Of a DNA stretch of 64,000 nt, positions 1 to 64,000 are shown piece after piece. The first letter of the stretch is position 1. The number at the start of each line of letters is the position of its first letter. The translations under genes and the position numbers were made by a program. The notes under the pieces were generated by a model. That model saw nothing but the letters and a program-made list of their open reading frames with translations, did no database searches and had not been told where the DNA came from. This DNA comes from Trissonchulus latispiculum (Eukaryota; Nematoda; Enoplea; Enoplida; Ironidae), in assembly GCA_030248195.1 (NCBI GenBank), contig JASAND010013578.1:1-64000 (forward strand). The letters are read 5' to 3'.

Positions 1-956
1 TTTTCATTTTCTTTACACATGGCTGTCTTAGGACCCAGAATGGTGATAACAGGGAAATGTGGGAGCAAAGTAAACTTCACACCATTAGTCTTCTCTGATT
101 ACTTGCAAGTAGAATTCTTTTTTCTAAATTACACAGTTTCTAGAAATTGAAATTTCTAAGATTTCCTAGTTATGTAGCTTTGGAAATATCAAAGAAATCC
201 TTTTTCCTGCTGCGCCTCAGCGCAGCAGGTCTTTTATCTTTGCTCAGCCATCTTAAATTACATGAATTTTGCAGGCGAAAGATGGCTTTCACCATAAAAG
301 CATGTAAAGCAGTGCTTTAAGATGGCTGAGCATAAAATACACGTATGTCTTCACTTTCAGAAATTCCCTACTGTATGACTCATAAAGTAAATATAAATTC
401 TTCTCAGTTGTAAGACTAGCGAAAACTGGTTGTAGCTTGCAATTCTGAAAAGCCAGACTATTTGTCGCTTCAACTTTTGCAAGATCCTCGCTGCGCTGTT
501 GTATTCAGTATTGGATCGACGCTCAATAGTCTGTATAGACATCGGATAGCTTTAATAAAAACGTACTTTGACGAAAATTAAAATAAATTAAAAATGGCTC
601 TGCACTAAACATCAACTTTTTCACAGTACGGAATTCTGCTGCGCAGCAGGCCTACAATTAATTTAAATATTACAAAGAAAACATTTACCTTTTGCAGACA
701 CTTTTGCTTGTTATGCGAAAACCTGTAAAAACATAACTTTAGCGTCCGTTTTGCATTCTAATCATCTCCGCTCCACCAGTCAATCTAACAAATGTAAAAT
801 CTAGAATGAATTTTGCTAAAGTTGTAATCACTGTTAAAACAGAAGGGCCAGTGTTAATAAATTATTTAAATTATGATGTTTATAATTCGGAAATTTATTA
901 TAATTACCATTCTTATCGACGTATATACGTTACGAACGATATGAACGGATTGGCAT
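1..956. other. Non-coding flank with small palindromes
   Basis: No convincing gene is visible. The stretch is AT-rich. It holds a perfect 10-bp-stem hairpin (CCTGCTGCGC, loop CTCA, at about 206-230), a related palindrome CTGCTGCGCAGCAG near 633, and a pair of inverted copies of about 20 bp containing GCTCAGCCATCTTAAA at about 241-256 and 318-335 that could bound a miniature element. Short ORFs at 357-542 (minus) and 806-1054 (plus) look like chance; the second runs into a transposon. Confidence 0.5.
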
Positions 957-1224
957 TCGTGTTTGAGGCCGGCCAGCCGCCGGCCAACGACTTTCGCTCG
1001 CCGGCCGCCCACCGGCCGGGATGCAAATCAACAATCAGAAATTACAATTTATAGCAACTAAGCTTAAAATGAACTCCAAATCTAGCTATGCTACTTTTCT
1101 ATGTAATGCTATGCTATTTTACTTGGAAAATCAATATCTTAGCAATCATAACAGTTGTAGCGCAGACTGCTCCAGGCAGGTGCCGGCGGCCGACCAGTGA
1201 AACCTCGGCCAGCCTCAAACACTA
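957..1224. mobile_element. hAT-like MITE with GGCCGGC motifs
   Basis: A 268-bp element with terminal inverted repeats TCGTGTTTGAGGC and, at the other end, the complement of TAGTGTTTGAGGC. It is flanked by ATTGGCAT (949-956) and ATTGGCAC (1225-1232), a 7/8-matching 8-bp target duplication typical of hAT transposons. Clusters of GGCCGGC/GCCGGCC lie just inside both ends. It has no coding capacity, so a transposase supplied elsewhere would be needed. Superfamily assignment rests on TSD length and structure, not on protein homology. Confidence 0.75.
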
Positions 1225-1410
1225 ATTGGCACTACTTACTACTACACTACGCAAAGAACTACATTTTCGCTACAAGTTAGCAAACACGACTGTACCTGCC
1301 CAGAGTGTACCGCGCCCTGGATCATGTGTCTGCCCGCGTTGTATAACGCATTACTAATTCATTATCACTTCAGTTTAGATACGAACTCCTTCTAGCTTGC
1401 TGCGACAGTA

Positions 1411-1482
1411 GCCTCGGTAGCTCAGTTGGCAGAGCGTCAGAGCGTTAATACGAAAGTCGTGGGTTTGAGTCCCACCCTAGGC
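1411..1482 (+). tRNA. tRNA-Asn(GTT)-like gene, degenerate
   Basis: A 72-nt cloverleaf-like sequence with an acceptor stem (GCCTCGG against CCTAGGC, one mismatch), an A box (TAGCTCAGTTGG), a B box (GGGTTTGAGTCCC), an anticodon-loop GTT and a T5 terminator at about 1487-1491. The anticodon stem has two mismatches and the usual U33 is C. These faults suggest a pseudogene or the head of a tRNA-derived SINE more than a working tRNA. It lies 53 bp upstream of the giant retroelement's 5' LTR. Confidence 0.55.
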
Positions 1483-1535
1483 CCAAATTTTTCTGGTCTC
1501 AGGTGCAGAAGTGACAATTTCATGCCTTACATATA

Positions 1536-3030
1536 TGTGATGGGTGGTCTAATGTTTCGTGTGTGATGGGTGGTCTAATGTTTCGTGTCTTTGTACAGTT
1601 GTTTCTGATGGTTTTGGTGGTAAATACACCCTCCTTTTTGGACACTAAAGGAACTGATGGAAAATTCCTGTTTTTGTACAATTTGCCTGACTGTCGTTAT
1701 CTGATATCTGAAAATAGTTTTGTTCAGTTCGGTTGGCAATTAATGGGTTCATGAAAGTGAAAAATATTTGATAATAGGCTTATCTTGCAGAATTTTGGGG
1801 ACAAAACGGGACAAAACGAAACCCCAAGAAGCCCTTGAGCAAACCATTTTTCATCTTAAAAGATTAGTTTCCTTTCTTATCGAAAAGAATTACGGTTACT
1901 CTAAAAGACTCTTGCGCTTGCCGAAAGGACCATGACTGACAGGACAAAGACTTAAGACGCTGGGTGACTGACCCAGCTACAATTTTGTTTTGGACCCAAG
2001 AGAATCAGTCTAGTCTGGGGGCAGGCTCGCTATAGTTCGGTTGCGTTGTGGAAGGGTAATATCCCAATTTTCAATACTGTTTGGGAGCTTTGTGGAGAGC
2101 CAGTTGAAGTTGGTTTTTGGCCGCTAGTGCTCTGCTGAGAGGGAGCTGTGCTCAGCCAGAGGTCTATTTCTTGCCTATCACGTGTACACCTGTGCCCCGT
2201 ACGTTAAACTAACCTCTACCTTTCACCGGATTTTATTCGATCTATTTCGACTGCCTGCTTCTGCCGTGCACCGCACAATTTGTCCTGTTTTCCGTGGATC
2301 TTTTGGTAAGAGTAAGTCTGAAGTTGGAACCGGTACACAGATCGGTTTGGATAATATTTGTAACTAATTGAACCAGATTCGAAAATTTACTAAAAGCTGA
2401 AAAGACTCTTCTGCCTTCGTTTTCGATCTTTTCCAAGGGATTCTGTAGTCCGTGGTTAGAAGTGCAACTGTTGCTATTTAGTTGAGTTCTGTTCTTGCTT
2501 ACGTACACTTGCATTGTGATCTGTCTTTGGGTAAAACATCTGTTCCTCTTGTACTATTACTTCCTGTCTGTGCTCTGTGCTTTACTGAGTTTGTTACCTA
2601 TATTGTTTATTTGTACTTAAACCTGTGAACTTAATAGAATCAAAACTTTGAGTCTTGTCTCCCATAGGGAATGACTGTTGGCATCTTCTGATTAGTAACT
2701 TGAGCTGCACAGCGATACTGATACTTATGACAGATAGATTGTGTGATAGTTATTATTTGAATATGTTAAGTGGTTTCCATAGTATATTTGGAGGACGGGC
2801 AATCTAAGATAGTTTAAAGCTACAGATTCAATAAACCTGAAGAAGAGGCACCGGAGTCGGTGTGGAACAGAGCTAATTAAACTAGAAGGATTTTTCAATT
2901 GTAATAACTTGGGCTAATTTGTGGGTTGGAGGCGTAAATCCCCTGGAAAGTCCTAAGAGAGCGTAAAATCCAGTGCAACCGAGAGTTAAGCTTTGATTAA
3001 AATAAACCCTAGAAAGCCTATTTTATTACA
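1536..3030 (+). repeat. 5' LTR of the giant retroelement
   Basis: About 1495 bp, starting TG and ending CA. A 26-bp unit at the start (1536-1561) is tandemly duplicated at 1562-1587; the 3' LTR has only one such unit. The last 135 bp (about 2896-3030) are identical to the end of the 3' LTR, including an AATAAA polyadenylation-type signal near 3001. The upstream part aligns only loosely with the 3' LTR (shared blocks such as GCTGGGTGA and GTGACCCAG). Transcription of the element would begin here. Confidence 0.8.
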
Positions 3031-3032
3031 TG

Positions 3033-3050
3033 TGGAGCCCCCGGTGAGGA
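3033..3050 (+). promoter_or_regulatory. Primer-binding site
   Basis: TGGAGCCCCCGGTGAGGA begins two bases after the LTR's terminal CA. TGG pairs with the universal tRNA 3' CCA, so this is the expected place and start for minus-strand priming. I could not decide which tRNA it matches. Positions 3051-3495 form a non-coding leader before the gag start. Confidence 0.6.
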
Positions 3051-3495
3051 AAATACGTGGGTGATAATTTTCATTATTAGAGCTCTACAATTTGAAAAAG
3101 ATTTCAAATTTGTTACTTCAGTTTGAAAATTATCTGACCTCTTTTCCTCGGAAATCTCACGACCTTTTCTCATTACAAATTGTTGAAACACTCCCCCTGG
3201 TTTACAAAATTGTGTTTCTGTATCGTCGTATGTGTAATAATTTTCATTAATTTGTTATTTAATATTACCTACGCAGACCTTAATTTTTATAATTTACATT
3301 ATACGTACGTTTAGGGAACAAGAATCAACCTTTTAAATCCGAAATTTTCCAATGAATCACTCTCCGCTTGCTACTAGCTACTACAGAAAATTTATATTTT
3401 TGCAGATAATTTTTGCGCGAGATATTTTCATTTAGATTGTGTGATTGACTATAAATTTTTAGTTGAAAAGCTCGGATAGCTAACATCGTATCGAA

Positions 3496-5286
3496 ATGCC
3501 AAATGAGATAGCTGAGGTCGGGTTGCCTGGACAGCCAGGGTCCCGGGCAAATTCCCCTGAGTCAGTTAGCAGAGAAAGTCAAATTTTGGAAAAACTGACT
3601 GACACATTGACAGACTTCAATTCTGCTATTAGGGCACAGGGAGTCGCCGCAGCGTATAGTTCAGTGCCCATCTATCATGGGTTGCCCTCAGAGCCCTTCG
3701 AGGAGCACCTCGAAAAGTATGTTCGATTTTGTCAAGTTATGGACTTTGATGAGGGACAAAAAGTTTTGACGTTTTCAAGTTCGCTCGAGGGTAGAGCATT
3801 AGAGCAGTTTAGGTCAGTCCCCAAAGCTAGCCGTGGGACATGGGCCGAAATGGTCGAAGCCGCTAAGAAAGTTATGATTCCGCCGCATACGGCGTTACAT
3901 GCCTCTTCTCTCATGTTTCAAGTGAAACAGGAGAAAGGTGAGCCCGTAATGGACTACCTGATGAGGCTGAACAGATACGCGCGATTGAGTTTCACTGAAA
4001 AAGACGGTTTCTCTGAAAATCAGCTAGAGTTACTGAAATTACGTTTATTTTTGTTTGGATTAAGGAGTGATTTAAAAGCTCGCGTGCCTCCAGGCTGCAA
4101 AACGATGGAGCGCGCTGTCGAGAAAGCTTTACAGGCTGAGGGTGAATACCCCGGTGAAGCCTATCCGTCTTTTATCGAGCCAAATTTCAGAAGCGGCCAG
4201 GATACGCCGGCAGCCATCGCAGAGGCAGAAAAAGCCGTTAGGGAACTGAAAGCAAAATTTGAAAAATTTGAATTGGATTCTAAGCAAGGTGGGAACTCTA
4301 GCCGAAATGGAAAGGGACGAGATCTGCCCCCGGGTACCACCTGTTTTAACTGCAACAGGCCGGGGCATGTTCGCAGGGAATGCCGCCAACCTGGCGGAGG
4401 GGCTTATCGAGCCAACAATCAGAGCTCAGATCGAAACTTTCAGAGACGATCAGATGGAAATAGGAATTACAGAAATACCAACAACTATTCGAATCGTAGA
4501 GAGGGTAATTATGACCAACCTGGTCGCAGGGATAGCTATGAGCGAAATGACAGGAACTATCAGGGCGATCGCAGAAACGATCAGGGTCCTAGGCGAGAAC
4601 GTTATGATAGGAATCAAAATTTTGATCGTAGAGATAGGGGTCGGGATTTTCCCCCAGAAATGAAAAGGGAATACGGGCCTAAGTTCGCGGTTTCCTGCTC
4701 CAGAACGCAGGAAGGAAACCAGCATTATGAGGATGGGTATAGGTCCGGGCGTCAATCGAGTGGCTCAGGTTCGTCATACAGTGACTATCAGGGTGATCGG
4801 TACGCCGGTGAGCAATATTACTCACCCCGTCGTAGGAGAGATTCGAGACCAGATTCGTCCGGACAGTATTCCGTTCGGACAACCCGAAATGTTTCGAAGA
4901 ATTGTCTAATGCATGCGAAGCGCTGTTTGGCTTCACCACACTTTCAACACAAAGTTTTAATGTGCCGACAGCCCTTAATCTGTACCTGTCGGGCACCTGA
5001 ACCGAACATGTACTATGATCGGCCCGTATTCAGGCCGCCGAGTGCTAGCTCCCTTACCTCCACTGATGAGGAACTGTTTGTCCCGGTTCCGCGCAACTCT
5101 ACCCGCATGCCGAATACAAGGAGGGTTCGAAAAGTCCATGAACCCATTGTAGACACGAATACCGTCTCCATTCAGTGTAATCTTGAAATTTCCGGACATC
5201 CCTGTGAGAACCAGGACACTGGAAAAACTGGGTCTAGTCTAGGCTTATTTTCCCCTGGGGTCATGTGTTTCTTGTGGGTCCTAACC
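3496..5286 (+). CDS. Gag (capsid and nucleocapsid), in frame with Env
   Basis: The ATG at 3496 opens an 860-codon frame that runs to 6078; this entry is its Gag part. Residues about 55-215 look like a gypsy-type capsid (retrotransposon gag domain), with the usual tryptophan-containing helical region. A single CCHC zinc knuckle lies at C283, C286, H291, C296. It is followed by about 180 residues rich in R, N, D, Y and G, a likely RNA-binding tail. The frame then runs, without a stop, through a linker with several cysteines into the signal peptide of the Env-like protein. Gag would assemble the particle and package RNA in the cytosol. No stop separates Gag from Env. Confidence 0.85.
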
Positions 5287-7150
5287 ATGTTATTTCGAAA
5301 TCTGAAAAAGGTCGCCCTGCCCGCTGCATGGGTATTATTGGCGTTTTTGGTGTCGAAGGCCAATGCACAAACTCAGGCAGACACCGACTCTTCTCGATTC
5401 TTAGCAGATGAGATAGCCAAAATTGGGACGTTGGTTTTACCTCGTTGGGGAGCAGTTTTGAGTCCCGCTGGGATAGGGGTTATCTCCCAAAAGACCGAGT
5501 ATCTAGCCCTAATAGTTCAGTTGGCTGTACCCCCAATGTCGCCTCAGTGGAAGCCCCCGGAATGGGCCAACGAGGAAGATTGTATTGACCTTACTACCGG
5601 AAAGACTAAGACTGATCAATATTGCGTTCGTATGATAAATCAAAGTTGCCCGCAGTTTGATTACCTAGAACGTGAAATTGATGCTATAAAGTTAGAGTAT
5701 CAAAAACTTTATTCTGGAGTCTTAAATACGCACTTCTATTCGAAACTGCTGTCTAGTTTATGTCGTTCTACTCCTGGAGTTTGTACGTCCTACCCGGCAC
5801 CCGAACAGGCACACAGTCGACCGAAACGTTTTATCGAATTCTTACTAGCTGGGGCCTTGGGTTTAGGTGGACTAGCGAATAGTTTGGCTAATACTTATCA
5901 TATGGGGCAGTTGGATAATCGGGTCTCTGCAGTTGAGCATGGCTTTAACGTTCTGCGGGAGGATCAACTTAAAATTACGGACTCTATTAAAAGAATAGTT
6001 CATGCTAATGAGCAAGTCTACGCATTTTTACATCATATGGTTCAGGATTTTCACTACGTTCACTACGTTGATTATTAGAGCTAGGTGTTCTAACTTCTCA
6101 TACATGCGACAAATTTATATGCAACTTTTGGCACATATTTTCACCTCGTCCTTGAGAGATGGATTAAATTCTGTTATGCGTGCCGGACTACATTCGGAGA
6201 TCAATCCAAATTTGATAAATTTGCAAACTTTAAAGGGAATTATTAGAACTCATCCGTCATTGCGAAATTCTTTGCTCAGGCAAGAACCTAGTTTGATTTA
6301 CCAGTTCGGAAAAGTTTATCCGATCAAAATTGACTTTAACACTCTCCGCTTTGGGTTTATGCTCGAAATTCCGGTACCATTGGAGAAAGAAGTTCGCCCG
6401 CTTTATGCTATTCACAATGTGGGATACAACTCTCGTGAGAACGGAATTACTGCGCTAGCTCCTTTGCCAAATTACGCGCAAAGACTGGACACTGGTGAGG
6501 TCCGCGAAATTGATGTTTCAGAATGTAAAACTGCACCCGGACTATGGTTCTGTCCACCCAACGCTATTATAACCAGTTTGAAAGCAAAGTGTCTGCAAAT
6601 TTTGATTAGTCACTCTGTTGAGCGCGTAGGCCAAGAGTTTGAGCATTGTCGCACAGCCATACAGGTTAAAGTTTTGGACAATTCTACTATTTACCGTACA
6701 ACGCCCGCTGGAGTTTTAATTAGAACAAATTATACTGAAGTTATAGTCGCACGTTCGCCTTCTTTGAATCACGTTGCTGAAGGCGAGAGGGTAGCTGTCC
6801 CAGCTACCGGGACACTCTGGTTCGAACATGGACGCTATCTTCATTTAATTATTGGCAACACTATTTTGACTAGCACTTTAGGTGTAGCGAAAACTACTGT
6901 AACCACTTCTGAGTTAAAAGAAACTATTGTTCCCGCCCCTTTGGGTCGGATCCCACTGCACTTTACTGAACTTTCAACTGCTGAGTATGAGAATGAGCAG
7001 GCAAAAAATTTAATCCAAAGTCAGGTCAAGAATTACGTGCATTTGCCCCTAATACCGTTAGAACTGAAACATGGGTTAGTAGTGGTGATAGTTATAGTCT
7101 TGCTCGGATGTTGTATAGTATGGTGGATCACACCATGTGGCCGAAAGTTT
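5287..7150 (+). pseudogene. Env-like class I fusion glycoprotein, frame-broken
   Basis: A methionine at 5287 (residue 598 of the first frame) starts a typical signal peptide ending near ANA/QTQ. A surface-like domain follows, then a furin-type site RPKR (residues 775-778), a hydrophobic Ala/Gly-rich fusion-peptide-like stretch and a heptad-like segment. This frame stops at 6078. The rest lies in the next frame, open from 5999: cysteine-containing ectodomain at about 6500-6660, then a transmembrane segment near 7070-7140 and a basic cytoplasmic start. The layout resembles errantivirus Env and baculovirus F proteins (established family features), but I see no decisive sequence identity. The frame switch at 5999-6078 may be a mutation, a sequence error or recoding. 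The protein would act at the cell or particle membrane. Confidence 0.65.
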
Positions 7151-7760
7151 CGGGCTAAAATTAGAAGTCGCAAGAGCCCCTCGCCTCGACCCGAGCGACC
7201 AGGTATCTCTGCACCCGTCGAAAGCCTTAGGTTACAGGAGCCGCTTTTTAGTGACGATGAGGAGGAAGCCCCCGTAGAGTTGGGAAATTTATCTGTCAAG
7301 AGTGACCCTATGCCGTACCGACCACGGGAAAACTTAGACGTTAACTTGGCAGAACGAAACCGTAGGTCTATGGCCAATCGATGCCACGCGACCACACACT
7401 ATAAGCCTATGTCCCGGGACACGTCCTACGCGTCTTCCATGTCCGACTACGGACGAGATCATCTTGATCTTAGTACGCGACCCCCCACAGATGACAGTCA
7501 GGGGAGTCAGCCATCCCCGCTCATAGATTTTGGGAATAGTAAGAGTAAAGAAGGTCGAATAGTACGGTTCTCGTGTCAAGCTGTTGACAAAGAATCAGAG
7601 GGAGAACATAGCGAATCGCCTGTTCATACACAGGCCGATGCGGCCACGAGTCCTTTTAAGCGGCACGTCAGGCCGATCAGTCCAGAATCTGACGGATCTG
7701 GACCACACACACGTCTTGGGACTAGGAACTCTGGTAGAACTGTGAATGCTCATTCTGTAC
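7151..7760 (+). CDS. Linker between Env tail and protease
   Basis: About 200 codons of the second long frame (5999-10294) lie between the Env transmembrane segment and the first protease. The stretch is acidic, serine-rich and basic in patches (SDDEEEAPVELG near 7248), with no recognisable domain. It would be the cytoplasmic tail of Env and a spacer to Pol if both are made as one chain. Disordered composition is seen; any function is inferred. Confidence 0.5.
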
Positions 7761-8640
7761 TAATGGTACGAACTATACCCTTAATGATTAGCTTACTTCT
7801 GGTAGGTAGACCGGTAGATGCGCTTTTTGACACAGGCTCATTATTATCTGTCGTATCACAAGGTTTAGTAGAGAGGTTAGGTCTGACCCCTATACCTGTG
7901 GACACAGTTGGCTCACTTCGGACCGCCAACGGAGGGAAATGTCAAATTTTGGGGTACGTAAAAATGCCTATTCTTTTTCGTGGAGCGGAAAAACGTTTGC
8001 CTATTCACAACTGGAAATTTTTGGTCGTCGAAAAGCTCACTACTGAATGCATCTTGGGTTCTGATTTTATGGTAACATTTCCGGGTGAGATTTCTCTAGA
8101 TCTAGGACAGCATACCATAACTTGGCCCTCGATCGATGGTACACGAGTAACTTTACCGTTAACGTTGCCCACAAAATCTAAGGTGCAAAGACCTTTGCAG
8201 ATTGGAACATTAAGACGTGAATGTTGCACCTGCTGTTTAGAGGACGGAATTGTCTCGACACCGCCTCGCCCCCTACCTATGATTTATGTAAATTTGAAAG
8301 GGCAACCCGTGCAAACTTTACTGGACACGGGTGCAAATTTGAGCTTAATGAATGAAAGTCTAGCGAATTATCTAAATTTGAAAATTCTGCCTATGGACAG
8401 ACCATTGCGTGCGGAAGGTGTTAATGGACAAGCTTTGAAATTTCGAGGAGCTGTAAAAGTTCCAGTTGAATTCTACGATACTCCCGGAATTACGGTCGAG
8501 CATACCTTTTTAGTTCCGAAAGGTTTAGCTGAGGATTGTTTGATTGGAACAGATTTTCTGCATGAACATGGGGGTGATTTAACTTTGAGTTTTGCACAGG
8601 GAGAATTGAAATTGCTAAAACCGGAAAGACCGCCCATGAT
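7761..8640 (+). CDS. Two tandem retroviral-type aspartic protease domains
   Basis: Two aspartic protease units follow each other in one frame. The first has FDTGS (Asp codon at 7829) and the partner motif ILGSDF near 8051. The second has LDTGAN (Asp codon at 8324) and LIGTDF near 8540. Each has the D-T-G active-site loop and the hydrophobic-Gly motif of a retropepsin monomer. Retropepsins normally act as homodimers of one encoded domain; two in one chain could form a pseudo-dimer, as pepsins do. They would cut the Gag-Env-Pol chain on the cytosolic side. A hydrophobic stretch (IPLMISLLLVG, near 7777) precedes the first unit. Confidence 0.8.
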
Positions 8641-10294
8641 CGCAAAGTTAATTCATCACACACCCGTCACCCAAACTGCTTATAGAGTGTCGGCAATTAG
8701 GAAAGTTACCATTCCCGCTTATTCTGAAGTTACTGTGCCCGCCTTGGTTGAAAGTATGGAAAAATTAAAATACGATGGATTCTTTGAGCCTTCCGAATTG
8801 AAATTTGAAAGTAATGACTCAACTTTACAAGTCATGCCAGCAATGGTCAATTTGAGACAAAGACTAATTCCTGTTTTAATGAAAAACAAGACAGGCCACC
8901 CTCTAACTGTTTACGAAAATTCTACCTTGGGCAATGTCACGCCACAAAATGAACTTAGGAGAGGTCAAATTATGCGCGAGTATAAACCACTCGTCAATGA
9001 ACGAGGTGAGACAGTCTGTCTCAGAAATTCATTCAAGGCAAAATACGCATCGAGTGCTAGAGGAATCCAAAATTTCAATATTAACGTCTGCAAAATCAAT
9101 CGCCCATGCAAATTGAATGACCTCCCAGAGGCCATGCGTGAAATCTCCTTTGATAAAGAAAATTTGAGCGAGGACGAAATTGGGCAATTTCTAGGACTTC
9201 TGCATAGGAATAAAGTTTGTTTTTCACAACACCCTTTCGATATCGGAAAGTGCACAATTTTTAAGGCCCACATTAACACGGGTGAAGCGAAACCGATTTA
9301 TGCGACTCCGTATAGGTTGCCTGTACACTTGAGCCAGCCCTTGCTAGAGGAATTGACAGAAATGTTGAAATATGGACTAATTAGACCTTCGACAAGCCCT
9401 TGGAGCTCGCCCATGATCTATGTCCCAAAACCGGGTGGAAAATTGCGATTATGCGTAGATTTCAGGAAAGTTAACAAAATTAGCGATCCAGATGTCTATC
9501 CGATTCCTCGAATAGATGACATTATGACCTCTTTAAAAGGGGCAAAATATTTTTCGACAATCGATTTGAGCAAAGGCTTCAACCAAATTGAATTGGATAA
9601 CGAATCTAAGGCCAAGGCCAGTTTTAATACTTTTCATGGCCAGTTTGAATATAACGTTTTGCCTTTCGGGTTAAAATGTGCGCCAGGAAATTTCCAGCGT
9701 TGTATGGAACGAATTTTGGGGGATCTGCAATGGAAAAAGTGCATCATCTATATTGACGACATTCTAATTTTTTCGAAAACTTTTGAGGAGCATCTGGAAA
9801 TTATGCAGGAGGTTTTTGACAGATTACGTGCAGCTGATTTGAAAATGAACCCCGGAAAATGCCATTTTTTGAAAAAGTCGGTGACCTATCTTGGACACAT
9901 TATTTCGGAGCAAGGAGTTGAGCCGCTGAAAGAGCGAATTCAGGCTATTCATGATTTAGCTGTGCCTAAAAATATCAAGGATGTCGAAAGTTTTTTAGGA
10001 ATGTGCGCGTACTACGCTAAATTTATCAAAGGATTCGCACACTTAGCCGCACCACTTTATTCGCTAAAGAAGAAGGGACTTCGTTTTGTCTGGAATAATA
10101 CGCACCAGCAATCTTTCGATCTCCTTAAGAAAAGTTTAGTAGAGGCACCCGTGCTCGCTCACCCTGACTTGGCTAAAGGTTTTATTTTGCACACTGATGC
10201 CTCTGATTTAGGATTAGGAGCCGTTTTGTCTCAAGAACAGGATGATGGTAAATACCATCCTGTCGCTTATGCAGCACGGTCACTCAAGAAATAA
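8641..10294 (+). pseudogene. Reverse transcriptase and start of RNase H
   Basis: A gypsy-type reverse transcriptase with FSTIDLSKGFNQI (about 9550-9590), LPFGLKCAPGNFQR and the catalytic YIDD (codons 9749-9760, residues 1250-1253 counted from 6002). RNase H begins with HTDASDLGLGAVLSQ; its first catalytic Asp codon is at 10196. The frame ends at an in-frame TAA at 10292-10294, where RNase H homology plainly continues downstream. A second in-frame stop, TGA, lies at 10460-10462. The RT itself looks complete; the polyprotein is cut short in this copy. Confidence 0.85.
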
Positions 10295-12677
10295 GAGAGA
10301 AATTACTCCACACATGATAAGGAATGTTTAGCTATGAAATTTGGTATCGAACATTTTCGTCACTATTTGCATGGAGGCCCTCCCTTCACTTTATTTACAG
10401 ACCATTCTGCCTTGAGATGGTTAATGAAACATCCCCCTCGAAATTCTCGGTTAGCTAGATGACTTTTGACAAAGATGACAAATGACTTTTTCTGAATATG
10501 ATTTCGAAATCAAACATCGGAATAACCCACAACTTCGAAACGCTGACGGACTGTCACGAAATCCACTTTTCGCAGATATTGCTAAGGGTCTACTTGGGGA
10601 CGAAAAAGAGAATGATCGGAAATTCGTTCAAATTTATCAGGAGGAAAGTGAAGAGCTAGTTGCTCACATAAATTCCGTAGTCATTCGAAATGGAGCCCAG
10701 AGGGCTCGAGACCCTAATGTCTCAGTTGTCAACAAATTGCGCGCTAAGAAAGGGGTAACCACGGTTCGATCCAAAGTTTCGAAAATCTCGCAACCCTCTA
10801 GTTCTAGTAGCTCAGACGAAGAGAAGGGTCAACCCTCGCCGGAGAAGCAACCAAAACTGAAAGGCGCTGGTAAAATTTCCAGTTCGGATTCTGAAGAATC
10901 GGAACCCACGGTCAAAAGGACAGTTAGACCCAGAATCCTAGACCTAGACTACCCTAGCAAGGCATATGAGAAGTCCATAGAACCGCGATCCGAACGTCAA
11001 TCTTTGGATACTAGCCGTCCTAAACGAAATGACCCGGCTACAGCAATGTTTAGCGAGGTTTTTCACCATGCCGTACGCGATAACTCTAATGTTTCTCTTA
11101 ACCCTAAATCTTGGACAAAATTGCAAGCCTTGCAACGTGAAGATTTACTTTTGAAGGGGATTATAGATTACAAAGTTAACGGAAATCTACCCAGCAATTT
11201 TTATCTTGCTGTCAAAATTACTTCGCTAGCTGAGCAATGCGATATGCGCGATGACGTCTTAGTGCATTTAGAGAAAGTGAGAGATACCACTCTTGAAGTT
11301 TTAGCTGTACCCGAAAGTTTACGAGATGAGGCGCTTGCTGCATGTCATGATAGTCCTTACGCCGCACACAGTGGGCGAAATAAGACTTGTTTTCGATTGT
11401 CTCAACATTTTTGGTGGCCTGGAATGTATACGGATGTTAAACGTTGGGTGGAATCTTGCCCGCGCTGTCAAAAACGGAAAGGCCCACCCAAAAATCCAAA
11501 AGCACCTTTACAGCATGCTCCTATGGCTGTAGAGCCTTTTGAACGTGTTCACTGTGATCTCATGGACGTAAGCAAAGCTTCCAAAAGTGGTATGAAACAT
11601 ATTTTGAGTTTTGTCGACTCCTTTTCTAAATATGTCATTGCAATTCCTATTAAAAATAAGACAGCCTACACGGTGGCACAAAGTTTTCTCGAATTTGTTA
11701 TTTTGCAATATGGCTCACCAAAACTGCTCATTTCGGACCAAGGGAAGGAGTTTGTTGCGCTACTGAACAAGGAAATTTGCTCGCAAGTTCAAACTCGAAA
11801 ACTTGAAACTACTCGCTATCACCCCGCTGCGAATGGTCAAGTTGAACGTTGGCATCGGACTTTACTTGATATGTTAGCTACGGTAACCGAAAATCACTTA
11901 GAATGGGATAATATGGTCCCCTACTGCCAATTTGCCTATAACACTTCCATAAATTCGACTACAGGTGAAACTCCGCACTATCTTTTACACGCCTGGGATC
12001 CCGTTTTGCCTAGTGCAACTAACGTTTCTATACCTACTGACCGCAAATATTCAGGGTTTGATTATGTTAGAGAGGCGACTGAAGCCTTACAGTTAGCCTG
12101 GTCTTTAGCTCGTGAAAAAATAGGAGCTGCTCGAAAAATCCAGGATGCAAATTATAATCAAAATGCAGTTGAGCCGAAATTTCAAATTGGTGATTTGGTT
12201 ATGATTAAAGCATCTAATGTTGCAAAACGAGATCAGATTTACAAACTTTTGGATAAGAAAATTGGACCCTATCGTATAGAGAAAATTATTGGATGTGTCG
12301 CAGAGGTTTATCCCGCAGGAAATCGACGCGCGAAAAGAGTTAAAGTCCAGTTTAATAATATGTATCCTTGTGTCGAACCTCGTGTAATTACGGCACCTGT
12401 TCACGATCATGATGATTCAAATTCAGATAAAGACGAATCTCCTGCTCCTAAGGAGCGGCACTCGAAAGCTGCGAAAGTACCACCAGAACCAGAACCTCAT
12501 AAAACACCGCCTGCTGTTGATTCGTCCTCCGAGAATGAAGACCCTCGACCAGTCATTCGCAAACAGCCTAGCCGAAAATCTAAAATTACTCGTTCGGACA
12601 CCAGCCCAGAAAAACCGGCTGACAACCTCGAAAGCGAGTTCCACTTTCTCCTAAACAGAAAAGCGTTGCCCCTTTGA
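10295..12677 (+). pseudogene. RNase H end, integrase and C-terminal tail
   Basis: RNase H homology runs from 10295 in the old frame and moves to another frame near 10480 (an ATG at 10482 opens the new frame). The integrase has an HHCC zinc domain (H-x-H region near 11345, CPRC at 11458), and a core with D359, D419 and E455 (codons 11556, 11736, 11844). The 35-residue spacing between the last two is the classic D,D-35-E. A GPY/F-type module (KKIGPYRIEKI, near 12260) and a long charged Ser/Pro/Glu tail follow. It would insert the cDNA into chromosomes. The frame stops at 12677 inside a charged tail that continues in another frame into OTU. Confidence 0.85.
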
Positions 12678-13570
12678 AGGTTGCTGTTTCCTCCCAAGAT
12701 TCAGCTTCAGATTCCGATAGTATTCCCCAATTTATGGGTGAAGAATCTTTAACACCAGAAAAGGATCCCATTGCTTTTAACCGCAGGCATTTCTTTAATC
12801 CCGTGGATGCTCGTTGGCAACGTCATATGGCATTATTACGCGGGTTGCCAATTGACCATATCTTACCAGAGATGATGAGACACACCCCACTCCATGAGCC
12901 TTACGAGGTCATTAACGTTATTGGAGACGGGAATTGTTACTATCGTGCCATCTCCTTAGCCATTACTGGCTCTGAAGAGCATTGGGTACACATCAAGCGA
13001 GACCTACTTACCTTTCTTGAGACTTACGAGCATAAACGGCGTTTTCGTACACTTTTTAACGACTTGGAGTCAGTCAAGAATAGACTCACCAAAACCGCCG
13101 AATATGCCACTGATGATGAACTCTTTTTGACTGCTGCCTGGCTACGTACGCCTATACAGTCATATTCGAAGTTTGGTCCTGTTTGGGCTTGGCAACAATT
13201 CTTGCCAGACGCTTTGCTTGGATCAAGCCAAAGTTATGAGAAAAATTCACTTTATCTCTACAACGAGAACAGTGATCACTTCATGGTAGTGCTATCCGTG
13301 CAGACACCAGCCGGATACCAATGGCCTACCAAAAATGCACCCAAAATCTCGATTATGGAGTTGGTTTCAACCTCCTCCTCAAATCAGTCTTCCCCTGCCG
13401 ATGATCCTAAGAAATCCGGCAGATCCTCTGCACCTAATGTAGAGAAACTTTTCTCAGAAAGCCCTTTGTTTTCTGGGCCAAGTCCCCTTTTCCAGAATCC
13501 CTTTAGGAGGTCCAAACGTGGAAACGCCTCCTCCAGCCCTGCTTCGGGTCGTCACTCGTCTGAACAATAA
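12623..13570 (+). CDS. OTU-family cysteine protease domain
   Basis: This frame is open from 12623 and has no ATG before 12734; it overlaps the end of the integrase frame. It most likely continues the Pol chain after a frame change. The OTU signature is clear: VIGDGNCYYRAIS with catalytic Cys at codon 12935, and the matching NSDHFMVVLSV with catalytic His at codon 13277. The spacing (about 114 residues) suits OTU deubiquitinases. The tail is serine-rich. OTU proteins remove ubiquitin or ubiquitin-like tags; in a retroelement it could counter host tagging or trim the polyprotein, but that is inference. OTU domains have been reported in some retroelements. Confidence 0.75.
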   Translation, partial: QPRKRVPLSPKQKSVAPLKVAVSSQDSASDSDSIPQFMGEESLTPEKDPIAFNRRHFFNPVDARWQRHMALLRGLPIDHILPEMMRHTPLHEPYEVINVIGDGNCYYRAISLAITGSEEHWVHIKRDLLTFLETYEHKRRFRTLFNDLESVKNRLTKTAEYATDDELFLTAAWLRTPIQSYSKFGPVWAWQQFLPDALLGSSQSYEKNSLYLYNENSDHFMVVLSVQTPAGYQWPTKNAPKISIMELVSTSSSNQSSPADDPKKSGRSSAPNVEKLFSESPLFSGPSPLFQNPFRRSKRGNASSSPASGRHSSEQ

Positions 13571-14691
13571 GTTTGGACGCTAAACAGTGCTGTGATTGTA
13601 AAATAGAATTTGTATAAAATTTGTAGAAAATTATTGCCAAGTTTGTAAAGAAATTTGTAGAAATTTTTGAAACAGTGCACTGCACTCTAAGAATTGTATA
13701 GTTTTGATTGTCGTAACTTTATATTGACCAAACTTCCTTCTAGCGAATAGTGTTTTGATTTGTGAATAAGAGGTCTCGGTTATAACATCTGTACCGATGA
13801 TCTAGAACCTGGTTGTGTTAAAGTTGCTCCATGTTGGGCATTGCCTCAGTACACAACACCCGTACTGTAGGAAGAAATGTGTATTAGTTATTGCCGCCTG
13901 CTCCATGATGGGCACAGTACCTCGACTTCAACATCTATCGATGGTATAGGCATAAAATTCGCAGGAGTTAGGTCTTCGGGCTAAGCCCATGTATCGCCCT
14001 CGGGAATTCTTATCCGAATTGGGCATCGATAACAATGCTTGTGTAGAAAATCTAGGTTTGTAATTCAGCTAATCTAGAACCATAAAAATGTTAGAAAATT
14101 ATAGAAATACCACAAAAATAACGAATGTACTGTATAATTTAATAAATGTAAACCCTCTACGTAAGTTAATGTCATCATTGTAAAATAAATATCTATAATA
14201 GAGTTCTATTATTGTACAGACTGCTAGAATAAAAGAAAACTCCTCATAAAAAGCAATATAAAACATAGAAAATCCTTAAAAATATCAAAACCATTATTCT
14301 TCTTCCTCTTTCTTCGTTAGAATAATATTATGATATAGTATAACTGGTAAGTGTTATTTGTAGTGATGCGATATCCGAAAGTATCAAGTATTGATTGTGT
14401 CTTTAACTTGCTGACAATTTATAACTTCTCATTCTGAAATCGCTGACATAGTAACTTTAGATAGTGTAGTTTGTTAGGTTCAGCTGACTTCTTCTTTCCC
14501 TGAGTGCTTGATTTTGTGTATATGTTCCATGGATACTTACTTAAACGTTCATAGGTCTCCTCTCGTCTCTAACTGTGGGTTGCTTGAGTGAATGATCGTT
14601 ATTGCTAATTAGTGTGGATAGTTTTATTAACAGAGCATGGTGTTGCTAGGAATGTTCTTACTAAAAGTTAGCATGAAATTTAGATTTATGA
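13571..14691 (+). other. Non-coding gap between OTU and accessory gene 1
   Basis: About 1.1 kb inside the retroelement with no long ORF. It becomes AT-rich after 14050. A possible 3' splice site (TTTTATTAACAG at about 14621-14632) lies some 60 bp before the ATG of accessory gene 1 and could serve a spliced mRNA. No domain or repeat family is recognised. Confidence 0.4.
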
Positions 14692-15318
14692 ATGGCTCCC
14701 AAGTTGGTTGTAACGTCAGTTGAATCGGATGAAAAGATTGAAGGTGTTGCTGATCCAGAGTTTCCCTTGCCGTTAGATTGTCCTGAAACCTTAAGAGGTC
14801 CTCATCGTTGGAGTAGTGATTTGCCCGAAGGTCTCAGAATGGAGCCTGGAATGATTGATATCTACACAGATCCCCGTAGAGCTGAGTTGTTTCGTCCTAA
14901 TGTGCGTGTGCATTTAGTGTCCCAAATTGCCCAAATTTGCACGTTTTTGTGCTTGCAGTGTTTTTGGAGAGTGGGTTTAAGTTTTTATGGAGTTCCATTC
15001 GTGATTTTTCCATTGTCTGATGATGTGCGTTTGTCCCGTGATCCTCATAAGTTGCGTCTGCTTGAGCTTGTTCCCTCGTTAGGAGGTGGAATGTTTCGTT
15101 GCCCTAACATTAGGTGTCAGTGTCCCACAGTTGTTATTTTACATGAGCATGAGGATTGGTATTATGGTAACGGTGTGCAAGTGTTGCCTGCAGAGGCTAG
15201 GTTTCTGTTAAATAACATCCATCGTGTGTTCCCGTTGCATGTCCCGTGTGACGTCTTAGATTATCGTATGCGTATGTTTGGTGAGTGTCCACCATTTCAT
15301 CCTATAATCCTTAACTGA
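14692..15318 (+). CDS. Accessory protein 1, CxxC/CxxxxC type, unknown function
   Basis: A 208-residue ORF with a good ATG (14692). I do not recognise the family. It is clearly paralogous to the next ORF: both have an LCxxCFW-type motif followed by SFYGVPF or SYFGVPF, then FRCPN and a VILHE/IILHE block. Four cysteines (C87, C90, C137, C142, with an extra C144) are spaced like a zinc ribbon. Conservation of the pair suggests selection, and the place between pol and the 3' LTR is where retroviruses keep accessory genes. No signal peptide or membrane segment is obvious. Codon use is T-rich, unlike the pol region. Function cannot be inferred; metal binding is a guess from cysteine spacing. Confidence 0.65.
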   Translation: MAPKLVVTSVESDEKIEGVADPEFPLPLDCPETLRGPHRWSSDLPEGLRMEPGMIDIYTDPRRAELFRPNVRVHLVSQIAQICTFLCLQCFWRVGLSFYGVPFVIFPLSDDVRLSRDPHKLRLLELVPSLGGGMFRCPNIRCQCPTVVILHEHEDWYYGNGVQVLPAEARFLLNNIHRVFPLHVPCDVLDYRMRMFGECPPFHPIILN

Positions 15319-15504
15319 GTTCCTGATCCTTAAGACCATAAGTTCCATTTAAGATCCCTTTTCCTTATCTGTCCTGATCCTTTAGTCCTTAGTTCAATCT
15401 TTATGTAGACATTAGAGTAGAAGCAAATATAATACAGTGTGTGCGTGGAGTGAATGTTTAACTTACCCTTAAGATCCTAATTTCCCTTTTTGTTTTGTAG
15501 AATC

Positions 15505-16257
15505 ATGTCAAGTTACGTTACCCGTTGGTTGGCCCAGTGTGATCTGTTGAGTGAGGAGAGTGATGATGATTATCATTCGGCAGCTGCCTACCTGCCGTCG
15601 TCCTGGTCTTCCTCTTCTTCTTCTTCTTCGTCCTCTTCTTCTTCGCCGTCGTCCGGCATTCCGTGCTGGAGTCGTTCCCCTTCCGTCCTGCAGAAGGTCC
15701 ATCGGTTGAGATATGATCCCGGTCCCCCGGAGAGCTGTTGTCCATCGTCCGCTCAGCGAGGTCCAATGCGAGCCGAAAGCCAATTGCCGCCGGAGCTGAA
15801 GATGCTCCACCACCGTGGTCAGCGAGATGTCATCTACTGTGCGCCAGGTGCTAATGATAAGTTTGTTCCCCTCCGCCCCCTCTGTGTGTTGAGTTCTGAT
15901 GTGGTTGCGTGTTGCACTCTGTTGTGTGTGAACTGTTTTTGGAAATTTAGTTTAAGTTATTTTGGAGTGCCTTTCCGTTTTGTTCCTGCACCTACTAAGT
16001 TCCAGTTTTATGATTTTCCTACTAAGTCTTCTCTGTTGAGTTTAGTTCTTCCTAACCGTTCGCCTGTTTTCCGTTGTCCTAACAGGATCTGTTTGAGTTC
16101 TTCTACCATCATTTTGCATGAGATCCCTAATTGGCGTTTGCATGGCCCGTTCACTATTCGTAACCGGCATCCCATTTTTGTTGAAACTTTGTTGGATTGT
16201 TTGCCTTGTTTGCATGACCCTCCCATTCCGGAGGATTTTCTGAGTGTTGACTTTTAA
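15505..16257 (+). CDS. Accessory protein 2, paralogue of accessory 1
   Basis: A 250-residue ORF. I choose the ATG at 15505, because a strong 3' splice site (CCCTTTTTGTTTTGTAG, ending at 15500) lies four bases before it, suggesting a spliced transcript. The N-terminus is acidic (SEESDDDY) and then has a serine run of about a dozen residues. The C-terminal 140 residues match accessory protein 1: C141-x2-C144 with FW after it, SYFGVPF, C191-x4-C196 and IILHE. This gene arose by duplication within the element or shares an ancestor with its neighbour. No known domain is recognised. Confidence 0.65.
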   Translation: MSSYVTRWLAQCDLLSEESDDDYHSAAAYLPSSWSSSSSSSSSSSSSPSSGIPCWSRSPSVLQKVHRLRYDPGPPESCCPSSAQRGPMRAESQLPPELKMLHHRGQRDVIYCAPGANDKFVPLRPLCVLSSDVVACCTLLCVNCFWKFSLSYFGVPFRFVPAPTKFQFYDFPTKSSLLSLVLPNRSPVFRCPNRICLSSSTIILHEIPNWRLHGPFTIRNRHPIFVETLLDCLPCLHDPPIPEDFLSVDF

Positions 16258-17566
16258 GTTTGTCTAGTTGAGGTGCAACTATCTAGATTGTAACATCAGC
16301 CCTTCTAGACTCCCAGTTGCTTATACCTATGATTTCATTATGATAAGTTAGTAGAGTAGGAAGTTCTCACAGATAACAATTAATATAACATAGTTAGTTG
16401 CACCCATCAGTTTCCTTTCATTTCTTTCTGTTCTTTTCCTTTCCTTTCCTTTTCTTTTCTGCACTGTTTTTCTCCGTTGCTTGTATGCTTATTTTTAGTT
16501 GAGTACAGAATTCGGCAGTACTGAGTTTACTCCCACTTACGGCATGTCCGGACCCAAGAACCCTTAGGCATACAGCGAATACTGCCCAGTTGTGTCCGTA
16601 ATTATGCACGAACTTTATTCGGTTTCACTCTAACCACCTCCACCTCTTAACCTAGTTGTTGTAGAGCTTGATTTGATTACTAACGCACACTGGAATTGAT
16701 AGAGAACGTTTAATTGATGGAATTAAAAATACTAATTATGAAGTAGCACGTATTAAACTGATAGTAGCTGTTTCGTTAACCATGCATGTCGTGTACTAGT
16801 TTCAGATTCTTTCTTTTCTGCACAGTTTGGTTCCAGTTACAGCACCCTTCACCATGGATCTGGAAGCACAGCACACCCACATTTGGATTTGTCATGAGTT
16901 TCACTTTATTGTCGGTTTTTTGTTCTTAGTTTTGAGATTCGAGTTCGAAAAGAGAGAGAGCGAGTTTCGGATAGATTTTACAGTTGATTTCAAGGGATGA
17001 TTTACAAAATATCGAATAAAAAGCTGACACTTTGGTTTCAACCGTCTTCATTAAAAGACTTATTGTGGTGCTATCAAATTCCGTCTTAGAGAAAATGGAT
17101 CTAGGCTAATTTTACCCGACCTTTAGACCAACTTTCTCTTGTTTTTAGGCCAACTTTTCCTGTTACTAGGCTGATTTTTCCTAGTGCTAGAATTTACTGT
17201 TCGTGAGAATCAGAGTATTGCTGACGTTATAGTCATTGTGGAAAATGGAAATATTAACTGTGGTTGTGTATATTTGCTGACTAAAAAGTTTTGGGAAGTT
17301 TGTGGAACCACGTATACATTTACTGAGCTGACTGTCCTATTTCTTAAGTTCCGTCCTAGAGTTTGTGAAAGCTGACACAAATTTTCCCTTGAGTGTTTTC
17401 TCCTTGCGAATAAAAGTTAGATACTTCCCCTGGTGGACAGAATAAGGTCCTCGAGTGATTATTTCGTCGGTAGCTAGGCATGATTGCTAGCTACCCTTGT
17501 TTAACCTTACTTATTTGTGTGTGTTCGATTTTAGGCTGAATCTCAGCAGTGGTGTTTTTCTGGTTT
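16258..17566 (+). other. Non-coding 3' part of retroelement
   Basis: No credible gene. It holds a pyrimidine-rich patch (about 16420-16460), an inverted GCTAGCTA/TAGCTAGC-type stem near 17470-17495 and T-rich lines with recurring TTTTCCTR around 17100-17190. A 63-codon ORF at 17184-17375 lacks any recognisable feature. Confidence 0.4.
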
Positions 17567-17615
17567 CTTGGTCCAGTGGTGGTTGGTCCGATGGTTCGAT
17601 TCCCGGCCAGCAACG
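17567..17615 (+). repeat. tRNA-like A and B box remnant
   Basis: TTGGTCCAGTGG fits a Pol III A box (tRNA-Glu type) and GGTTCGATTCCCGG a B box, only about 25 bp apart, so an intervening part seems deleted. It stands directly before the minisatellite. It may be the stump of a SINE or a captured tRNA fragment. Confidence 0.4.
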
Positions 17616-17619
17616 TCAG

Positions 17620-18380
17620 CATTCCCCCGTCAGACCCTATCCCGGTCGCCAGAACAGCGTCAGCGTCAGCGTCAACGTCAGCATCGTCAGCATCCCCCGT
17701 CAGACCGTATCCCGGTCGCCAGAACAGCGTCAGCGTCAGCGTCAGCGTCAACGTCAGCATCGTCAGCATCCCCCGTCAGACCGTATCCCGGTCGCCAGAA
17801 CAGCGTCAGCGTCAGCGTCAACGTCAGCATCGTCAGCATCCCCCGTCAGACCGTATCCCGGTCGCCAGAACAGCGTCAGCGTCAGCGTCAGCGTCAACGT
17901 CAGCATCGTCAGCATCCCCCGTCAGACCGTATCCCGGTCGCCAGAACAGCGTCAGCGTCAGCGTCAGCGTCAACGTCAGCATCGTCAGCATCCCCCGTCA
18001 GACCGTATCCCGGTCGCCAGAACAGCGTCAGCGTCAGCGTCAGCGTCAACGTCAGCATCGTCAGCATCCCCCGTCAGACCGTATCCCGGTCGCCAGAACA
18101 GCGTCAGCGTCAGCGTCAACGTCAGCATCGTCAGCATCCCCCCGTCAGACCGTATCCCGGTCGCCAGAACAGCGTCAGCGTCAGCGTCAGCATCAACGTC
18201 AGCATCGTCAGCATCCCCCGTCAGACCGTATCCCGGTCGCCAGAACAGCGTCAGCGTCATCGTCAGCATCATCATCAGCGTCAGCATCATCGTCAGCGTT
18301 AACATCATCGCCAGTATCAGCACCGTCAGCATCAGCATCGTCAGCGCCATCATCATCATCCTCATCATCATCATCCTCAT
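17620..18380. repeat. GTCAGC-rich minisatellite
   Basis: About eight or nine tandem units of roughly 64-76 bp. Each has a fixed core (CCCCCGTCAGACCGTATCCC plus GGTCGCCAGAAC) and a variable number of six-base GTCAGC-type steps. It decays at the right into CAT/CATCAT runs (18240-18380). All three forward frames stay open across it, giving Arg/Gln, Ser/Val and Ser/Ala repeats; this follows from the repeat lacking stop codons and is not good evidence for a protein. It lies within the retroelement, upstream of the 3' LTR. Confidence 0.85.
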
Positions 18381-18833
18381 CAGATCTCCTGCCTGTGGCC
18401 CTGCCTGGCCACCTAACCTCCAACAGAACTGCTTGGACTATTGCCACAGTGACTGCCGAACTGTTTGGATTTCTGCCACAGATGATTCCTGGTCCCATCC
18501 TGCTCCGGCGCTGGTTGCCATGACTTGGTAACCTACTCCCTATAGACTGTTGGGAGTAGCTACAAACTCTCTTAGCGCCACCCTGATTCAGACCCTGGTC
18601 TAAAAAGTGAACAGTTTCATAAAATGTATGCATAAATGTATTGCTCTTATACACTGCGGTTTCTTCCTTTTGCCTAAAAAGGTTGGTAACTTTACTTGTG
18701 TTTGCTGAGTGGTTAGCTGTGAATGTTCGTGGTTGTGCCCCCGGTTTGCTCCTTTCGTCCTAAAAGGTTCCTCGGATTGACTCCTTTGGCTGACTACAGC
18801 TACTGTCATATTTGAGTGCAAAGAAAAAGAAAT

Positions 18834-18869
18834 TTTAAAGAAAGAAAGAAAGAAAGAAAAGAAAAGAAA

Positions 18870-18948
<79 letters not shown>

Positions 18949-18949
18949 T
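18834..18949. repeat. (GAAA)n microsatellite
   Basis: About 116 bp of nearly pure purine (GAAA) repeat. A second tract at about 19196-19281 follows a short CTTT run, so the two can pair as inverted or slipped structures. ORFs across both are repeat artefacts. Confidence 0.9.
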
Positions 18950-19184
18950 CCAATAATTTGAATTTACCCTGGCCTGGCCCTCAATGTTGTGATATTTGAT
19001 CTCTACCTTTTGCTTAACACTGACTTTGATGTAAACTTGGCTTCTTCTACTACACTACGCACGCATATATGCACGGACAGAGCCTGTGTATTAAGCCCAA
19101 GGTTTCCAAAACAAATGTCAATCAAATGTTGGACTGACCTTTGTTATCAAGAAACTTTGATTCTTGCCCCCTCTTTTCTTCCTT

Positions 19185-19198
19185 TCTTTCTTTCTTTA

Positions 19199-19242
<44 letters not shown>

Positions 19243-19285
19243 AAAGAAAAGAAAAAGAAAGAAAGAAAAGAAAGAAAGAATCTTT
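19185..19285. repeat. CTTT/GAAA microsatellite with hairpin
   Basis: A short CTTTC run turns directly into (GAAA)n at about 19196, forming an inverted pair. It lies about 145 bp upstream of the 3' LTR. It is purine-rich but not adjacent to the LTR, so it is not an obvious polypurine tract. Confidence 0.8.
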
Positions 19286-19428
19286 CTTTCCACTGAAATA
19301 TGACAGTAGCTGTAAAACCTAATCTGGCAAACTGTGAAGATTGCTTGTCTGGTATTTCGTTTTGTCTGTTTTTGTCTGTATATTTTGCCCCCCTAGTGTA
19401 ACTTTACCGGCTTTTTTATTGTGTGAAG

Positions 19429-21060
19429 TGTGATGGGTAGCCTACGTTTTGGCTGTTTTTGTCTGTATATTTTGGGGCCACTCTAATCTTTGTATTGCCC
19501 CTACTGTCCAGAGCCTACGAATCTTGACTGTCCAGAGCCTACGAATCTTGAATATGGAAAAGAAAGGTTTGAAATTGAAATGAAAGCGTACAGAATTGAC
19601 AAAAAGAACGATGTAACACTTTTGTTGGTTGTTGTTTGTTTGTTTGTTTGTTTGTTTGTTTGTTTGTTTGTTTGCTTAATTGTTTAATTGTGGTTAACCT
19701 AATCCGACAGCTAATACTATTAACTAATTGTACATTTTAATTGTGGTTATTGTGGTTAACTAATTTTAATTGTGGTTAACATGACGACTCTAGCCCCCTG
19801 TTTGTGACTGTGGGTGTGCATGGAAATTTCCTGTTTGTGTCTATTGCTGGGGTCGGTAACTGATTTATCTGAAAGTGGTCGACGAAAATATTTGACAAAC
19901 TACTTACCTGGGGAGTTTTTCGTCCCCAGGTAAGCCTCTTAGAAACCAATTTAGAAACGATAAGAAACGTTTTCCTTTCTAATCGGAAAAATTATGGCCG
20001 CTCGGTAAAAGACTTCCAACAGGCACCGCAAAATCCTGACTGACAGTTCAGTCAGGACAAAGAGCGATAAGCTGGGTGAGTGACCCAGTCTCTGTTTTGT
20101 TTTTCTCCAAGAGTCAGTCTTGGGGTGGACTCAGTGTAAGACGGTCGCACTTTTCTCTCTTCTTGTTGGTTACTATAGCTCAGGGTGAGCACAGTTCTTT
20201 TTGGTCGCTGACAGAGCGTTGACTCAGAAGGAGTCTGTTTTTCTTTTCTGATCTCGGTCGTCGTCTTTGCAGTCTACAGTTGAATACTAACCCCGGACCA
20301 AGCAATATTCTATCTATACCGCCTATTTCATTTTGCATTTTGCCTAGCCAGATTGTTTGGATCATCACCTCGGTAAGCGTAAGTCGGTCAAGAGGTCAGG
20401 CCGTTGGCCAGTTTGATTACCCAACTGAAGCAGTCACTTTCGAGAATTTGAGCTATTTTGCAGTCAGTTTTTGGGCTTGTTTGAATGTAACTTTAACTCG
20501 GGGTTTTCTAAATTTCATCGTATGTTTGGTATGCTCATTGTGTATGCACTGTGTACAGTCAGGTCTCTCAAGTTGTTGATATTGCCGTATTATTTGAAAT
20601 CGTTGTTGTAATCTTGCGTAACTCTTCCTGTGAAACTGTCTGTGCGATTGTATTCCTAGTTAATAGAACCCTAATAATTCTTAGTCTTTTCTCTCATAGG
20701 AATTAGCAGTAGATCTTGATTGTACTTAATAGGGTGAGCGAATTTGCCACAAAAATCATTAGCACGAATTGGACGTGTATTAATTTGATTAAGCTGCTGT
20801 ATTTCTTGTGTTCCCAATTAGTCTCAAATAGTCTCTGTGAATTACTTAGTGTGACCGTGTCACTATACCTGGAGAAGGGGTACCGGTATTTGAGTAGAGC
20901 AAGATAGCTGACCTATACTCTTTCTAAATTGTAATAACTTGGGCTAATTTGTGGGTTGGAGGCGTAAATCCCCTGGAAAGTCCTAAGAGAGCGTAAAATC
21001 CAGTGCAACCGAGAGTTAAGCTTTGATTAAAATAAACCCTAGAAAGCCTATTTTATTACA
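19429..21060 (+). repeat. 3' LTR of the giant retroelement
   Basis: About 1632 bp, starting TGTGATGGGT and ending TTTTATTACA. It contains a 22-bp direct repeat near 19510 (two copies of a unit containing CAGAGCCTACGAATCTTGA), a (GTTT)n run at about 19630-19673 and repeats of TTAATTGTGGTTAAC (19680-19785). The final 135 bp are identical to the 5' LTR; the rest is well diverged with many indels. The base run just upstream is not strongly purine, so the polypurine tract is unclear. Confidence 0.75.
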
Positions 21061-21081
21061 TATAAAGTAAGCTACACATCG

Positions 21082-21521
21082 TAGTGATGTTTCAGGCACT
21101 AGAACTGAAACTGAAACTAGGTTTCAGGTTGTACAGGTTTCAGTTTCAGGCCGCCGACTGAAACTAAAACTGAAACTGAAACTAAGTTGAGTACAGACCT
21201 GAAACTCAAACTGAAATTAGTTTCAGTCTTTTCTCAAAACTTGAAGTTTTAAAGGTTTTAAACCGCGATTTGGTTAATATTTTGGAGTGGGGACCTAAAT
21301 AATCTCAAAATTAATCCTTTACATGATCTCTGAATGCTAGAAACTGCACTTTTCTGAATGACCTAAAAACTGAAACTGAAACTGCGCCTAAAACTAAAAC
21401 TGAAACTGAAACTGTTTTGTGTTCCTGGACTGAAACTTAAACTGAAACTGAAACTATTTTGTGTTCCCGACTGAAACTGAAACTGAAACTTAAACTAAAA
21501 TATGCTACTGAAACAACACTA
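21082..21521. mobile_element. hAT-like MITE with CTGAAA motifs
   Basis: A 440-bp element with ends TAGTGATGTTTCAG and, at the right, CTGAAACAACACTA. Dense CTGAAACTGAAA-type repeats lie inside both ends. The flanks (ACACATCG and CTACATAG) resemble each other only weakly. It sits 17 bp after the retroelement's target duplication. A second copy of the same family is at 57379-57772. Confidence 0.6.
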
Positions 21522-22157
21522 CTACATAGTTATCTACGGCAATACTCTAAAAGAGTAGAAAATTTCAGATAAGATAAAACAAAATAACCATTGATTTTTC
21601 AAAAGAATAATTTTTTATAAAAATCGCCACCAAAATTGAATAAAAGACAAAATAGTTAATTGAAATCATCAGCGGCCCGAAGCCCCGGCCCGATGCCCCG
21701 GCTGCTCCAGCACTCGGCACGTCCCGTCCCAGCCAGTTCTACCTCAGGCCCGGCCCGAGCTATACTACACTGCACCCTATACCCTGTATGGGTGGAAAGC
21801 TTCTGGGATCTTCCCCATTATTCCTCCCATGTAATTTATAAAACGACCAATTGAGCTAAAATTTGGTATGGATGCGTTTTCGAACTTCAATGAAGTTCAG
21901 AGATAGCAAAAGTTTTATTCGTAGGGGGACCAAGCCTAGCTTGTATAAAATAGGCTTCAAAATAACCAGAATTGTGTTGTACAAGCCAGAAAACACCAAT
22001 AAATAACTTTCTAGAAGGCAAAACATCTATGTTTGCATAACGTTAGTTTTGCAAAAGGTACAGTACAGATCTCAAGGCTTCAAACCATCTTAAGCTTAGG
22101 CTTCTTGATTTTCGATCTTTCAACACCCACAGATAATCTATTTGGATGTAAACCTAC
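21522..22157. other. Intergenic, no gene seen
   Basis: A short GC-rich patch with CCCCGGCCCGATGCCCCGG (21678-21710) resembles the motif clusters of the hAT MITEs but I could not find ends. The rest is AT-rich sequence without recognisable features. Confidence 0.3.
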
Positions 22158-22961
22158 TTAACTTCCATCAAAGAACAGTTGATGATAATAAACAACGCGA
22201 TGTTTAATTCGTTCAGTATGAGGCGTTGCGTGCAAACACTGATAGTATTTACAGGACAGACAGAAAATGTAGGACTCAAAAGTCACCACACCAATATACA
22301 GCGAGAGATATAAAAAGCTTTCCTGAAACAGCGGCCAGCTGAACCGTTTCTGTCTTTCGATGATTTCAACCTCCAGGAAACTCCATATGTGAAATCCTAT
22401 GTGAATTAGACAGTAGATAATCAGCAGTAGTTTGAGACCCGTCGGAATTATGACTAGTGCACTGTTCCTTCTCAAAATACCGACAATAAAAACAACACAA
22501 CTGACCAGCCAAACCAGCACTAGAACGGTTCCCGCCACCCTCCCAAACGTCAGCACATGACTATGAAAATAGTAGTAGGGACAGAGTGCTGCGGATTCAG
22601 TTTGTTGCTGTTGCTGCTGCTGCTGTTGCTGCGTTCTGCTGCGATCTTCCATCGCACAGATATCGTAGTATCGAAGCCGGTGCGCCCGAGGGTCACCACC
22701 GTACTCGAGGCACAACCAGTAGACCAGGGCTGAGGATAGAGCCAGACCCAGTAGGAGTTCGAGCACCACCAGGGTTAGGAGGACGGATTTAAGGCGACAG
22801 GACTCGAAACAGTGTCGAGTTGTTGTCGTCGGATCGATCAAGTAGTCTAAGGAAATGTGAGGTAGATTGCCATGAGGTGGGGCTACAGGAGACTGTAGTC
22901 GATAATCGAGCAGATCCAGACTGTTATTGTAGTAGACTGTAGATTTGTCCTTTTCTTTCAT
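22158..22961 (-). CDS. Four-TM membrane protein with polyQ loop
   Basis: A 267-residue intronless ORF on the minus strand using the ATG at 22961; the frame stays open to 22997 without another ATG. It has four hydrophobic segments: one at about a quarter of the length, then a loop with a run of ten Gln, a second and third segment in the middle, and a fourth near the C-terminus. A Cys-containing loop joins segments 1 and 2. The layout recalls tetraspan proteins, but no family motif is recognised. Location is probably a cell membrane. The polyQ is coded by mixed CAG and CAA. The length and lack of stops make it likely a real gene. Confidence 0.6.
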   Translation of the reverse strand: MKEKDKSTVYYNNSLDLLDYRLQSPVAPPHGNLPHISLDYLIDPTTTTRHCFESCRLKSVLLTLVVLELLLGLALSSALVYWLCLEYGGDPRAHRLRYYDICAMEDRSRTQQQQQQQQQQTESAALCPYYYFHSHVLTFGRVAGTVLVLVWLVSCVVFIVGILRRNSALVIIPTGLKLLLIIYCLIHIGFHIWSFLEVEIIERQKRFSWPLFQESFLYLSLYIGVVTFESYIFCLSCKYYQCLHATPHTERIKHRVVYYHQLFFDGS

Positions 22962-22997
22962 ACTTTGAACATTAGGATAGTTCGGAAATATAGGCAA

Positions 22998-24289
22998 ATC
23001 TAAATATTCTAAATATAAAAAGCGATTTGTTTATGGTAACTATATTGTAGTATTGGTGTAAAAGGTTGACAGAAAACCACCGTAGACTCCCGTTGGATAC
23101 AGTTTGGGGGAAATCTATACCATGACTTGAAAGAGGAATGTTTAGTCTCAAATTGGGCAAAATTAATCAATCACTCGGATTTTAGCTGATATGATCATCT
23201 GACTCTCGACAAATAAAAATTTGATTTTAGTATTCAGTGTCTAAAAGGGTTTGAGCGTCGGATAGCGAAGTGGTTTCCTACTACGTTATAAGGGGAAGAT
23301 CATACCAAGCCTGATCTTGCAGGCAATAAGCTCTCTAGCACCCTATTTGAAGTCTCTCCTGGGCAATTTACTGAGAATGTCGTGGGGTGCCCGCTCGACA
23401 GGTGGAGCTACGGTGGACATCGTGAACGTTCTGTAGAACACCTAGGATAATTGTCATGGTAATTATTCAGTGTCAGCATTCCCCTTACCTCAAAAATGCA
23501 CACCTACGTTCTGAGCTGGCACTACCCCTAACTGGACTACCGACTGGGGTGAGGTGGTTGTACAAAAAACTCTAAATTACATTCATTGTATTCTCCATCT
23601 TTACTCAATTCAAGCAAAAAATCGATGAGAAAAACATAAGAAGTAGAGCTTTAAAACTTGAAAGCTAACATTTCCGATAGCCGAAATGCGTAGGACTATT
23701 TCAGCAAGCAGTAATTTTTGAGGGCTAAAATTCCACTGTTAATGACTTTCATGTCAAAGTTTCCGAAGGCTTGTTGATGGTTGCAGATGGGAGTCATTTC
23801 TAAGATTTAAACCAACTGGTAAACTTTCAAAGAAAGTTTTATTTTGACTGCACAGCTGTGCTTTTTAAAAATAGCACTTTCAATACCAGCTGTTTGCTGG
23901 AGCGGTGTTTTCTTGAAATGAAGGGGTAAAAACTAATTAGGTATAAATAAAACGATAACTTAGTTTTACAAATTGGGCGTAATTTTTGATGTAACTCCTC
24001 TGAATTCTTGCGTTGAATTCTTGAATCTTTAAAATCTCACTAATTGATTGTCGGTAGGACGATTATTTGAGAGCTTAATCTTGAGTTGAAAAATCAACGA
24101 ATGAAGAATGCAAGTATAAGTATGTATTTATTGTTACATAAGTAATGTAACATAAATTAAGGCAATATTTTATTTATATTTAATACATATATGTTTTTAA
24201 TTGACATAAAGATGTATATTAATCAGACAAAATTATAACGTAACCACAACGATTTTTTCAGTGTTCGGTAAATAGTTTTTAAAACCTTC
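22998..24289. other. Intergenic, possible degenerate SINE
   Basis: About 1.3 kb without a gene. At 23255-23320 a line with GGATAGCGAAGTGG looks like a Pol III A box, so a worn SINE is possible. The rest (23580-24290) is AT-rich with no recognisable feature. Confidence 0.3.
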
Positions 24290-24364
24290 GCTTTAGCTGA
24301 AATTCGATCCCCCGACCTTGCGATCCGCTGTCCGACGGTCTACCAGCTCAGCCATCGGGCCAGC
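24290..24364 (-). repeat. tRNA-derived SINE head
   Basis: On the minus strand GATGGCTGAGCTGG fits an A box and GGGGGATCGAATTTC a B box, about 35 bp apart. The folded anticodon stem is poor, so this is a tRNA-like SINE or pseudogene. It begins directly after the stop codon of the SLC6-like gene. Confidence 0.55.
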
Positions 24365-26026
24365 CTAATATTTTTCTGGTTCCTGTGGGGTAACATGAGG
24401 CTCTCTGAGGGTTTCCATGTCGACATATCCGGCACCCGGATATTCGGAATCTGCCGGATTTCGCCAACTGAACAGCTCAATTTCCGTATTCCGGGAGGGC
24501 AGGAAAAGCGACCGACAAATGCTTTTCCTTCGGTTGACAACAGCCAGCACCAGAATGACCAAAATTGTTCCCCAGAAAAATACCGAGCCCGGAATTAGAC
24601 CAATCAGAAAGTAGGGTTTCGAGTCACCGTAGCCTGCAGCGTAGGCTATCAGCCAGCGGATAAATAGGCTGAAAGCACCCAAAGCCAGCAAGCCAGTCAA
24701 CACAGCAGAGATGATCAGAAAAATCTTTTTACCGGTCGATATTGATCGACCGTACATGGCAACCTTAAAGATCAAATAAATCATTAGGCCAAATAATTCG
24801 ATAGAAATCAGCAAACAGATCAAATACGATGAATGTTCATCAACAACAGCTAGATGGTGTAGTTGGCTTTCTCCACAAAAAATTAATCCCAAAAGATAGA
24901 CCACAATCACCATGGCAACCGTAGTGATCAATCGAATAGATCTGCGATCGCACCGCCTTGGGAGAATGTCCAAAATCGATGAAATCAATACTTCGACCAG
25001 AGCAGCCTTTGCTAGAACGGTAGTTATGATAATCATAAGGTAGAAAAGTGATAGCCAAACTTTACGAACCGGGAGAAGGGACAAAATTTTCGGCACCGTT
25101 CCATATAAAAGGTAGTCAAAGCCCCCACCCGACATCACTTCCGTAACAGACAAGCCATGCGTGAAGGCATAAAATCCAGCATAAGATACCATGACCGTTC
25201 CTGACCAAATGTTAAATAAGAAATATAGAATCACAAAAATCACCAAATCAATCCCCCACAGGCAGAGATGATTTCCGGAATATTTCCGGAATTTCGTCAA
25301 AGTCGGATAAAGGCCCAGCCCGATTCCAATTCCATAGACCAAGGAGGAAGAAACTGTGTAACCGAAATTAGGATTCGAAATTCGGTCAAAATCAGGCACG
25401 AAAAAATGCTTTACTCCTTCACTGGCACCCTCCAGAGTGGCGGCCCGGATATAAAGCAGAATCATAATCACCAGGACCCCTCCAAAACCTAGGGTACTGA
25501 AAATCGCAAAACTCAACGGGCTGAAGGACAGACAAATTAGAACCAGGAAACAAAATACCAAATAGGCCACCGCGTGCGAACCGAAACTTAGCTTATCCAG
25601 GGCCAATTCTTGAAATCCTTGGGTCACATTTTGACCGAAGCCGACCTGATTTGACGAAAAATCACCCAAATTCGTGAACAAGACATAATAAAAGGCATAC
25701 ACACATTTGCTCACATAAGGCCCATATACGATAACTGTTAGGGCTGTTAGGAGCACAAAGGAGAAACCGAAAGCCTGAAAAATCGGTACAACCCTAAATA
25801 GTTTGATTATTCCCCGGGCATAGGTTCCGATGCTGAATTCGGCAACCAAAACTGGAAGGGCGAAGAATAGAAGCTGGAGACCGAAAACCAGCAAAAATGC
25901 TCCGCCCCCGTTGAATACGGTAAGAATAGGAATCCGTGTAAAAGGTGATATTCCCAGAGTTGCCATCAAAAGAGTTGGCACCAACAGGACTCGATATAAA
26001 ATCATCGGCACTGATTGACAGCCCAT
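24365..26026 (-). CDS. SLC6-like sodium:neurotransmitter symporter family
   Basis: A 553-residue intronless ORF with about 12 hydrophobic segments. Family marks include FNGGGAFLLVFGLQLL with FALPVLVAEFSIGTYARG in the TM1-TM2 region, the long TM3 loop with an N-glycosylation-type site (NVT) and a TM6-TM8 region with YPTLTKFRKYSGN and FYLMIIITTVLAKAALVEV. The highly conserved NVWRFPY motif of TM1 is replaced by SPFTRIPI, so ion and substrate binding may differ or be lost. The N-terminus is very short. It would move small amines or amino acids across the plasma membrane if active. The lack of introns suggests a retrocopy or a lineage-specific paralogue. The stop codon adjoins a SINE. Confidence 0.75.
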   Translation of the reverse strand: MGCQSVPMILYRVLLVPTLLMATLGISPFTRIPILTVFNGGGAFLLVFGLQLLFFALPVLVAEFSIGTYARGIIKLFRVVPIFQAFGFSFVLLTALTVIVYGPYVSKCVYAFYYVLFTNLGDFSSNQVGFGQNVTQGFQELALDKLSFGSHAVAYLVFCFLVLICLSFSPLSFAIFSTLGFGGVLVIMILLYIRAATLEGASEGVKHFFVPDFDRISNPNFGYTVSSSLVYGIGIGLGLYPTLTKFRKYSGNHLCLWGIDLVIFVILYFLFNIWSGTVMVSYAGFYAFTHGLSVTEVMSGGGFDYLLYGTVPKILSLLPVRKVWLSLFYLMIIITTVLAKAALVEVLISSILDILPRRCDRRSIRLITTVAMVIVVYLLGLIFCGESQLHHLAVVDEHSSYLICLLISIELFGLMIYLIFKVAMYGRSISTGKKIFLIISAVLTGLLALGAFSLFIRWLIAYAAGYGDSKPYFLIGLIPGSVFFWGTILVILVLAVVNRRKSICRSLFLPSRNTEIELFSWRNPADSEYPGAGYVDMETLREPHVTPQEPEKY

Positions 26027-26928
26027 GATTTGCTGATCTATCTTAGCTAGAAATAAAATAAAATTGTTAAAATTATTATCATCATCGTCATTGAATTAAT
26101 GTGAAAGATAAAAATCAGGATTGAAAGATGTGGAGAAAAGTGCTTGTATTGCTTATCTTTAACATAAGAGAAAGACTGCTCAATTTCACTAGATATTAGC
26201 AAGAGTACATAATATTAGAGTGTCCCTCTACGAACACTCTTATCAGAGTAAAAACTATGGTCTGTTCGATAACGACTCACCCTTCCTCCCTCAAATCAGA
26301 CCCTAGTGACCCCCGCAAATTAGACCCTAGTGATCCCCCCGCAAATCAGTAGCTAGTCGAAACGGGGTACGATCACTCGTATGTTTATGTGCTTACGCAC
26401 CAAAACACATGCAGTGTGCTAGCAAATTTTGTGCCTTCGTCGAGCTTTAGAACACAAACATAGCGCACACAATTCTTTGAAGTGATGAGTCTAATTTTCG
26501 GGGGGGGGGGGGGTGTCAGCCGTTAGCGAGCAGAGCATAGTTTTTGCTCTGATAACATAGAACATGCAGCATGCGTGCATTTTATGTACTTTGGAAAGTA
26601 TTAAGTCAGCCACAGGGCTTCAACCAGAAACGCGAATGTTCACTCGTTAGGCATGGGGGCGTGCCGCCAACAGCCAATGACATTGCTGCGACCCATCCCC
26701 ATACAGAGGGGGGTGGCGTCACAAGCGGACGCCTTAAAAACTCCCTCTCCGTTTGGGGTGGCATCGCCGCTAGCATACAAACAAACAATCAGATCACAAA
26801 AACTCCGCCCACAAGTTTTGGGTGAGGGCTTGAAAAGGATTTCGGTAGTTTTAATAAATTCACAAAAACGGTCCCCATTTGCCAATGTTAGACTGTCTTG
26901 GTCGTCTACATACTTCAGTCAGAATGTA
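26027..26928. other. Intergenic, no gene seen
   Basis: It contains a short tandem of CAGACCCTAGTGA/TAGACCCTAGTGA (26297-26335) and a run of about 12 G at 26502-26513. A GC-rich part at 26640-26830 gives ORFs in several frames but no recognisable protein. Confidence 0.35.
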
Positions 26929-27295
26929 AAAAAGGTAAAGTTAACCCCCGGAGGATTCTCCTGCCCTTGTCAGGGTCTAGGGTGCCGGTGCTCATCCCCG
27001 GATACACAGCCCTTGAGCCAGGAGTGTCACCTCGAATGATGACTTACAACCGTGGAGGAGGGGCCAGCTCCTCAAGGCAGACCCCTACACGGTCTCCTGT
27101 TACCTTCCAACATAAGTGGTACCCATTTACCGACCAACTAAGGATGGATAGCTGGGTTGGCTAGAGCCCACGGCGAACCGATATGTGCTTAGTCCCTTGC
27201 TCAAGGGGATTTGTGAAAGCCTTGTGGCAGCGGGGATTCGAACCTCGGACTATCGGATCCAAAGTCGAACGCCTTAACCACTCGGCCGGCCGGCA
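26929..27295 (-). repeat. tRNA-derived SINE, minus strand
   Basis: The head (27223-27293) has an A box (GGCCGAGTGGTTAAGG) and B box (GGTTCGAATCCCC) of a Ser/Leu-like tRNA. The body carries CCTTGAGCAAGGGACT, a motif common in animal tRNA SINEs. The tail ends in a T run on the minus strand. A direct repeat TCAGAATGT flanks both ends (about 26919-26928 and 27297-27305), a plausible target duplication. ORFs here are shadows. Confidence 0.75.
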
Positions 27296-27365
27296 TTCAG
27301 AATGTCATTAGTCAGAATTTCATTAGTCAAAATTTCATTAGTCAGAATTTCGTGTGTCAGCATTT
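27294..27365. repeat. Short tandem repeat
   Basis: Four to five imperfect copies of CATTAGTCAGAATTT, partly built from the SINE's target duplication. Confidence 0.6.
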
Positions 27366-27500
27366 TATAAAAGCAATTGTCTTGGCGCTAAGTCTAACAA
27401 GATGTATGATCTTGATGATGATTTTATAATAGTCTCTAATAGTGAAAAATGTATGAGTGGATCTCTGACATCAGCTATAACAGCAAGAAAGATCTCTTTT

Positions 27501-27838
27501 CAAGACGGTTCGCTACAACTGAGATGGGTCCGCCTACCTACATCTTTTGAACCGAGAAGAAGAAACGAGGGATAGGTTGTTTCGTTCAAATCCTAAGCGA
27601 ATCAGTATGAATGAAATTATTATTATTACTAAAAAACTTAAAAGAAATTACAAAAGTTAAAATTAACTTGATCCTTTTCATGAAAGAATTTAAAAGTGAA
27701 GTCAAGCTTGATTCGAATTACGACCTAAAAGAGTTGTTTAACTGTACTCTATTCTGAAACAGGCTATCCGTCATTTATCCCTGTCGTTCGGAAGACGCAG
27801 GTAGGCGGACCCAACTCAGTTGTGGCGAACCGTCTTGA
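27501..27838. repeat. Imperfect inverted repeat, MITE-like
   Basis: About 55 bp at 27501-27556 recurs in inverted form at 27781-27838 with roughly 85% identity (shared GGGTCCGCCTACCT and AAGACGGTTCGC). About 225 bp lie between. It could be a foldback element or hairpin precursor; the ends and target duplication are not clear. Confidence 0.5.
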
Positions 27839-29176
27839 AAAACCGCTTCTTGGCGCTCCTCTCCTAAACGGGAAGGGGGCATGTTTGACCACCAAACCCA
27901 ACGGAGAATTTTGGAATTGCCTCGTATTGTAGTCAGAGCACCGTTATGAAATACAAAGAATAAAAGCCCCCTTCTGATTTTTACATAGCGCAATACGGCA
28001 CTCCTAGTATTAGATTTAGAACCAATTGCATTTAAGGTGTGATTGAAAATATTTGACTCTTAACCAAGTTTTTTCCTGAAAATATTTGACTCCTAACCAA
28101 GTTTTTTCTTAAGGTCGAAGAGAAATTAATACATGGATATTTTTTATTGTTATGTACCTACAAGGTTTAGATGGATATAAATGGCTTCTGTAATTGGAAT
28201 TTGGAAACCACCCAAGCACTACATATAAAGCTATCACAAACAACAAAATTGTTAAGGATGTTTGCTTAGATATTTTCAAATAAAAAGTGAAATGAAATAG
28301 TGATAGAAAAAACTGTTTGCACTAAAACTTTAGAGTGCAGGAAATTTACTGAGTTAAACTTTCAGTCTAAATGTTGTACAAAGCGGTACCACTGCTTTAA
28401 AATCGAGGATTTTACAACTGCAACACACTTGATGTCATGTTAGTTTGATGGTTGGTTTAAACTGTAGGAACAACTTCGCGGACAACATTTAAACTACACA
28501 GTTTATCTGGCAAAACTAGATCTCGCAATCAAATGCTGATGAAAAAACTTAATATATTTGACGAATTTCTAGTTGAAGTTTTTATTGCAAAAATAGCTGT
28601 TGGCAAAATTGCGTCTAATATATTCATACAATTACTAAGAATAGCTCGTTTTGAAGTTTGCGTCAAAATCTCTTACAGGTTGTTGTCACAATTCATTTCC
28701 AATCATGTTTTGTATTGCTTTGCAATGACTCTAAAGTAATAGCTAACTCAATTTTTGGGGGCGTCAACCGTTCTTCTATGATATAAGGGAAATTATTATG
28801 GACTCTTGATAAGCGTATGACGCTTGTCGCACTCTTATAGTTATTAGCAAGAGTGTGACCCCCACAACCAAGGATCCAACATGCAATTGTGTCTGTTTGT
28901 GTGCTCACTCGTTAGCTATATTTTAATTGTCATTCCAGCCAGTTCCCAAATCTGCTAAGGACACTTAGCAAAAATGGTAAAACTTCATGAAACGGGCCCT
29001 ACATTTGAACATTTCTATATTTGCTAACATTAGCAAGAACGGTACATTTTAAATGCTTTGAGGGCAATAAGAGTCACAGTTATCTTCAGGCTTGTGGGAT
29101 GACTTTTATCAAATCAGCTGGCTCCCTTATCAGTTAAGTCCTTACCTAATGACCGACTCCATAAGCACACACCTGC
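27839..29176. other. Intergenic, no gene seen
   Basis: It holds a tandem duplication of about 32 bp (AAAATATTTGACTC plus TAACCAAGTTTTTTC) at 28047-28113. Otherwise AT-rich sequence without recognisable genes. Confidence 0.35.
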
Positions 29177-29184
29177 CTATCCAG

Positions 29185-29610
29185 TAGAGATGAAGATTTT
29201 GGCTCTCGGCTCGGCTCGACTCGGCTCGCGAGCCGAGCCGAACCGAGCCAGCAACAATTTCTCCCGAGCCGAGCCGAGCCGAGCCGAGCCGAGCCGAGCC
29301 GACAAAAATCAAAAATCGGAATTCGACCAAATTTCCTTGTCATATTTCAGAACTTCTTCAAACAAAATGACCATCAGTGAAGGCTGTATTTAGTTTTCAA
29401 TTTTGCACCCTAATTTTAAATTTTCTTTAGCTTTTTTAATACCTTCCAAGCGAATTTCAAGCTTGGCGAGCCGAGCCGAGCCGAGCCGACCCACTTTCAA
29501 AATCTTCTCGAGCCGAGCTGGGTATGACTGCGAGCCGAGCAGAGCCGAGCTAACCTCATTTTCTCGCGAGCCGAGCCGAGCCGGAAAAGTCCCGCTCGTC
29601 CTCATCTCTA
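29185..29610. mobile_element. hAT-like MITE with CGAGC motifs
   Basis: A 426-bp element with ends TAGAGATGA and TCATCTCTA, flanked by a perfect 8-bp target duplication CTATCCAG (29177-29184, 29611-29618). Dense GAGCC/CGAGC tandem motifs lie inside both ends. No coding capacity; ORFs such as runs of SARLG are artefacts of the repeat. Confidence 0.85.
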
Positions 29611-30081
29611 CTATCCAGTACCCAGCGGCGTGGCCAGTACACAGTTCTGCACGATCACTAGCTCAAAACATTTTCCTTCGGTTTTGCTGACGCTGCGCTG
29701 ACTTCCTAATTTAGGAGAAAAGTGATATAGTCAAGTGCCCTAATAAGAGCAGTGTGCTAATAAGAACAGAAGCTGTTCTTATTCGATCTAGTGCTTTATC
29801 ATTTACGAAAACACAGGTATGTAAAAGTGGCGCTGCCGCTGCTGACCCTGGAACAATTGGCGAATCAGTTTATTCTCCGGGATAAATAAGACCATATTAT
29901 TTAGCATTATCAAGACGACTGGGTGTCCTAGTAAAAACACCGTTATGTCACATTCTGTATTTTATAATGTAGGGGCAAAGTTTCTCATTGGATAATTAAA
30001 ATGTTATTAAAAACATATTTAAGTGTTCTTATAAGCATGTCTATATTAGATAAGAGCGAACGTACCAAAATAGAAAGTGCT

Positions 30082-30219
30082 TATTAGAAAAGTAGCTAAT
30101 AGAGCAAAAAGTGAGATTCCATACTATACTTCATGAATCTGTAATTAGTTAGTAACTTGCGATGCTGCCATTATAAATCGAATCGTCTCTGTTTGCGTCC
30201 ACATTCAACATTTCTAACA
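30082..30219 (+). repeat. 5' LTR of copia element
   Basis: A 138-bp LTR beginning TATTAGAAA and ending TTTCTAACA, so its ends are nearly inverted. It differs from the 3' LTR by only a few bases, pointing to a fairly recent insertion. The target duplication GTGCT is at 30077-30081. Confidence 0.85.
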
Positions 30220-30233
30220 GGTTATGGGCCCAC
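30220..30233 (+). promoter_or_regulatory. Initiator tRNA-Met half-molecule primer site
   Basis: GGTTATGGGCCCAC follows the LTR directly. It is complementary to the anticodon region of initiator tRNA-Met, not to its 3' end. Drosophila copia is known to prime from a tRNA-iMet fragment in this way, so the same mode is inferred here. Confidence 0.7.
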
Positions 30234-30354
30234 CCCACGTATTCTGCGGTTGCATAGCTTTGCACTGTGAAATGACATTCATTATGCTGGTAGCCTACAG
30301 CTACAGAGTTTCCTGGAAGCCTGAGAAACCCTGAAAGATGCTACCAGACCACAT

Positions 30355-31275
30355 GTGCATTTTGCATATGTTGGAGCCCAGATAGATGAACCAGCTACCA
30401 TGACGGAAGCTATGAACAGTAGTTATGCTGCAGAATGGAAGGCAGCAGCTAGATCCGAAATGGATTCCTTGGAAGAAAATGAAACATGGAAATTGGTTCC
30501 TTTACCAGAAGGCCGAATACCAATCAAGTGCCGATGGATATTCAAGGTGAAATACAAGTCCGACGGCTCCATAGAGAGATTCAAGGCACGGCTTGTAGCG
30601 AAAGGATATTCACAAAATTATGGAGTCGACTACGAAGAAACGTTCGCACCAGTTGTAAAATTTACAACAGTGCGCACGCTGCTGGTGTTGGCTGTTGAAG
30701 AAGGGATGGATGTCCATCAAATGGATGTAACGACCGCGTTTTTCTATGGTTCACTGTCAGAAGAAATCTTCATGGAGCAACCAGAAGGTTTTGTAAAAGA
30801 AGATAAAAAGGATCATGTTTGCAAGTTGCAGCGAAGTCTGTATGGGTTAAAACAGGCTCCAAGACGCTGGAACCAGACCTTAGATGACTATCTTCAGAGG
30901 AGTAGTTTCATCAAGGTCGAGTCAGATGCCTGCCTCTACCACAAAACCGAGAAAGATGAAAAAGTTGTCCTGGCACTTTACGTGGACGATTTGTTGATAG
31001 TGACGAAAAGTTCAACCTTACTGGAAGAAACGAAGAATACTTTGAAACAAAGATTTAAAATGAAAGATATGGGAAGAGTCCACTACTACCTTGGGGTGGA
31101 AATTGCCTACGATCAGCAAAGAAAAGAAATGCGCCTTAGTCAAAAGCGTTATTTGGAGAAGGTATTAGAGAAGTTTGGGATGAAGGACTGTAAGCCAGCT
31201 ACAGTTCCCATGGATCCTGGTTTGAAGCTGTCCAAAGAAGTCTCCAAGGATCATAAATTGGACGAAACTCACTGA
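30355..31275 (+). pseudogene. Copia reverse transcriptase fragment
   Basis: An open 306-codon frame with the RVT_2-type reverse transcriptase of Ty1/copia elements. It has RWIFKVKYKSDGS, RLVAKGYSQ, QMDVTTAFFYG (first catalytic Asp), KLQRSLYGLKQAPRRW and YVDDLLIV (catalytic DD). No ATG opens the frame at its start. It ends early, in the region before RNase H, by deletion. The RT core is intact, but alone it is a fragment of Pol. Confidence 0.9.
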
Positions 31276-31488
31276 AGCTGTTAAATCGGGTCTAGTTGCA
31301 ACAGTTGCATATTGCAAACTGCAAGCAATGTGCAGCAAGCAAGTTCGGACAATCTGTTATTTCAGTGGGAGCTGCAGTGTGAATCTAGTCAGGGGCAAGG
31401 AAACAGCATACTCCATAAAACTAATATATATCTTAAGGCTTCGCCACTTTGCTACTTCACGGTTTTTGCTCTACTAGCTAAGTGGGAG

Positions 31489-31626
31489 TATTAGAAAAGT
31501 AGCTAATAGAGCAAAAAGTGAGATTCCATACTATACTTCATGTATCTGTATTTAGTTAGTAACTTGCGATGCGGCCATCATAAATCGAATCGTCTCTGTT
31601 TGCGTCCACATTCAACATTTCTAACA
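31489..31626 (+). repeat. 3' LTR of copia element
   Basis: 138 bp, matching the 5' LTR except for a few substitutions. Followed by target duplication GTGCT (31627-31631). Confidence 0.85.
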
Positions 31627-31636
31627 GTGCTCTTAT

Positions 31637-32231
31637 CAGACATGTGCAGGAGGGGAAGTTTTTTGGGGGAGGGTGCACCGGCATCCAAATTTTTCCGGTT
31701 TTTGCCAGTGTTTTTTCGGGGGGGGGGGGTAGGGACTAGGGTTGATCCGATAAGAAATTAACCGGGCCGGGCTCGGGCCTAAGTTATCAGCCGGGCCCGG
31801 GCCGGGCCGGAGCCCAGGGCCCACTACTAGGCCCGGAGCCCAATCAAAACCCGGGACTGCTCCTTGGACTGGCTTTAAATCCTCGGGCCCGGTGATAGAC
31901 CCGGACTCCGAAGCTCAGGCCCGCTAAGCCCGCTACTAAGCCCGGCTCAAAGCCCATGCCGCTGCAAGTCCCAGACTCGCAAACTGAATCAGGCAGGCAC
32001 GATGAGCCCAGTAGGCCCGGTAAGCCGGGCAGGCTCGGTGAGTCCAGCCTCTAGAACCGTCCGAGTTCAGCCAGAACCGGGCCGGGCCCGACACAAAATT
32101 TTCCGGGCCCGGCCCAGGGCCTGAAGCCCGCTACACGGCTCGGGTACAGCCCTATTAGGGACCCCCTCTGGGAAGGGTGAGCTTCAGGTCTGGGGAGGGT
32201 GGGTGAAACCCCCCTTCCAACCACATGTATG
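31637..32231. mobile_element. hAT-like MITE, CAKACATGTGC family, with nested hAT
   Basis: The ends are CAGACATGTGC and, at the right, the complement of CATACATGTGG. Flanks GCTCTTAT (31629-31636) and GTTCTTAT (32232-32239) form a 7/8 8-bp target duplication. The same family occurs uninterrupted at 54453-54648 and 59767-59956. A second hAT-like element (31737-32154) is inserted inside. Confidence 0.7.
31737..32154. mobile_element. hAT-like MITE with GGCCCGG motifs
   Basis: 418 bp, ends TAGGGTTG and CAGCCCTA. Flanks GTAGGGAC and TTAGGGAC match at 7 of 8. Palindromic GGGCCCGG clusters fill both subterminal regions. Nested in the element above. Confidence 0.65.
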
Positions 32232-32450
32232 GTTCTTATTACAACTTTACTGACCTAATAAAACAGGCTGACCTCACTGAATGTGCGCGAGCTTTCTCCC
32301 GTTGCCTAGTTTGCTGACATATGCCTATATTGTTCTTAGAAAGCACTGAGCTAGAGTGCGTAACTGACGGATTTAAAGATTTGAAAGCGAAGCTCCTGGC
32401 AGAAATTACTTAAAAACCCGAAAAAGTTTTCTTATTAGGGCACTTGACTA

Positions 32451-33316
32451 TAACTGAAAATGGTCACAGTATAAACTAGCAAACACTACTATTAGTTGGG
32501 TGGACGTTTTAGGATATTATTATATTAAGTGATCGCAAGTACATATATAATAAAGTTAAAAATTCCTTTGTAACAGGTCTCTGCCCTGTATCCCGATCCC
32601 GAGCTCTTTTGTATCCTACATTTTGCAGGACTAGATAGCAAAAGAAGTTTTTCGAGTTAACAAAAGCAAATGTTGTTATGTTAAGTACAACAGTATGTTA
32701 AGCAAACTGTTGTAAGCAGTAATTAGTTTTAGGCAAAATTATTGACCAAAGTGCTATTTAACCGATTATTAGCCGAAACCAATGTTAGATTATATCTAAT
32801 GAATAATCTAATGAATCTAATAATGAGCTAACTGACCTTAATTAATAATTTCAATTAACTAATCTGTGAGAATGAAAGAAAAAACTAAATGTGATAGAAA
32901 CGTGTGTTCCCTACGGTTTGTAGAACGACTGCATGGTTTTAAAGATTCTTTTAATTTCCAATTTCTTTAATCTCAAGAAAGCAGAAGCTACTGAGCCGCT
33001 TGTCATGCCTATGACAGCTTCGATTAATCACCAAAGCTGAAAATGAAACTGAAAGGCTTGAAAAATCACGTTTGATTGAATTTGATTGAATTGATGTTTA
33101 AAAAACTGCCATTTTGGCATGTTTCAGCACCTGACACTGAAACAGAAATTATGAAGAATACAGAAATGGAACTGAAATTGAGTTAACTTCAGTCGACCAT
33201 TGAATCTGAAAATAATTTCAGCTCTTGCTTGGACTGAAAGTATCGACAATTTCAGTCTACGCTTGGACTGAAAGTGGTAATTTCATGATACGCTCATCCT
33301 GAAAACTGTAGTTTAA
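32451..33316. other. Intergenic, no gene seen
   Basis: AT-rich. At 33030-33290 scattered CTGAAA/TTTCAG motifs recall the MITE family at 21082 and 57379, but I found no matching ends. Confidence 0.35.
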
Positions 33317-36300
33317 GGTGGTGGTATGTTTTTATCAGTGTTTTTATGGTGACTCTTTGCAACTCTATAACTTTCGCAATTTTGAGAGTTGGAAAGAGCT
33401 TTATAAATTCGAACATATACACGAAATTTCGCAACTTTGCATTGACTTCTCTCGCAACTACAAAAGTTTTAGATCAAACCAAGAAACATGCCCGTGTGTA
33501 ATAGTGCGAATTTTTATCCTGCTAAAAATAACGCAAATCCATTGGGTAGTTTTTGAGATATCGATGTTCAAAACGAAACAGTAGCAGTTTTGCCAATATC
33601 GCTTTTCGGCCAAATCTCTTGCTTAAAATAACAGGCACTGGTAAAATGTGCAGTGAGACTGTGTATCGACCCAGTATAAATAAACCAAAAATGTCAGCGA
33701 GATTTGGCAGTAGTAGTATAGGGCGGCCGTTTCTAGCAGCAATCCCAATCCCAAACTTTCCCTCCTACTCCTCCCGCCCATTGAGCATAGGTTTCCTAGT
33801 TTATGTACTGCATGACGTCACCCAGAGTTGGAAGTGGGTCGAAATCTCGTGACCGCGAGTACCCGCGACCCGGGGACCCCTGACCCGCGACCCGCGACCC
33901 ATTGAGATTTTGACGACCAACTTGACCACTTCTTTAATTTGGACATTTTCACACATTTAAGTACTCTATACCATGCATCGAGTAAAATTAACCTTTTAAA
34001 CATGAACATAGTGAAGTATTCAAACTTTCAAACAAAAATTTGGCAAGTTAAAACCTAACTCCATTAGATTTCGTCTTCGTTTTCTGTAGTTCTGAGCAAA
34101 CTATGCTATCGCAAAAATGTTGGGACCTCGATCTGTCACTAGAGTCAGTATTTAGGCAACGTTATGAAGATAAATTGCATTTGCTTGTAGCAATTTCATA
34201 AAAGTTCTGCCCCCATTCTGGTTAATTTTTTTACATCTGCGTGGCGGCTACCGCAGGAGTATTTATATATTACTGTCCATTTCTAACTTGGATATGATAG
34301 CAAACTACCATTTTAGTGGTTTATATTATACACATTATTTATTAGTACCAAGCGTACATAGTACAAATTAAATTAGGAATGATCATAACTGGTAGAACTA
34401 TGTCGAAATTTTAAGCGTGGCATATAAATATCTACTGGAAGCAGTTCTTTAAGCTCTGCAGGTTGTAGTCAGCTCAGCTCTCAGCATTGTTCTTACAGAA
34501 ACAGTTTGCCAGTCAATCAGTGGCATTAAAGGCTTTCAGTGATAATAAAATATTTATGCCAATAAGTATATTCGGGAAATATTACTGAAATATTTTTGAC
34601 TGAAGATTCACGACAGATTTAATAGAGATATACAATTTTATCATAAAAGTAATATTATAATGCATAAACACACATTCAAAAGAGCCAAAAGTTAAAGAAA
34701 AGTTGAAAAGTTAACATAAATTGTAAATGTTCTGATGAAATTAGCCCAAAATTTAGCGAAAAATTGGTGTGAACAAAAATAACTCTTGACCCGCTCTGAC
34801 CCGCGGGTACCCACTGACCTGAAAGTCGACCCGCGGGTACCCGCGACCGACTTCCAACTCTGACGTCACCACCATTTCGCCTTCCCTTGCTACCCCTCTG
34901 CGTTCTTCTCCAGGGGCCTGGGACCAGGCGTCTGCCCATTAGTGTTTTTGGGTTTTTTAGATTTTTAACATTTTTTGCGTTTCTTTCAAGCATTTATATA
35001 CAGTATACCTACGCATATAATACAGTATATGCATTTAGCCCTTAAGGGGGGGGGCGACCAAACCTTTGCCCCGACTTTGTCCGATTGGCCTACTGTTTGG
35101 CGAAGTTAAAGAGCATGGGTGTGGTCAAAAAATACTTGGTCGTTGGTTCTTAGCTGCCTTCCAGCCATGTGCTGCCGTCGCGTTTATGTGCCCGACCAGC
35201 CCTTTTTCACAACAACCAACATAATTAATTAAAAATCTTTGCTGGATGTAAGCCCCTAGCTTCAAGCTTGTCATTGGCCAATATGATTTTGCATATGTGC
35301 CCCTATGTGCGAAAAAATACTAGACGTCTGTATCTTATCTGCATCTAAGGGAATTACTGTTCAAAGTTGAAGTTTCGGCAAAAATTTGAAAATTTTTGTC
35401 TAACGAAAGGAATATTTTATTACTGGAGCGAGCTATAAGGCTGTAATTTGGCACAAAAGGAGGCATTATAGGAGTACTCATTTGTGCCAAATGGCAAGAA
35501 ATTCTGCCGCGTGAAAAAATTTTTATGTCAACTTTAATCTTCAAAAATTGCCAAAATCGCCTTTTCTGGGCAATAGTACAATAAATGTTTTCTTGTGCCA
35601 TGCTATGAAGGACATATGAGCCGAGGGACTTTTTTTGGTTTTGGCTCACAACCCTCAATGCTCCAGAAAATCCGCCAAATGTGCGGTGACACGAAATTTC
35701 GCAACTTTGTATTCAGTTTTCTCGCAACTGGATTTGTATTAGCTCAAACCAAGAAAAATGTCCCTCCAACATGGTGCGAATTTTCATCAGGCCAAATTCA
35801 CACAGATTCATTGGGTAGTTTTTGAGAAATCGATGTTCAAAACAAAATAATAGCAGTTTTACCAAAATGGTTTTTCGGCCAAATAAGGTTAAGGCTTAAG
35901 GCCAGTTTAAGGCAAGGAATCCCACCTAATAGACATTGACAAAATGGGCAATTAGAACGCGTATCGATTGAGTATAAACAAACGTAAATTGTCAGTACCA
36001 TTTGGCAGTAATTTTGAAAAACTGATTTCCTCGAAAATGGCGGTTTTTTGACCCCGAAAATGTTGTTCGGTTCATACTGACTTAACCACTGGAGATGCTC
36101 AAAGCTTGTAAAAGCAAAAATGTTCGTTTTGTACCCTATTTCCATCCATAACAACCGATCTGATGTATCGACTATTTACTGAGAGTATAATACCAAAAAC
36201 CGAAAATTCTTATCTTTTCACCTTAAAATGTGGGACTTGTCCCAGGATGTTAAAGAGCACCAAAACAGCACAATTGGAAAGTTCAAAGCATATTCATAAA

Positions 36301-36347
36301 GAATTGAAGCCTATAGGGTCAAATTTACACAAAAGGAAACTACCACC
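33317..36347. mobile_element. TTAA-flanked element cluster with nested hAT
   Basis: TTAA followed by GGTGGTGGTATG at 33313 and an inverted GGTGGTAGTTTCC next to TTAA at 36348-36351 suggest piggyBac-like TTAA targets. A segment of about 110 bp near 33500-33620 recurs as a direct repeat at 35775-35885 (shared ATTGGGTAGTTTTTGAGA and TTTTTCGGCCAAAT), so at least two related copies are present. The hAT element at 33823-34862 is inserted here. No transposase is visible. Confidence 0.45.
33823..34862. mobile_element. hAT-like element with GACCCGCG motifs
   Basis: 1040 bp, ends CAGAGTTGGAAGT and its complement ACTTCCAACTCTG. Perfect 8-bp target duplication ACGTCACC (33815-33822, 34863-34870). Clusters of GACCCGCG lie just inside both ends. 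The middle is AT-rich and has no transposase. Confidence 0.85.
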
Positions 36348-36351
36348 TTAA

Positions 36352-36835
36352 GGCGGGGGGCAACTAAACTTTTGCCCAAACATGTATCGATTTGATTCAT
36401 TCTTGGCATGCATATAAAGCATGTGCTTGGGCAAAAAGAATCCACTCGTTGGCTGTTAGCTGCTTTCCTATGACTCGCTATGCTTCGAAGAACCTGCCCG
36501 ATCCCCCGATTTTGGCGACACCCAATATAGATGTTCAAAAATTTCTCAGAGCTGTTGTGTCCAATAAAAACATTTACGCTTTTACACAACAAGAGAAGGC
36601 ATATTGGACTGCATGTACATTGCATTAGCTTTAGTGTAGCCCAAACGGTTGGAGAGCACTGCTAGCTTAAACTTGAAGAACCGCCAAAAATTTGGAAAAT
36701 TTTGATTGCCGAATTAAACAATTTAACGGGGGTGCAAGCCCGGAAGCTAACACGTAGTGTGAACACAGACTCCAAAGGTCTTCAAAATCGTGCCAAACAT
36801 GAAGGAGAGTAGTAATAGGTGATAAAATAATGTAA
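36352..36835. other. MITE-related repeat
   Basis: The stretch 36350-36480 resembles 35034-35180 as a direct repeat: both begin TTAAGG with a G run, then an ACYAAACYTTTGCC-type line and later GTTGGYT. Likely members of one element family. No gene seen. Confidence 0.4.
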
Positions 36836-37972
36836 TTTTGGGGGTTTATGAGGTTGTGGAGGGAAGTTGGGGGATGTTGTGGAGGAAAATTGGGGAGAGG
36901 TTTTTGGGTTGTGGAAGTATAATTGGAGGGTGGAGTTTGTGGTTGTGGAGTTGGGGAAGGATTTTGAGGTTATGGAGGAGGTAACCGGAACTACGGTAGA
37001 ACCAAGGTCAGTTTTTAAAGTTGACCCTTAGGATTTTTGCAAATTTTTATCTCAAACTTTAATCTAAGAAATTAGAGAGCCATCATTTTTATCCAAATTT
37101 TGTCAGTTTATCTTTTTGCGTAGGGTCTGATAGATTGCTGCAGTTAAGATTTTGCAGTGATTGGTGTACAATACATTGTGTTTTTCTTATTTGTGAAGTA
37201 CTGGCTTACTTGTAGGCCAACATTTATGGGGAGAGGGTGTCTCGTAGAAGCGTGAGGTAATGCTTGCTTTAGGAAGCTTTCTTTAATTTGATACCCATCA
37301 TGCATGGGTGCCAGCTGTGTATAGTATTAGCTAATGCAAGCATTAAGGCAATGCTTGCAATTAGACTGCGCTTTATAAGTGCTTTCATTTGCAGTTTGGT
37401 ATTAAAAAGGTTTATTTTATTTCCCAACCATGTTGGGTATCAAATCTGTTTAATGCATAATACAAAAGCCGAGCTTACAAGATGCTTACAAGATACAAGC
37501 TGACAAGATGCCGGATGCTGGATGATGCAGTATAACAAATGATATCATTGGAATCATATAATCACAATAATACTAATAATTGCCATTAAATGGCTCTCAT
37601 ATTAATGTGGTTGTTTCTCTGAGACATAAAACCCCAGGAATCATAACACGTCTCAGGGAAAAAATTGTGAGGACGCCGCCGCTCTGCTCTTCGAGCACGA
37701 AACCTGAAACACAAATACACATTCAGCTACATTTAGGGTACATTAACATGCAGATATTTCCCTAAGAAGCAATGAACAAAGGAAGGTGAGGAGAAAAAAG
37801 GGTCAAAGAGACCGAGACCGCGACTGCTAAGCATGGTATTCAACTCGCCTAAATAGCTCATATATTTCATCTTCCGCAAAGTACCTTAATAGCTCACAGC
37901 ACCGCTCACAGCACAAATTAGCTTAATAATTAGTTAATAGCTCATATTTAATGGGTATGTCAGCGTTAGCTC

Positions 37973-39710
37973 GCTGTGGAGTTAAAGCTGACATACCCAT
38001 AATACATAAAAATCATTAAATCAAAATTTACCAAGTTTTTGTTGGTGATCAATTAGGACCCATTTGATATACGCGCCACCTCCCTCCTCTGTACTCCACC
38101 CACCACCTACTCCAGCTGAATGACCTCCAGCACCACCTCCACCTCTGGGACTCCATCCACCACAGCCCTCGCTCCAGCAGTCTGAGCCACTTCCACTCCA
38201 CGACAAGTTGGGTCGACGACTCAATGTCGACCTCATCTCGCTCAGCCGCCGCCCACAGGCGTCTCCCAGCTTCCGGCGGCATACATCTCGTTCCCGTTTA
38301 AGGAAAAAAGGTTCTCCATTCTGTCAAATCTGTTTGAGTGCCCAATCTTATGACAGAACGGTATCTCCGCCTGTCTGCGTTTGGCACAGCCATTCAGCTT
38401 TCATAATCCTAGTGGTGTCCGTTTGTGCCGCCTTATAAAGTACGGCCTCCTTAGCAGTAGCTTGTGGTTCTGACTTCTGACAGGTGGCGACAGTATTCAC
38501 TACAACGTGGGCGTCCTGGCGTCTGAGACGAGCTACCCAATATACAGCTTGCGCACATCTTTTGGAAGTCGGGTCACCTAAAATAAATAAACAGCATCCA
38601 TGTGCACAGAAGTTTTAACTTGCCTAGATTGGATTGAATTAATCGTAATCTTAATCGTAATAATTAAGCCAATAAAGTTTAGAAAAGAGCAAACGAACAT
38701 GGAACATATGAAACATAACCACACACTGATCAGCCGCTGTGGAGTTAAAGCTGACATACCCATAATACATAAAAATCATTAAATCAAAATTTACTTAGTA
38801 TTTGTTGGTGATCAATTAGGACCCATTTGATATGCGCCACCTCCCTCCCCACGCTAACTCGCACCTCCCTCCCCTGTACTCCACCCACCACCTGCTCCAC
38901 CTGACCTCCAGCATCACCTTCACCTTCGTTTCCATCCACCTCAGCCCTCCCCCCACCACTCTGAGCCACCCCCCCGACAAGTTGGGTCGACGACTCAATG
39001 TCGACCTCATCTCGCTCAGCCGTCGCCCACAGGCGTCTCCCAACTTCCGGCGGCATACATCCGCTATAATCCAAAGCCAGGATTTTTAGATCTTGAGCGG
39101 TACGCTCGAGGTAGGCCATACTCGCATTTATTACCCCCGCCATATAATAAATTCTAAACAAAAACAAACCTATTGTACACTCCATTGTGCGGATGTTTTA
39201 GTGCAAATTTTTGATTTGGCAATATACCGTGGCCTGTATCCTGGCCTCCACCTCAGCTCCATCCCCCACCAACAGAAGGCCTACCAACCACGGCCAGCGG
39301 AACCATCTTGAGCCTTTGTAGTTATCACCTGCATCCCACTTTGATATAGCAATTCACAATGTCGACCTCAACTCGCACAGCCACCAGCCACAGGCGTTTC
39401 CCAACTTCCATTCATCTGCCATAATCCAAAGCCAGGATTTTCAGTTCTTTACATGTACACTGAAGGGAGGCTATACTAGCATTAATTACCTCCGCCATAT
39501 AGTAAATTCTAAACAAAAACAAACCTATTGTACACTCCATTGTGCGGATGTTTTAGTGCAAATTTTTGATTTGGCAGTATACCGTGGCCTGTATCCTGGA
39601 CTCCATCTCAGCTCCATCCCCACCAACAGAAGGCCTACCAACCACGGCCAGCGGAACCATCTCGAGCCTACACACACAACCCCTCTCAACCTCAATCCAC
39701 CACTCCCCAT
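37973..39710. repeat. Duplicated blocks with recurring minus-strand ORF
   Basis: A block of about 320 bp (37973-38290) recurs at 38738-39065, and another of about 170 bp (39128-39305) at 39490-39665. Sequence near 38310-38400 and 38585-38735 recurs at 41668-41745 and 41830-42052. The blocks are diverged by several percent with indels. They could be segmental duplications or an unclassified transposon. Confidence 0.6.
38784..39185 (-). CDS. Hypothetical protein, best copy of a duplicated ORF
   Basis: A 133-codon minus-strand ORF with an ATG at 39185. The middle contains DLKILALDYSG and GRRLWATAERDEVDIESS, and the rest is Gly/Glu-rich repeat-like sequence. Related, broken versions lie at 38021-38282 and about 39340-39510. 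Repetition in three neighbouring copies suggests either a duplicated exon or a mobile-element ORF. I do not recognise the family. Confidence 0.3.
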   Translation of the reverse strand: MECTIGLFLFRIYYMAGVINASMAYLERTAQDLKILALDYSGCMPPEVGRRLWATAERDEVDIESSTQLVGGVAQSGGGRAEVDGNEGEGDAGGQVEQVVGGVQGREVRVSVGREVAHIKWVLIDHQQILSKF

Positions 39711-40985
39711 CCGCCGCCTTCATCCGATTACTCAGGCGAAGACGACGAGCTGGTTACTGGTTACCCATCCTGGTTACTAATTTCTGTGCTTAACGCAGAT
39801 ACTCCTTATCGGATTCCAAGATTTCGATAACCCTGAAAAGTAGCCTTCTGTCGGCAGAAGGCATTGCCGGGTTTCGGACAAATAGTCGTCCAAGATCATC
39901 GGCTAAGCTACGACGCGAATTTTCCACAATAAAAATTTCTTGTTCTGCAGACATAACGGAAATCTAAAATTTTGATACAATGAACAGTTAGCTGTTTTTA
40001 CTATAGAACATTTCGAACTGGATACTCTTAAAATAAATTGTATGAGGCTAGATGCCTTGGTTGCGGAAATGGATCCAGATCCAACAATAGATCAACTTTA
40101 CAGTTTCCATTGTTATGGCTCCGCTGGGAATATTATTGTATTGTAAACCAATCACTGCAAAACCGTAACTGCAACAAACGCTCAAACCCGACGCAAAAAG
40201 ATAAACAGACAAAATTTCGAAAATCGTTTTGAGCGCGGTCTGTTCTAATTTCTTAGATTAAAGTTTGAGATAAAATTTTGCAGAAATCCTAAAAGAAGGC
40301 AATCTACACACTAAACAGTGACAGCAATTACTCAAAACCAAACTAAACTCCGTTAATAATAGTTTCTTACCTTTGGGCAAGATGTTCGAGTCCATTTTCA
40401 TTAAAAATATCATTAATATAAACAGGGGGACCACGCACATAAAATTCAAAAACTGTATTTAGTCCCAGACAAAACCACGCGCAAGAAAACAAGAATTCTT
40501 GCAAGACTATCGACGTCACCAAAATTGGAAATGCAAAATTGGCAAGTGTAAACTTGTCTACAACTAAGACAAGGAATAGACAAGTTCAAAACTTGTCTAA
40601 GATTAAAAAATAAAAAATATGTCTGTCAAGAAACAAACATTGTGAAAAATACTGTTAATAAATAATAATGTCACTGACAAATGAATGTTTTGCTAAGTTG
40701 TCGTAGTTTGTATGACATTTGTTCGCTTTTTTGGCAAAGTTGTCTTTTTATTTCAACTAAAAGAAAAGAAAAGCTTTATTTTTGAATTCCCCGACCCTGA
40801 AAGCTCCCTAGATAAATTTTCCAGACGAAAAGGGTCAACTTTGAAAATTGACCTTGGGTGGACTGTGTCTCAGGTAATCTCTTCCACAACGTCAAAGAAC
40901 CTTCCCCCAACTATACAACCACAAACTCCATCCCCCAATTATACCTCCACAGCCTTATAAACCTCCCACAATTTTCATGTTTTTG

Positions 40986-42973
40986 CTGACATTATTACGC
41001 CAGTGCAACAACTGGCTTGCGCTGTCTGCTGCCTTTGCTTCTTCCGTCCAGATTCAACTTAGAAATGTAGACAAAAATATTGTACACTGTCAAATTTAAC
41101 AAACTCAAATAACAGGTACCCATGTTTATTACATACGTGCATTCTCTTAAATTATAAACTATGCTATATTCTCTTATTGTTTGCAGTTCCACGGGTGTAC
41201 ACGATTATTCTAGCTCAGCAACACTGGTACTAACTTGATTAAGATTAATATTTGTGTGTTAAATATACATCTGGTAGATTTCAAACATCATATTCTGCTG
41301 AAACCACTTTCGATCTTCATTGTATACTGACAAATTGTTATTCTAATTTCACTTAACAAGAACAAAACGTTCCAACAAACTCTTTTTTCTCGGATCCACA
41401 GCATCTGTGCTCAGCGTTTGTACCACTGCGACTCCCTGAAATAAGTTAATATACTTAATGCCTTGTTCAGTTTTAACAATCCGCCGTGAAATGAAGACAC
41501 CTAGAATATTGTTATTTTCAGTTTCTATCAGAGATAATTTGATTAATTTACCCTCTTATCCACTCCTCAAGATGATTGTCCGGTTAATGGTCAGATAAGT
41601 TAAACTTTTTACCTATTGTTTTGGGTTAATAAACTAGCTTACTCCAGTTCTCGTTTAAAGAAAACGTGTTCTCCATTATGTCAAATCTGTTTGAGTGTCC
41701 AATCTCATGACAGAACGGTATCTCCGCCAGTCTGCGTTTGACACAGGAGGCAAATATTTGACACCATATAGGGCTATTTGCCGAGCCGACCCAATATTGA
41801 GCTCGCGCATTTCTGGAAGTCGGGTCACCTAAAATAAATAAACAGCAGTCTTTTACATAGAAGTTTTAACTTGCCATTTCATTCGATTCCGCCACTTCAC
41901 TTTTCGGAGGAGCCTTCACGGCTTCCTAAAAACGTCATACATTCGATTAAATTGATCGTAATCTTAATCATAATAATTAAGCCAATTAAGTTTATTAAAG
42001 AGAAAACGAATATGGAACACATGAAACATAACCACACACTGATCAGCCGCGAAATCAAAAATTTAAGGTTTAATATCAATTCCCTTAACCAAGTCCCTAA
42101 TCAGTTCAATGAAATCAGTGGACACGTGTTAACAAACAAATCTTATCAGTATTATTCCTGGCCCATGAGGCACCGACAGCATCCAACGACGTCTTCTACT
42201 CTGTGTTACCTGTTCTCTTCTTAGCTATAACCATAGCAGTCGCATTTGCATTTTGGGAGAAAATACAAGTAGCCTGGATATTTACAGGATTAAACACAAA
42301 ACACTGTGAGAAATTTCCAATAATTGTTTTGAAAAAGAAGCCTTAAATTGCAATATCTAGCCCCAGCTTCAAATCCAAAGATGTTCATCACGTCTAGTAG
42401 CTTGTCTAGGCCATTCTTCAACATTGTCGTATCCGCTGTCGTTGGACGACATTTTATCGCACAACCTATCGGCGTGGGAAAAATGTGACAATGATATGGC
42501 AGATTTATCAATTTTGTTGATCTTTCATGTAGGAAAGAAAATAATTGCTATCAATTCTGGTAATCTTTTGCGTGGGCGAAGCCTATTATCCACAATAAAT
42601 GTGCCTTTGTAACCTTAAAAGTTTCGTGCAGTATTTGAATTTAACAAATTATACCAGAGCTTTCCAAATGAAGGGGCTGACTTTATGCACTGGTTGCCTA
42701 AAACGTTGTACTGTTTTTAAATATTTTGAAAGCTGTAAATGTTATTAATTGTACTACTAATCAGTTGCGTGACAAGCAGACTAGATGAAAAAGCAGATAA
42801 ACAGCTAAACACCTAGATAGTTATGAGGATTGTCATCGGCTGATGCGTATGTGTTATTCCCTTATAATGAACACTCACATGTTTCGACAGATTCCAGCTT
42901 GCATTTCCTACATCTTTTGATCCATTCTAGGTAACGTGCTACCTGTGCTTAAAATCTTTCGGCAAACATCAAA
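40986..42973. other. Intergenic with repeat copies
   Basis: Contains the second copies of repeat blocks found at 38310-38735 (here 41668-42052). An ORF at 41871-42224 lies across this repeat and has no known domain. Otherwise no gene is seen. Confidence 0.35.
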
Positions 42974-43345
42974 ATGAGCCTAAACAGAGAAATATTGCCT
43001 AAACACGTTTTCACTGCGGTAATAACACTGTGTCTTGTAGGGATCATTTCTTTAAACATTTGGCTTTGGAGTAGAAGTTGTGTGGAGCCACTTCGTTTAG
43101 ACTATCAACCTGACGGAAGAATACGGATCTCCAAACAAGGCGAACACAATTGCAACTGTCTACCTCAGTTTAATGCAATGTTTGACTTATACTACGAGTG
43201 CTCAGCAGGGAGTTGTGTAAATCCCACAGTTAAGCACTGTCCCTTCATTTTAGAGGTATTCAATTTTCAGCTTTGTCTTAACGTTAATATAAACGTAGAA
43301 AGCGCGTACCTCGATGAGGATCTAAATTACAGAAAGCTAGCTTAA
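42974..43345 (+). CDS. Small single-pass membrane protein, unknown
   Basis: A 123-residue ORF with ATG in a fair context. A hydrophobic segment at about residues 12-30 (FTAVITLCLVGIISLNIWLW) would be a signal anchor. The rest has eight cysteines (SCVEPL, HNCNCLPQ, YYECSAGSCVNP, KHCPF, LCLN), suggesting an extracellular disulfide-bonded domain. It may be one exon of a larger gene. No family recognised. Confidence 0.4.
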   Translation: MSLNREILPKHVFTAVITLCLVGIISLNIWLWSRSCVEPLRLDYQPDGRIRISKQGEHNCNCLPQFNAMFDLYYECSAGSCVNPTVKHCPFILEVFNFQLCLNVNINVESAYLDEDLNYRKLA

Positions 43346-43533
43346 TGATTTGTATTCCTTGTAACTTTCTCTACTTTAAGCATCCAGTTATGTGTACTGT
43401 TTTCGCCCCGACAAAAGCAGGAAATACTACATTCGTGTCAAAACTTGCTAAAAACTCACATAGACTGATAAAACCTCCGTGAAAAGGGCTATTTGGTGTT
43501 TTACGGAGTGGCAGACGGTCTACGAGAAAAATT

Positions 43534-43883
43534 AATGCAGAGTTTATGGAAGGTTTACTTGGCTTGGAACAGTTAAAAGGAACCAATCTACTAATTCTTG
43601 GCGATCTTATGGACGTTGTAAAAAAGGGCTAACCTGGTTAGGCTGTGAACCTGAGGATGCCTCACTCGTCTTGCCATGTCATACACATTACCCAGGTTTT
43701 TTTTATGATAAACAAAGAACTTTAAATTGCCAATGTATTGTTTTGTGGAAAAACCCAGCCGGCAAGCTAACTGCAATGAATCTAGCCCGACAAATGCTTC
43801 CACCCAGCACAGTGGTGGAATTTTTCCTGGATTTATATCCAAGTTTTTCGAAAGTGAGTGCTATTTTGAAGAGCAATAAATGA
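43534..43883 (+). CDS. Possible Cys-containing exon, unknown
   Basis: A frame open for about 116 codons to a TAA/TGA-type stop at 43883. It has cysteines at regular intervals (GRCKKG, LGCEPED, LPCHTHY, LNCQCIV). The composition is more protein-like than its neighbours. It lacks an early ATG, so it could be an exon or a pseudogene of a secreted protein. It lies 190 bp after the small membrane protein gene. Confidence 0.25.
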
Positions 43884-45420
43884 AAATTGTCCTATTGTGT
43901 GAGCACCTTGGTATCGCTTAGCTTAGCTAATAGTCTCGTCTTGTATCTTTGGGCACGCAAAGTGTCACTCTTTTAAGTTCTGGGGACGCCCCTCCTTTTG
44001 CGGGTTCATTTTTTGTTTACGCTTCATAAATTCTTCGTAAATTCCTTGAGCCCGTTCAGAAAGGTTTGAAAACGTTTAGTGTAATTCTGGTTTTTTCGCC
44101 ATAAAACTACCTGATGCCTGCAATGATAGTTTCAATATTGTTCCGAGTTCTGTTATGAAATATTCGTTGAAAAATACGTGGCACTTAAAAAAGTTTGCCG
44201 TCGTCCCATGAATTTGGTTAGGGTAACCTGGTGAGATATATCGGGCCTACTCACACACTCTTTTGACCTGCTATCTTAATGCTTTTTAATCTATCATTAT
44301 ACTTTAAACACGAAATCTGTACAACAGCTTACTTTATGGAATCTTTCAATCATGCAACTTCACGACCCCACGGTTGGACATCTGAAGATGACGGATTTCT
44401 ATATGCTCCTCCCCAATATACAGGAGACTTCGAGACCAATTCTCTGAACGACTAACGGGTTAAGTTTAGTCATAGAATAAACTTAAAGGGTGAGTGGTAA
44501 GTTGCTCTTGTAGAAATGATGTATCCGGTGACTTGGGGTAATCTTTCTGCAGCTAGTCGGCCATCTCCTTTAATTTTCCTGGCAAGGCCTCAATGGTTAA
44601 ACACCTACATAAACGACACTGCAAAACAGTGGACGACCTATGTGATGCAATGCTAACACCATACTTAACATAGAACACCCCGTCATACGGGAGAGAGCAC
44701 CAATTTAATTTAGATTCAATGGTTTAGGCACAGAGCAATGCTGTAGAGAAGATAAAATTTGTAAAGGGCCCAAGTCGTAAACTTAAAAATATTTCACAAC
44801 TGACTAGAATCCAAGCAGTTTACGAAGGCGTTCAAAGTAGGTTTGTTATGTTTGGGTGAATCACGTAGTGCTGTCTGCCAGCGGTAGTAAGATATCTGTT
44901 TGTCAAAAACAGGTCTTGTCAAAATGGCGGATGAATAACAGCCTGTTTGGATAATTGATGGTCAAAATTTAAGAAATCTGTGTTATTTTTACATAGGTAT
45001 GATATAAAGTTTATTAAACGTCCTTACATATTAGTATGTTCGCTCGCCTTAAGCTATTTAAATTAGGAAGTATACATTTCTCTGCATATAATTAATTCAA
45101 AGAACATTACAAATGTAGGTTATTTTGAAAACTGGGTTAAATTTCCGTCAAACTGCAACTACAAATGAACAGGTTAAGTAGTAGTGTCATCTTGCAGTTA
45201 TATAGTTGTATAGAATACAGACTTCATTACATAAATACAGTTTCATTCCAAGATTATGTAACTTAAATTACGGTTTAGTTTCATGGCTGGTTCATAATTA
45301 TGGATCAAACACCATTCTTGTGAGAATCAAAAGCTGTTAAAAGAAGAAGAAAAGAGAATCTGAAGTTTCTACTTTTGTTAACCTTACTGCTTATGTAAAA
45401 ATTACTGGATTTGTTTGTGC
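43884..45420. other. Intergenic, no gene seen
   Basis: About 1.5 kb of AT-rich sequence without recognisable genes or repeats. Confidence 0.35.
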
Positions 45421-46010
45421 CATCTCAATTGTCGACCGATTTGTCAATATTGTGGTTGGTCAGGCCACGACGGCAGCATGCCAACAAAGACAGCATTCGA
45501 AGACGAAAATAGAGACGGAGACATTGCTACACAACGGAGAGAATCAACTACAGTCCCTCCGCTGCAGTCATGATATTTCTAGCGTGGAGGCTTCATTAGC
45601 TCCAACCCACTCAGACCATGCTGGATGCTGGATTCAACAGGACAAATTCACCGCTACATGCAGCTTTGACTCTTATATCAATGCAAATTGAATGATACCT
45701 ACTCTTGTACTTCTTGATACAGGAAGTGAGTGCACCATATTTCATCAGGACATTCTGGAGAAATTACCACAAAAAGTTCAAGACATTCTAGTTGTCAGGT
45801 TTATTATAGCTACTTCAGTAACTGGACAACCAGTCAGCTGGTTAAACACCCATTAACTGGAGTAGTGAAAGCCATGATTCATGTTGGCAATTTGCCATTG
45901 GCAAGGATAGCTTTGAGCGTGAGATTTTTGTCACCTCAAAAGTACTCTCCCCGTGGTCCTTGGACTGGATGATTTGCTGCGTCGATTCAGACCCACTGAA
46001 CTAGACTACA
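45421..46010 (+). pseudogene. Gypsy-like gag-protease remnant
   Basis: One frame near 45426-45480 reads CQYCGWSGHDGSM, a zinc knuckle with its last Cys lost. About 250 bp on, another frame reads LVLLDTGSECTIFHQD (about 45697-45750), a retropepsin active site. Stops and frame changes interrupt both. This is an old LTR-retrotransposon fragment, unrelated in sequence detail to the giant element. Confidence 0.6.
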
Positions 46011-46289
46011 GCGAAAAGTGTGCAACTGGGAATGTAGAAGTTTAACTGTTTCGGAAAAGGAAAGCTCCGGAACACCCTGTGACATTAGACCATATCCCAA
46101 TCTCCTAATGGCCCAACCGTCCAGCGTCTCCAGTGGGTCGAATATTCCATTCGACCGTGACCTCTTGGGATCAGGGTGCCTTCCTGCTGAAAGTGCTGTG
46201 TGCGTAGTTGGTGCACCAGACAGCGATGCAAAAAAGAAACTTTTCTATTATTTCCTATGTTTTCACATGCAATCTAAACTTTAAGGTGA

Positions 46290-47846
46290 AACTACTCAAT
46301 AACCGTAAAACCTACGACTTTTTAAATTTTAAAAACTAGTCAAAGCATAATGTTTAGACAATAAAATATGTAAAATCAGGGAGATTAGAGAAAGCCGGAA
46401 AAACGACCCCAAAAGTGGACCTCCCTTAACCGATCCTAATTCCTTGATTTTGAAAGTAGCTTGTGTGCACATTCAAAATGACCTCGAAACCTATAATCCG
46501 CTTTAACTGCATTGGAATTTTCCAATTAACATTTATTTAACATATTTGTTTCCAGATTTCATTATGTTGCTATGGCTGACTGAGTGACTGATTTCCAAAA
46601 AATTTAGCATGCGTAAAAATTGTTTAACGTAAAAATTCATTTTTAATTAAATTTCGAAACACAAAAGTTTAGATGTTTAATGTTTGAATATCCTAACTGA
46701 ATGCATTTTCTTCGGCTGCCTTTCTATTTAGCAGTTTACTACATACGATTGAAATACTACGCATGTGTGTGTTCCAACTTTATCTTGGGTTTTCGGGCAG
46801 TAAAGCTAATTAATAACAACGTACCTTTTCAGGTAACAATCTGATAAATCGATATTTTGGAAATTGTGGTTATAACTATAATCCGGATAACAACCCAAAC
46901 ACAATCAAAACATATCTGGTCATACCAATAAATCAGATTCTAGAGCTTGTATAAATGTTCAAGAGTATGACCCCTTGCATAACTATAACCGGAACTATCC
47001 TTTCATACTATGTCTTAAATTGGTCTACAAACTTTAAACTTTCCAACCTTTTGAAATTAGCATTTTTGATCGATGGCTACGTCATCTTAATTTAATGTGA
47101 AACAGTTCGCCACACTATTGTTCACTTTGCGTAATTTACCTCAGACTTAGGGTTTGTGTAGATGTGTTTCATAAATGTGCCGATAATTAAGCAATAAAAA
47201 TGTTCAGCCATTTTTAAATTTCAATTATATTTGTCTTTGTCCCCTTTATCAATAAATACAAATGTGATCATTGAAAGTTGTGTGAATCTTTTACATGAAG
47301 CAATAACATTTTAAATTTAAACTAACTTAGTTACTTAAATACGACCCATTGTACAGTTTATATAATTTATGCAGAAGTTTTTAAAGTACTACGCATGATG
47401 GATAACGGCAAAATGTGCAATCTTGCTCCCTCTTTTCCATAATGTGTAATAATTGAGACTTAACTGCAATTCTCTTTACATTTACAAAAGGAACAATTAA
47501 AGTGTGGCGAAGTGTCCGACTACATCTAATTTGATCTACAGTCTTTTAAGAAAGTTGCAAACTCTGCATTCGCATTCTTCCTTTATGCTCCTTCTCTCTC
47601 GACATATGATTAATTATTGTGTGATTTCAAGCAATCTTAAATTGGTCTGACATCTAAAGTTAAGTACCTGAATCAGTAGATATTTCTCTAAATCATTGTG
47701 GTAATTCCTCATTTTAGTCTTAATTTGATCCAAAAACTTCTGAGAAAGTTACAAAGTTTCAAATTTCTAGCACGGAGGGGGAGTGAAATATGAAACACCC
47801 AAGATGTACATAAGTGGAGTTTTCGTTTTAGGTGTAAGTAAAACTA
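46290..47846. other. Intergenic, no gene seen
   Basis: About 1.55 kb of AT-rich sequence. No gene, tandem repeat or element end was recognised. Confidence 0.35.
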
Positions 47847-48294
47847 CAGTCCTGGCCAGAAATAGTGTACCTATTTTCGCGAATTTTCGCAATTTCGCGA
47901 AGCCATTCGCAGCTTGCGAATGCTGAGTTTCTTCGCGAAGGTGCGAACAATTTCAAGTCTTAGCCTTCGCGCCACTGCGAAGGCATCTCCAGTAGCTTAT
48001 ATACCCTGCTGGGACTTTTAAGACAGATTGACAACTGTTGTCAGTCAGAAACCTCAATTGCACTAGCTTTTAGTAGTGGCCTTTGTATCAGTTTTAGTAG
48101 TAGCCCTGTCAGTTGTCTATGCCAAGTAAATACTGCCGTCAAGAACACTGGCCTTAGGTATAAACAAAACTGCGAATGGGTGCGAAGGGTCACAAAGGTC
48201 AGCCTTCGCAAAATTTGGCCGTTCGCACTTTCGCGAACAGGCGAACGCCATTCGCATTCGCGAAGGGTAGGTACACTATTTCTGGCCAGGACTG
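47847..48294. mobile_element. Tc1/mariner-type MITE with TTCGCGAA motifs
   Basis: 448 bp with perfect 27-bp terminal inverted repeats beginning CAGTCCTGGCCAGAAATAG, flanked by TA on both sides. Many TTCGCGAA/GCGAA motifs lie inside. The CAGT start and TA target suit the Tc1/mariner-pogo group. No transposase. Confidence 0.85.
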
Positions 48295-49003
48295 TAGGAA
48301 TGTAATTTTTGTATGGCAATATTTTAGGCGTAAGTAGGAATGTCAGTTTTGAGCTTTAGGCTTAAGCAGGATTGTGAGTTTTGTTATCCCTCGGCAAAAA
48401 GAACAAACGTTAGGCGTAAGTAGGGTAAGGTGTTAAAGTTAGATTCCATAATGCTATCCTTTCGCGAAAACGTAGCTCCGCAAACCTTGTACTCGAAAGG
48501 ACCGATATTTTGGTAAATGAAATTCAAACTTAGGTAGCCCTATTTATATATTAAAACATTAAGCGTAGTCACGACGACCAAGCGTTATGATGACAAATGT
48601 TTATATTGTTGTTCTGATATGGTGTAACCACAACGGCATTGCTATTGCTATTTAATTTACTTTATCTCACTTTACTACATTGTCATGGATAATCAGCATT
48701 TGCATGTCATCACGAAAAAGCAGTTCGCTCTGCTGGCTATTTGATTGCAGTTGCAGTGTAATGAAACATTATCTACGATTTCACATCGCAATCTCACAAG
48801 ACAATGTTTGTGTCTTCGCATGTTTTTGAATTTCATTATAACATGATTCCAACTCGTAACTTAAAGGCTAGAAAACTTTATGGCAACAAAAAGAAAATAA
48901 GTAAGAAAAAAGAAAACTTATGATTAGAACAACTAACTTCGTTCTTTCCGCATACCCTTTTTAATTCAGCAAGCTTCAAATTTGAAAATTGGCGCGCGCT
49001 TAA

Positions 49004-49983
49004 GGTGGTGATTCCTTTTGGGCACATAATGTTATTTGGCGGCGTAAATCAAGATGAAATTTGATGAAACTTTCCGAAATAAGTTCTTTTAGCGTTCTAA
49101 CACCCTCCGCGCAATCCCGATTCAAAAATTGGAGATTTCCGGGCAGAGTGGTTTTTCCCAATTTCTGAACGTTTGGCAGCTGCTATACAGTTATGACTAT
49201 ATTCATTCGAAAGATCTCATTGAGCTTCACATTTTTGCTTTTTAAAGCTAGTTTCTAGCTTTTCTCTGCCGTGAGATATAGACGTTTTTCTTGTTTTGGC
49301 GTCGAAAACTTGTCATTTTTGCAGAAATCAAATAATCCAACATTTCATGAACTACGCAAGCCGTAAAATCAAACTAAGGACGTCGATTTGAAGGTCTCGC
49401 AGGGACCAATTATCCGACGCATGATCGTCTTCCAACTGCTATCCTGTAGGCTGCTATCATAAAAATGTAGTTTTTGCAAAAACACGACCAATTTGCTTCC
49501 AAAGACTGTGGAGCATTCACCATGCAATCTGGAGGGCTGCTACTGAACAAATGTGTTCGGCACAAATATACCCAGGGACGATTTTTTAGTTGCCCCGATT
49601 GCTGCTTTCTAGCTAAAGTAATCGCTTGACAAATTTGGAAAAAGTAGGCAAAATCCAGGTTACGCTCACATTTCAGCTTATTTCTCTATAACGAAGATCG
49701 ATTTCACAATAAATAAAAAATCGTCCCCAGCTATTTGATGGAGGTATCGAATGGTATAACCGATGTCTCGCGAAAAAATTTACTTGAGTCTGCAAAAATT
49801 CTGGAAAATTATGCTTCTTCTAAAATGTGTTAAAAATATTTAAAAAAGAAACATTAGTTTCGTGGCATGCATTAAAAAGAGAAAATGTTTAGCTACATTT
49901 TGATATAAAAATGTCTTCTTAACTCCAAGTAATGAATGAGTAATAATGGTGTAAACTTTATGTGACCAAAGGGAATCACCACC
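49004..49983. mobile_element. TTAA-flanked MITE-like element
   Basis: 980 bp with inverted ends GGTGGTGATTCCTTTTGG and GGTGGTGATTCCCTTTGG (right end complemented), each preceded by TTAA as piggyBac-like targets. The ends are related to those at 33317 and 36347. No long ORF. Confidence 0.7.
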
Positions 49984-50280
49984 TTAAACCTATCATTGTA
50001 CTTTAATCGTTATTTTAATAATTGATAGTAACCTTAGCAATTATGTAAACGCTGAGCTAAAAAGACTGCAACGAATGTTACACAGAAATTAAAATAAAAG
50101 TGGTTGATAGGGTAGCCATCAAGCTCAATGAGTCAACTAATAGGGATTTAGTAATTTAGTAGTTTAGTAATTATTTAGGAATAATGCGAAACAATCATAA
50201 AAGCATGTGTTAGGTTCACATTTGAAAGTTTCTCTGACTTAGGCCCCAAAACTTAAATTTAATTTGATGTAGTACGCAAA

Positions 50281-50661
50281 ATGTTTCATTCAAAATGTTT
50301 CATTTATTGTAATTATTGCTCACATTGCTGTGTCGAAATGTCTGACAACTCTGATTTTTCAAGTGCTGTCTTAGGCTATCATAGACCAAGACATATTCCA
50401 CTCGTTTCACAGTACAGCCGCGCAAAACATCTACACGAATTGTATATTAGTTATCCAGTTTCTAGTGAAAAAATATTCATTGAAGATGCTATGTTGTCTC
50501 TATATTGTAATAAATTGAATGCCAAACGCAGTGTTAAACCTGGTAAAGTGTACAAGCTTCTATATACCTTATTTTTTGAAAAACGTACATTATTTATTTA
50601 TCATCAATTACTGGGTTTGAAATTTAAGCAGGTACACAGTGTTCTGGCTTTTCAACAGTGA
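50281..50661 (+). pseudogene. Hypothetical ORF, unknown
   Basis: A 126-codon ORF. The part from about residue 30 has a protein-like look (SEKIFIEDAMLSLYCNKL, KPGKVYKLLYTLFFEKR). It recurs in the right arm at 63747-63968 and beyond, shortened by the window end. I do not recognise it; it may be part of a mobile element or a broken host gene. Confidence 0.3.
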
Positions 50662-51192
50662 GCCTGGATGAAGTCTTCGATACACTTTAACACAGAGATG
50701 CGGAAATATACAAATCCTTATTTTTATAAAAAATTGATTAAGCTTTTTGTGCTTAGCAAAACAATGGATCATGTTCGTGGGTATTTGGGGATGAAGCTTA
50801 ACTGAGCAGACAAAATTTGATACGCTGGTGTAAAATCCAAAGGATCCTAAGGGTTACTGCCTTTAACGAAGATTCTGTATCAGTTTGCATGACACGTGCG
50901 ACGGTTGAGCTCACAAACTTGTTTATGTTGGTTTTACTGTTCTCTACCTGCCCGAACTGCTTATATACTAGTGTCACTACAATTATATTATTCCTAAATA
51001 GAGTGCTGTTGAATTGCTTTTTACAGACACTTGTAGTTTATATTATTTCATTGTCTGGGGGAGTGTGTATAAAGATATGTTAAAGGACTGTAATTTATTT
51101 GATCTGAGTATACTTTATTTTCTATCACTAACAAAATGTGACGGGAAATAAAGGATAAGACGAATGATGTTCCTGTTGCCAAATTTTGCGGT

Positions 51193-51429
51193 TTGCGTGC
51201 GAAAATGTACAGTATATCCTGTGGAAATGAGGCAAATAAACAGTTAAAATATGTTGGGAAAAGGTATTTGAAACATGAGGATTATATTCGTGTATTTTGT
51301 GAAAAGGCCACTGGTCAAGACAGAATGACTATGACTAAAGGTAGCAGGCATCAAATATACTCCATATCCTCTAACAAAATAGCTTATCTGCTTGATGATA
51401 AACCTTATGTATTCGACGATGCCATTTAG
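51193..51429 (+). pseudogene. Possible Polinton-type DNA polymerase B C-terminal fragment
   Basis: A 78-codon ORF. The pattern around KMYSIS, KQLKYVGKRYLKHEDY, SRHQIYSISSNKIA and LDDKPYVFDDAI, with its end at a stop, resembles in my judgement the C-terminal end of protein-primed type B DNA polymerases of Polinton/Maverick elements. The match is by pattern only. A full copy would be over 1000 residues, so this is debris. The right arm has a copy at 62976-63212. Confidence 0.35.
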
Positions 51430-52044
51430 AGTTACGCATGTGGACATTATAAAATTACTTGAAATGTTTTACATGTTTATTTATTGCTATATCAATTAAA
51501 TTGAACAAGGAAAAAGTAGTTCAGTTGGAATTATTAGCAGGGATAGCCTTTTGCTCGTGTTGGTATTCGTTAATTGATAGGCTCGGTAAGCAGAACAGTA
51601 TCGGTTCCTTCCTTGAGTATATGGTCTGCCCAACATACTCCACTCTCCATTTGCATCGTCGTAGTATTGCCCCTGCTTCCATTATCCGAACAATGACTTT
51701 TCGCTTCATGAATCGTTTCCTAAGATTCCACTGACCAGTGCCCTTGGTGATTATGATCTGAACAATGTTGTTTTGAAATTATAGTAGAAATTTCATCAAG
51801 GAATTGATTCCATGTCATTGAGCTGCTATCACATTATAGACCGGTTTGCATTGTTACGTATTTGATGCCTGCTGTTGCTTGATTCATAGTGAGATCAGAA
51901 AATGTATGACGTACTCGGAGGAAATAATGATTATCGGAATTACAAAAACCTTGTTGTTTAATAAAAATTGTTGTTACCAGCGTGTCGTTGACAAGTATGA
52001 CCCGAAGCGTTTTAAATTTTGCTGCGTTCAAGTTGTATAAAATT

Positions 52045-55000
52045 TGAATGTCAAAAACAAACTAATTATTTCAAGATTAGATTTGCCACCTCCTAGTGTT
52101 TTCCTAATTTCCTGATTAACTGGTACATCCGCCTTATTACAAATTTGCTGCAAAATTGTATACTAAAGATGCAAGATTTTGCATAGTTTTCAAAGCCATT
52201 CAGAGATTCTTTAACGTTTATACCTAACCCCTACTATGAATATTAATGACTATGTTTGACTATTTAAATGTCCGAAATAGAAGTTTGTAAGACTACTTCT
52301 TCTTTCCTTGAGACCTTGAGTGCTGCTCAGTTATACGCTAAAACTTGTTGTTTGCCCACACTTCAGCACTGTAGTGACTGCACATGGCATTCAAACGTCT
52401 TCACATTTTGTTTTGTCCGATACAAACTGTACCGTGTGGAACTCATGGATCTGTCAGATCTCTGATTATTTCCTACTGTATTCTCTGCACTCCAAGTTAC
52501 CTAGTAAATCTTATCTTAGTTTAAATTATTTTAAATTAGCCAATTTGTGCGAGAAAATCTTTCTAAATAGATATTAGTTATCAGTCTGCGGTTTGCGTCT
52601 CTACTATCCCTGCCACATTTTGGCGCGCTGAGTTAAAGTTAGGGAAATTGACTGAGCGGATTAAAATCTTTTAGCCAGCACCTGAACCGGAAATCAACGT
52701 AAATAAAAAAGTCATACCACAAAGCACTCATAAAGTGGTAGGACTGTCATGCATAAGTCTGTGGGAATTCTATGTAATGCCCGCGACCATGAACGAAACG
52801 TATCAAGATATCCAGGCTCTCTTGAATACCGGTGTCTACAAAAAATTTGCTCTGGTACTGTTTATCTCTCAAGCGATCAGTTACAGTAGCTGTGTTGCCA
52901 AAATCGCTCCTGAACAACCGTTGGACGTCCAGCTCGATTTCCTGCTGAAGGGCGAACTGAATTTCCCAACCTATCTCATTCAACTGGAGGGTCCTGTAGC
53001 AGGCGAAATCGCACAAATCATGAGAGCTCAATTGCTTCCTCCGATGGATTAAGATAGTTCTGTACGAGCTTGCTTTGCGTCGTTCGATGTTGGATGCCAA
53101 GCCGAGCCAGTTCCACGTCCGATTACTTCTGTATTAATATCTACCGAAGCATAAACCGAACCTGAAAGATGATATTCCTGTATCGGAGTATACAATATCT
53201 CTAGAAGCGGAGTTAAATCAACTGTGTACGACTCGTCAACTACGGCTTACGCTAAAAACGAACCTGTGCAAATGGAAACACCTTCAGTAAATGAAAACTT
53301 CCGAAACACCTACATCCGAAACCGATGATGACATCAGTGATGCATCTGAAGTGAATCGTGCGCCGCAAATTCAGACCCGATTGTTCCAAACTCAGCCCCA
53401 GTACCGGACTGTTCTCTCATAATTGATCAAAATTCATCAATGTCCGTTTTCAAATACCTCTCTGCCTTTTACATCGAGGGCATTAAATTCAGACGTGCTA
53501 TTGAAGCCATCTTGTACATCTTACCATTCGAGTTAGCTGACATCTGCCATACCGTAATGAACCAAGCTGCTTGGATGTTAATGCCGTCCGATACTTTCGA
53601 TGCCATCAAGCGATATATTTCGGACCCAGATCAAATAACCATCTTGTTCGTCTCTTTGATCAAAATTTCTTTACTAAGCATTCTAAGCCCATCGTTTACG
53701 ATGTCCTGAACTCGCTGAAGGATCGACAAACTGTATTTGATGACGAAGCTATTTTATATACGGACGTGGTATGGAATTGACACTTCTATGACCGTTTCCT
53801 GTGTGCCTAGAACGTGAACTATATTACATGAATTTAGCTATGTCCGATGTGTTAGCGGTGACCCACTTTGCTCCCGCCGTTCTCCAATCGCTGTCGGACC
53901 CGACTTCCATTTCATCTTCTTCCGAACGATCGTCTACATCACGGATGTGGCCATGGGTTTTGTCTCCGCTTCGGTAATGCCGACGCGAAGAAGGTGAATC
54001 AGCTCCAAACCCGATGTGAGGCAAAAGAATCGATTCGCTGTCCACGCCCTTCTGTCCATTCGGTACGCTGATCAGTACGCTGTGGTGCTTTGTATCCTGG
54101 TAGTGGATGTGAACAATTATCGCTAATCAGAGAGCACTATGCGGCTCTGGTCATTGTGCTCGCAACCCAATGTTCCCACGCAACGAAGTTCATCACCACA
54201 ATTTCACCTCGGCTCTCGGCTGGACTATCTGGCAAACCAGGTAGGTCCCACCAACTGCCTGATCCAGAATCTCCGGGAAACTGGAAAATCGTCTGGTTTC
54301 TCTACATAAACGAAATGCTCCAATTTCCATGCTGGCTGGCCGGACTAAAACTCATTTAAATGAAAATGGAATCACCAGATTCATCCGGATCCTACTACAG
54401 CACATACCTCAGATCAGCGTAGACTTTTAAGAATAAATATCCTGTTTGCTACCATACATGTGCTTGGGGAGGTTGGGGGGGGTCACCCCCCCAGACCTGG
54501 ACCTCCGCCTCAAGAGGGGTCCCTCACCCCCCAGAATCCGGAGTTTTCGGTTTTTGGGCAAAAAACCGGAAAAAACCTGTTGTCCAGCGGCTTTGGAGCG
54601 TCGGCTCCCCCCCCCCCCCCCCAGAACTTTCCCTCTTGCACATGTCTGTTTGCTACTGTTACTCATATGGTAAGAACCTTGTCTAACACTAGCTCAATCA
54701 GTGTAGTCCTTTTAAATTTGTCGAATTGTCCGTTCGTGTCTTCTGCCGGTTTCTAACCAATCAGTTGTGTCTGTTAAGATTTTAGGATTGCACAGTATTA
54801 TTTCTATTTTTGTGCATGCACGGAGCGATAATGTGATCCGAAACATAGTCTATTATTTTTAATTCTGCTGCGTCTAGTTTTACAAAAACTTATATCAGAA
54901 GCAAATTATTAGGTTTCCACCTTCTCGTATTTTCCTACTTAGCTCATTGATTGGGTGTCTCCGCGTCGTTCCACAAATTTGCTGCAAAATTGTTGCACTG

Positions 55001-55240
55001 AAGTTACGTGTTTTTTCCAAAGTTTTCGCGTTTTTTTTTCGTTTTCAGTCATGTTTCGCGCTTATTCCATATCCCCTACAATGAATATTAATGTTTAATT
55101 ATTTAAACGTCCGAAATAATAGTTTACTGAAACTGCTTCTTCTTTCCTGATACAGCTCTGTACTGTAGTGACTGCACAGGACATCTATGTTTTGCCAGAT
55201 TTTGTTTTGTCCGATACAAAGTGTGCCGTCATTCATCTCA
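52045..55240 (+). mobile_element. Decayed LTR-like element
   Basis: Two direct repeats of about 400 bp (52045-52470 and 54865-55240) share blocks such as ACAAATTTGCTGCAAAATTG, ATGAATATTAATG and TTTGTTTTGTCCGATACAAA, with 70-80% identity by eye. They look like old LTRs. Between them are frame-broken coding stretches (52735-53052; 53440-53780, where one frame passes into another near 53645). No protein family was recognised. The unit is in both arms of the inverted duplication. Confidence 0.5.
54453..54648. mobile_element. hAT-like MITE, CAKACATGTGC family
   Basis: 196 bp, ends CATACATGTGC and the complement of CAGACATGTGC, with a perfect 8-bp target duplication TTTGCTAC (54445-54452, 54649-54656). 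It contains C and G runs. The family also occurs at 31637-32231 and, as the inverted-arm partner, at 59767-59956. Confidence 0.85.
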
Positions 55241-55383
55241 TCTGTCAAGGAAAATTAGAGAAGGGACTGCTGTGGATTATTGTCGTGAGAATGGCATTTT
55301 TGGCGCCTAACAGGCCTCAGACGCATTTTCAGCCCTTCACTTCGAGAGAATAAAAGGAAACGACTGCTACTTGTCCGCTTGGA

Positions 55384-55436
55384 CGGGGGGGGGGGGAAAA
55401 AGGAGGGGGGGGGGAAGGAGGGGGGGGGGGGGGGGT
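55384..55436 (+). repeat. Poly-G tract
   Basis: Several G runs of 10-17 bases separated by short A/G spacers. It could form G-quadruplex DNA. It lies just inside the spacer and has no partner by the right arm. Run lengths may be affected by sequencing error. Confidence 0.7.
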
Positions 55437-55756
55437 CACTTGCTGGCTGGACATTTGGCTGCTTACTCTTGGTTGCTTGCCATAAGAAAACCCCTTTCAA
55501 GGACTTCATTTCGGAAGTACATCGCCAATTTCCTGTCGTGTGAACTGACTTTAGTTTACATTGCTTGTTCATGTTTGTAACACATGTTAAGGTATATATG
55601 TTATTGCATGTTACATATGTGTATTTAGTTCCGACAACCACATTTACACCTGCTTGTCATGTTGCGGTGATTAATTATTATGTAACAGTTGTGCAGTTTT
55701 GGTTTGCAATCAGTTTAGTACATATTATCACTAGTACAAGAAATCACTATTTGTAA

Positions 55757-55936
55757 GGTGTGCGCCTCCCAGAGTAGAGCGTTTTGCAGTAACCCTTCAG
55801 TTTAGTAAGGTGTGCGCCTACCGGAGTAGAGCGTTTTACAGTATGGCCTCAGTTTTGTAAGGTGTGCGCCTACCGGAGTAGAGCATTTCTGACGATTGCG
55901 AAAATTTGTAAGGTGTGCGCCTACCGGAGTATCACC
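55757..55936. repeat. 52-bp tandem repeat with conserved 22-bp core
   Basis: Three and a half units of 51-52 bp. Each starts with AAGGTGTGCGCCTACCGGAG followed by a variable half (first unit CTCCCAGAG). The core is far better conserved than the spacers. It lies about 150 bp upstream of the ZP-protein exon. Confidence 0.8.
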
Positions 55937-56083
55937 GGACAGAGGTATGAACCGTGCATAAGCGAGAATTGCAAAGTTACAATTGCAAAGTTGCAATTAC
56001 AATTTCAAAGCCCATCCACATAAATTGCTGAAGTGATAGTGTTAACAGTTAACTGATAGCATACTACTGTCGTCATTTTTCAG

Positions 56084-56207
56084 TGTTTCAACGTTAATCG
56101 CCGGAAACGAAGCATCGACAAACTCTTGGATACCTCGCTGAAAAAGGACGCTGGCGGCCAGAAAGAATTTGTCCTAACCAAATACATCATTGTTGAAGAT
56201 CGCAGAG
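56084..56207 (+). CDS. ZP-domain-type protein, penultimate exon
   Basis: A 124-bp exon between a 3' splice site (CATTTTTCAG ending at 56083) and a donor (GTATAT at 56208). Its frame begins with a Cys and then has the furin-type site RRKRS. In ZP-domain proteins a furin site follows the last ZP cysteine and precedes the membrane anchor; here the anchor is in the next exon, and the phase joins (AGA G + GT). Earlier exons are not found in the window; the inverted duplication begins upstream. Confidence 0.6.
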
Positions 56208-56493
56208 GTATATATACCTACAATGTCATCTACTTATCAGTTATTAACTACCTAAAAGCATCACCTTAAATCTGGACTAAATTAATTTTAAACGTTGGAA
56301 AATTCAGTTTCGCGGGCCTTGGCTTTGCAGAAATACATTTAAGGGATCCAAGGCAAATTTCTTCACTTCTCGTAAAGTTGGTTGTCAGTTATTACCGGAA
56401 CTGCCTTAATTCCAAGACGACATAACTCATAAGACACTACTAAAATGTACTATGTTCATTTATGAATTTCCACTTTGATTTTCACTTTTTTAG

Positions 56494-56786
56494 GTTCCAC
56501 GTCGAGCGTAAAATCAACTCGTCCCACCAGCGGTAGTTCTCTCTTTGACAGAGAAACTATCTGCTTGGACAGCACTCATTTCATCGCTTTGCTGATTTCA
56601 CTGTTGCTTTCTCTCTTGGTGCTGCTGGTTGCCGTTTCCTGCCTGGGTGGTCGACTAGCCCGGGCCAAGAAACCGCGCTACATCGCCACTCCTGATAAGC
56701 AGTTTCTTTTCCCAGCCGGCTTTGGTCAACCGCCTGCCTATTCCCATTCCATGCACAGCATCCCCGCATCGATAACCCAGTTCTGA
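56494..56786 (+). CDS. ZP-domain-type protein, last exon with membrane anchor
   Basis: Follows the acceptor TTTTTTAG ending at 56493. It codes about 97 residues: a Ser/Thr-rich juxtamembrane stretch, a transmembrane segment (HFIALLISLLLSLLVLLVAVSCL), a basic stop-transfer (RLARAKKPR) and a short tail rich in Pro, Tyr and Ser (FGQPPAYSHSMHS). The stop is at 56784-56786. The layout, with the preceding furin site, fits an apical extracellular-matrix ZP protein released by furin. No ZP domain itself is in the window, so identity is likely but not proven. Confidence 0.65.
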
Positions 56787-57378
56787 ACTAATGTCAGCAT
56801 TTGTTGACTAATCACTGAATCTGACTCATATTAGCATTTCCATGACTTGTCTTTGATTTTTGTTCACTGCTGTAATGCTTGCTCTTCTTTTGTTTAGGTA
56901 TTTCTTTGCTGATATTGCAGTTAGTGTATGTAAATGTACGTTAATATGTTTTTTTCAGTAATTGTCGTGAAACATGGCTTCCAGAATTGGAGGGATGTAT
57001 TGGGTCTGTGGTCCTGGGTGGAATTGCAACCCACGACTTTGGGGTCTCCGCTTTAACTCTTGCACCTAATTGCAATTACATTACAATTTCTGATCCTATC
57101 CTTTCTTGTATAGTTAATACGCAGGCGGAGGTAGAGGGGCCGTTGCTAAAAGTTCCATTAAGATTTTGTTCAAGTTTGTACATGCCTTATACGTGCTACT
57201 GGTTGTTGCAAGTTTATTCACTCAGGAATGTGTATTGTAATGAGTGTAAAGAATATGCTTTTAATGCGACGAATTTTGTACAAATCTCATGTTTGTTATT
57301 TTATGCCATTAAATCCCTGAATAAATAATAGAACTGAAATCGAAACTATAATTTTATGCTATGTCCATCTGGAGGGCT
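56787..57378. other. Downstream of the ZP-type gene, probable 3' UTR
   Basis: Holds a tRNA-like worn B box on the minus strand (about 56995-57065), so a SINE relic is possible. An ORF at 56987-57328 lies across this and is not credible. AATAAA signals occur near 57319. Confidence 0.4.
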
Positions 57379-57772
57379 TAGTGCTGTTTCAGTCACTGAA
57401 ACTCGTATATTTTGGAACGAGACCTGAAACTGAAATTTTTTAGGCCGCCGACTGAAACTGAAAGTAAATTCTGTAGTTTGTTTCTGCCTTTCCTTAAAAT
57501 GTGAGGTTTTTGAGGGTTTTGAAATGCTACTTCATTGATACTCCGTTACGAGAGGCTGAGTAACCGTTAAATTATGCTCAGCTCTGAAGGCTTAAACATG
57601 CGTTTTTTGAATGAACTGAAACCGAAACTCCGACTGAAGCTACACCTGAAACTGAAATTGTTTTATGTTAACGGCTTCAACTTAAACTGAAACTGACAAA
57701 TGACACTATTTATTTAAACTTCACTCACTGAGAATTTGTTTTAGATCAAAAACTAAAACTGAAACAACACTA
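57379..57772. mobile_element. hAT-like MITE with CTGAAA motifs, copy 2
   Basis: 394 bp, ends TAGTGCTGTTTCAG and CTGAAACAACACTA; same family as 21082-21521. Flanks GGAGGGCT and GGCAGGGC resemble each other with a shift, so the target duplication is degraded. Confidence 0.65.
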
Positions 57773-58033
57773 GGCAGGGCCAAATAAATTTTTACACCAT
57801 TTGGTCCAAGGAGATTACAGATCCCAAGTCATATTCGATTTAGTTTTGTCTTGTTTCATTTATTTTGTCTTCGGCCGTGAAGTTAACGACGGCGTTCGCA
57901 AAACAGAGCTCAGCCAAGTCACCCTTCACTTCATTGATTAATTGCACCAGTGATTCTCCAAGCTATTTTAATGAAACTTTTTCAGTTCTTTTATGAAGGT
58001 GCTCTTTCGACGCTCCAAGCTCCTAGTGCACAC
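57773..58033. other. Intergenic, no gene seen
   Basis: About 260 bp of unremarkable sequence between two hAT-like elements. Confidence 0.4.
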
Positions 58034-58789
58034 CAGTGATGGAACCGGGTCACTTAGGCTTGACCCGGTGACCCGGTGACCCGGTAGAGCCCTGACCCGG
58101 TGACCCGATGACCCGGTTTTCCAGAAAATTCCAAAATCTGCAAAAAATTTTTGGCTTCCATGTTCCATCACCACCCCGAAAAGAATAACTATGACATACA
58201 TACATTTGCTGTAGGTTTTCTAAAATGCATTTGATGGTAGCTGTAACTTTTTTCTAAATTAATGCGATTTTAATTGCAACACCAATTTATCCGATAATTT
58301 TGTAGTTCTAATATGTCACTAATATGTCTAATATCTAACATGTCTAACATTTGTCCCTTAACACGGAGCATATACTTTAAAAATTTGGTTTTTCATTATG
58401 TATTGCGTTAAATTAAATTAAATTGTTCACTTACTTCAACGTTTACCTTGGTTTCGAAAATAATCTAAAAAACATATTCTACTGAATACAGTTCTGCAAT
58501 ATTCATAAAACCTATAAAAGCTAGACAATAATTTGCCAGAGACAGACAGATTCAAATGACATCAAGCTGCGAAAATGCTCAAGACTAAAACATAGAAAAT
58601 AACCAATTAATATTGGACATTGAACAAAAATTTAAGCTAAAATTTTAGCTTGGTAAGTCAAAAATTTCAAAAATTTGAGGTAAATTCAGAAAACCAGGTC
58701 AAGACCGGGTCGAAGCTCTTGACCCGTTGACCCGGTGACCCGTTCCAAAAAGTGACCCGAACTGACCTGGTGACCCGGTTCCATCTCTG
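58034..58789. mobile_element. hAT-like MITE with GTGACCCG motifs
   Basis: 756 bp, ends CAGTGATGGAACCGGGTCA and the complement of CAGAGATGGAACCGGGTCA. Perfect 8-bp target duplication GTGCACAC (58026-58033, 58790-58797). GTGACCCG repeats fill both subterminal regions; the middle is AT-rich and non-coding. Confidence 0.9.
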
Positions 58790-58797
58790 GTGCACAC

Positions 58798-58990
58798 TCT
58801 TATCGATAGGCGGATTAGGGTTTTTAGAGTGCCTGTCCTAAGTAAGGCCGTACACGGGCCCACCAATTTACGCCTCATCCGAACGGTGGAGCCGTAGTTT
58901 AAGTTTCTTACTCAAGGAAACGATGCAGCATCGGGCTGAGATGGGAATCGAACCTCGGATCTTTCCATCCGAAGTCCAGCTACACGGCGG
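58798..58990 (-). repeat. tRNA-derived SINE, minus strand
   Basis: The minus strand has a B box GGTTCGATTCCC, a following CCTTGAGTAAGAAACTT motif related to the SINE at 26929-27295, and a GTAGCTGGACTTCGG line where the tRNA's anticodon side should be. The A box is worn. It starts right at the hAT target duplication. Confidence 0.6.
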
Positions 58991-59169
58991 CAGGAGATTC
59001 TCTTCCTTATTATTGCTCTCGACCAGCGAAGGGCAGAAAAATGCGCGAGCGCACAGGAGCATCTTCACTTAAGTATGTTAGGCTTAGTCAACAAACCGAC
59101 GACACAATCTTTACTGATAAAAAGGCACAAACATGTAATTACTCTAATTTAGTCACGAGTAGTATATAG

Positions 59170-62100
59170 ACGAACAGATGACAGATGAATGACGGCACAC
59201 TTTGTATCGGACAAAACAAAATCTGAAAATATTTGGATGTCCTGTGCAGTCACTACAGTACAGAGCTGTATCAGGAAAGAAGAAGCAGTTTCAGAAACTA
59301 TTATTTCGGACGTTTAAATAATTAAACATTAATATTCATTGTAGGGGATATGGAATAAGCGCGAAACATGAGTGAAAACGCAAAAAAATAAACGCGAAAA
59401 CTTTGGAAAAAACACGTAACTTTAGTACACAATTTGCAGCAAATTTGTAACGACGCGGAGACACCAATTAATGAGCTAAGTAGGAAAATACGAGAAGGTG
59501 GAAACCTAATAATTTGCTTCTGATATAAGTTTTTGTAAAACTAGACGCAGCAGAATTAAAAATAATAGACTATGTTTCGGATCACATTATCGCTCCGTGC
59601 ATGCACAAAAATAGAAATAATACTGTGCAATCCTAAAATCTTAACAGACACAACTGATTGGTTAGAAACCGGCAGAAGACAGAACGGACAATGACAAATT
59701 TAAAAGGACTACACTGATTGAGCTAGTGTTAGACAAGGTTCTTACCATATGAGTAACAGTAGCAAACAGACATGTGCAAGAGGGAAAGTTCTGGGGGGGG
59801 GGAGCCGACGCTCTAAAGCCGCTGGACAACAGGTTTTTTCCGGTTTTTTGCCCAAAAACCGAAAACTCCGGATTCTGGGGGGTGAGGGACCCCTCTTGAG
59901 GCGGAGGTCCAGGTCTGGGGGGGTGACCCCCCCCAACCTCCCCAAGCACATGTATGGTAGCAAACAGGATATTTATTCTTAAAAGTCTACGCTGATCTGA
60001 GGTATGTGCTGTAGTAGGATCCGGATGAATCTGGTGATTCCATTTTCATTTAAATGAGTTTTAGTCCGGCCAGCCAGCATGGAAATTGGAGCATTTCGTT
60101 TATGTAGAGAAACCAGACGATTTTCCAGTTTCCCGGAGATTCTGGATCAGGCAGTTGGTGGGACCTACCTGGTTTGCCAGATAGTCCAGCCGAGAGCCGA
60201 GGTGAAATTGTGGTGATGAACTTCGTTGCGTGGGAACATTGGGTTGCGAGCACAATGACCAGAGCCGCATAGTGCTCTCTGATTAGCGATAATTGTTCAC
60301 ATCCACTACCAGGATACAAAGCACCACAGCGTACTGATCAGCGTACCGAATGGACAGAAGGGCGTGGACAGCGAATCGATTCTTTGCCTCACATCGGGTT
60401 TGGAGCTGATTCACCTTCTTCGCGTCGGCATTACCGAAGCGGAGACAAAACCCATGGCCACATCCGTGATGTAGACGATCGTTCGGAAGAAGATGAAATG
60501 GAAGTCGGGTCCGACAGCGATTGGAGAACGGCGGGAGCATAAGTGGTCACCGCTAACACATCGGACATAGCTAAATTCATGTAATATAGTTCACGTTCTA
60601 GGCACACAGGAAACGGTCATAGAAGTGTCAATTCCATACCACGTCCGTATATAAAATAGCTTCGTCATCAAATACAGTTTGTCGATCCTTCAGCGAGTTC
60701 AGGACATCGTAAACGATGGGCTTAGAATGCTTAGTAAAGAAATTTTGATCAAAGAGACGAACAAGATGGTTATTTGATCTGGGTCCGAAATATATCGCTT
60801 GATGGCATCGAAAGTATCGGACGGCATTAACATCCAAGCAGCTTGGTTCATTACGGTATGGCAGATGTCAGCTAACTCGAATGGTAAGATGTACAAGATG
60901 GCTTCAATAGCACGTCTGAATTTAATGCCCTCGATGTAAAAGGCAGAGAGGTATTTGAAAACGGACATTGATGAATTTTGATCAATTATGAGAGAACAGT
61001 CCGGTACTGGGGCTGAGTTTGGAACAATCGGGTCTGAATTTGCGGCGCACGATTCACTTCAGATGCATCACTGATGTCATCATCGGTTTCGGATGTAGGT
61101 GTTTCGGAAGTTTTCATTTACTGAAGGTGTTTCCATTTGCACAGGTTCGTTTTTAGCGTAAGCCGTAGTTGACGAGTCGTACACAGTTGATTTAACTCCG
61201 CTTCTAGAGATATTGTATACTCCGATACAGGAATATCATCTTTCAGGTTCGGTTTATGCTTCGGTAGATATTAATACAGAAGTAATCGGACGTGGAACTG
61301 GCTCGGCTTGGCATCCAACATCGAACGACGCAAAGCAAGCTCGTACAGAACTATCTTAATCCATCGGAGGAAGCAATTGAGCTCTCATGATTTGTGCGAT
61401 TTCGCCTGCTACAGGACCCTCCAGTTGAATGAGATAGGTTGGGAAATTCAGTTCGCCCTTCAGCAGGAAATCGAGCTGGACGTCCAACGGTTGTTCAGGA
61501 GCGATTTAACACAGCTACTGTAACTGATCGCTTGAGAGATAAACAGTACCAGAGCAAATTTTTTTGTAGACACCTGTATTCAAGAGAGCCTGTATATCTT
61601 GATACGTTTCGTTCATGGTCGCTGGCATTAGATAGTATTCCCACATACTTATGCATGACAGTCCTACCACTTTATGAGTGCTTTGTGGTATGACTTTTTT
61701 ATTTACGTTGATTTCCGGTTCAGGTGCTGGCTAAAAGATTTTAATCCGCTCAGTCAATTTCCCTAACTTTAACTCAGCGCGCCAAAATGTGGCAGGGATA
61801 GTAGAGACGCAAACCGCAGACTGATAACTAATATCTATTTAGAAAGATTTTCGCACAAATTGGCTAATTTAAAATAATTTAAACTAAGATAAGATTTACT
61901 AGGTAACTTGGAGTGCAGAGAATACAGTAGGAAATAATCAGAGATCTGACAGATCCATGAGTTCCACACGGTACAGTTTGTATCGGACAAAACAAAATGT
62001 GAAGACGTTTGAATGCCATGTGCAGTCACTACAGTGCTGAAGTGTGGGCAAACAACAAGTTTTAGCGTATAACTGAGCAGCACTCAAGGTCTCAAGGAAA

Positions 62101-64000
62101 GAAGAAGTAGTCTTACAAACTTCTATTTCGGACATTTAAATAGTCAAACATAGTCATTAATATTCATAGTAGGGGTTAGGTATAAACGTTAAAGAATCTC
62201 TGAATGGCTTTGAAAACTATGCAAAATCTTGTATCTTTAGTATACAATTTTTGAAGCAAATTTGTAATAAGGCGGATGTACCAGTTAATCAGGAAATTAG
62301 GAAAACACTAGAGGTGGCAAATCTAATCTTGAAATAATTAGTTTGTTTTTGACATTCAAATTTTATACAACTTGAACGCAGCAAAATTTAAAACGCTTCG
62401 GGTCATACTTGTCAACGACACGCTGGTAACAACAATTTTTATTAAACAACAAGGTTTTTGTAATTCCTGATAATCATTATTTCCTCCGAGTACGTCATAC
62501 ATTTTCTGATCTCACTATGAATCAAGCAACAGCAGGCATCAAATACGTAACAATGCAAACCGGTCTATAATGTGATAGCAGCTCAATGACATGGAATCAA
62601 TTCCTTGATGAAATTTCTACTATAATTTCAAAACAACATTGTTCAGATCATAATCACCAAGGGCACTGGTCAGTGGAATCTTAGGAAACGATTCATGAAG
62701 CGAAAAGTCATTGTTCGGATAATGGAAGCAGGGGCAATACTACGACGATGCAAATGGAGAGTGGAGTATGTTGGGCAGACCATATACTCAAGGAAGGAAC
62801 CGATACTGTTCTGCTTACCGAGCCTATCAATTAACGAATACCAACACGAGCACAAGGCTATCCCTGCTAATAATTCCAACTGAACTACTTTTTTCCTTGT
62901 TCAATTTAAGTGATATAGCAATAAATAAACATGTAAAACATTTCAAGTAATTTTATAATGTCCACATGCGTAACTCTAAATGGCATCGTCGAATACATAA
63001 GGTTTATCATCAAGCAGATAAGCTATTTTGTTAGAGGATATGGAGTATATTTGATGCCTGCTACCTTTAGTCATAGTCATTCTGTCTTGACCAGTGGCCT
63101 TTTCACAAAATACACGAATATAATCCTCATGTTTCAAATACCTTTTCCCAACATATTTTAACTGTTTATTTGCCTCATTTCCACAGGATATACTGTACAT
63201 TTTCGCACGCAAACCGCAAAATTTGGCAACAGGAACATTCGTCTTATCCTTTATTTCCCGTCACATTTTGTTAGTGATAGAAAATAAAGTATACTCAGAT
63301 CAAATAAATTACAGTCCTTTAACATATCTTTATACACACTCCCCCAGACAATGAAATAATATAAACTACAAGTGTCTGTAAAAAGCAATTCAACAGCACT
63401 CTATTTAGGAATAATATAATTGTAGTGACACTAGTATATAAGCAGTTCGAACGGGTAAGGGAACAGTAAAACCAACGCAAACAAGTTTGTGAGCTCAACC
63501 GTCGCAATTGTCGTATAAGCTAATGTAGAATCTTCGTTAAAGGCGGTAACCCTTAGGATCCTTTGAGTTTGGACCAGCGTATCAAATTTTGTCTGCTCAG
63601 TTAAAGCTTCATCCCCAAATACCCACGAACATGATCCATTGCTTTGCTAAGCACAAAAAGCTTAATCAATTTTTTATAAAAATAAAGTTTTGTATGATAC
63701 AAAAGCACTTCTGTGTTAAGTACTATATCGACCACTTCATCCAGGCTCACTGTTGAAAAGCCAGAACACATTGTACCTGCTTAAATTTCAAACCCAGTAA
63801 TTGATGATAAATAAATAATGCCCGTTTTTCAAAAAATAAGGTATATAGAAGCTTGTACACTTTACCAGGTTTAACACTGCGTTTGGCATTCAATTTATTA
63901 CAATATAGAGACAACATAGCATCTTCAATGAATATTTTTTCACTAGAAACTGGATAACTAATATACAATTCGTGTAGATGTTTTGCGCGGCTGTACCGCC
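59170..64000. repeat. Right arm of large inverted duplication
   Basis: Inverted copy of 50412-55240, cut by the window end. Short ORFs on its minus strand mirror those of the left arm, some with frame differences (for example the copies of 50817-51083 and 52735-53052 are broken differently), so neither arm appears to be under strict coding selection. Confidence 0.85.
59767..59956. mobile_element. hAT-like MITE, right-arm copy
   Basis: 190 bp; inverted partner of 54453-54648 with the same 8-bp target duplication (GTAGCAAA on this strand, 59759-59766 and 59957-59964). Confidence 0.85.

What the first reader, a model, noticed from the sequence alone, without database searches (positions are those of the whole stretch)
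3496..10294. Env-like glycoprotein placed between Gag and Pol in a giant gypsy-like element
Seen: the Gag frame runs without a stop into a signal peptide, furin site and fusion-like segment; the frame carrying the Env membrane anchor runs without a stop into protease and RT. Known: in errantiviruses and retroviruses env follows pol and is made from a spliced RNA. Inferred: a Gag-Env-Pol chain could be made, with Gag and Pol both left on the cytosolic side because the signal peptide and the anchor make two membrane passes. I know of no described family with this order.
Basis: partly seen in the sequence, partly recalled or inferred. Interest (0 to 1): 0.92.

Follow-up and report, generated by a model that had tools for sequence, protein, structure and literature searches.

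The report
Retroelement with envelope inside its polyprotein
A large retrovirus-like element, present in many copies in this animal genome, carries its membrane envelope protein in the middle of one long protein, between its shell and enzyme parts, an order reported before in flatworms but not, in the papers searched, for this family.

Summary
In the window the Gag frame (3496-6078) runs open into an Env N-terminal half, and another frame (5999-10294) runs from the Env C-terminal half through two proteases into reverse transcriptase. A relative (P0001) matches both Env halves in a row (E 7e-17 and 1e-73) and is one open frame.
The host genome settles the order. Of 113 scored Env matches, 76 have a listed Gag and 81 a listed RT within 15 kb on the same strand: Gag upstream 76/76, RT downstream 81/81, order gag-env-RT in 56/56 with all three, 31 of them in one common open frame. 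OTU closes the IN frame in 12/12 copies sampled. The family is Gag-Env-PR-PR-RT-RH-IN-OTU in one ORF of about 3340-3400 aa; the window copy is broken. Env is under strong protein-level selection, and no invariant nucleotide block marks a recoding or splice site in it.
The order is in print: planarian Burro carries env in frame between gag and pol (PMC6431247). This is a new family and variant of that kind.

The parts
1536..3030 (+). 5' LTR (start approximate; TG...ACA ends, possible 4-bp TATA target repeat)
   Evidence: Alignment with 3' end of element, last 141 nt identical; termini read by eye
3032..3049 (+). primer-binding-site candidate beginning TGG after the LTR
   Evidence: Position and first bases only; tRNA not identified
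3496..4473 (+). Gag (capsid domain about 3772-3990, CCHC about 4339-4389)
   Evidence: PF03732, PF00098; 123 scored matches in own genome
4474..5238 (+). Gag tail, open in frame 1, fast evolving
5239..5295 (+). conserved extra hydrophobic segment before the signal peptide
   Evidence: Hydropathy 1.96; present in 15/15 copies examined, the window included
5311..5367 (+). signal-peptide-like segment ending A-x-A
   Evidence: A-x-A in 15/15
5368..6075 (+). Env N-terminal half, frame 1: RPKR furin-like site 5818-5829, hydrophobic fusion-peptide-like stretch 5830-5886
   Evidence: P0001 match E 7e-17; RxKR in 10/10 other copies examined
5999..6078 (+). overlap of the two frames: break seen in this copy only
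   Evidence: 27 of 27 other fetched copies have the adjoining Env pieces in one frame
6071..7150 (+). Env C-terminal half, frame 2, membrane anchor 7073-7129
   Evidence: P0001 match 35%, E 1e-73; 113 scored matches in own genome
7151..7783 (+). tail and linker after the anchor, fast evolving, open
7784..8110 (+). aspartic protease domain 1
   Evidence: PF13650/PF13975; 33% like domain 2
8267..8587 (+). aspartic protease domain 2
   Evidence: PF13975, PF00077
9422..9904 (+). reverse transcriptase
   Evidence: PF00078 E 1e-39
10091..10459 (+). RNase H, interrupted by a stop at 10292-10294 in this copy
   Evidence: PF17919, PF17917; P0001 tblastn runs to 10459
10479..12677 (+). integrase (H2C2 about 11307-11480, core about 11532-11807)
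   Evidence: PF17921, PF00665; 114 scored matches
12623..13570 (+). OTU cysteine protease domain, last in the ORF in other copies
   Evidence: PF02338 E 1e-5; in frame with IN and last in the frame in 12/12 copies sampled
19612..21060 (+). 3' LTR (start approximate)

Best explanation
It is a multicopy Ty3/Gypsy-type LTR retroelement whose proteins are encoded in one ORF of about 3340-3400 codons, in the order Gag-Env-PR-PR-RT-RNase H-IN-OTU (shown on copies with long open frames). The window holds a decayed copy. Most likely the genomic RNA is translated into one membrane-crossing polyprotein (inferred). Gag is made in the cytosol, the signal peptide before Env opens translocation and is cut after A-x-A, the ectodomain is furin-cut in the secretory path, the anchor stops transfer, and the proteases, RT, IN and OTU emerge in the cytosol and are released by the element's own protease. 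Gag, Env and Pol would thus meet on one membrane without a spliced env RNA, much as flaviviruses make capsid, envelope and enzymes from one chain (recalled comparison). How Gag is made in excess, and what the extra hydrophobic segment does, is not explained. Confidence: order and single ORF about 0.95; polyprotein mechanism about 0.5.
For: Own genome: gag-env-RT order 56/56, all three in one open frame 31/56. Env lies in frames of at least 3300 aa in 27/113 matches, and frame lengths of 3341-3396 aa recur on the same contigs for Gag, RT and IN. OTU is in the IN frame and closes it in 12/12. In an evenly spaced sample, 12/20 copies are open over about 4.08 kb from Gag tail to protease. Another 12/12 long RT frames without a listed Env hold Env there too. 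Selection: between copy groups Env pN is 0.04-0.15 with pS 0.80-0.87, against pN 0.10-0.34 in the proteases and 0.20-0.38 in the Gag tail. In 26 copies 413 of 622 Env columns are invariant, while only 3 of 402 invariant non-Met/Trp columns keep one codon. No invariant run of 9 nt or more over 14 copies from Gag tail to protease. No start codon before the signal peptide is shared by all: L028 has none in the last 126 codons. P0001 has Env-PR-RT in one frame. P0030, outside the window's ten-row RT clade and unresolved in place, is Gag-PF24664-PR-RT-IN in one 2490-aa frame.
Against: No RNA or protein data. A conserved second hydrophobic segment (15/15) would, if it spans, turn Env to the wrong side. 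One polyprotein gives equal amounts of Gag and Pol, a problem shared with other single-ORF elements such as Cer1 and most Troyka. P0001 begins with its own Met 39 residues before the signal segment, and its contig leaves about 2350 nt elsewhere, so there Gag may be a separate ORF (inferred from lengths). Splicing at sites that are not conserved is not excluded. 25 of the 56 copies with all three parts do not have them in one frame, taken as decay but not proved so. The copies used for the selection tests were chosen as open, which favours intact ones.
Confidence: 0.6

Rival explanations
1. Env is expressed from a spliced RNA that joins a leader or the Gag start to the Env region; the open Gag-Env link is tolerated, and the Env-Pol link is cut by protease or by splicing.
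For: Errantiviruses and retroviruses make Env this way (recalled). Cer1 of C. elegans makes a spliced protein from a single long ORF (PMC10309623 and PMC3315495, passages read). P0001 seems to start separately from Gag.
Against: No conserved nucleotide run of 9 or more over 14 copies from Gag tail to protease and no common start codon before the signal peptide. There is no stop between Env and protease in the copies open over that stretch, so a spliced Env would still carry Pol. The hydrophobic segment upstream is kept at protein level in the Gag-Env frame.
Confidence: 0.3
2. The Env segment acts as a retained intron: spliced RNA makes Gag-Pol, unspliced RNA makes the Env-bearing chain.
For: It would solve the Gag:Env:Pol ratio; Gag and Pol share one frame in intact-looking copies, so a skip of whole codons would keep the frame (inference).
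Against: No conserved splice-like nucleotide blocks; no transcript data.
Confidence: 0.12
3. Chance or insertion: an env fragment inserted into one copy's Gag-Pol.
For: None found; the window copy is broken.
Against: Same place in 28/28 fetched 4-kb pieces (one is the window) and 12/12 further pieces, and in P0001; open runs far beyond shuffles.
Confidence: 0.01

Closest known systems
Burro (GYPSM1) giant Gypsy-like elements of planarians (PMC6431247, section 7 read)
   Same: LTR Gypsy type, very large, one ORF from a Gag with CCHC to Pol, env region in frame between Gag and protease, extra domains tied to ubiquitin pathways
   Different: Burro ORF1 is 4873-5140 aa with BCL2, MATH/TRAF, BIR, ankyrin, dUTPase and SUMO-like parts, and its env is reported to resemble gypsy and mononegavirus fusion proteins. 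Here about 3350 aa, doubled protease, OTU at the end, Env with no detected relative outside this genome but P0001. Burro sequence was not at hand, so kinship is untested.
P0030 (unnamed metagenome protein, 2490 aa)
   Same: Gag - fusion glycoprotein (PF24664, E 1e-14) - hydrophobic segment - PR - RT - IN in one frame
   Different: Env shows no detectable similarity to this one; RT outside the window's clade, place unresolved
Errantiviruses (gypsy), Metaviridae
   Same: Gag, Pol and an Env with signal peptide, furin-like site and anchor (recalled)
   Different: Env encoded downstream of integrase (PMC7879559, whole text)
Cer1 of C. elegans
   Same: One long Gag-Pol ORF without stop between gag and pol
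   Different: Extra CERV part towards the C-terminal end (alignment of residues 1871-2272), made from spliced RNA (PMC10309623 passages)
Anakin (BEL-Pao with chuvirus glycoprotein)
   Same: Retroelement with captured viral glycoprotein
   Different: BEL-Pao, not Gypsy type; glycoprotein captured from chuvirus; its place in the element was not checked (PMC7642597 passages)

Membership tests
Metaviridae / Ty3-Gypsy LTR elements | LTRs, Gag with CCHC, pol order PR-RT-RH-IN | tested here: met
Metaviridae / Ty3-Gypsy LTR elements | Env, where present, downstream of integrase (ICTV profile) | tested here: not met
   RT downstream of Env in 81/81 Env matches with a listed RT
Errantivirus | env after pol | tested here: not met
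Errantivirus | Env related to baculovirus F or gypsy Env | tested here: inconclusive
   No Pfam match to an envelope family at E up to 10 for the Env pieces or for 11 Env rows; the few matches listed have E 0.15 or more and unrelated names.
Burro-like elements | env in frame between Gag and PR in one ORF | tested here: met
   Gag, Env and RT in one open frame in 31 of 56 copies; Gag tail to protease open in 12 of 20 sampled
Burro-like elements | BCL2, MATH/TRAF, BIR, ankyrin, dUTPase parts | tested here: not met
   None in Pfam scans of the window ORFs (E up to 0.1 or 10); OTU instead. Profile-profile methods were not used
Burro-like elements | RT sequence kinship | not testable with these tools
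   No Burro sequence among the sequences reached
Class I viral fusion proteins | furin-like site followed by a hydrophobic fusion-peptide-like stretch, anchor near the C-terminus | tested here: met
   By motif only: RxKR 10/10, hydrophobic stretch and anchor; heptad repeats not scored
Class I viral fusion proteins | fold | tested here: inconclusive
   pLDDT 33.5; weak match of the Env-C piece to a fusion glycoprotein F0 in the PDB, E 0.17, absent with profiles

The most novel reading that the evidence does not exclude
A recently active, selected lineage of retrovirus-like elements makes all its proteins, a membrane-spanning Env and an OTU deubiquitinase-like protease included, from one unspliced message as a single membrane-threaded polyprotein, a flavivirus-like plan in a retroelement.
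Probability: 0.4. Interest if true: 0.78.

Novelty: new variant of a known kind. Interest (0 to 1): 0.62.

Why it matters
It turns a single literature case (Burro) into a testable family: 113 scored Env matches in one genome, strong selection on the Env protein, saturated silent sites, near-identical recent copies, and no conserved nucleotide block inside Env that could be a recoding or splice signal. Whether a retrovirus-like element can place Env in the middle of its polyprotein, and how it keeps Gag and Pol cytosolic and in ratio, can be asked directly with RNA and protein data from the host. The end-of-ORF OTU domain adds a link between retroelements and ubiquitin.

Tried and rejected
Led nowhere: a protein search with Env-N as part of the 864-aa ORF (no hit; P0001 was outside its length limit) and with P0001's Env (only itself); six viral-contig scans and two genome-contig scans, in two of which (45, 46) the pattern came from a misaligned tail; structure prediction of P0001's Env (no fold search made because of pLDDT 33.5); Pfam and PDB for Env. 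P0094 has two hydrophobic segments between Gag and protease and falls in the window's ten-row RT clade, but its Env-like part shows no similarity, so it is not counted as support. Insertion, chance and a programmed frameshift in Env were rejected because of the other copies. The OTU search of the genome did not complete; fetched pieces replaced it. Papers: ten full-text searches, of which I saw the listings; passages read, an outline, one section, a whole text. No listed title or abstract start names this family. Two listed papers hold both 'OTU-like cysteine protease' and 'LTR retrotransposon' (PMC4067079, PMC11520807) and were not opened. Subscription papers are missing from the library.
Full report
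Observation. The first holds Gag (PF03732, CCHC) and then a signal-peptide-like segment, an RPKR site and a hydrophobic stretch. The second holds a strong membrane anchor (hydropathy 3.0, 7073-7129), two aspartic proteases, RT and RNase H. Integrase (10479-12677) and an OTU domain (12623-13570) follow. LTR-like ends lie at about 1536-3030 and about 19.6-21.06 kb; their last 141 nt are identical while U3 is much diverged.

A relative. P0001, a 1705-aa protein from an assembly labelled Nitrospirales but plainly a retroelement, matches Env-N (23%, E 7e-17), Env-C (35%, E 1e-73), protease (34%) and RT (56%) in the same order in one frame. The Env halves of the window abut in P0001, so the window's frame change inside Env looks like a break of this copy. 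The copy also has a stop in RNase H and a later frame change.

Other copies in the host genome (733.8 Mb, 21,732 contigs, unnamed). The Env-C piece gave 113 scored matches out of 917 candidates, 109 without a stop inside. Gag gave 123 of 2182 candidates, RT 132 of 5942 and IN 114 of 6304; only the best candidates are scored, so these are lower bounds. Of the 113 Env matches, 76 have a listed Gag and 81 a listed RT within 15 kb on the same strand: Gag upstream in 76/76, RT downstream in 81/81. All three are listed for 56, with order gag-env-RT in 56/56 and one open frame of equal length in 31/56. Env lies in frames of 3000 aa or more in 38/113 and 3300 or more in 27/113. No copy with env after pol was seen, but the other 57 Env matches could not be judged for all three.

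Fetched copies. Besides the window (L002), the seven best matches (L001, L003-L008) and an evenly spaced sample of 20 (every fifth row; row 85 replaced by 86 because it lies at a contig end) were read piecewise. Gag tail, Env-N, Env-C and the post-anchor linker are in this order in 28/28. The Env-N stretch next to Env-C is in its frame in all 27 other copies. 12 of the 20 sampled are open over the whole piece of about 4.08 kb; the other 8 carry stops or frame changes at various places. Twelve more copies with RT in frames of 2900 aa or more but no listed Env carry Env at the same place, 80-83% like the window's Env-C. In 12 of 12 further pieces chosen from long frames, OTU continues the IN frame, ends it, and keeps GDGNC. 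The unit is thus Gag-Env-PR-PR-RT-RH-IN-OTU.

Selection. Between three groups of open copies (2, 6 and 6 copies) silent differences are near saturation (pS 0.72-0.87 over the six regions). Amino-acid-changing differences in Env stay at 0.04 (A-B) to 0.15 (A-C, B-C), below protease (0.10-0.34), linker (0.12-0.36) and Gag tail (0.20-0.38). Mean dS values in that call leave out saturated pairs, so pN and pS are quoted. In 26 copies, all chosen as open, 413 of 622 Env columns never change, yet only 3 of 402 such columns (Met and Trp left out) keep one codon, and no three neighbouring codons are invariant. Over 14 copies no run of 9 or more nt from Gag tail to protease is invariant. This is against a conserved recoding site, splice site or RNA element there, within the limits of alignment in the Gag tail and of short signals. 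The RT matches listed are more alike still (95-100%). Close pairs such as L032 and L033 are 99.95% alike, a sign of recent copying. Patchy identity (L024 v L025: 82-97% up to the anchor, 99-100% from the linker on) points to recombination between copies.

Topology. In the window and 14 open copies two hydrophobic segments, about 20 residues apart, precede Env, the second ending A-x-A in 15/15; no stop lies in the 130 codons before. Start codons nearby differ from copy to copy, and L028 has none in the last 126 codons. This keeps the Gag-Env link at protein level but leaves the first segment unexplained: if it spans, the ectodomain would face the wrong side. It may be a hairpin, or may be cleaved or used only in part.

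What Env is. It has the layout of a class I fusion protein (signal, ectodomain, RxKR, fusion-like stretch, anchor), but no sequence kin was found outside this genome except P0001: no convincing Pfam or PDB match with single pieces, the 3-row or the 11-row profile; one weak match to a fusion glycoprotein F0 (E 0.17) was not repeated with profiles. The structure model is not usable.

Known kinds. ICTV places Env of Metaviridae after integrase (PMC7879559). [quoted passage not shown] P0030 is another one-frame Gag-Env-Pol protein, with a different Env (PF24664) and outside the window's RT clade, while P0101 carries a PF24664 Env after Pol. The RT tree of 121 rows puts the window with P0001 (99/80) and P0003 (100/99) in a ten-row clade with P0094 (100/98). 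So the order occurs with more than one Env type; its origin is untested.

Verdict. Observation confirmed; arrangement real and general among the copies judged in this genome; not unprecedented; mechanism likely a membrane-threaded polyprotein but unproven.

Noticed in passing
1536-3030 and about 19612-21060: The two LTRs are identical over their last 141 nt but only distantly alike over U3; one reverse-transcription event should give equal LTRs, so the element may be a recombinant.
   Followed up: partly
1411-1483: A tRNA gene (Rfam) ends about 50 nt before the 5' LTR, as if integration were aimed at Pol III genes.
   Followed up: no
7784-8110 and 8267-8587: Two aspartic protease domains in tandem in one frame, 33% alike; P0001 shows a Pfam match for only one.
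   Followed up: partly
14692-15318 and 15481-16257: Two ORFs 38.6% alike over 132 residues with no significant Pfam match, between OTU and 3' LTR; whether they belong to the element was not tested.
   Followed up: no
50412-55245 and 59174-63996: Inverted repeat of about 4.85 kb, 97.9% identical.
   Followed up: no
30325-31275: Copia-type RT fragment (PF07727).
   Followed up: no
24365-26095 (minus): Uninterrupted ORF of the sodium:neurotransmitter symporter family (PF00209).
   Followed up: no
17579-18365 and 18802-19292: A tandem repeat of about 76 nt open in several frames and long GAAA arrays inside the element's 3' part.
   Followed up: no
L024, L025: Copies 99-100% identical downstream of the Env anchor but 82-97% upstream: mosaic copies.
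   Followed up: partly
P0001: Retroelement protein filed under a bacterial MAG (Nitrospirales), probably contamination by animal DNA.
   Followed up: no
P0101: Protein with Gag-Pol-Env in one frame, Env (PF24664) at the end, 33 member sequences.
   Followed up: no
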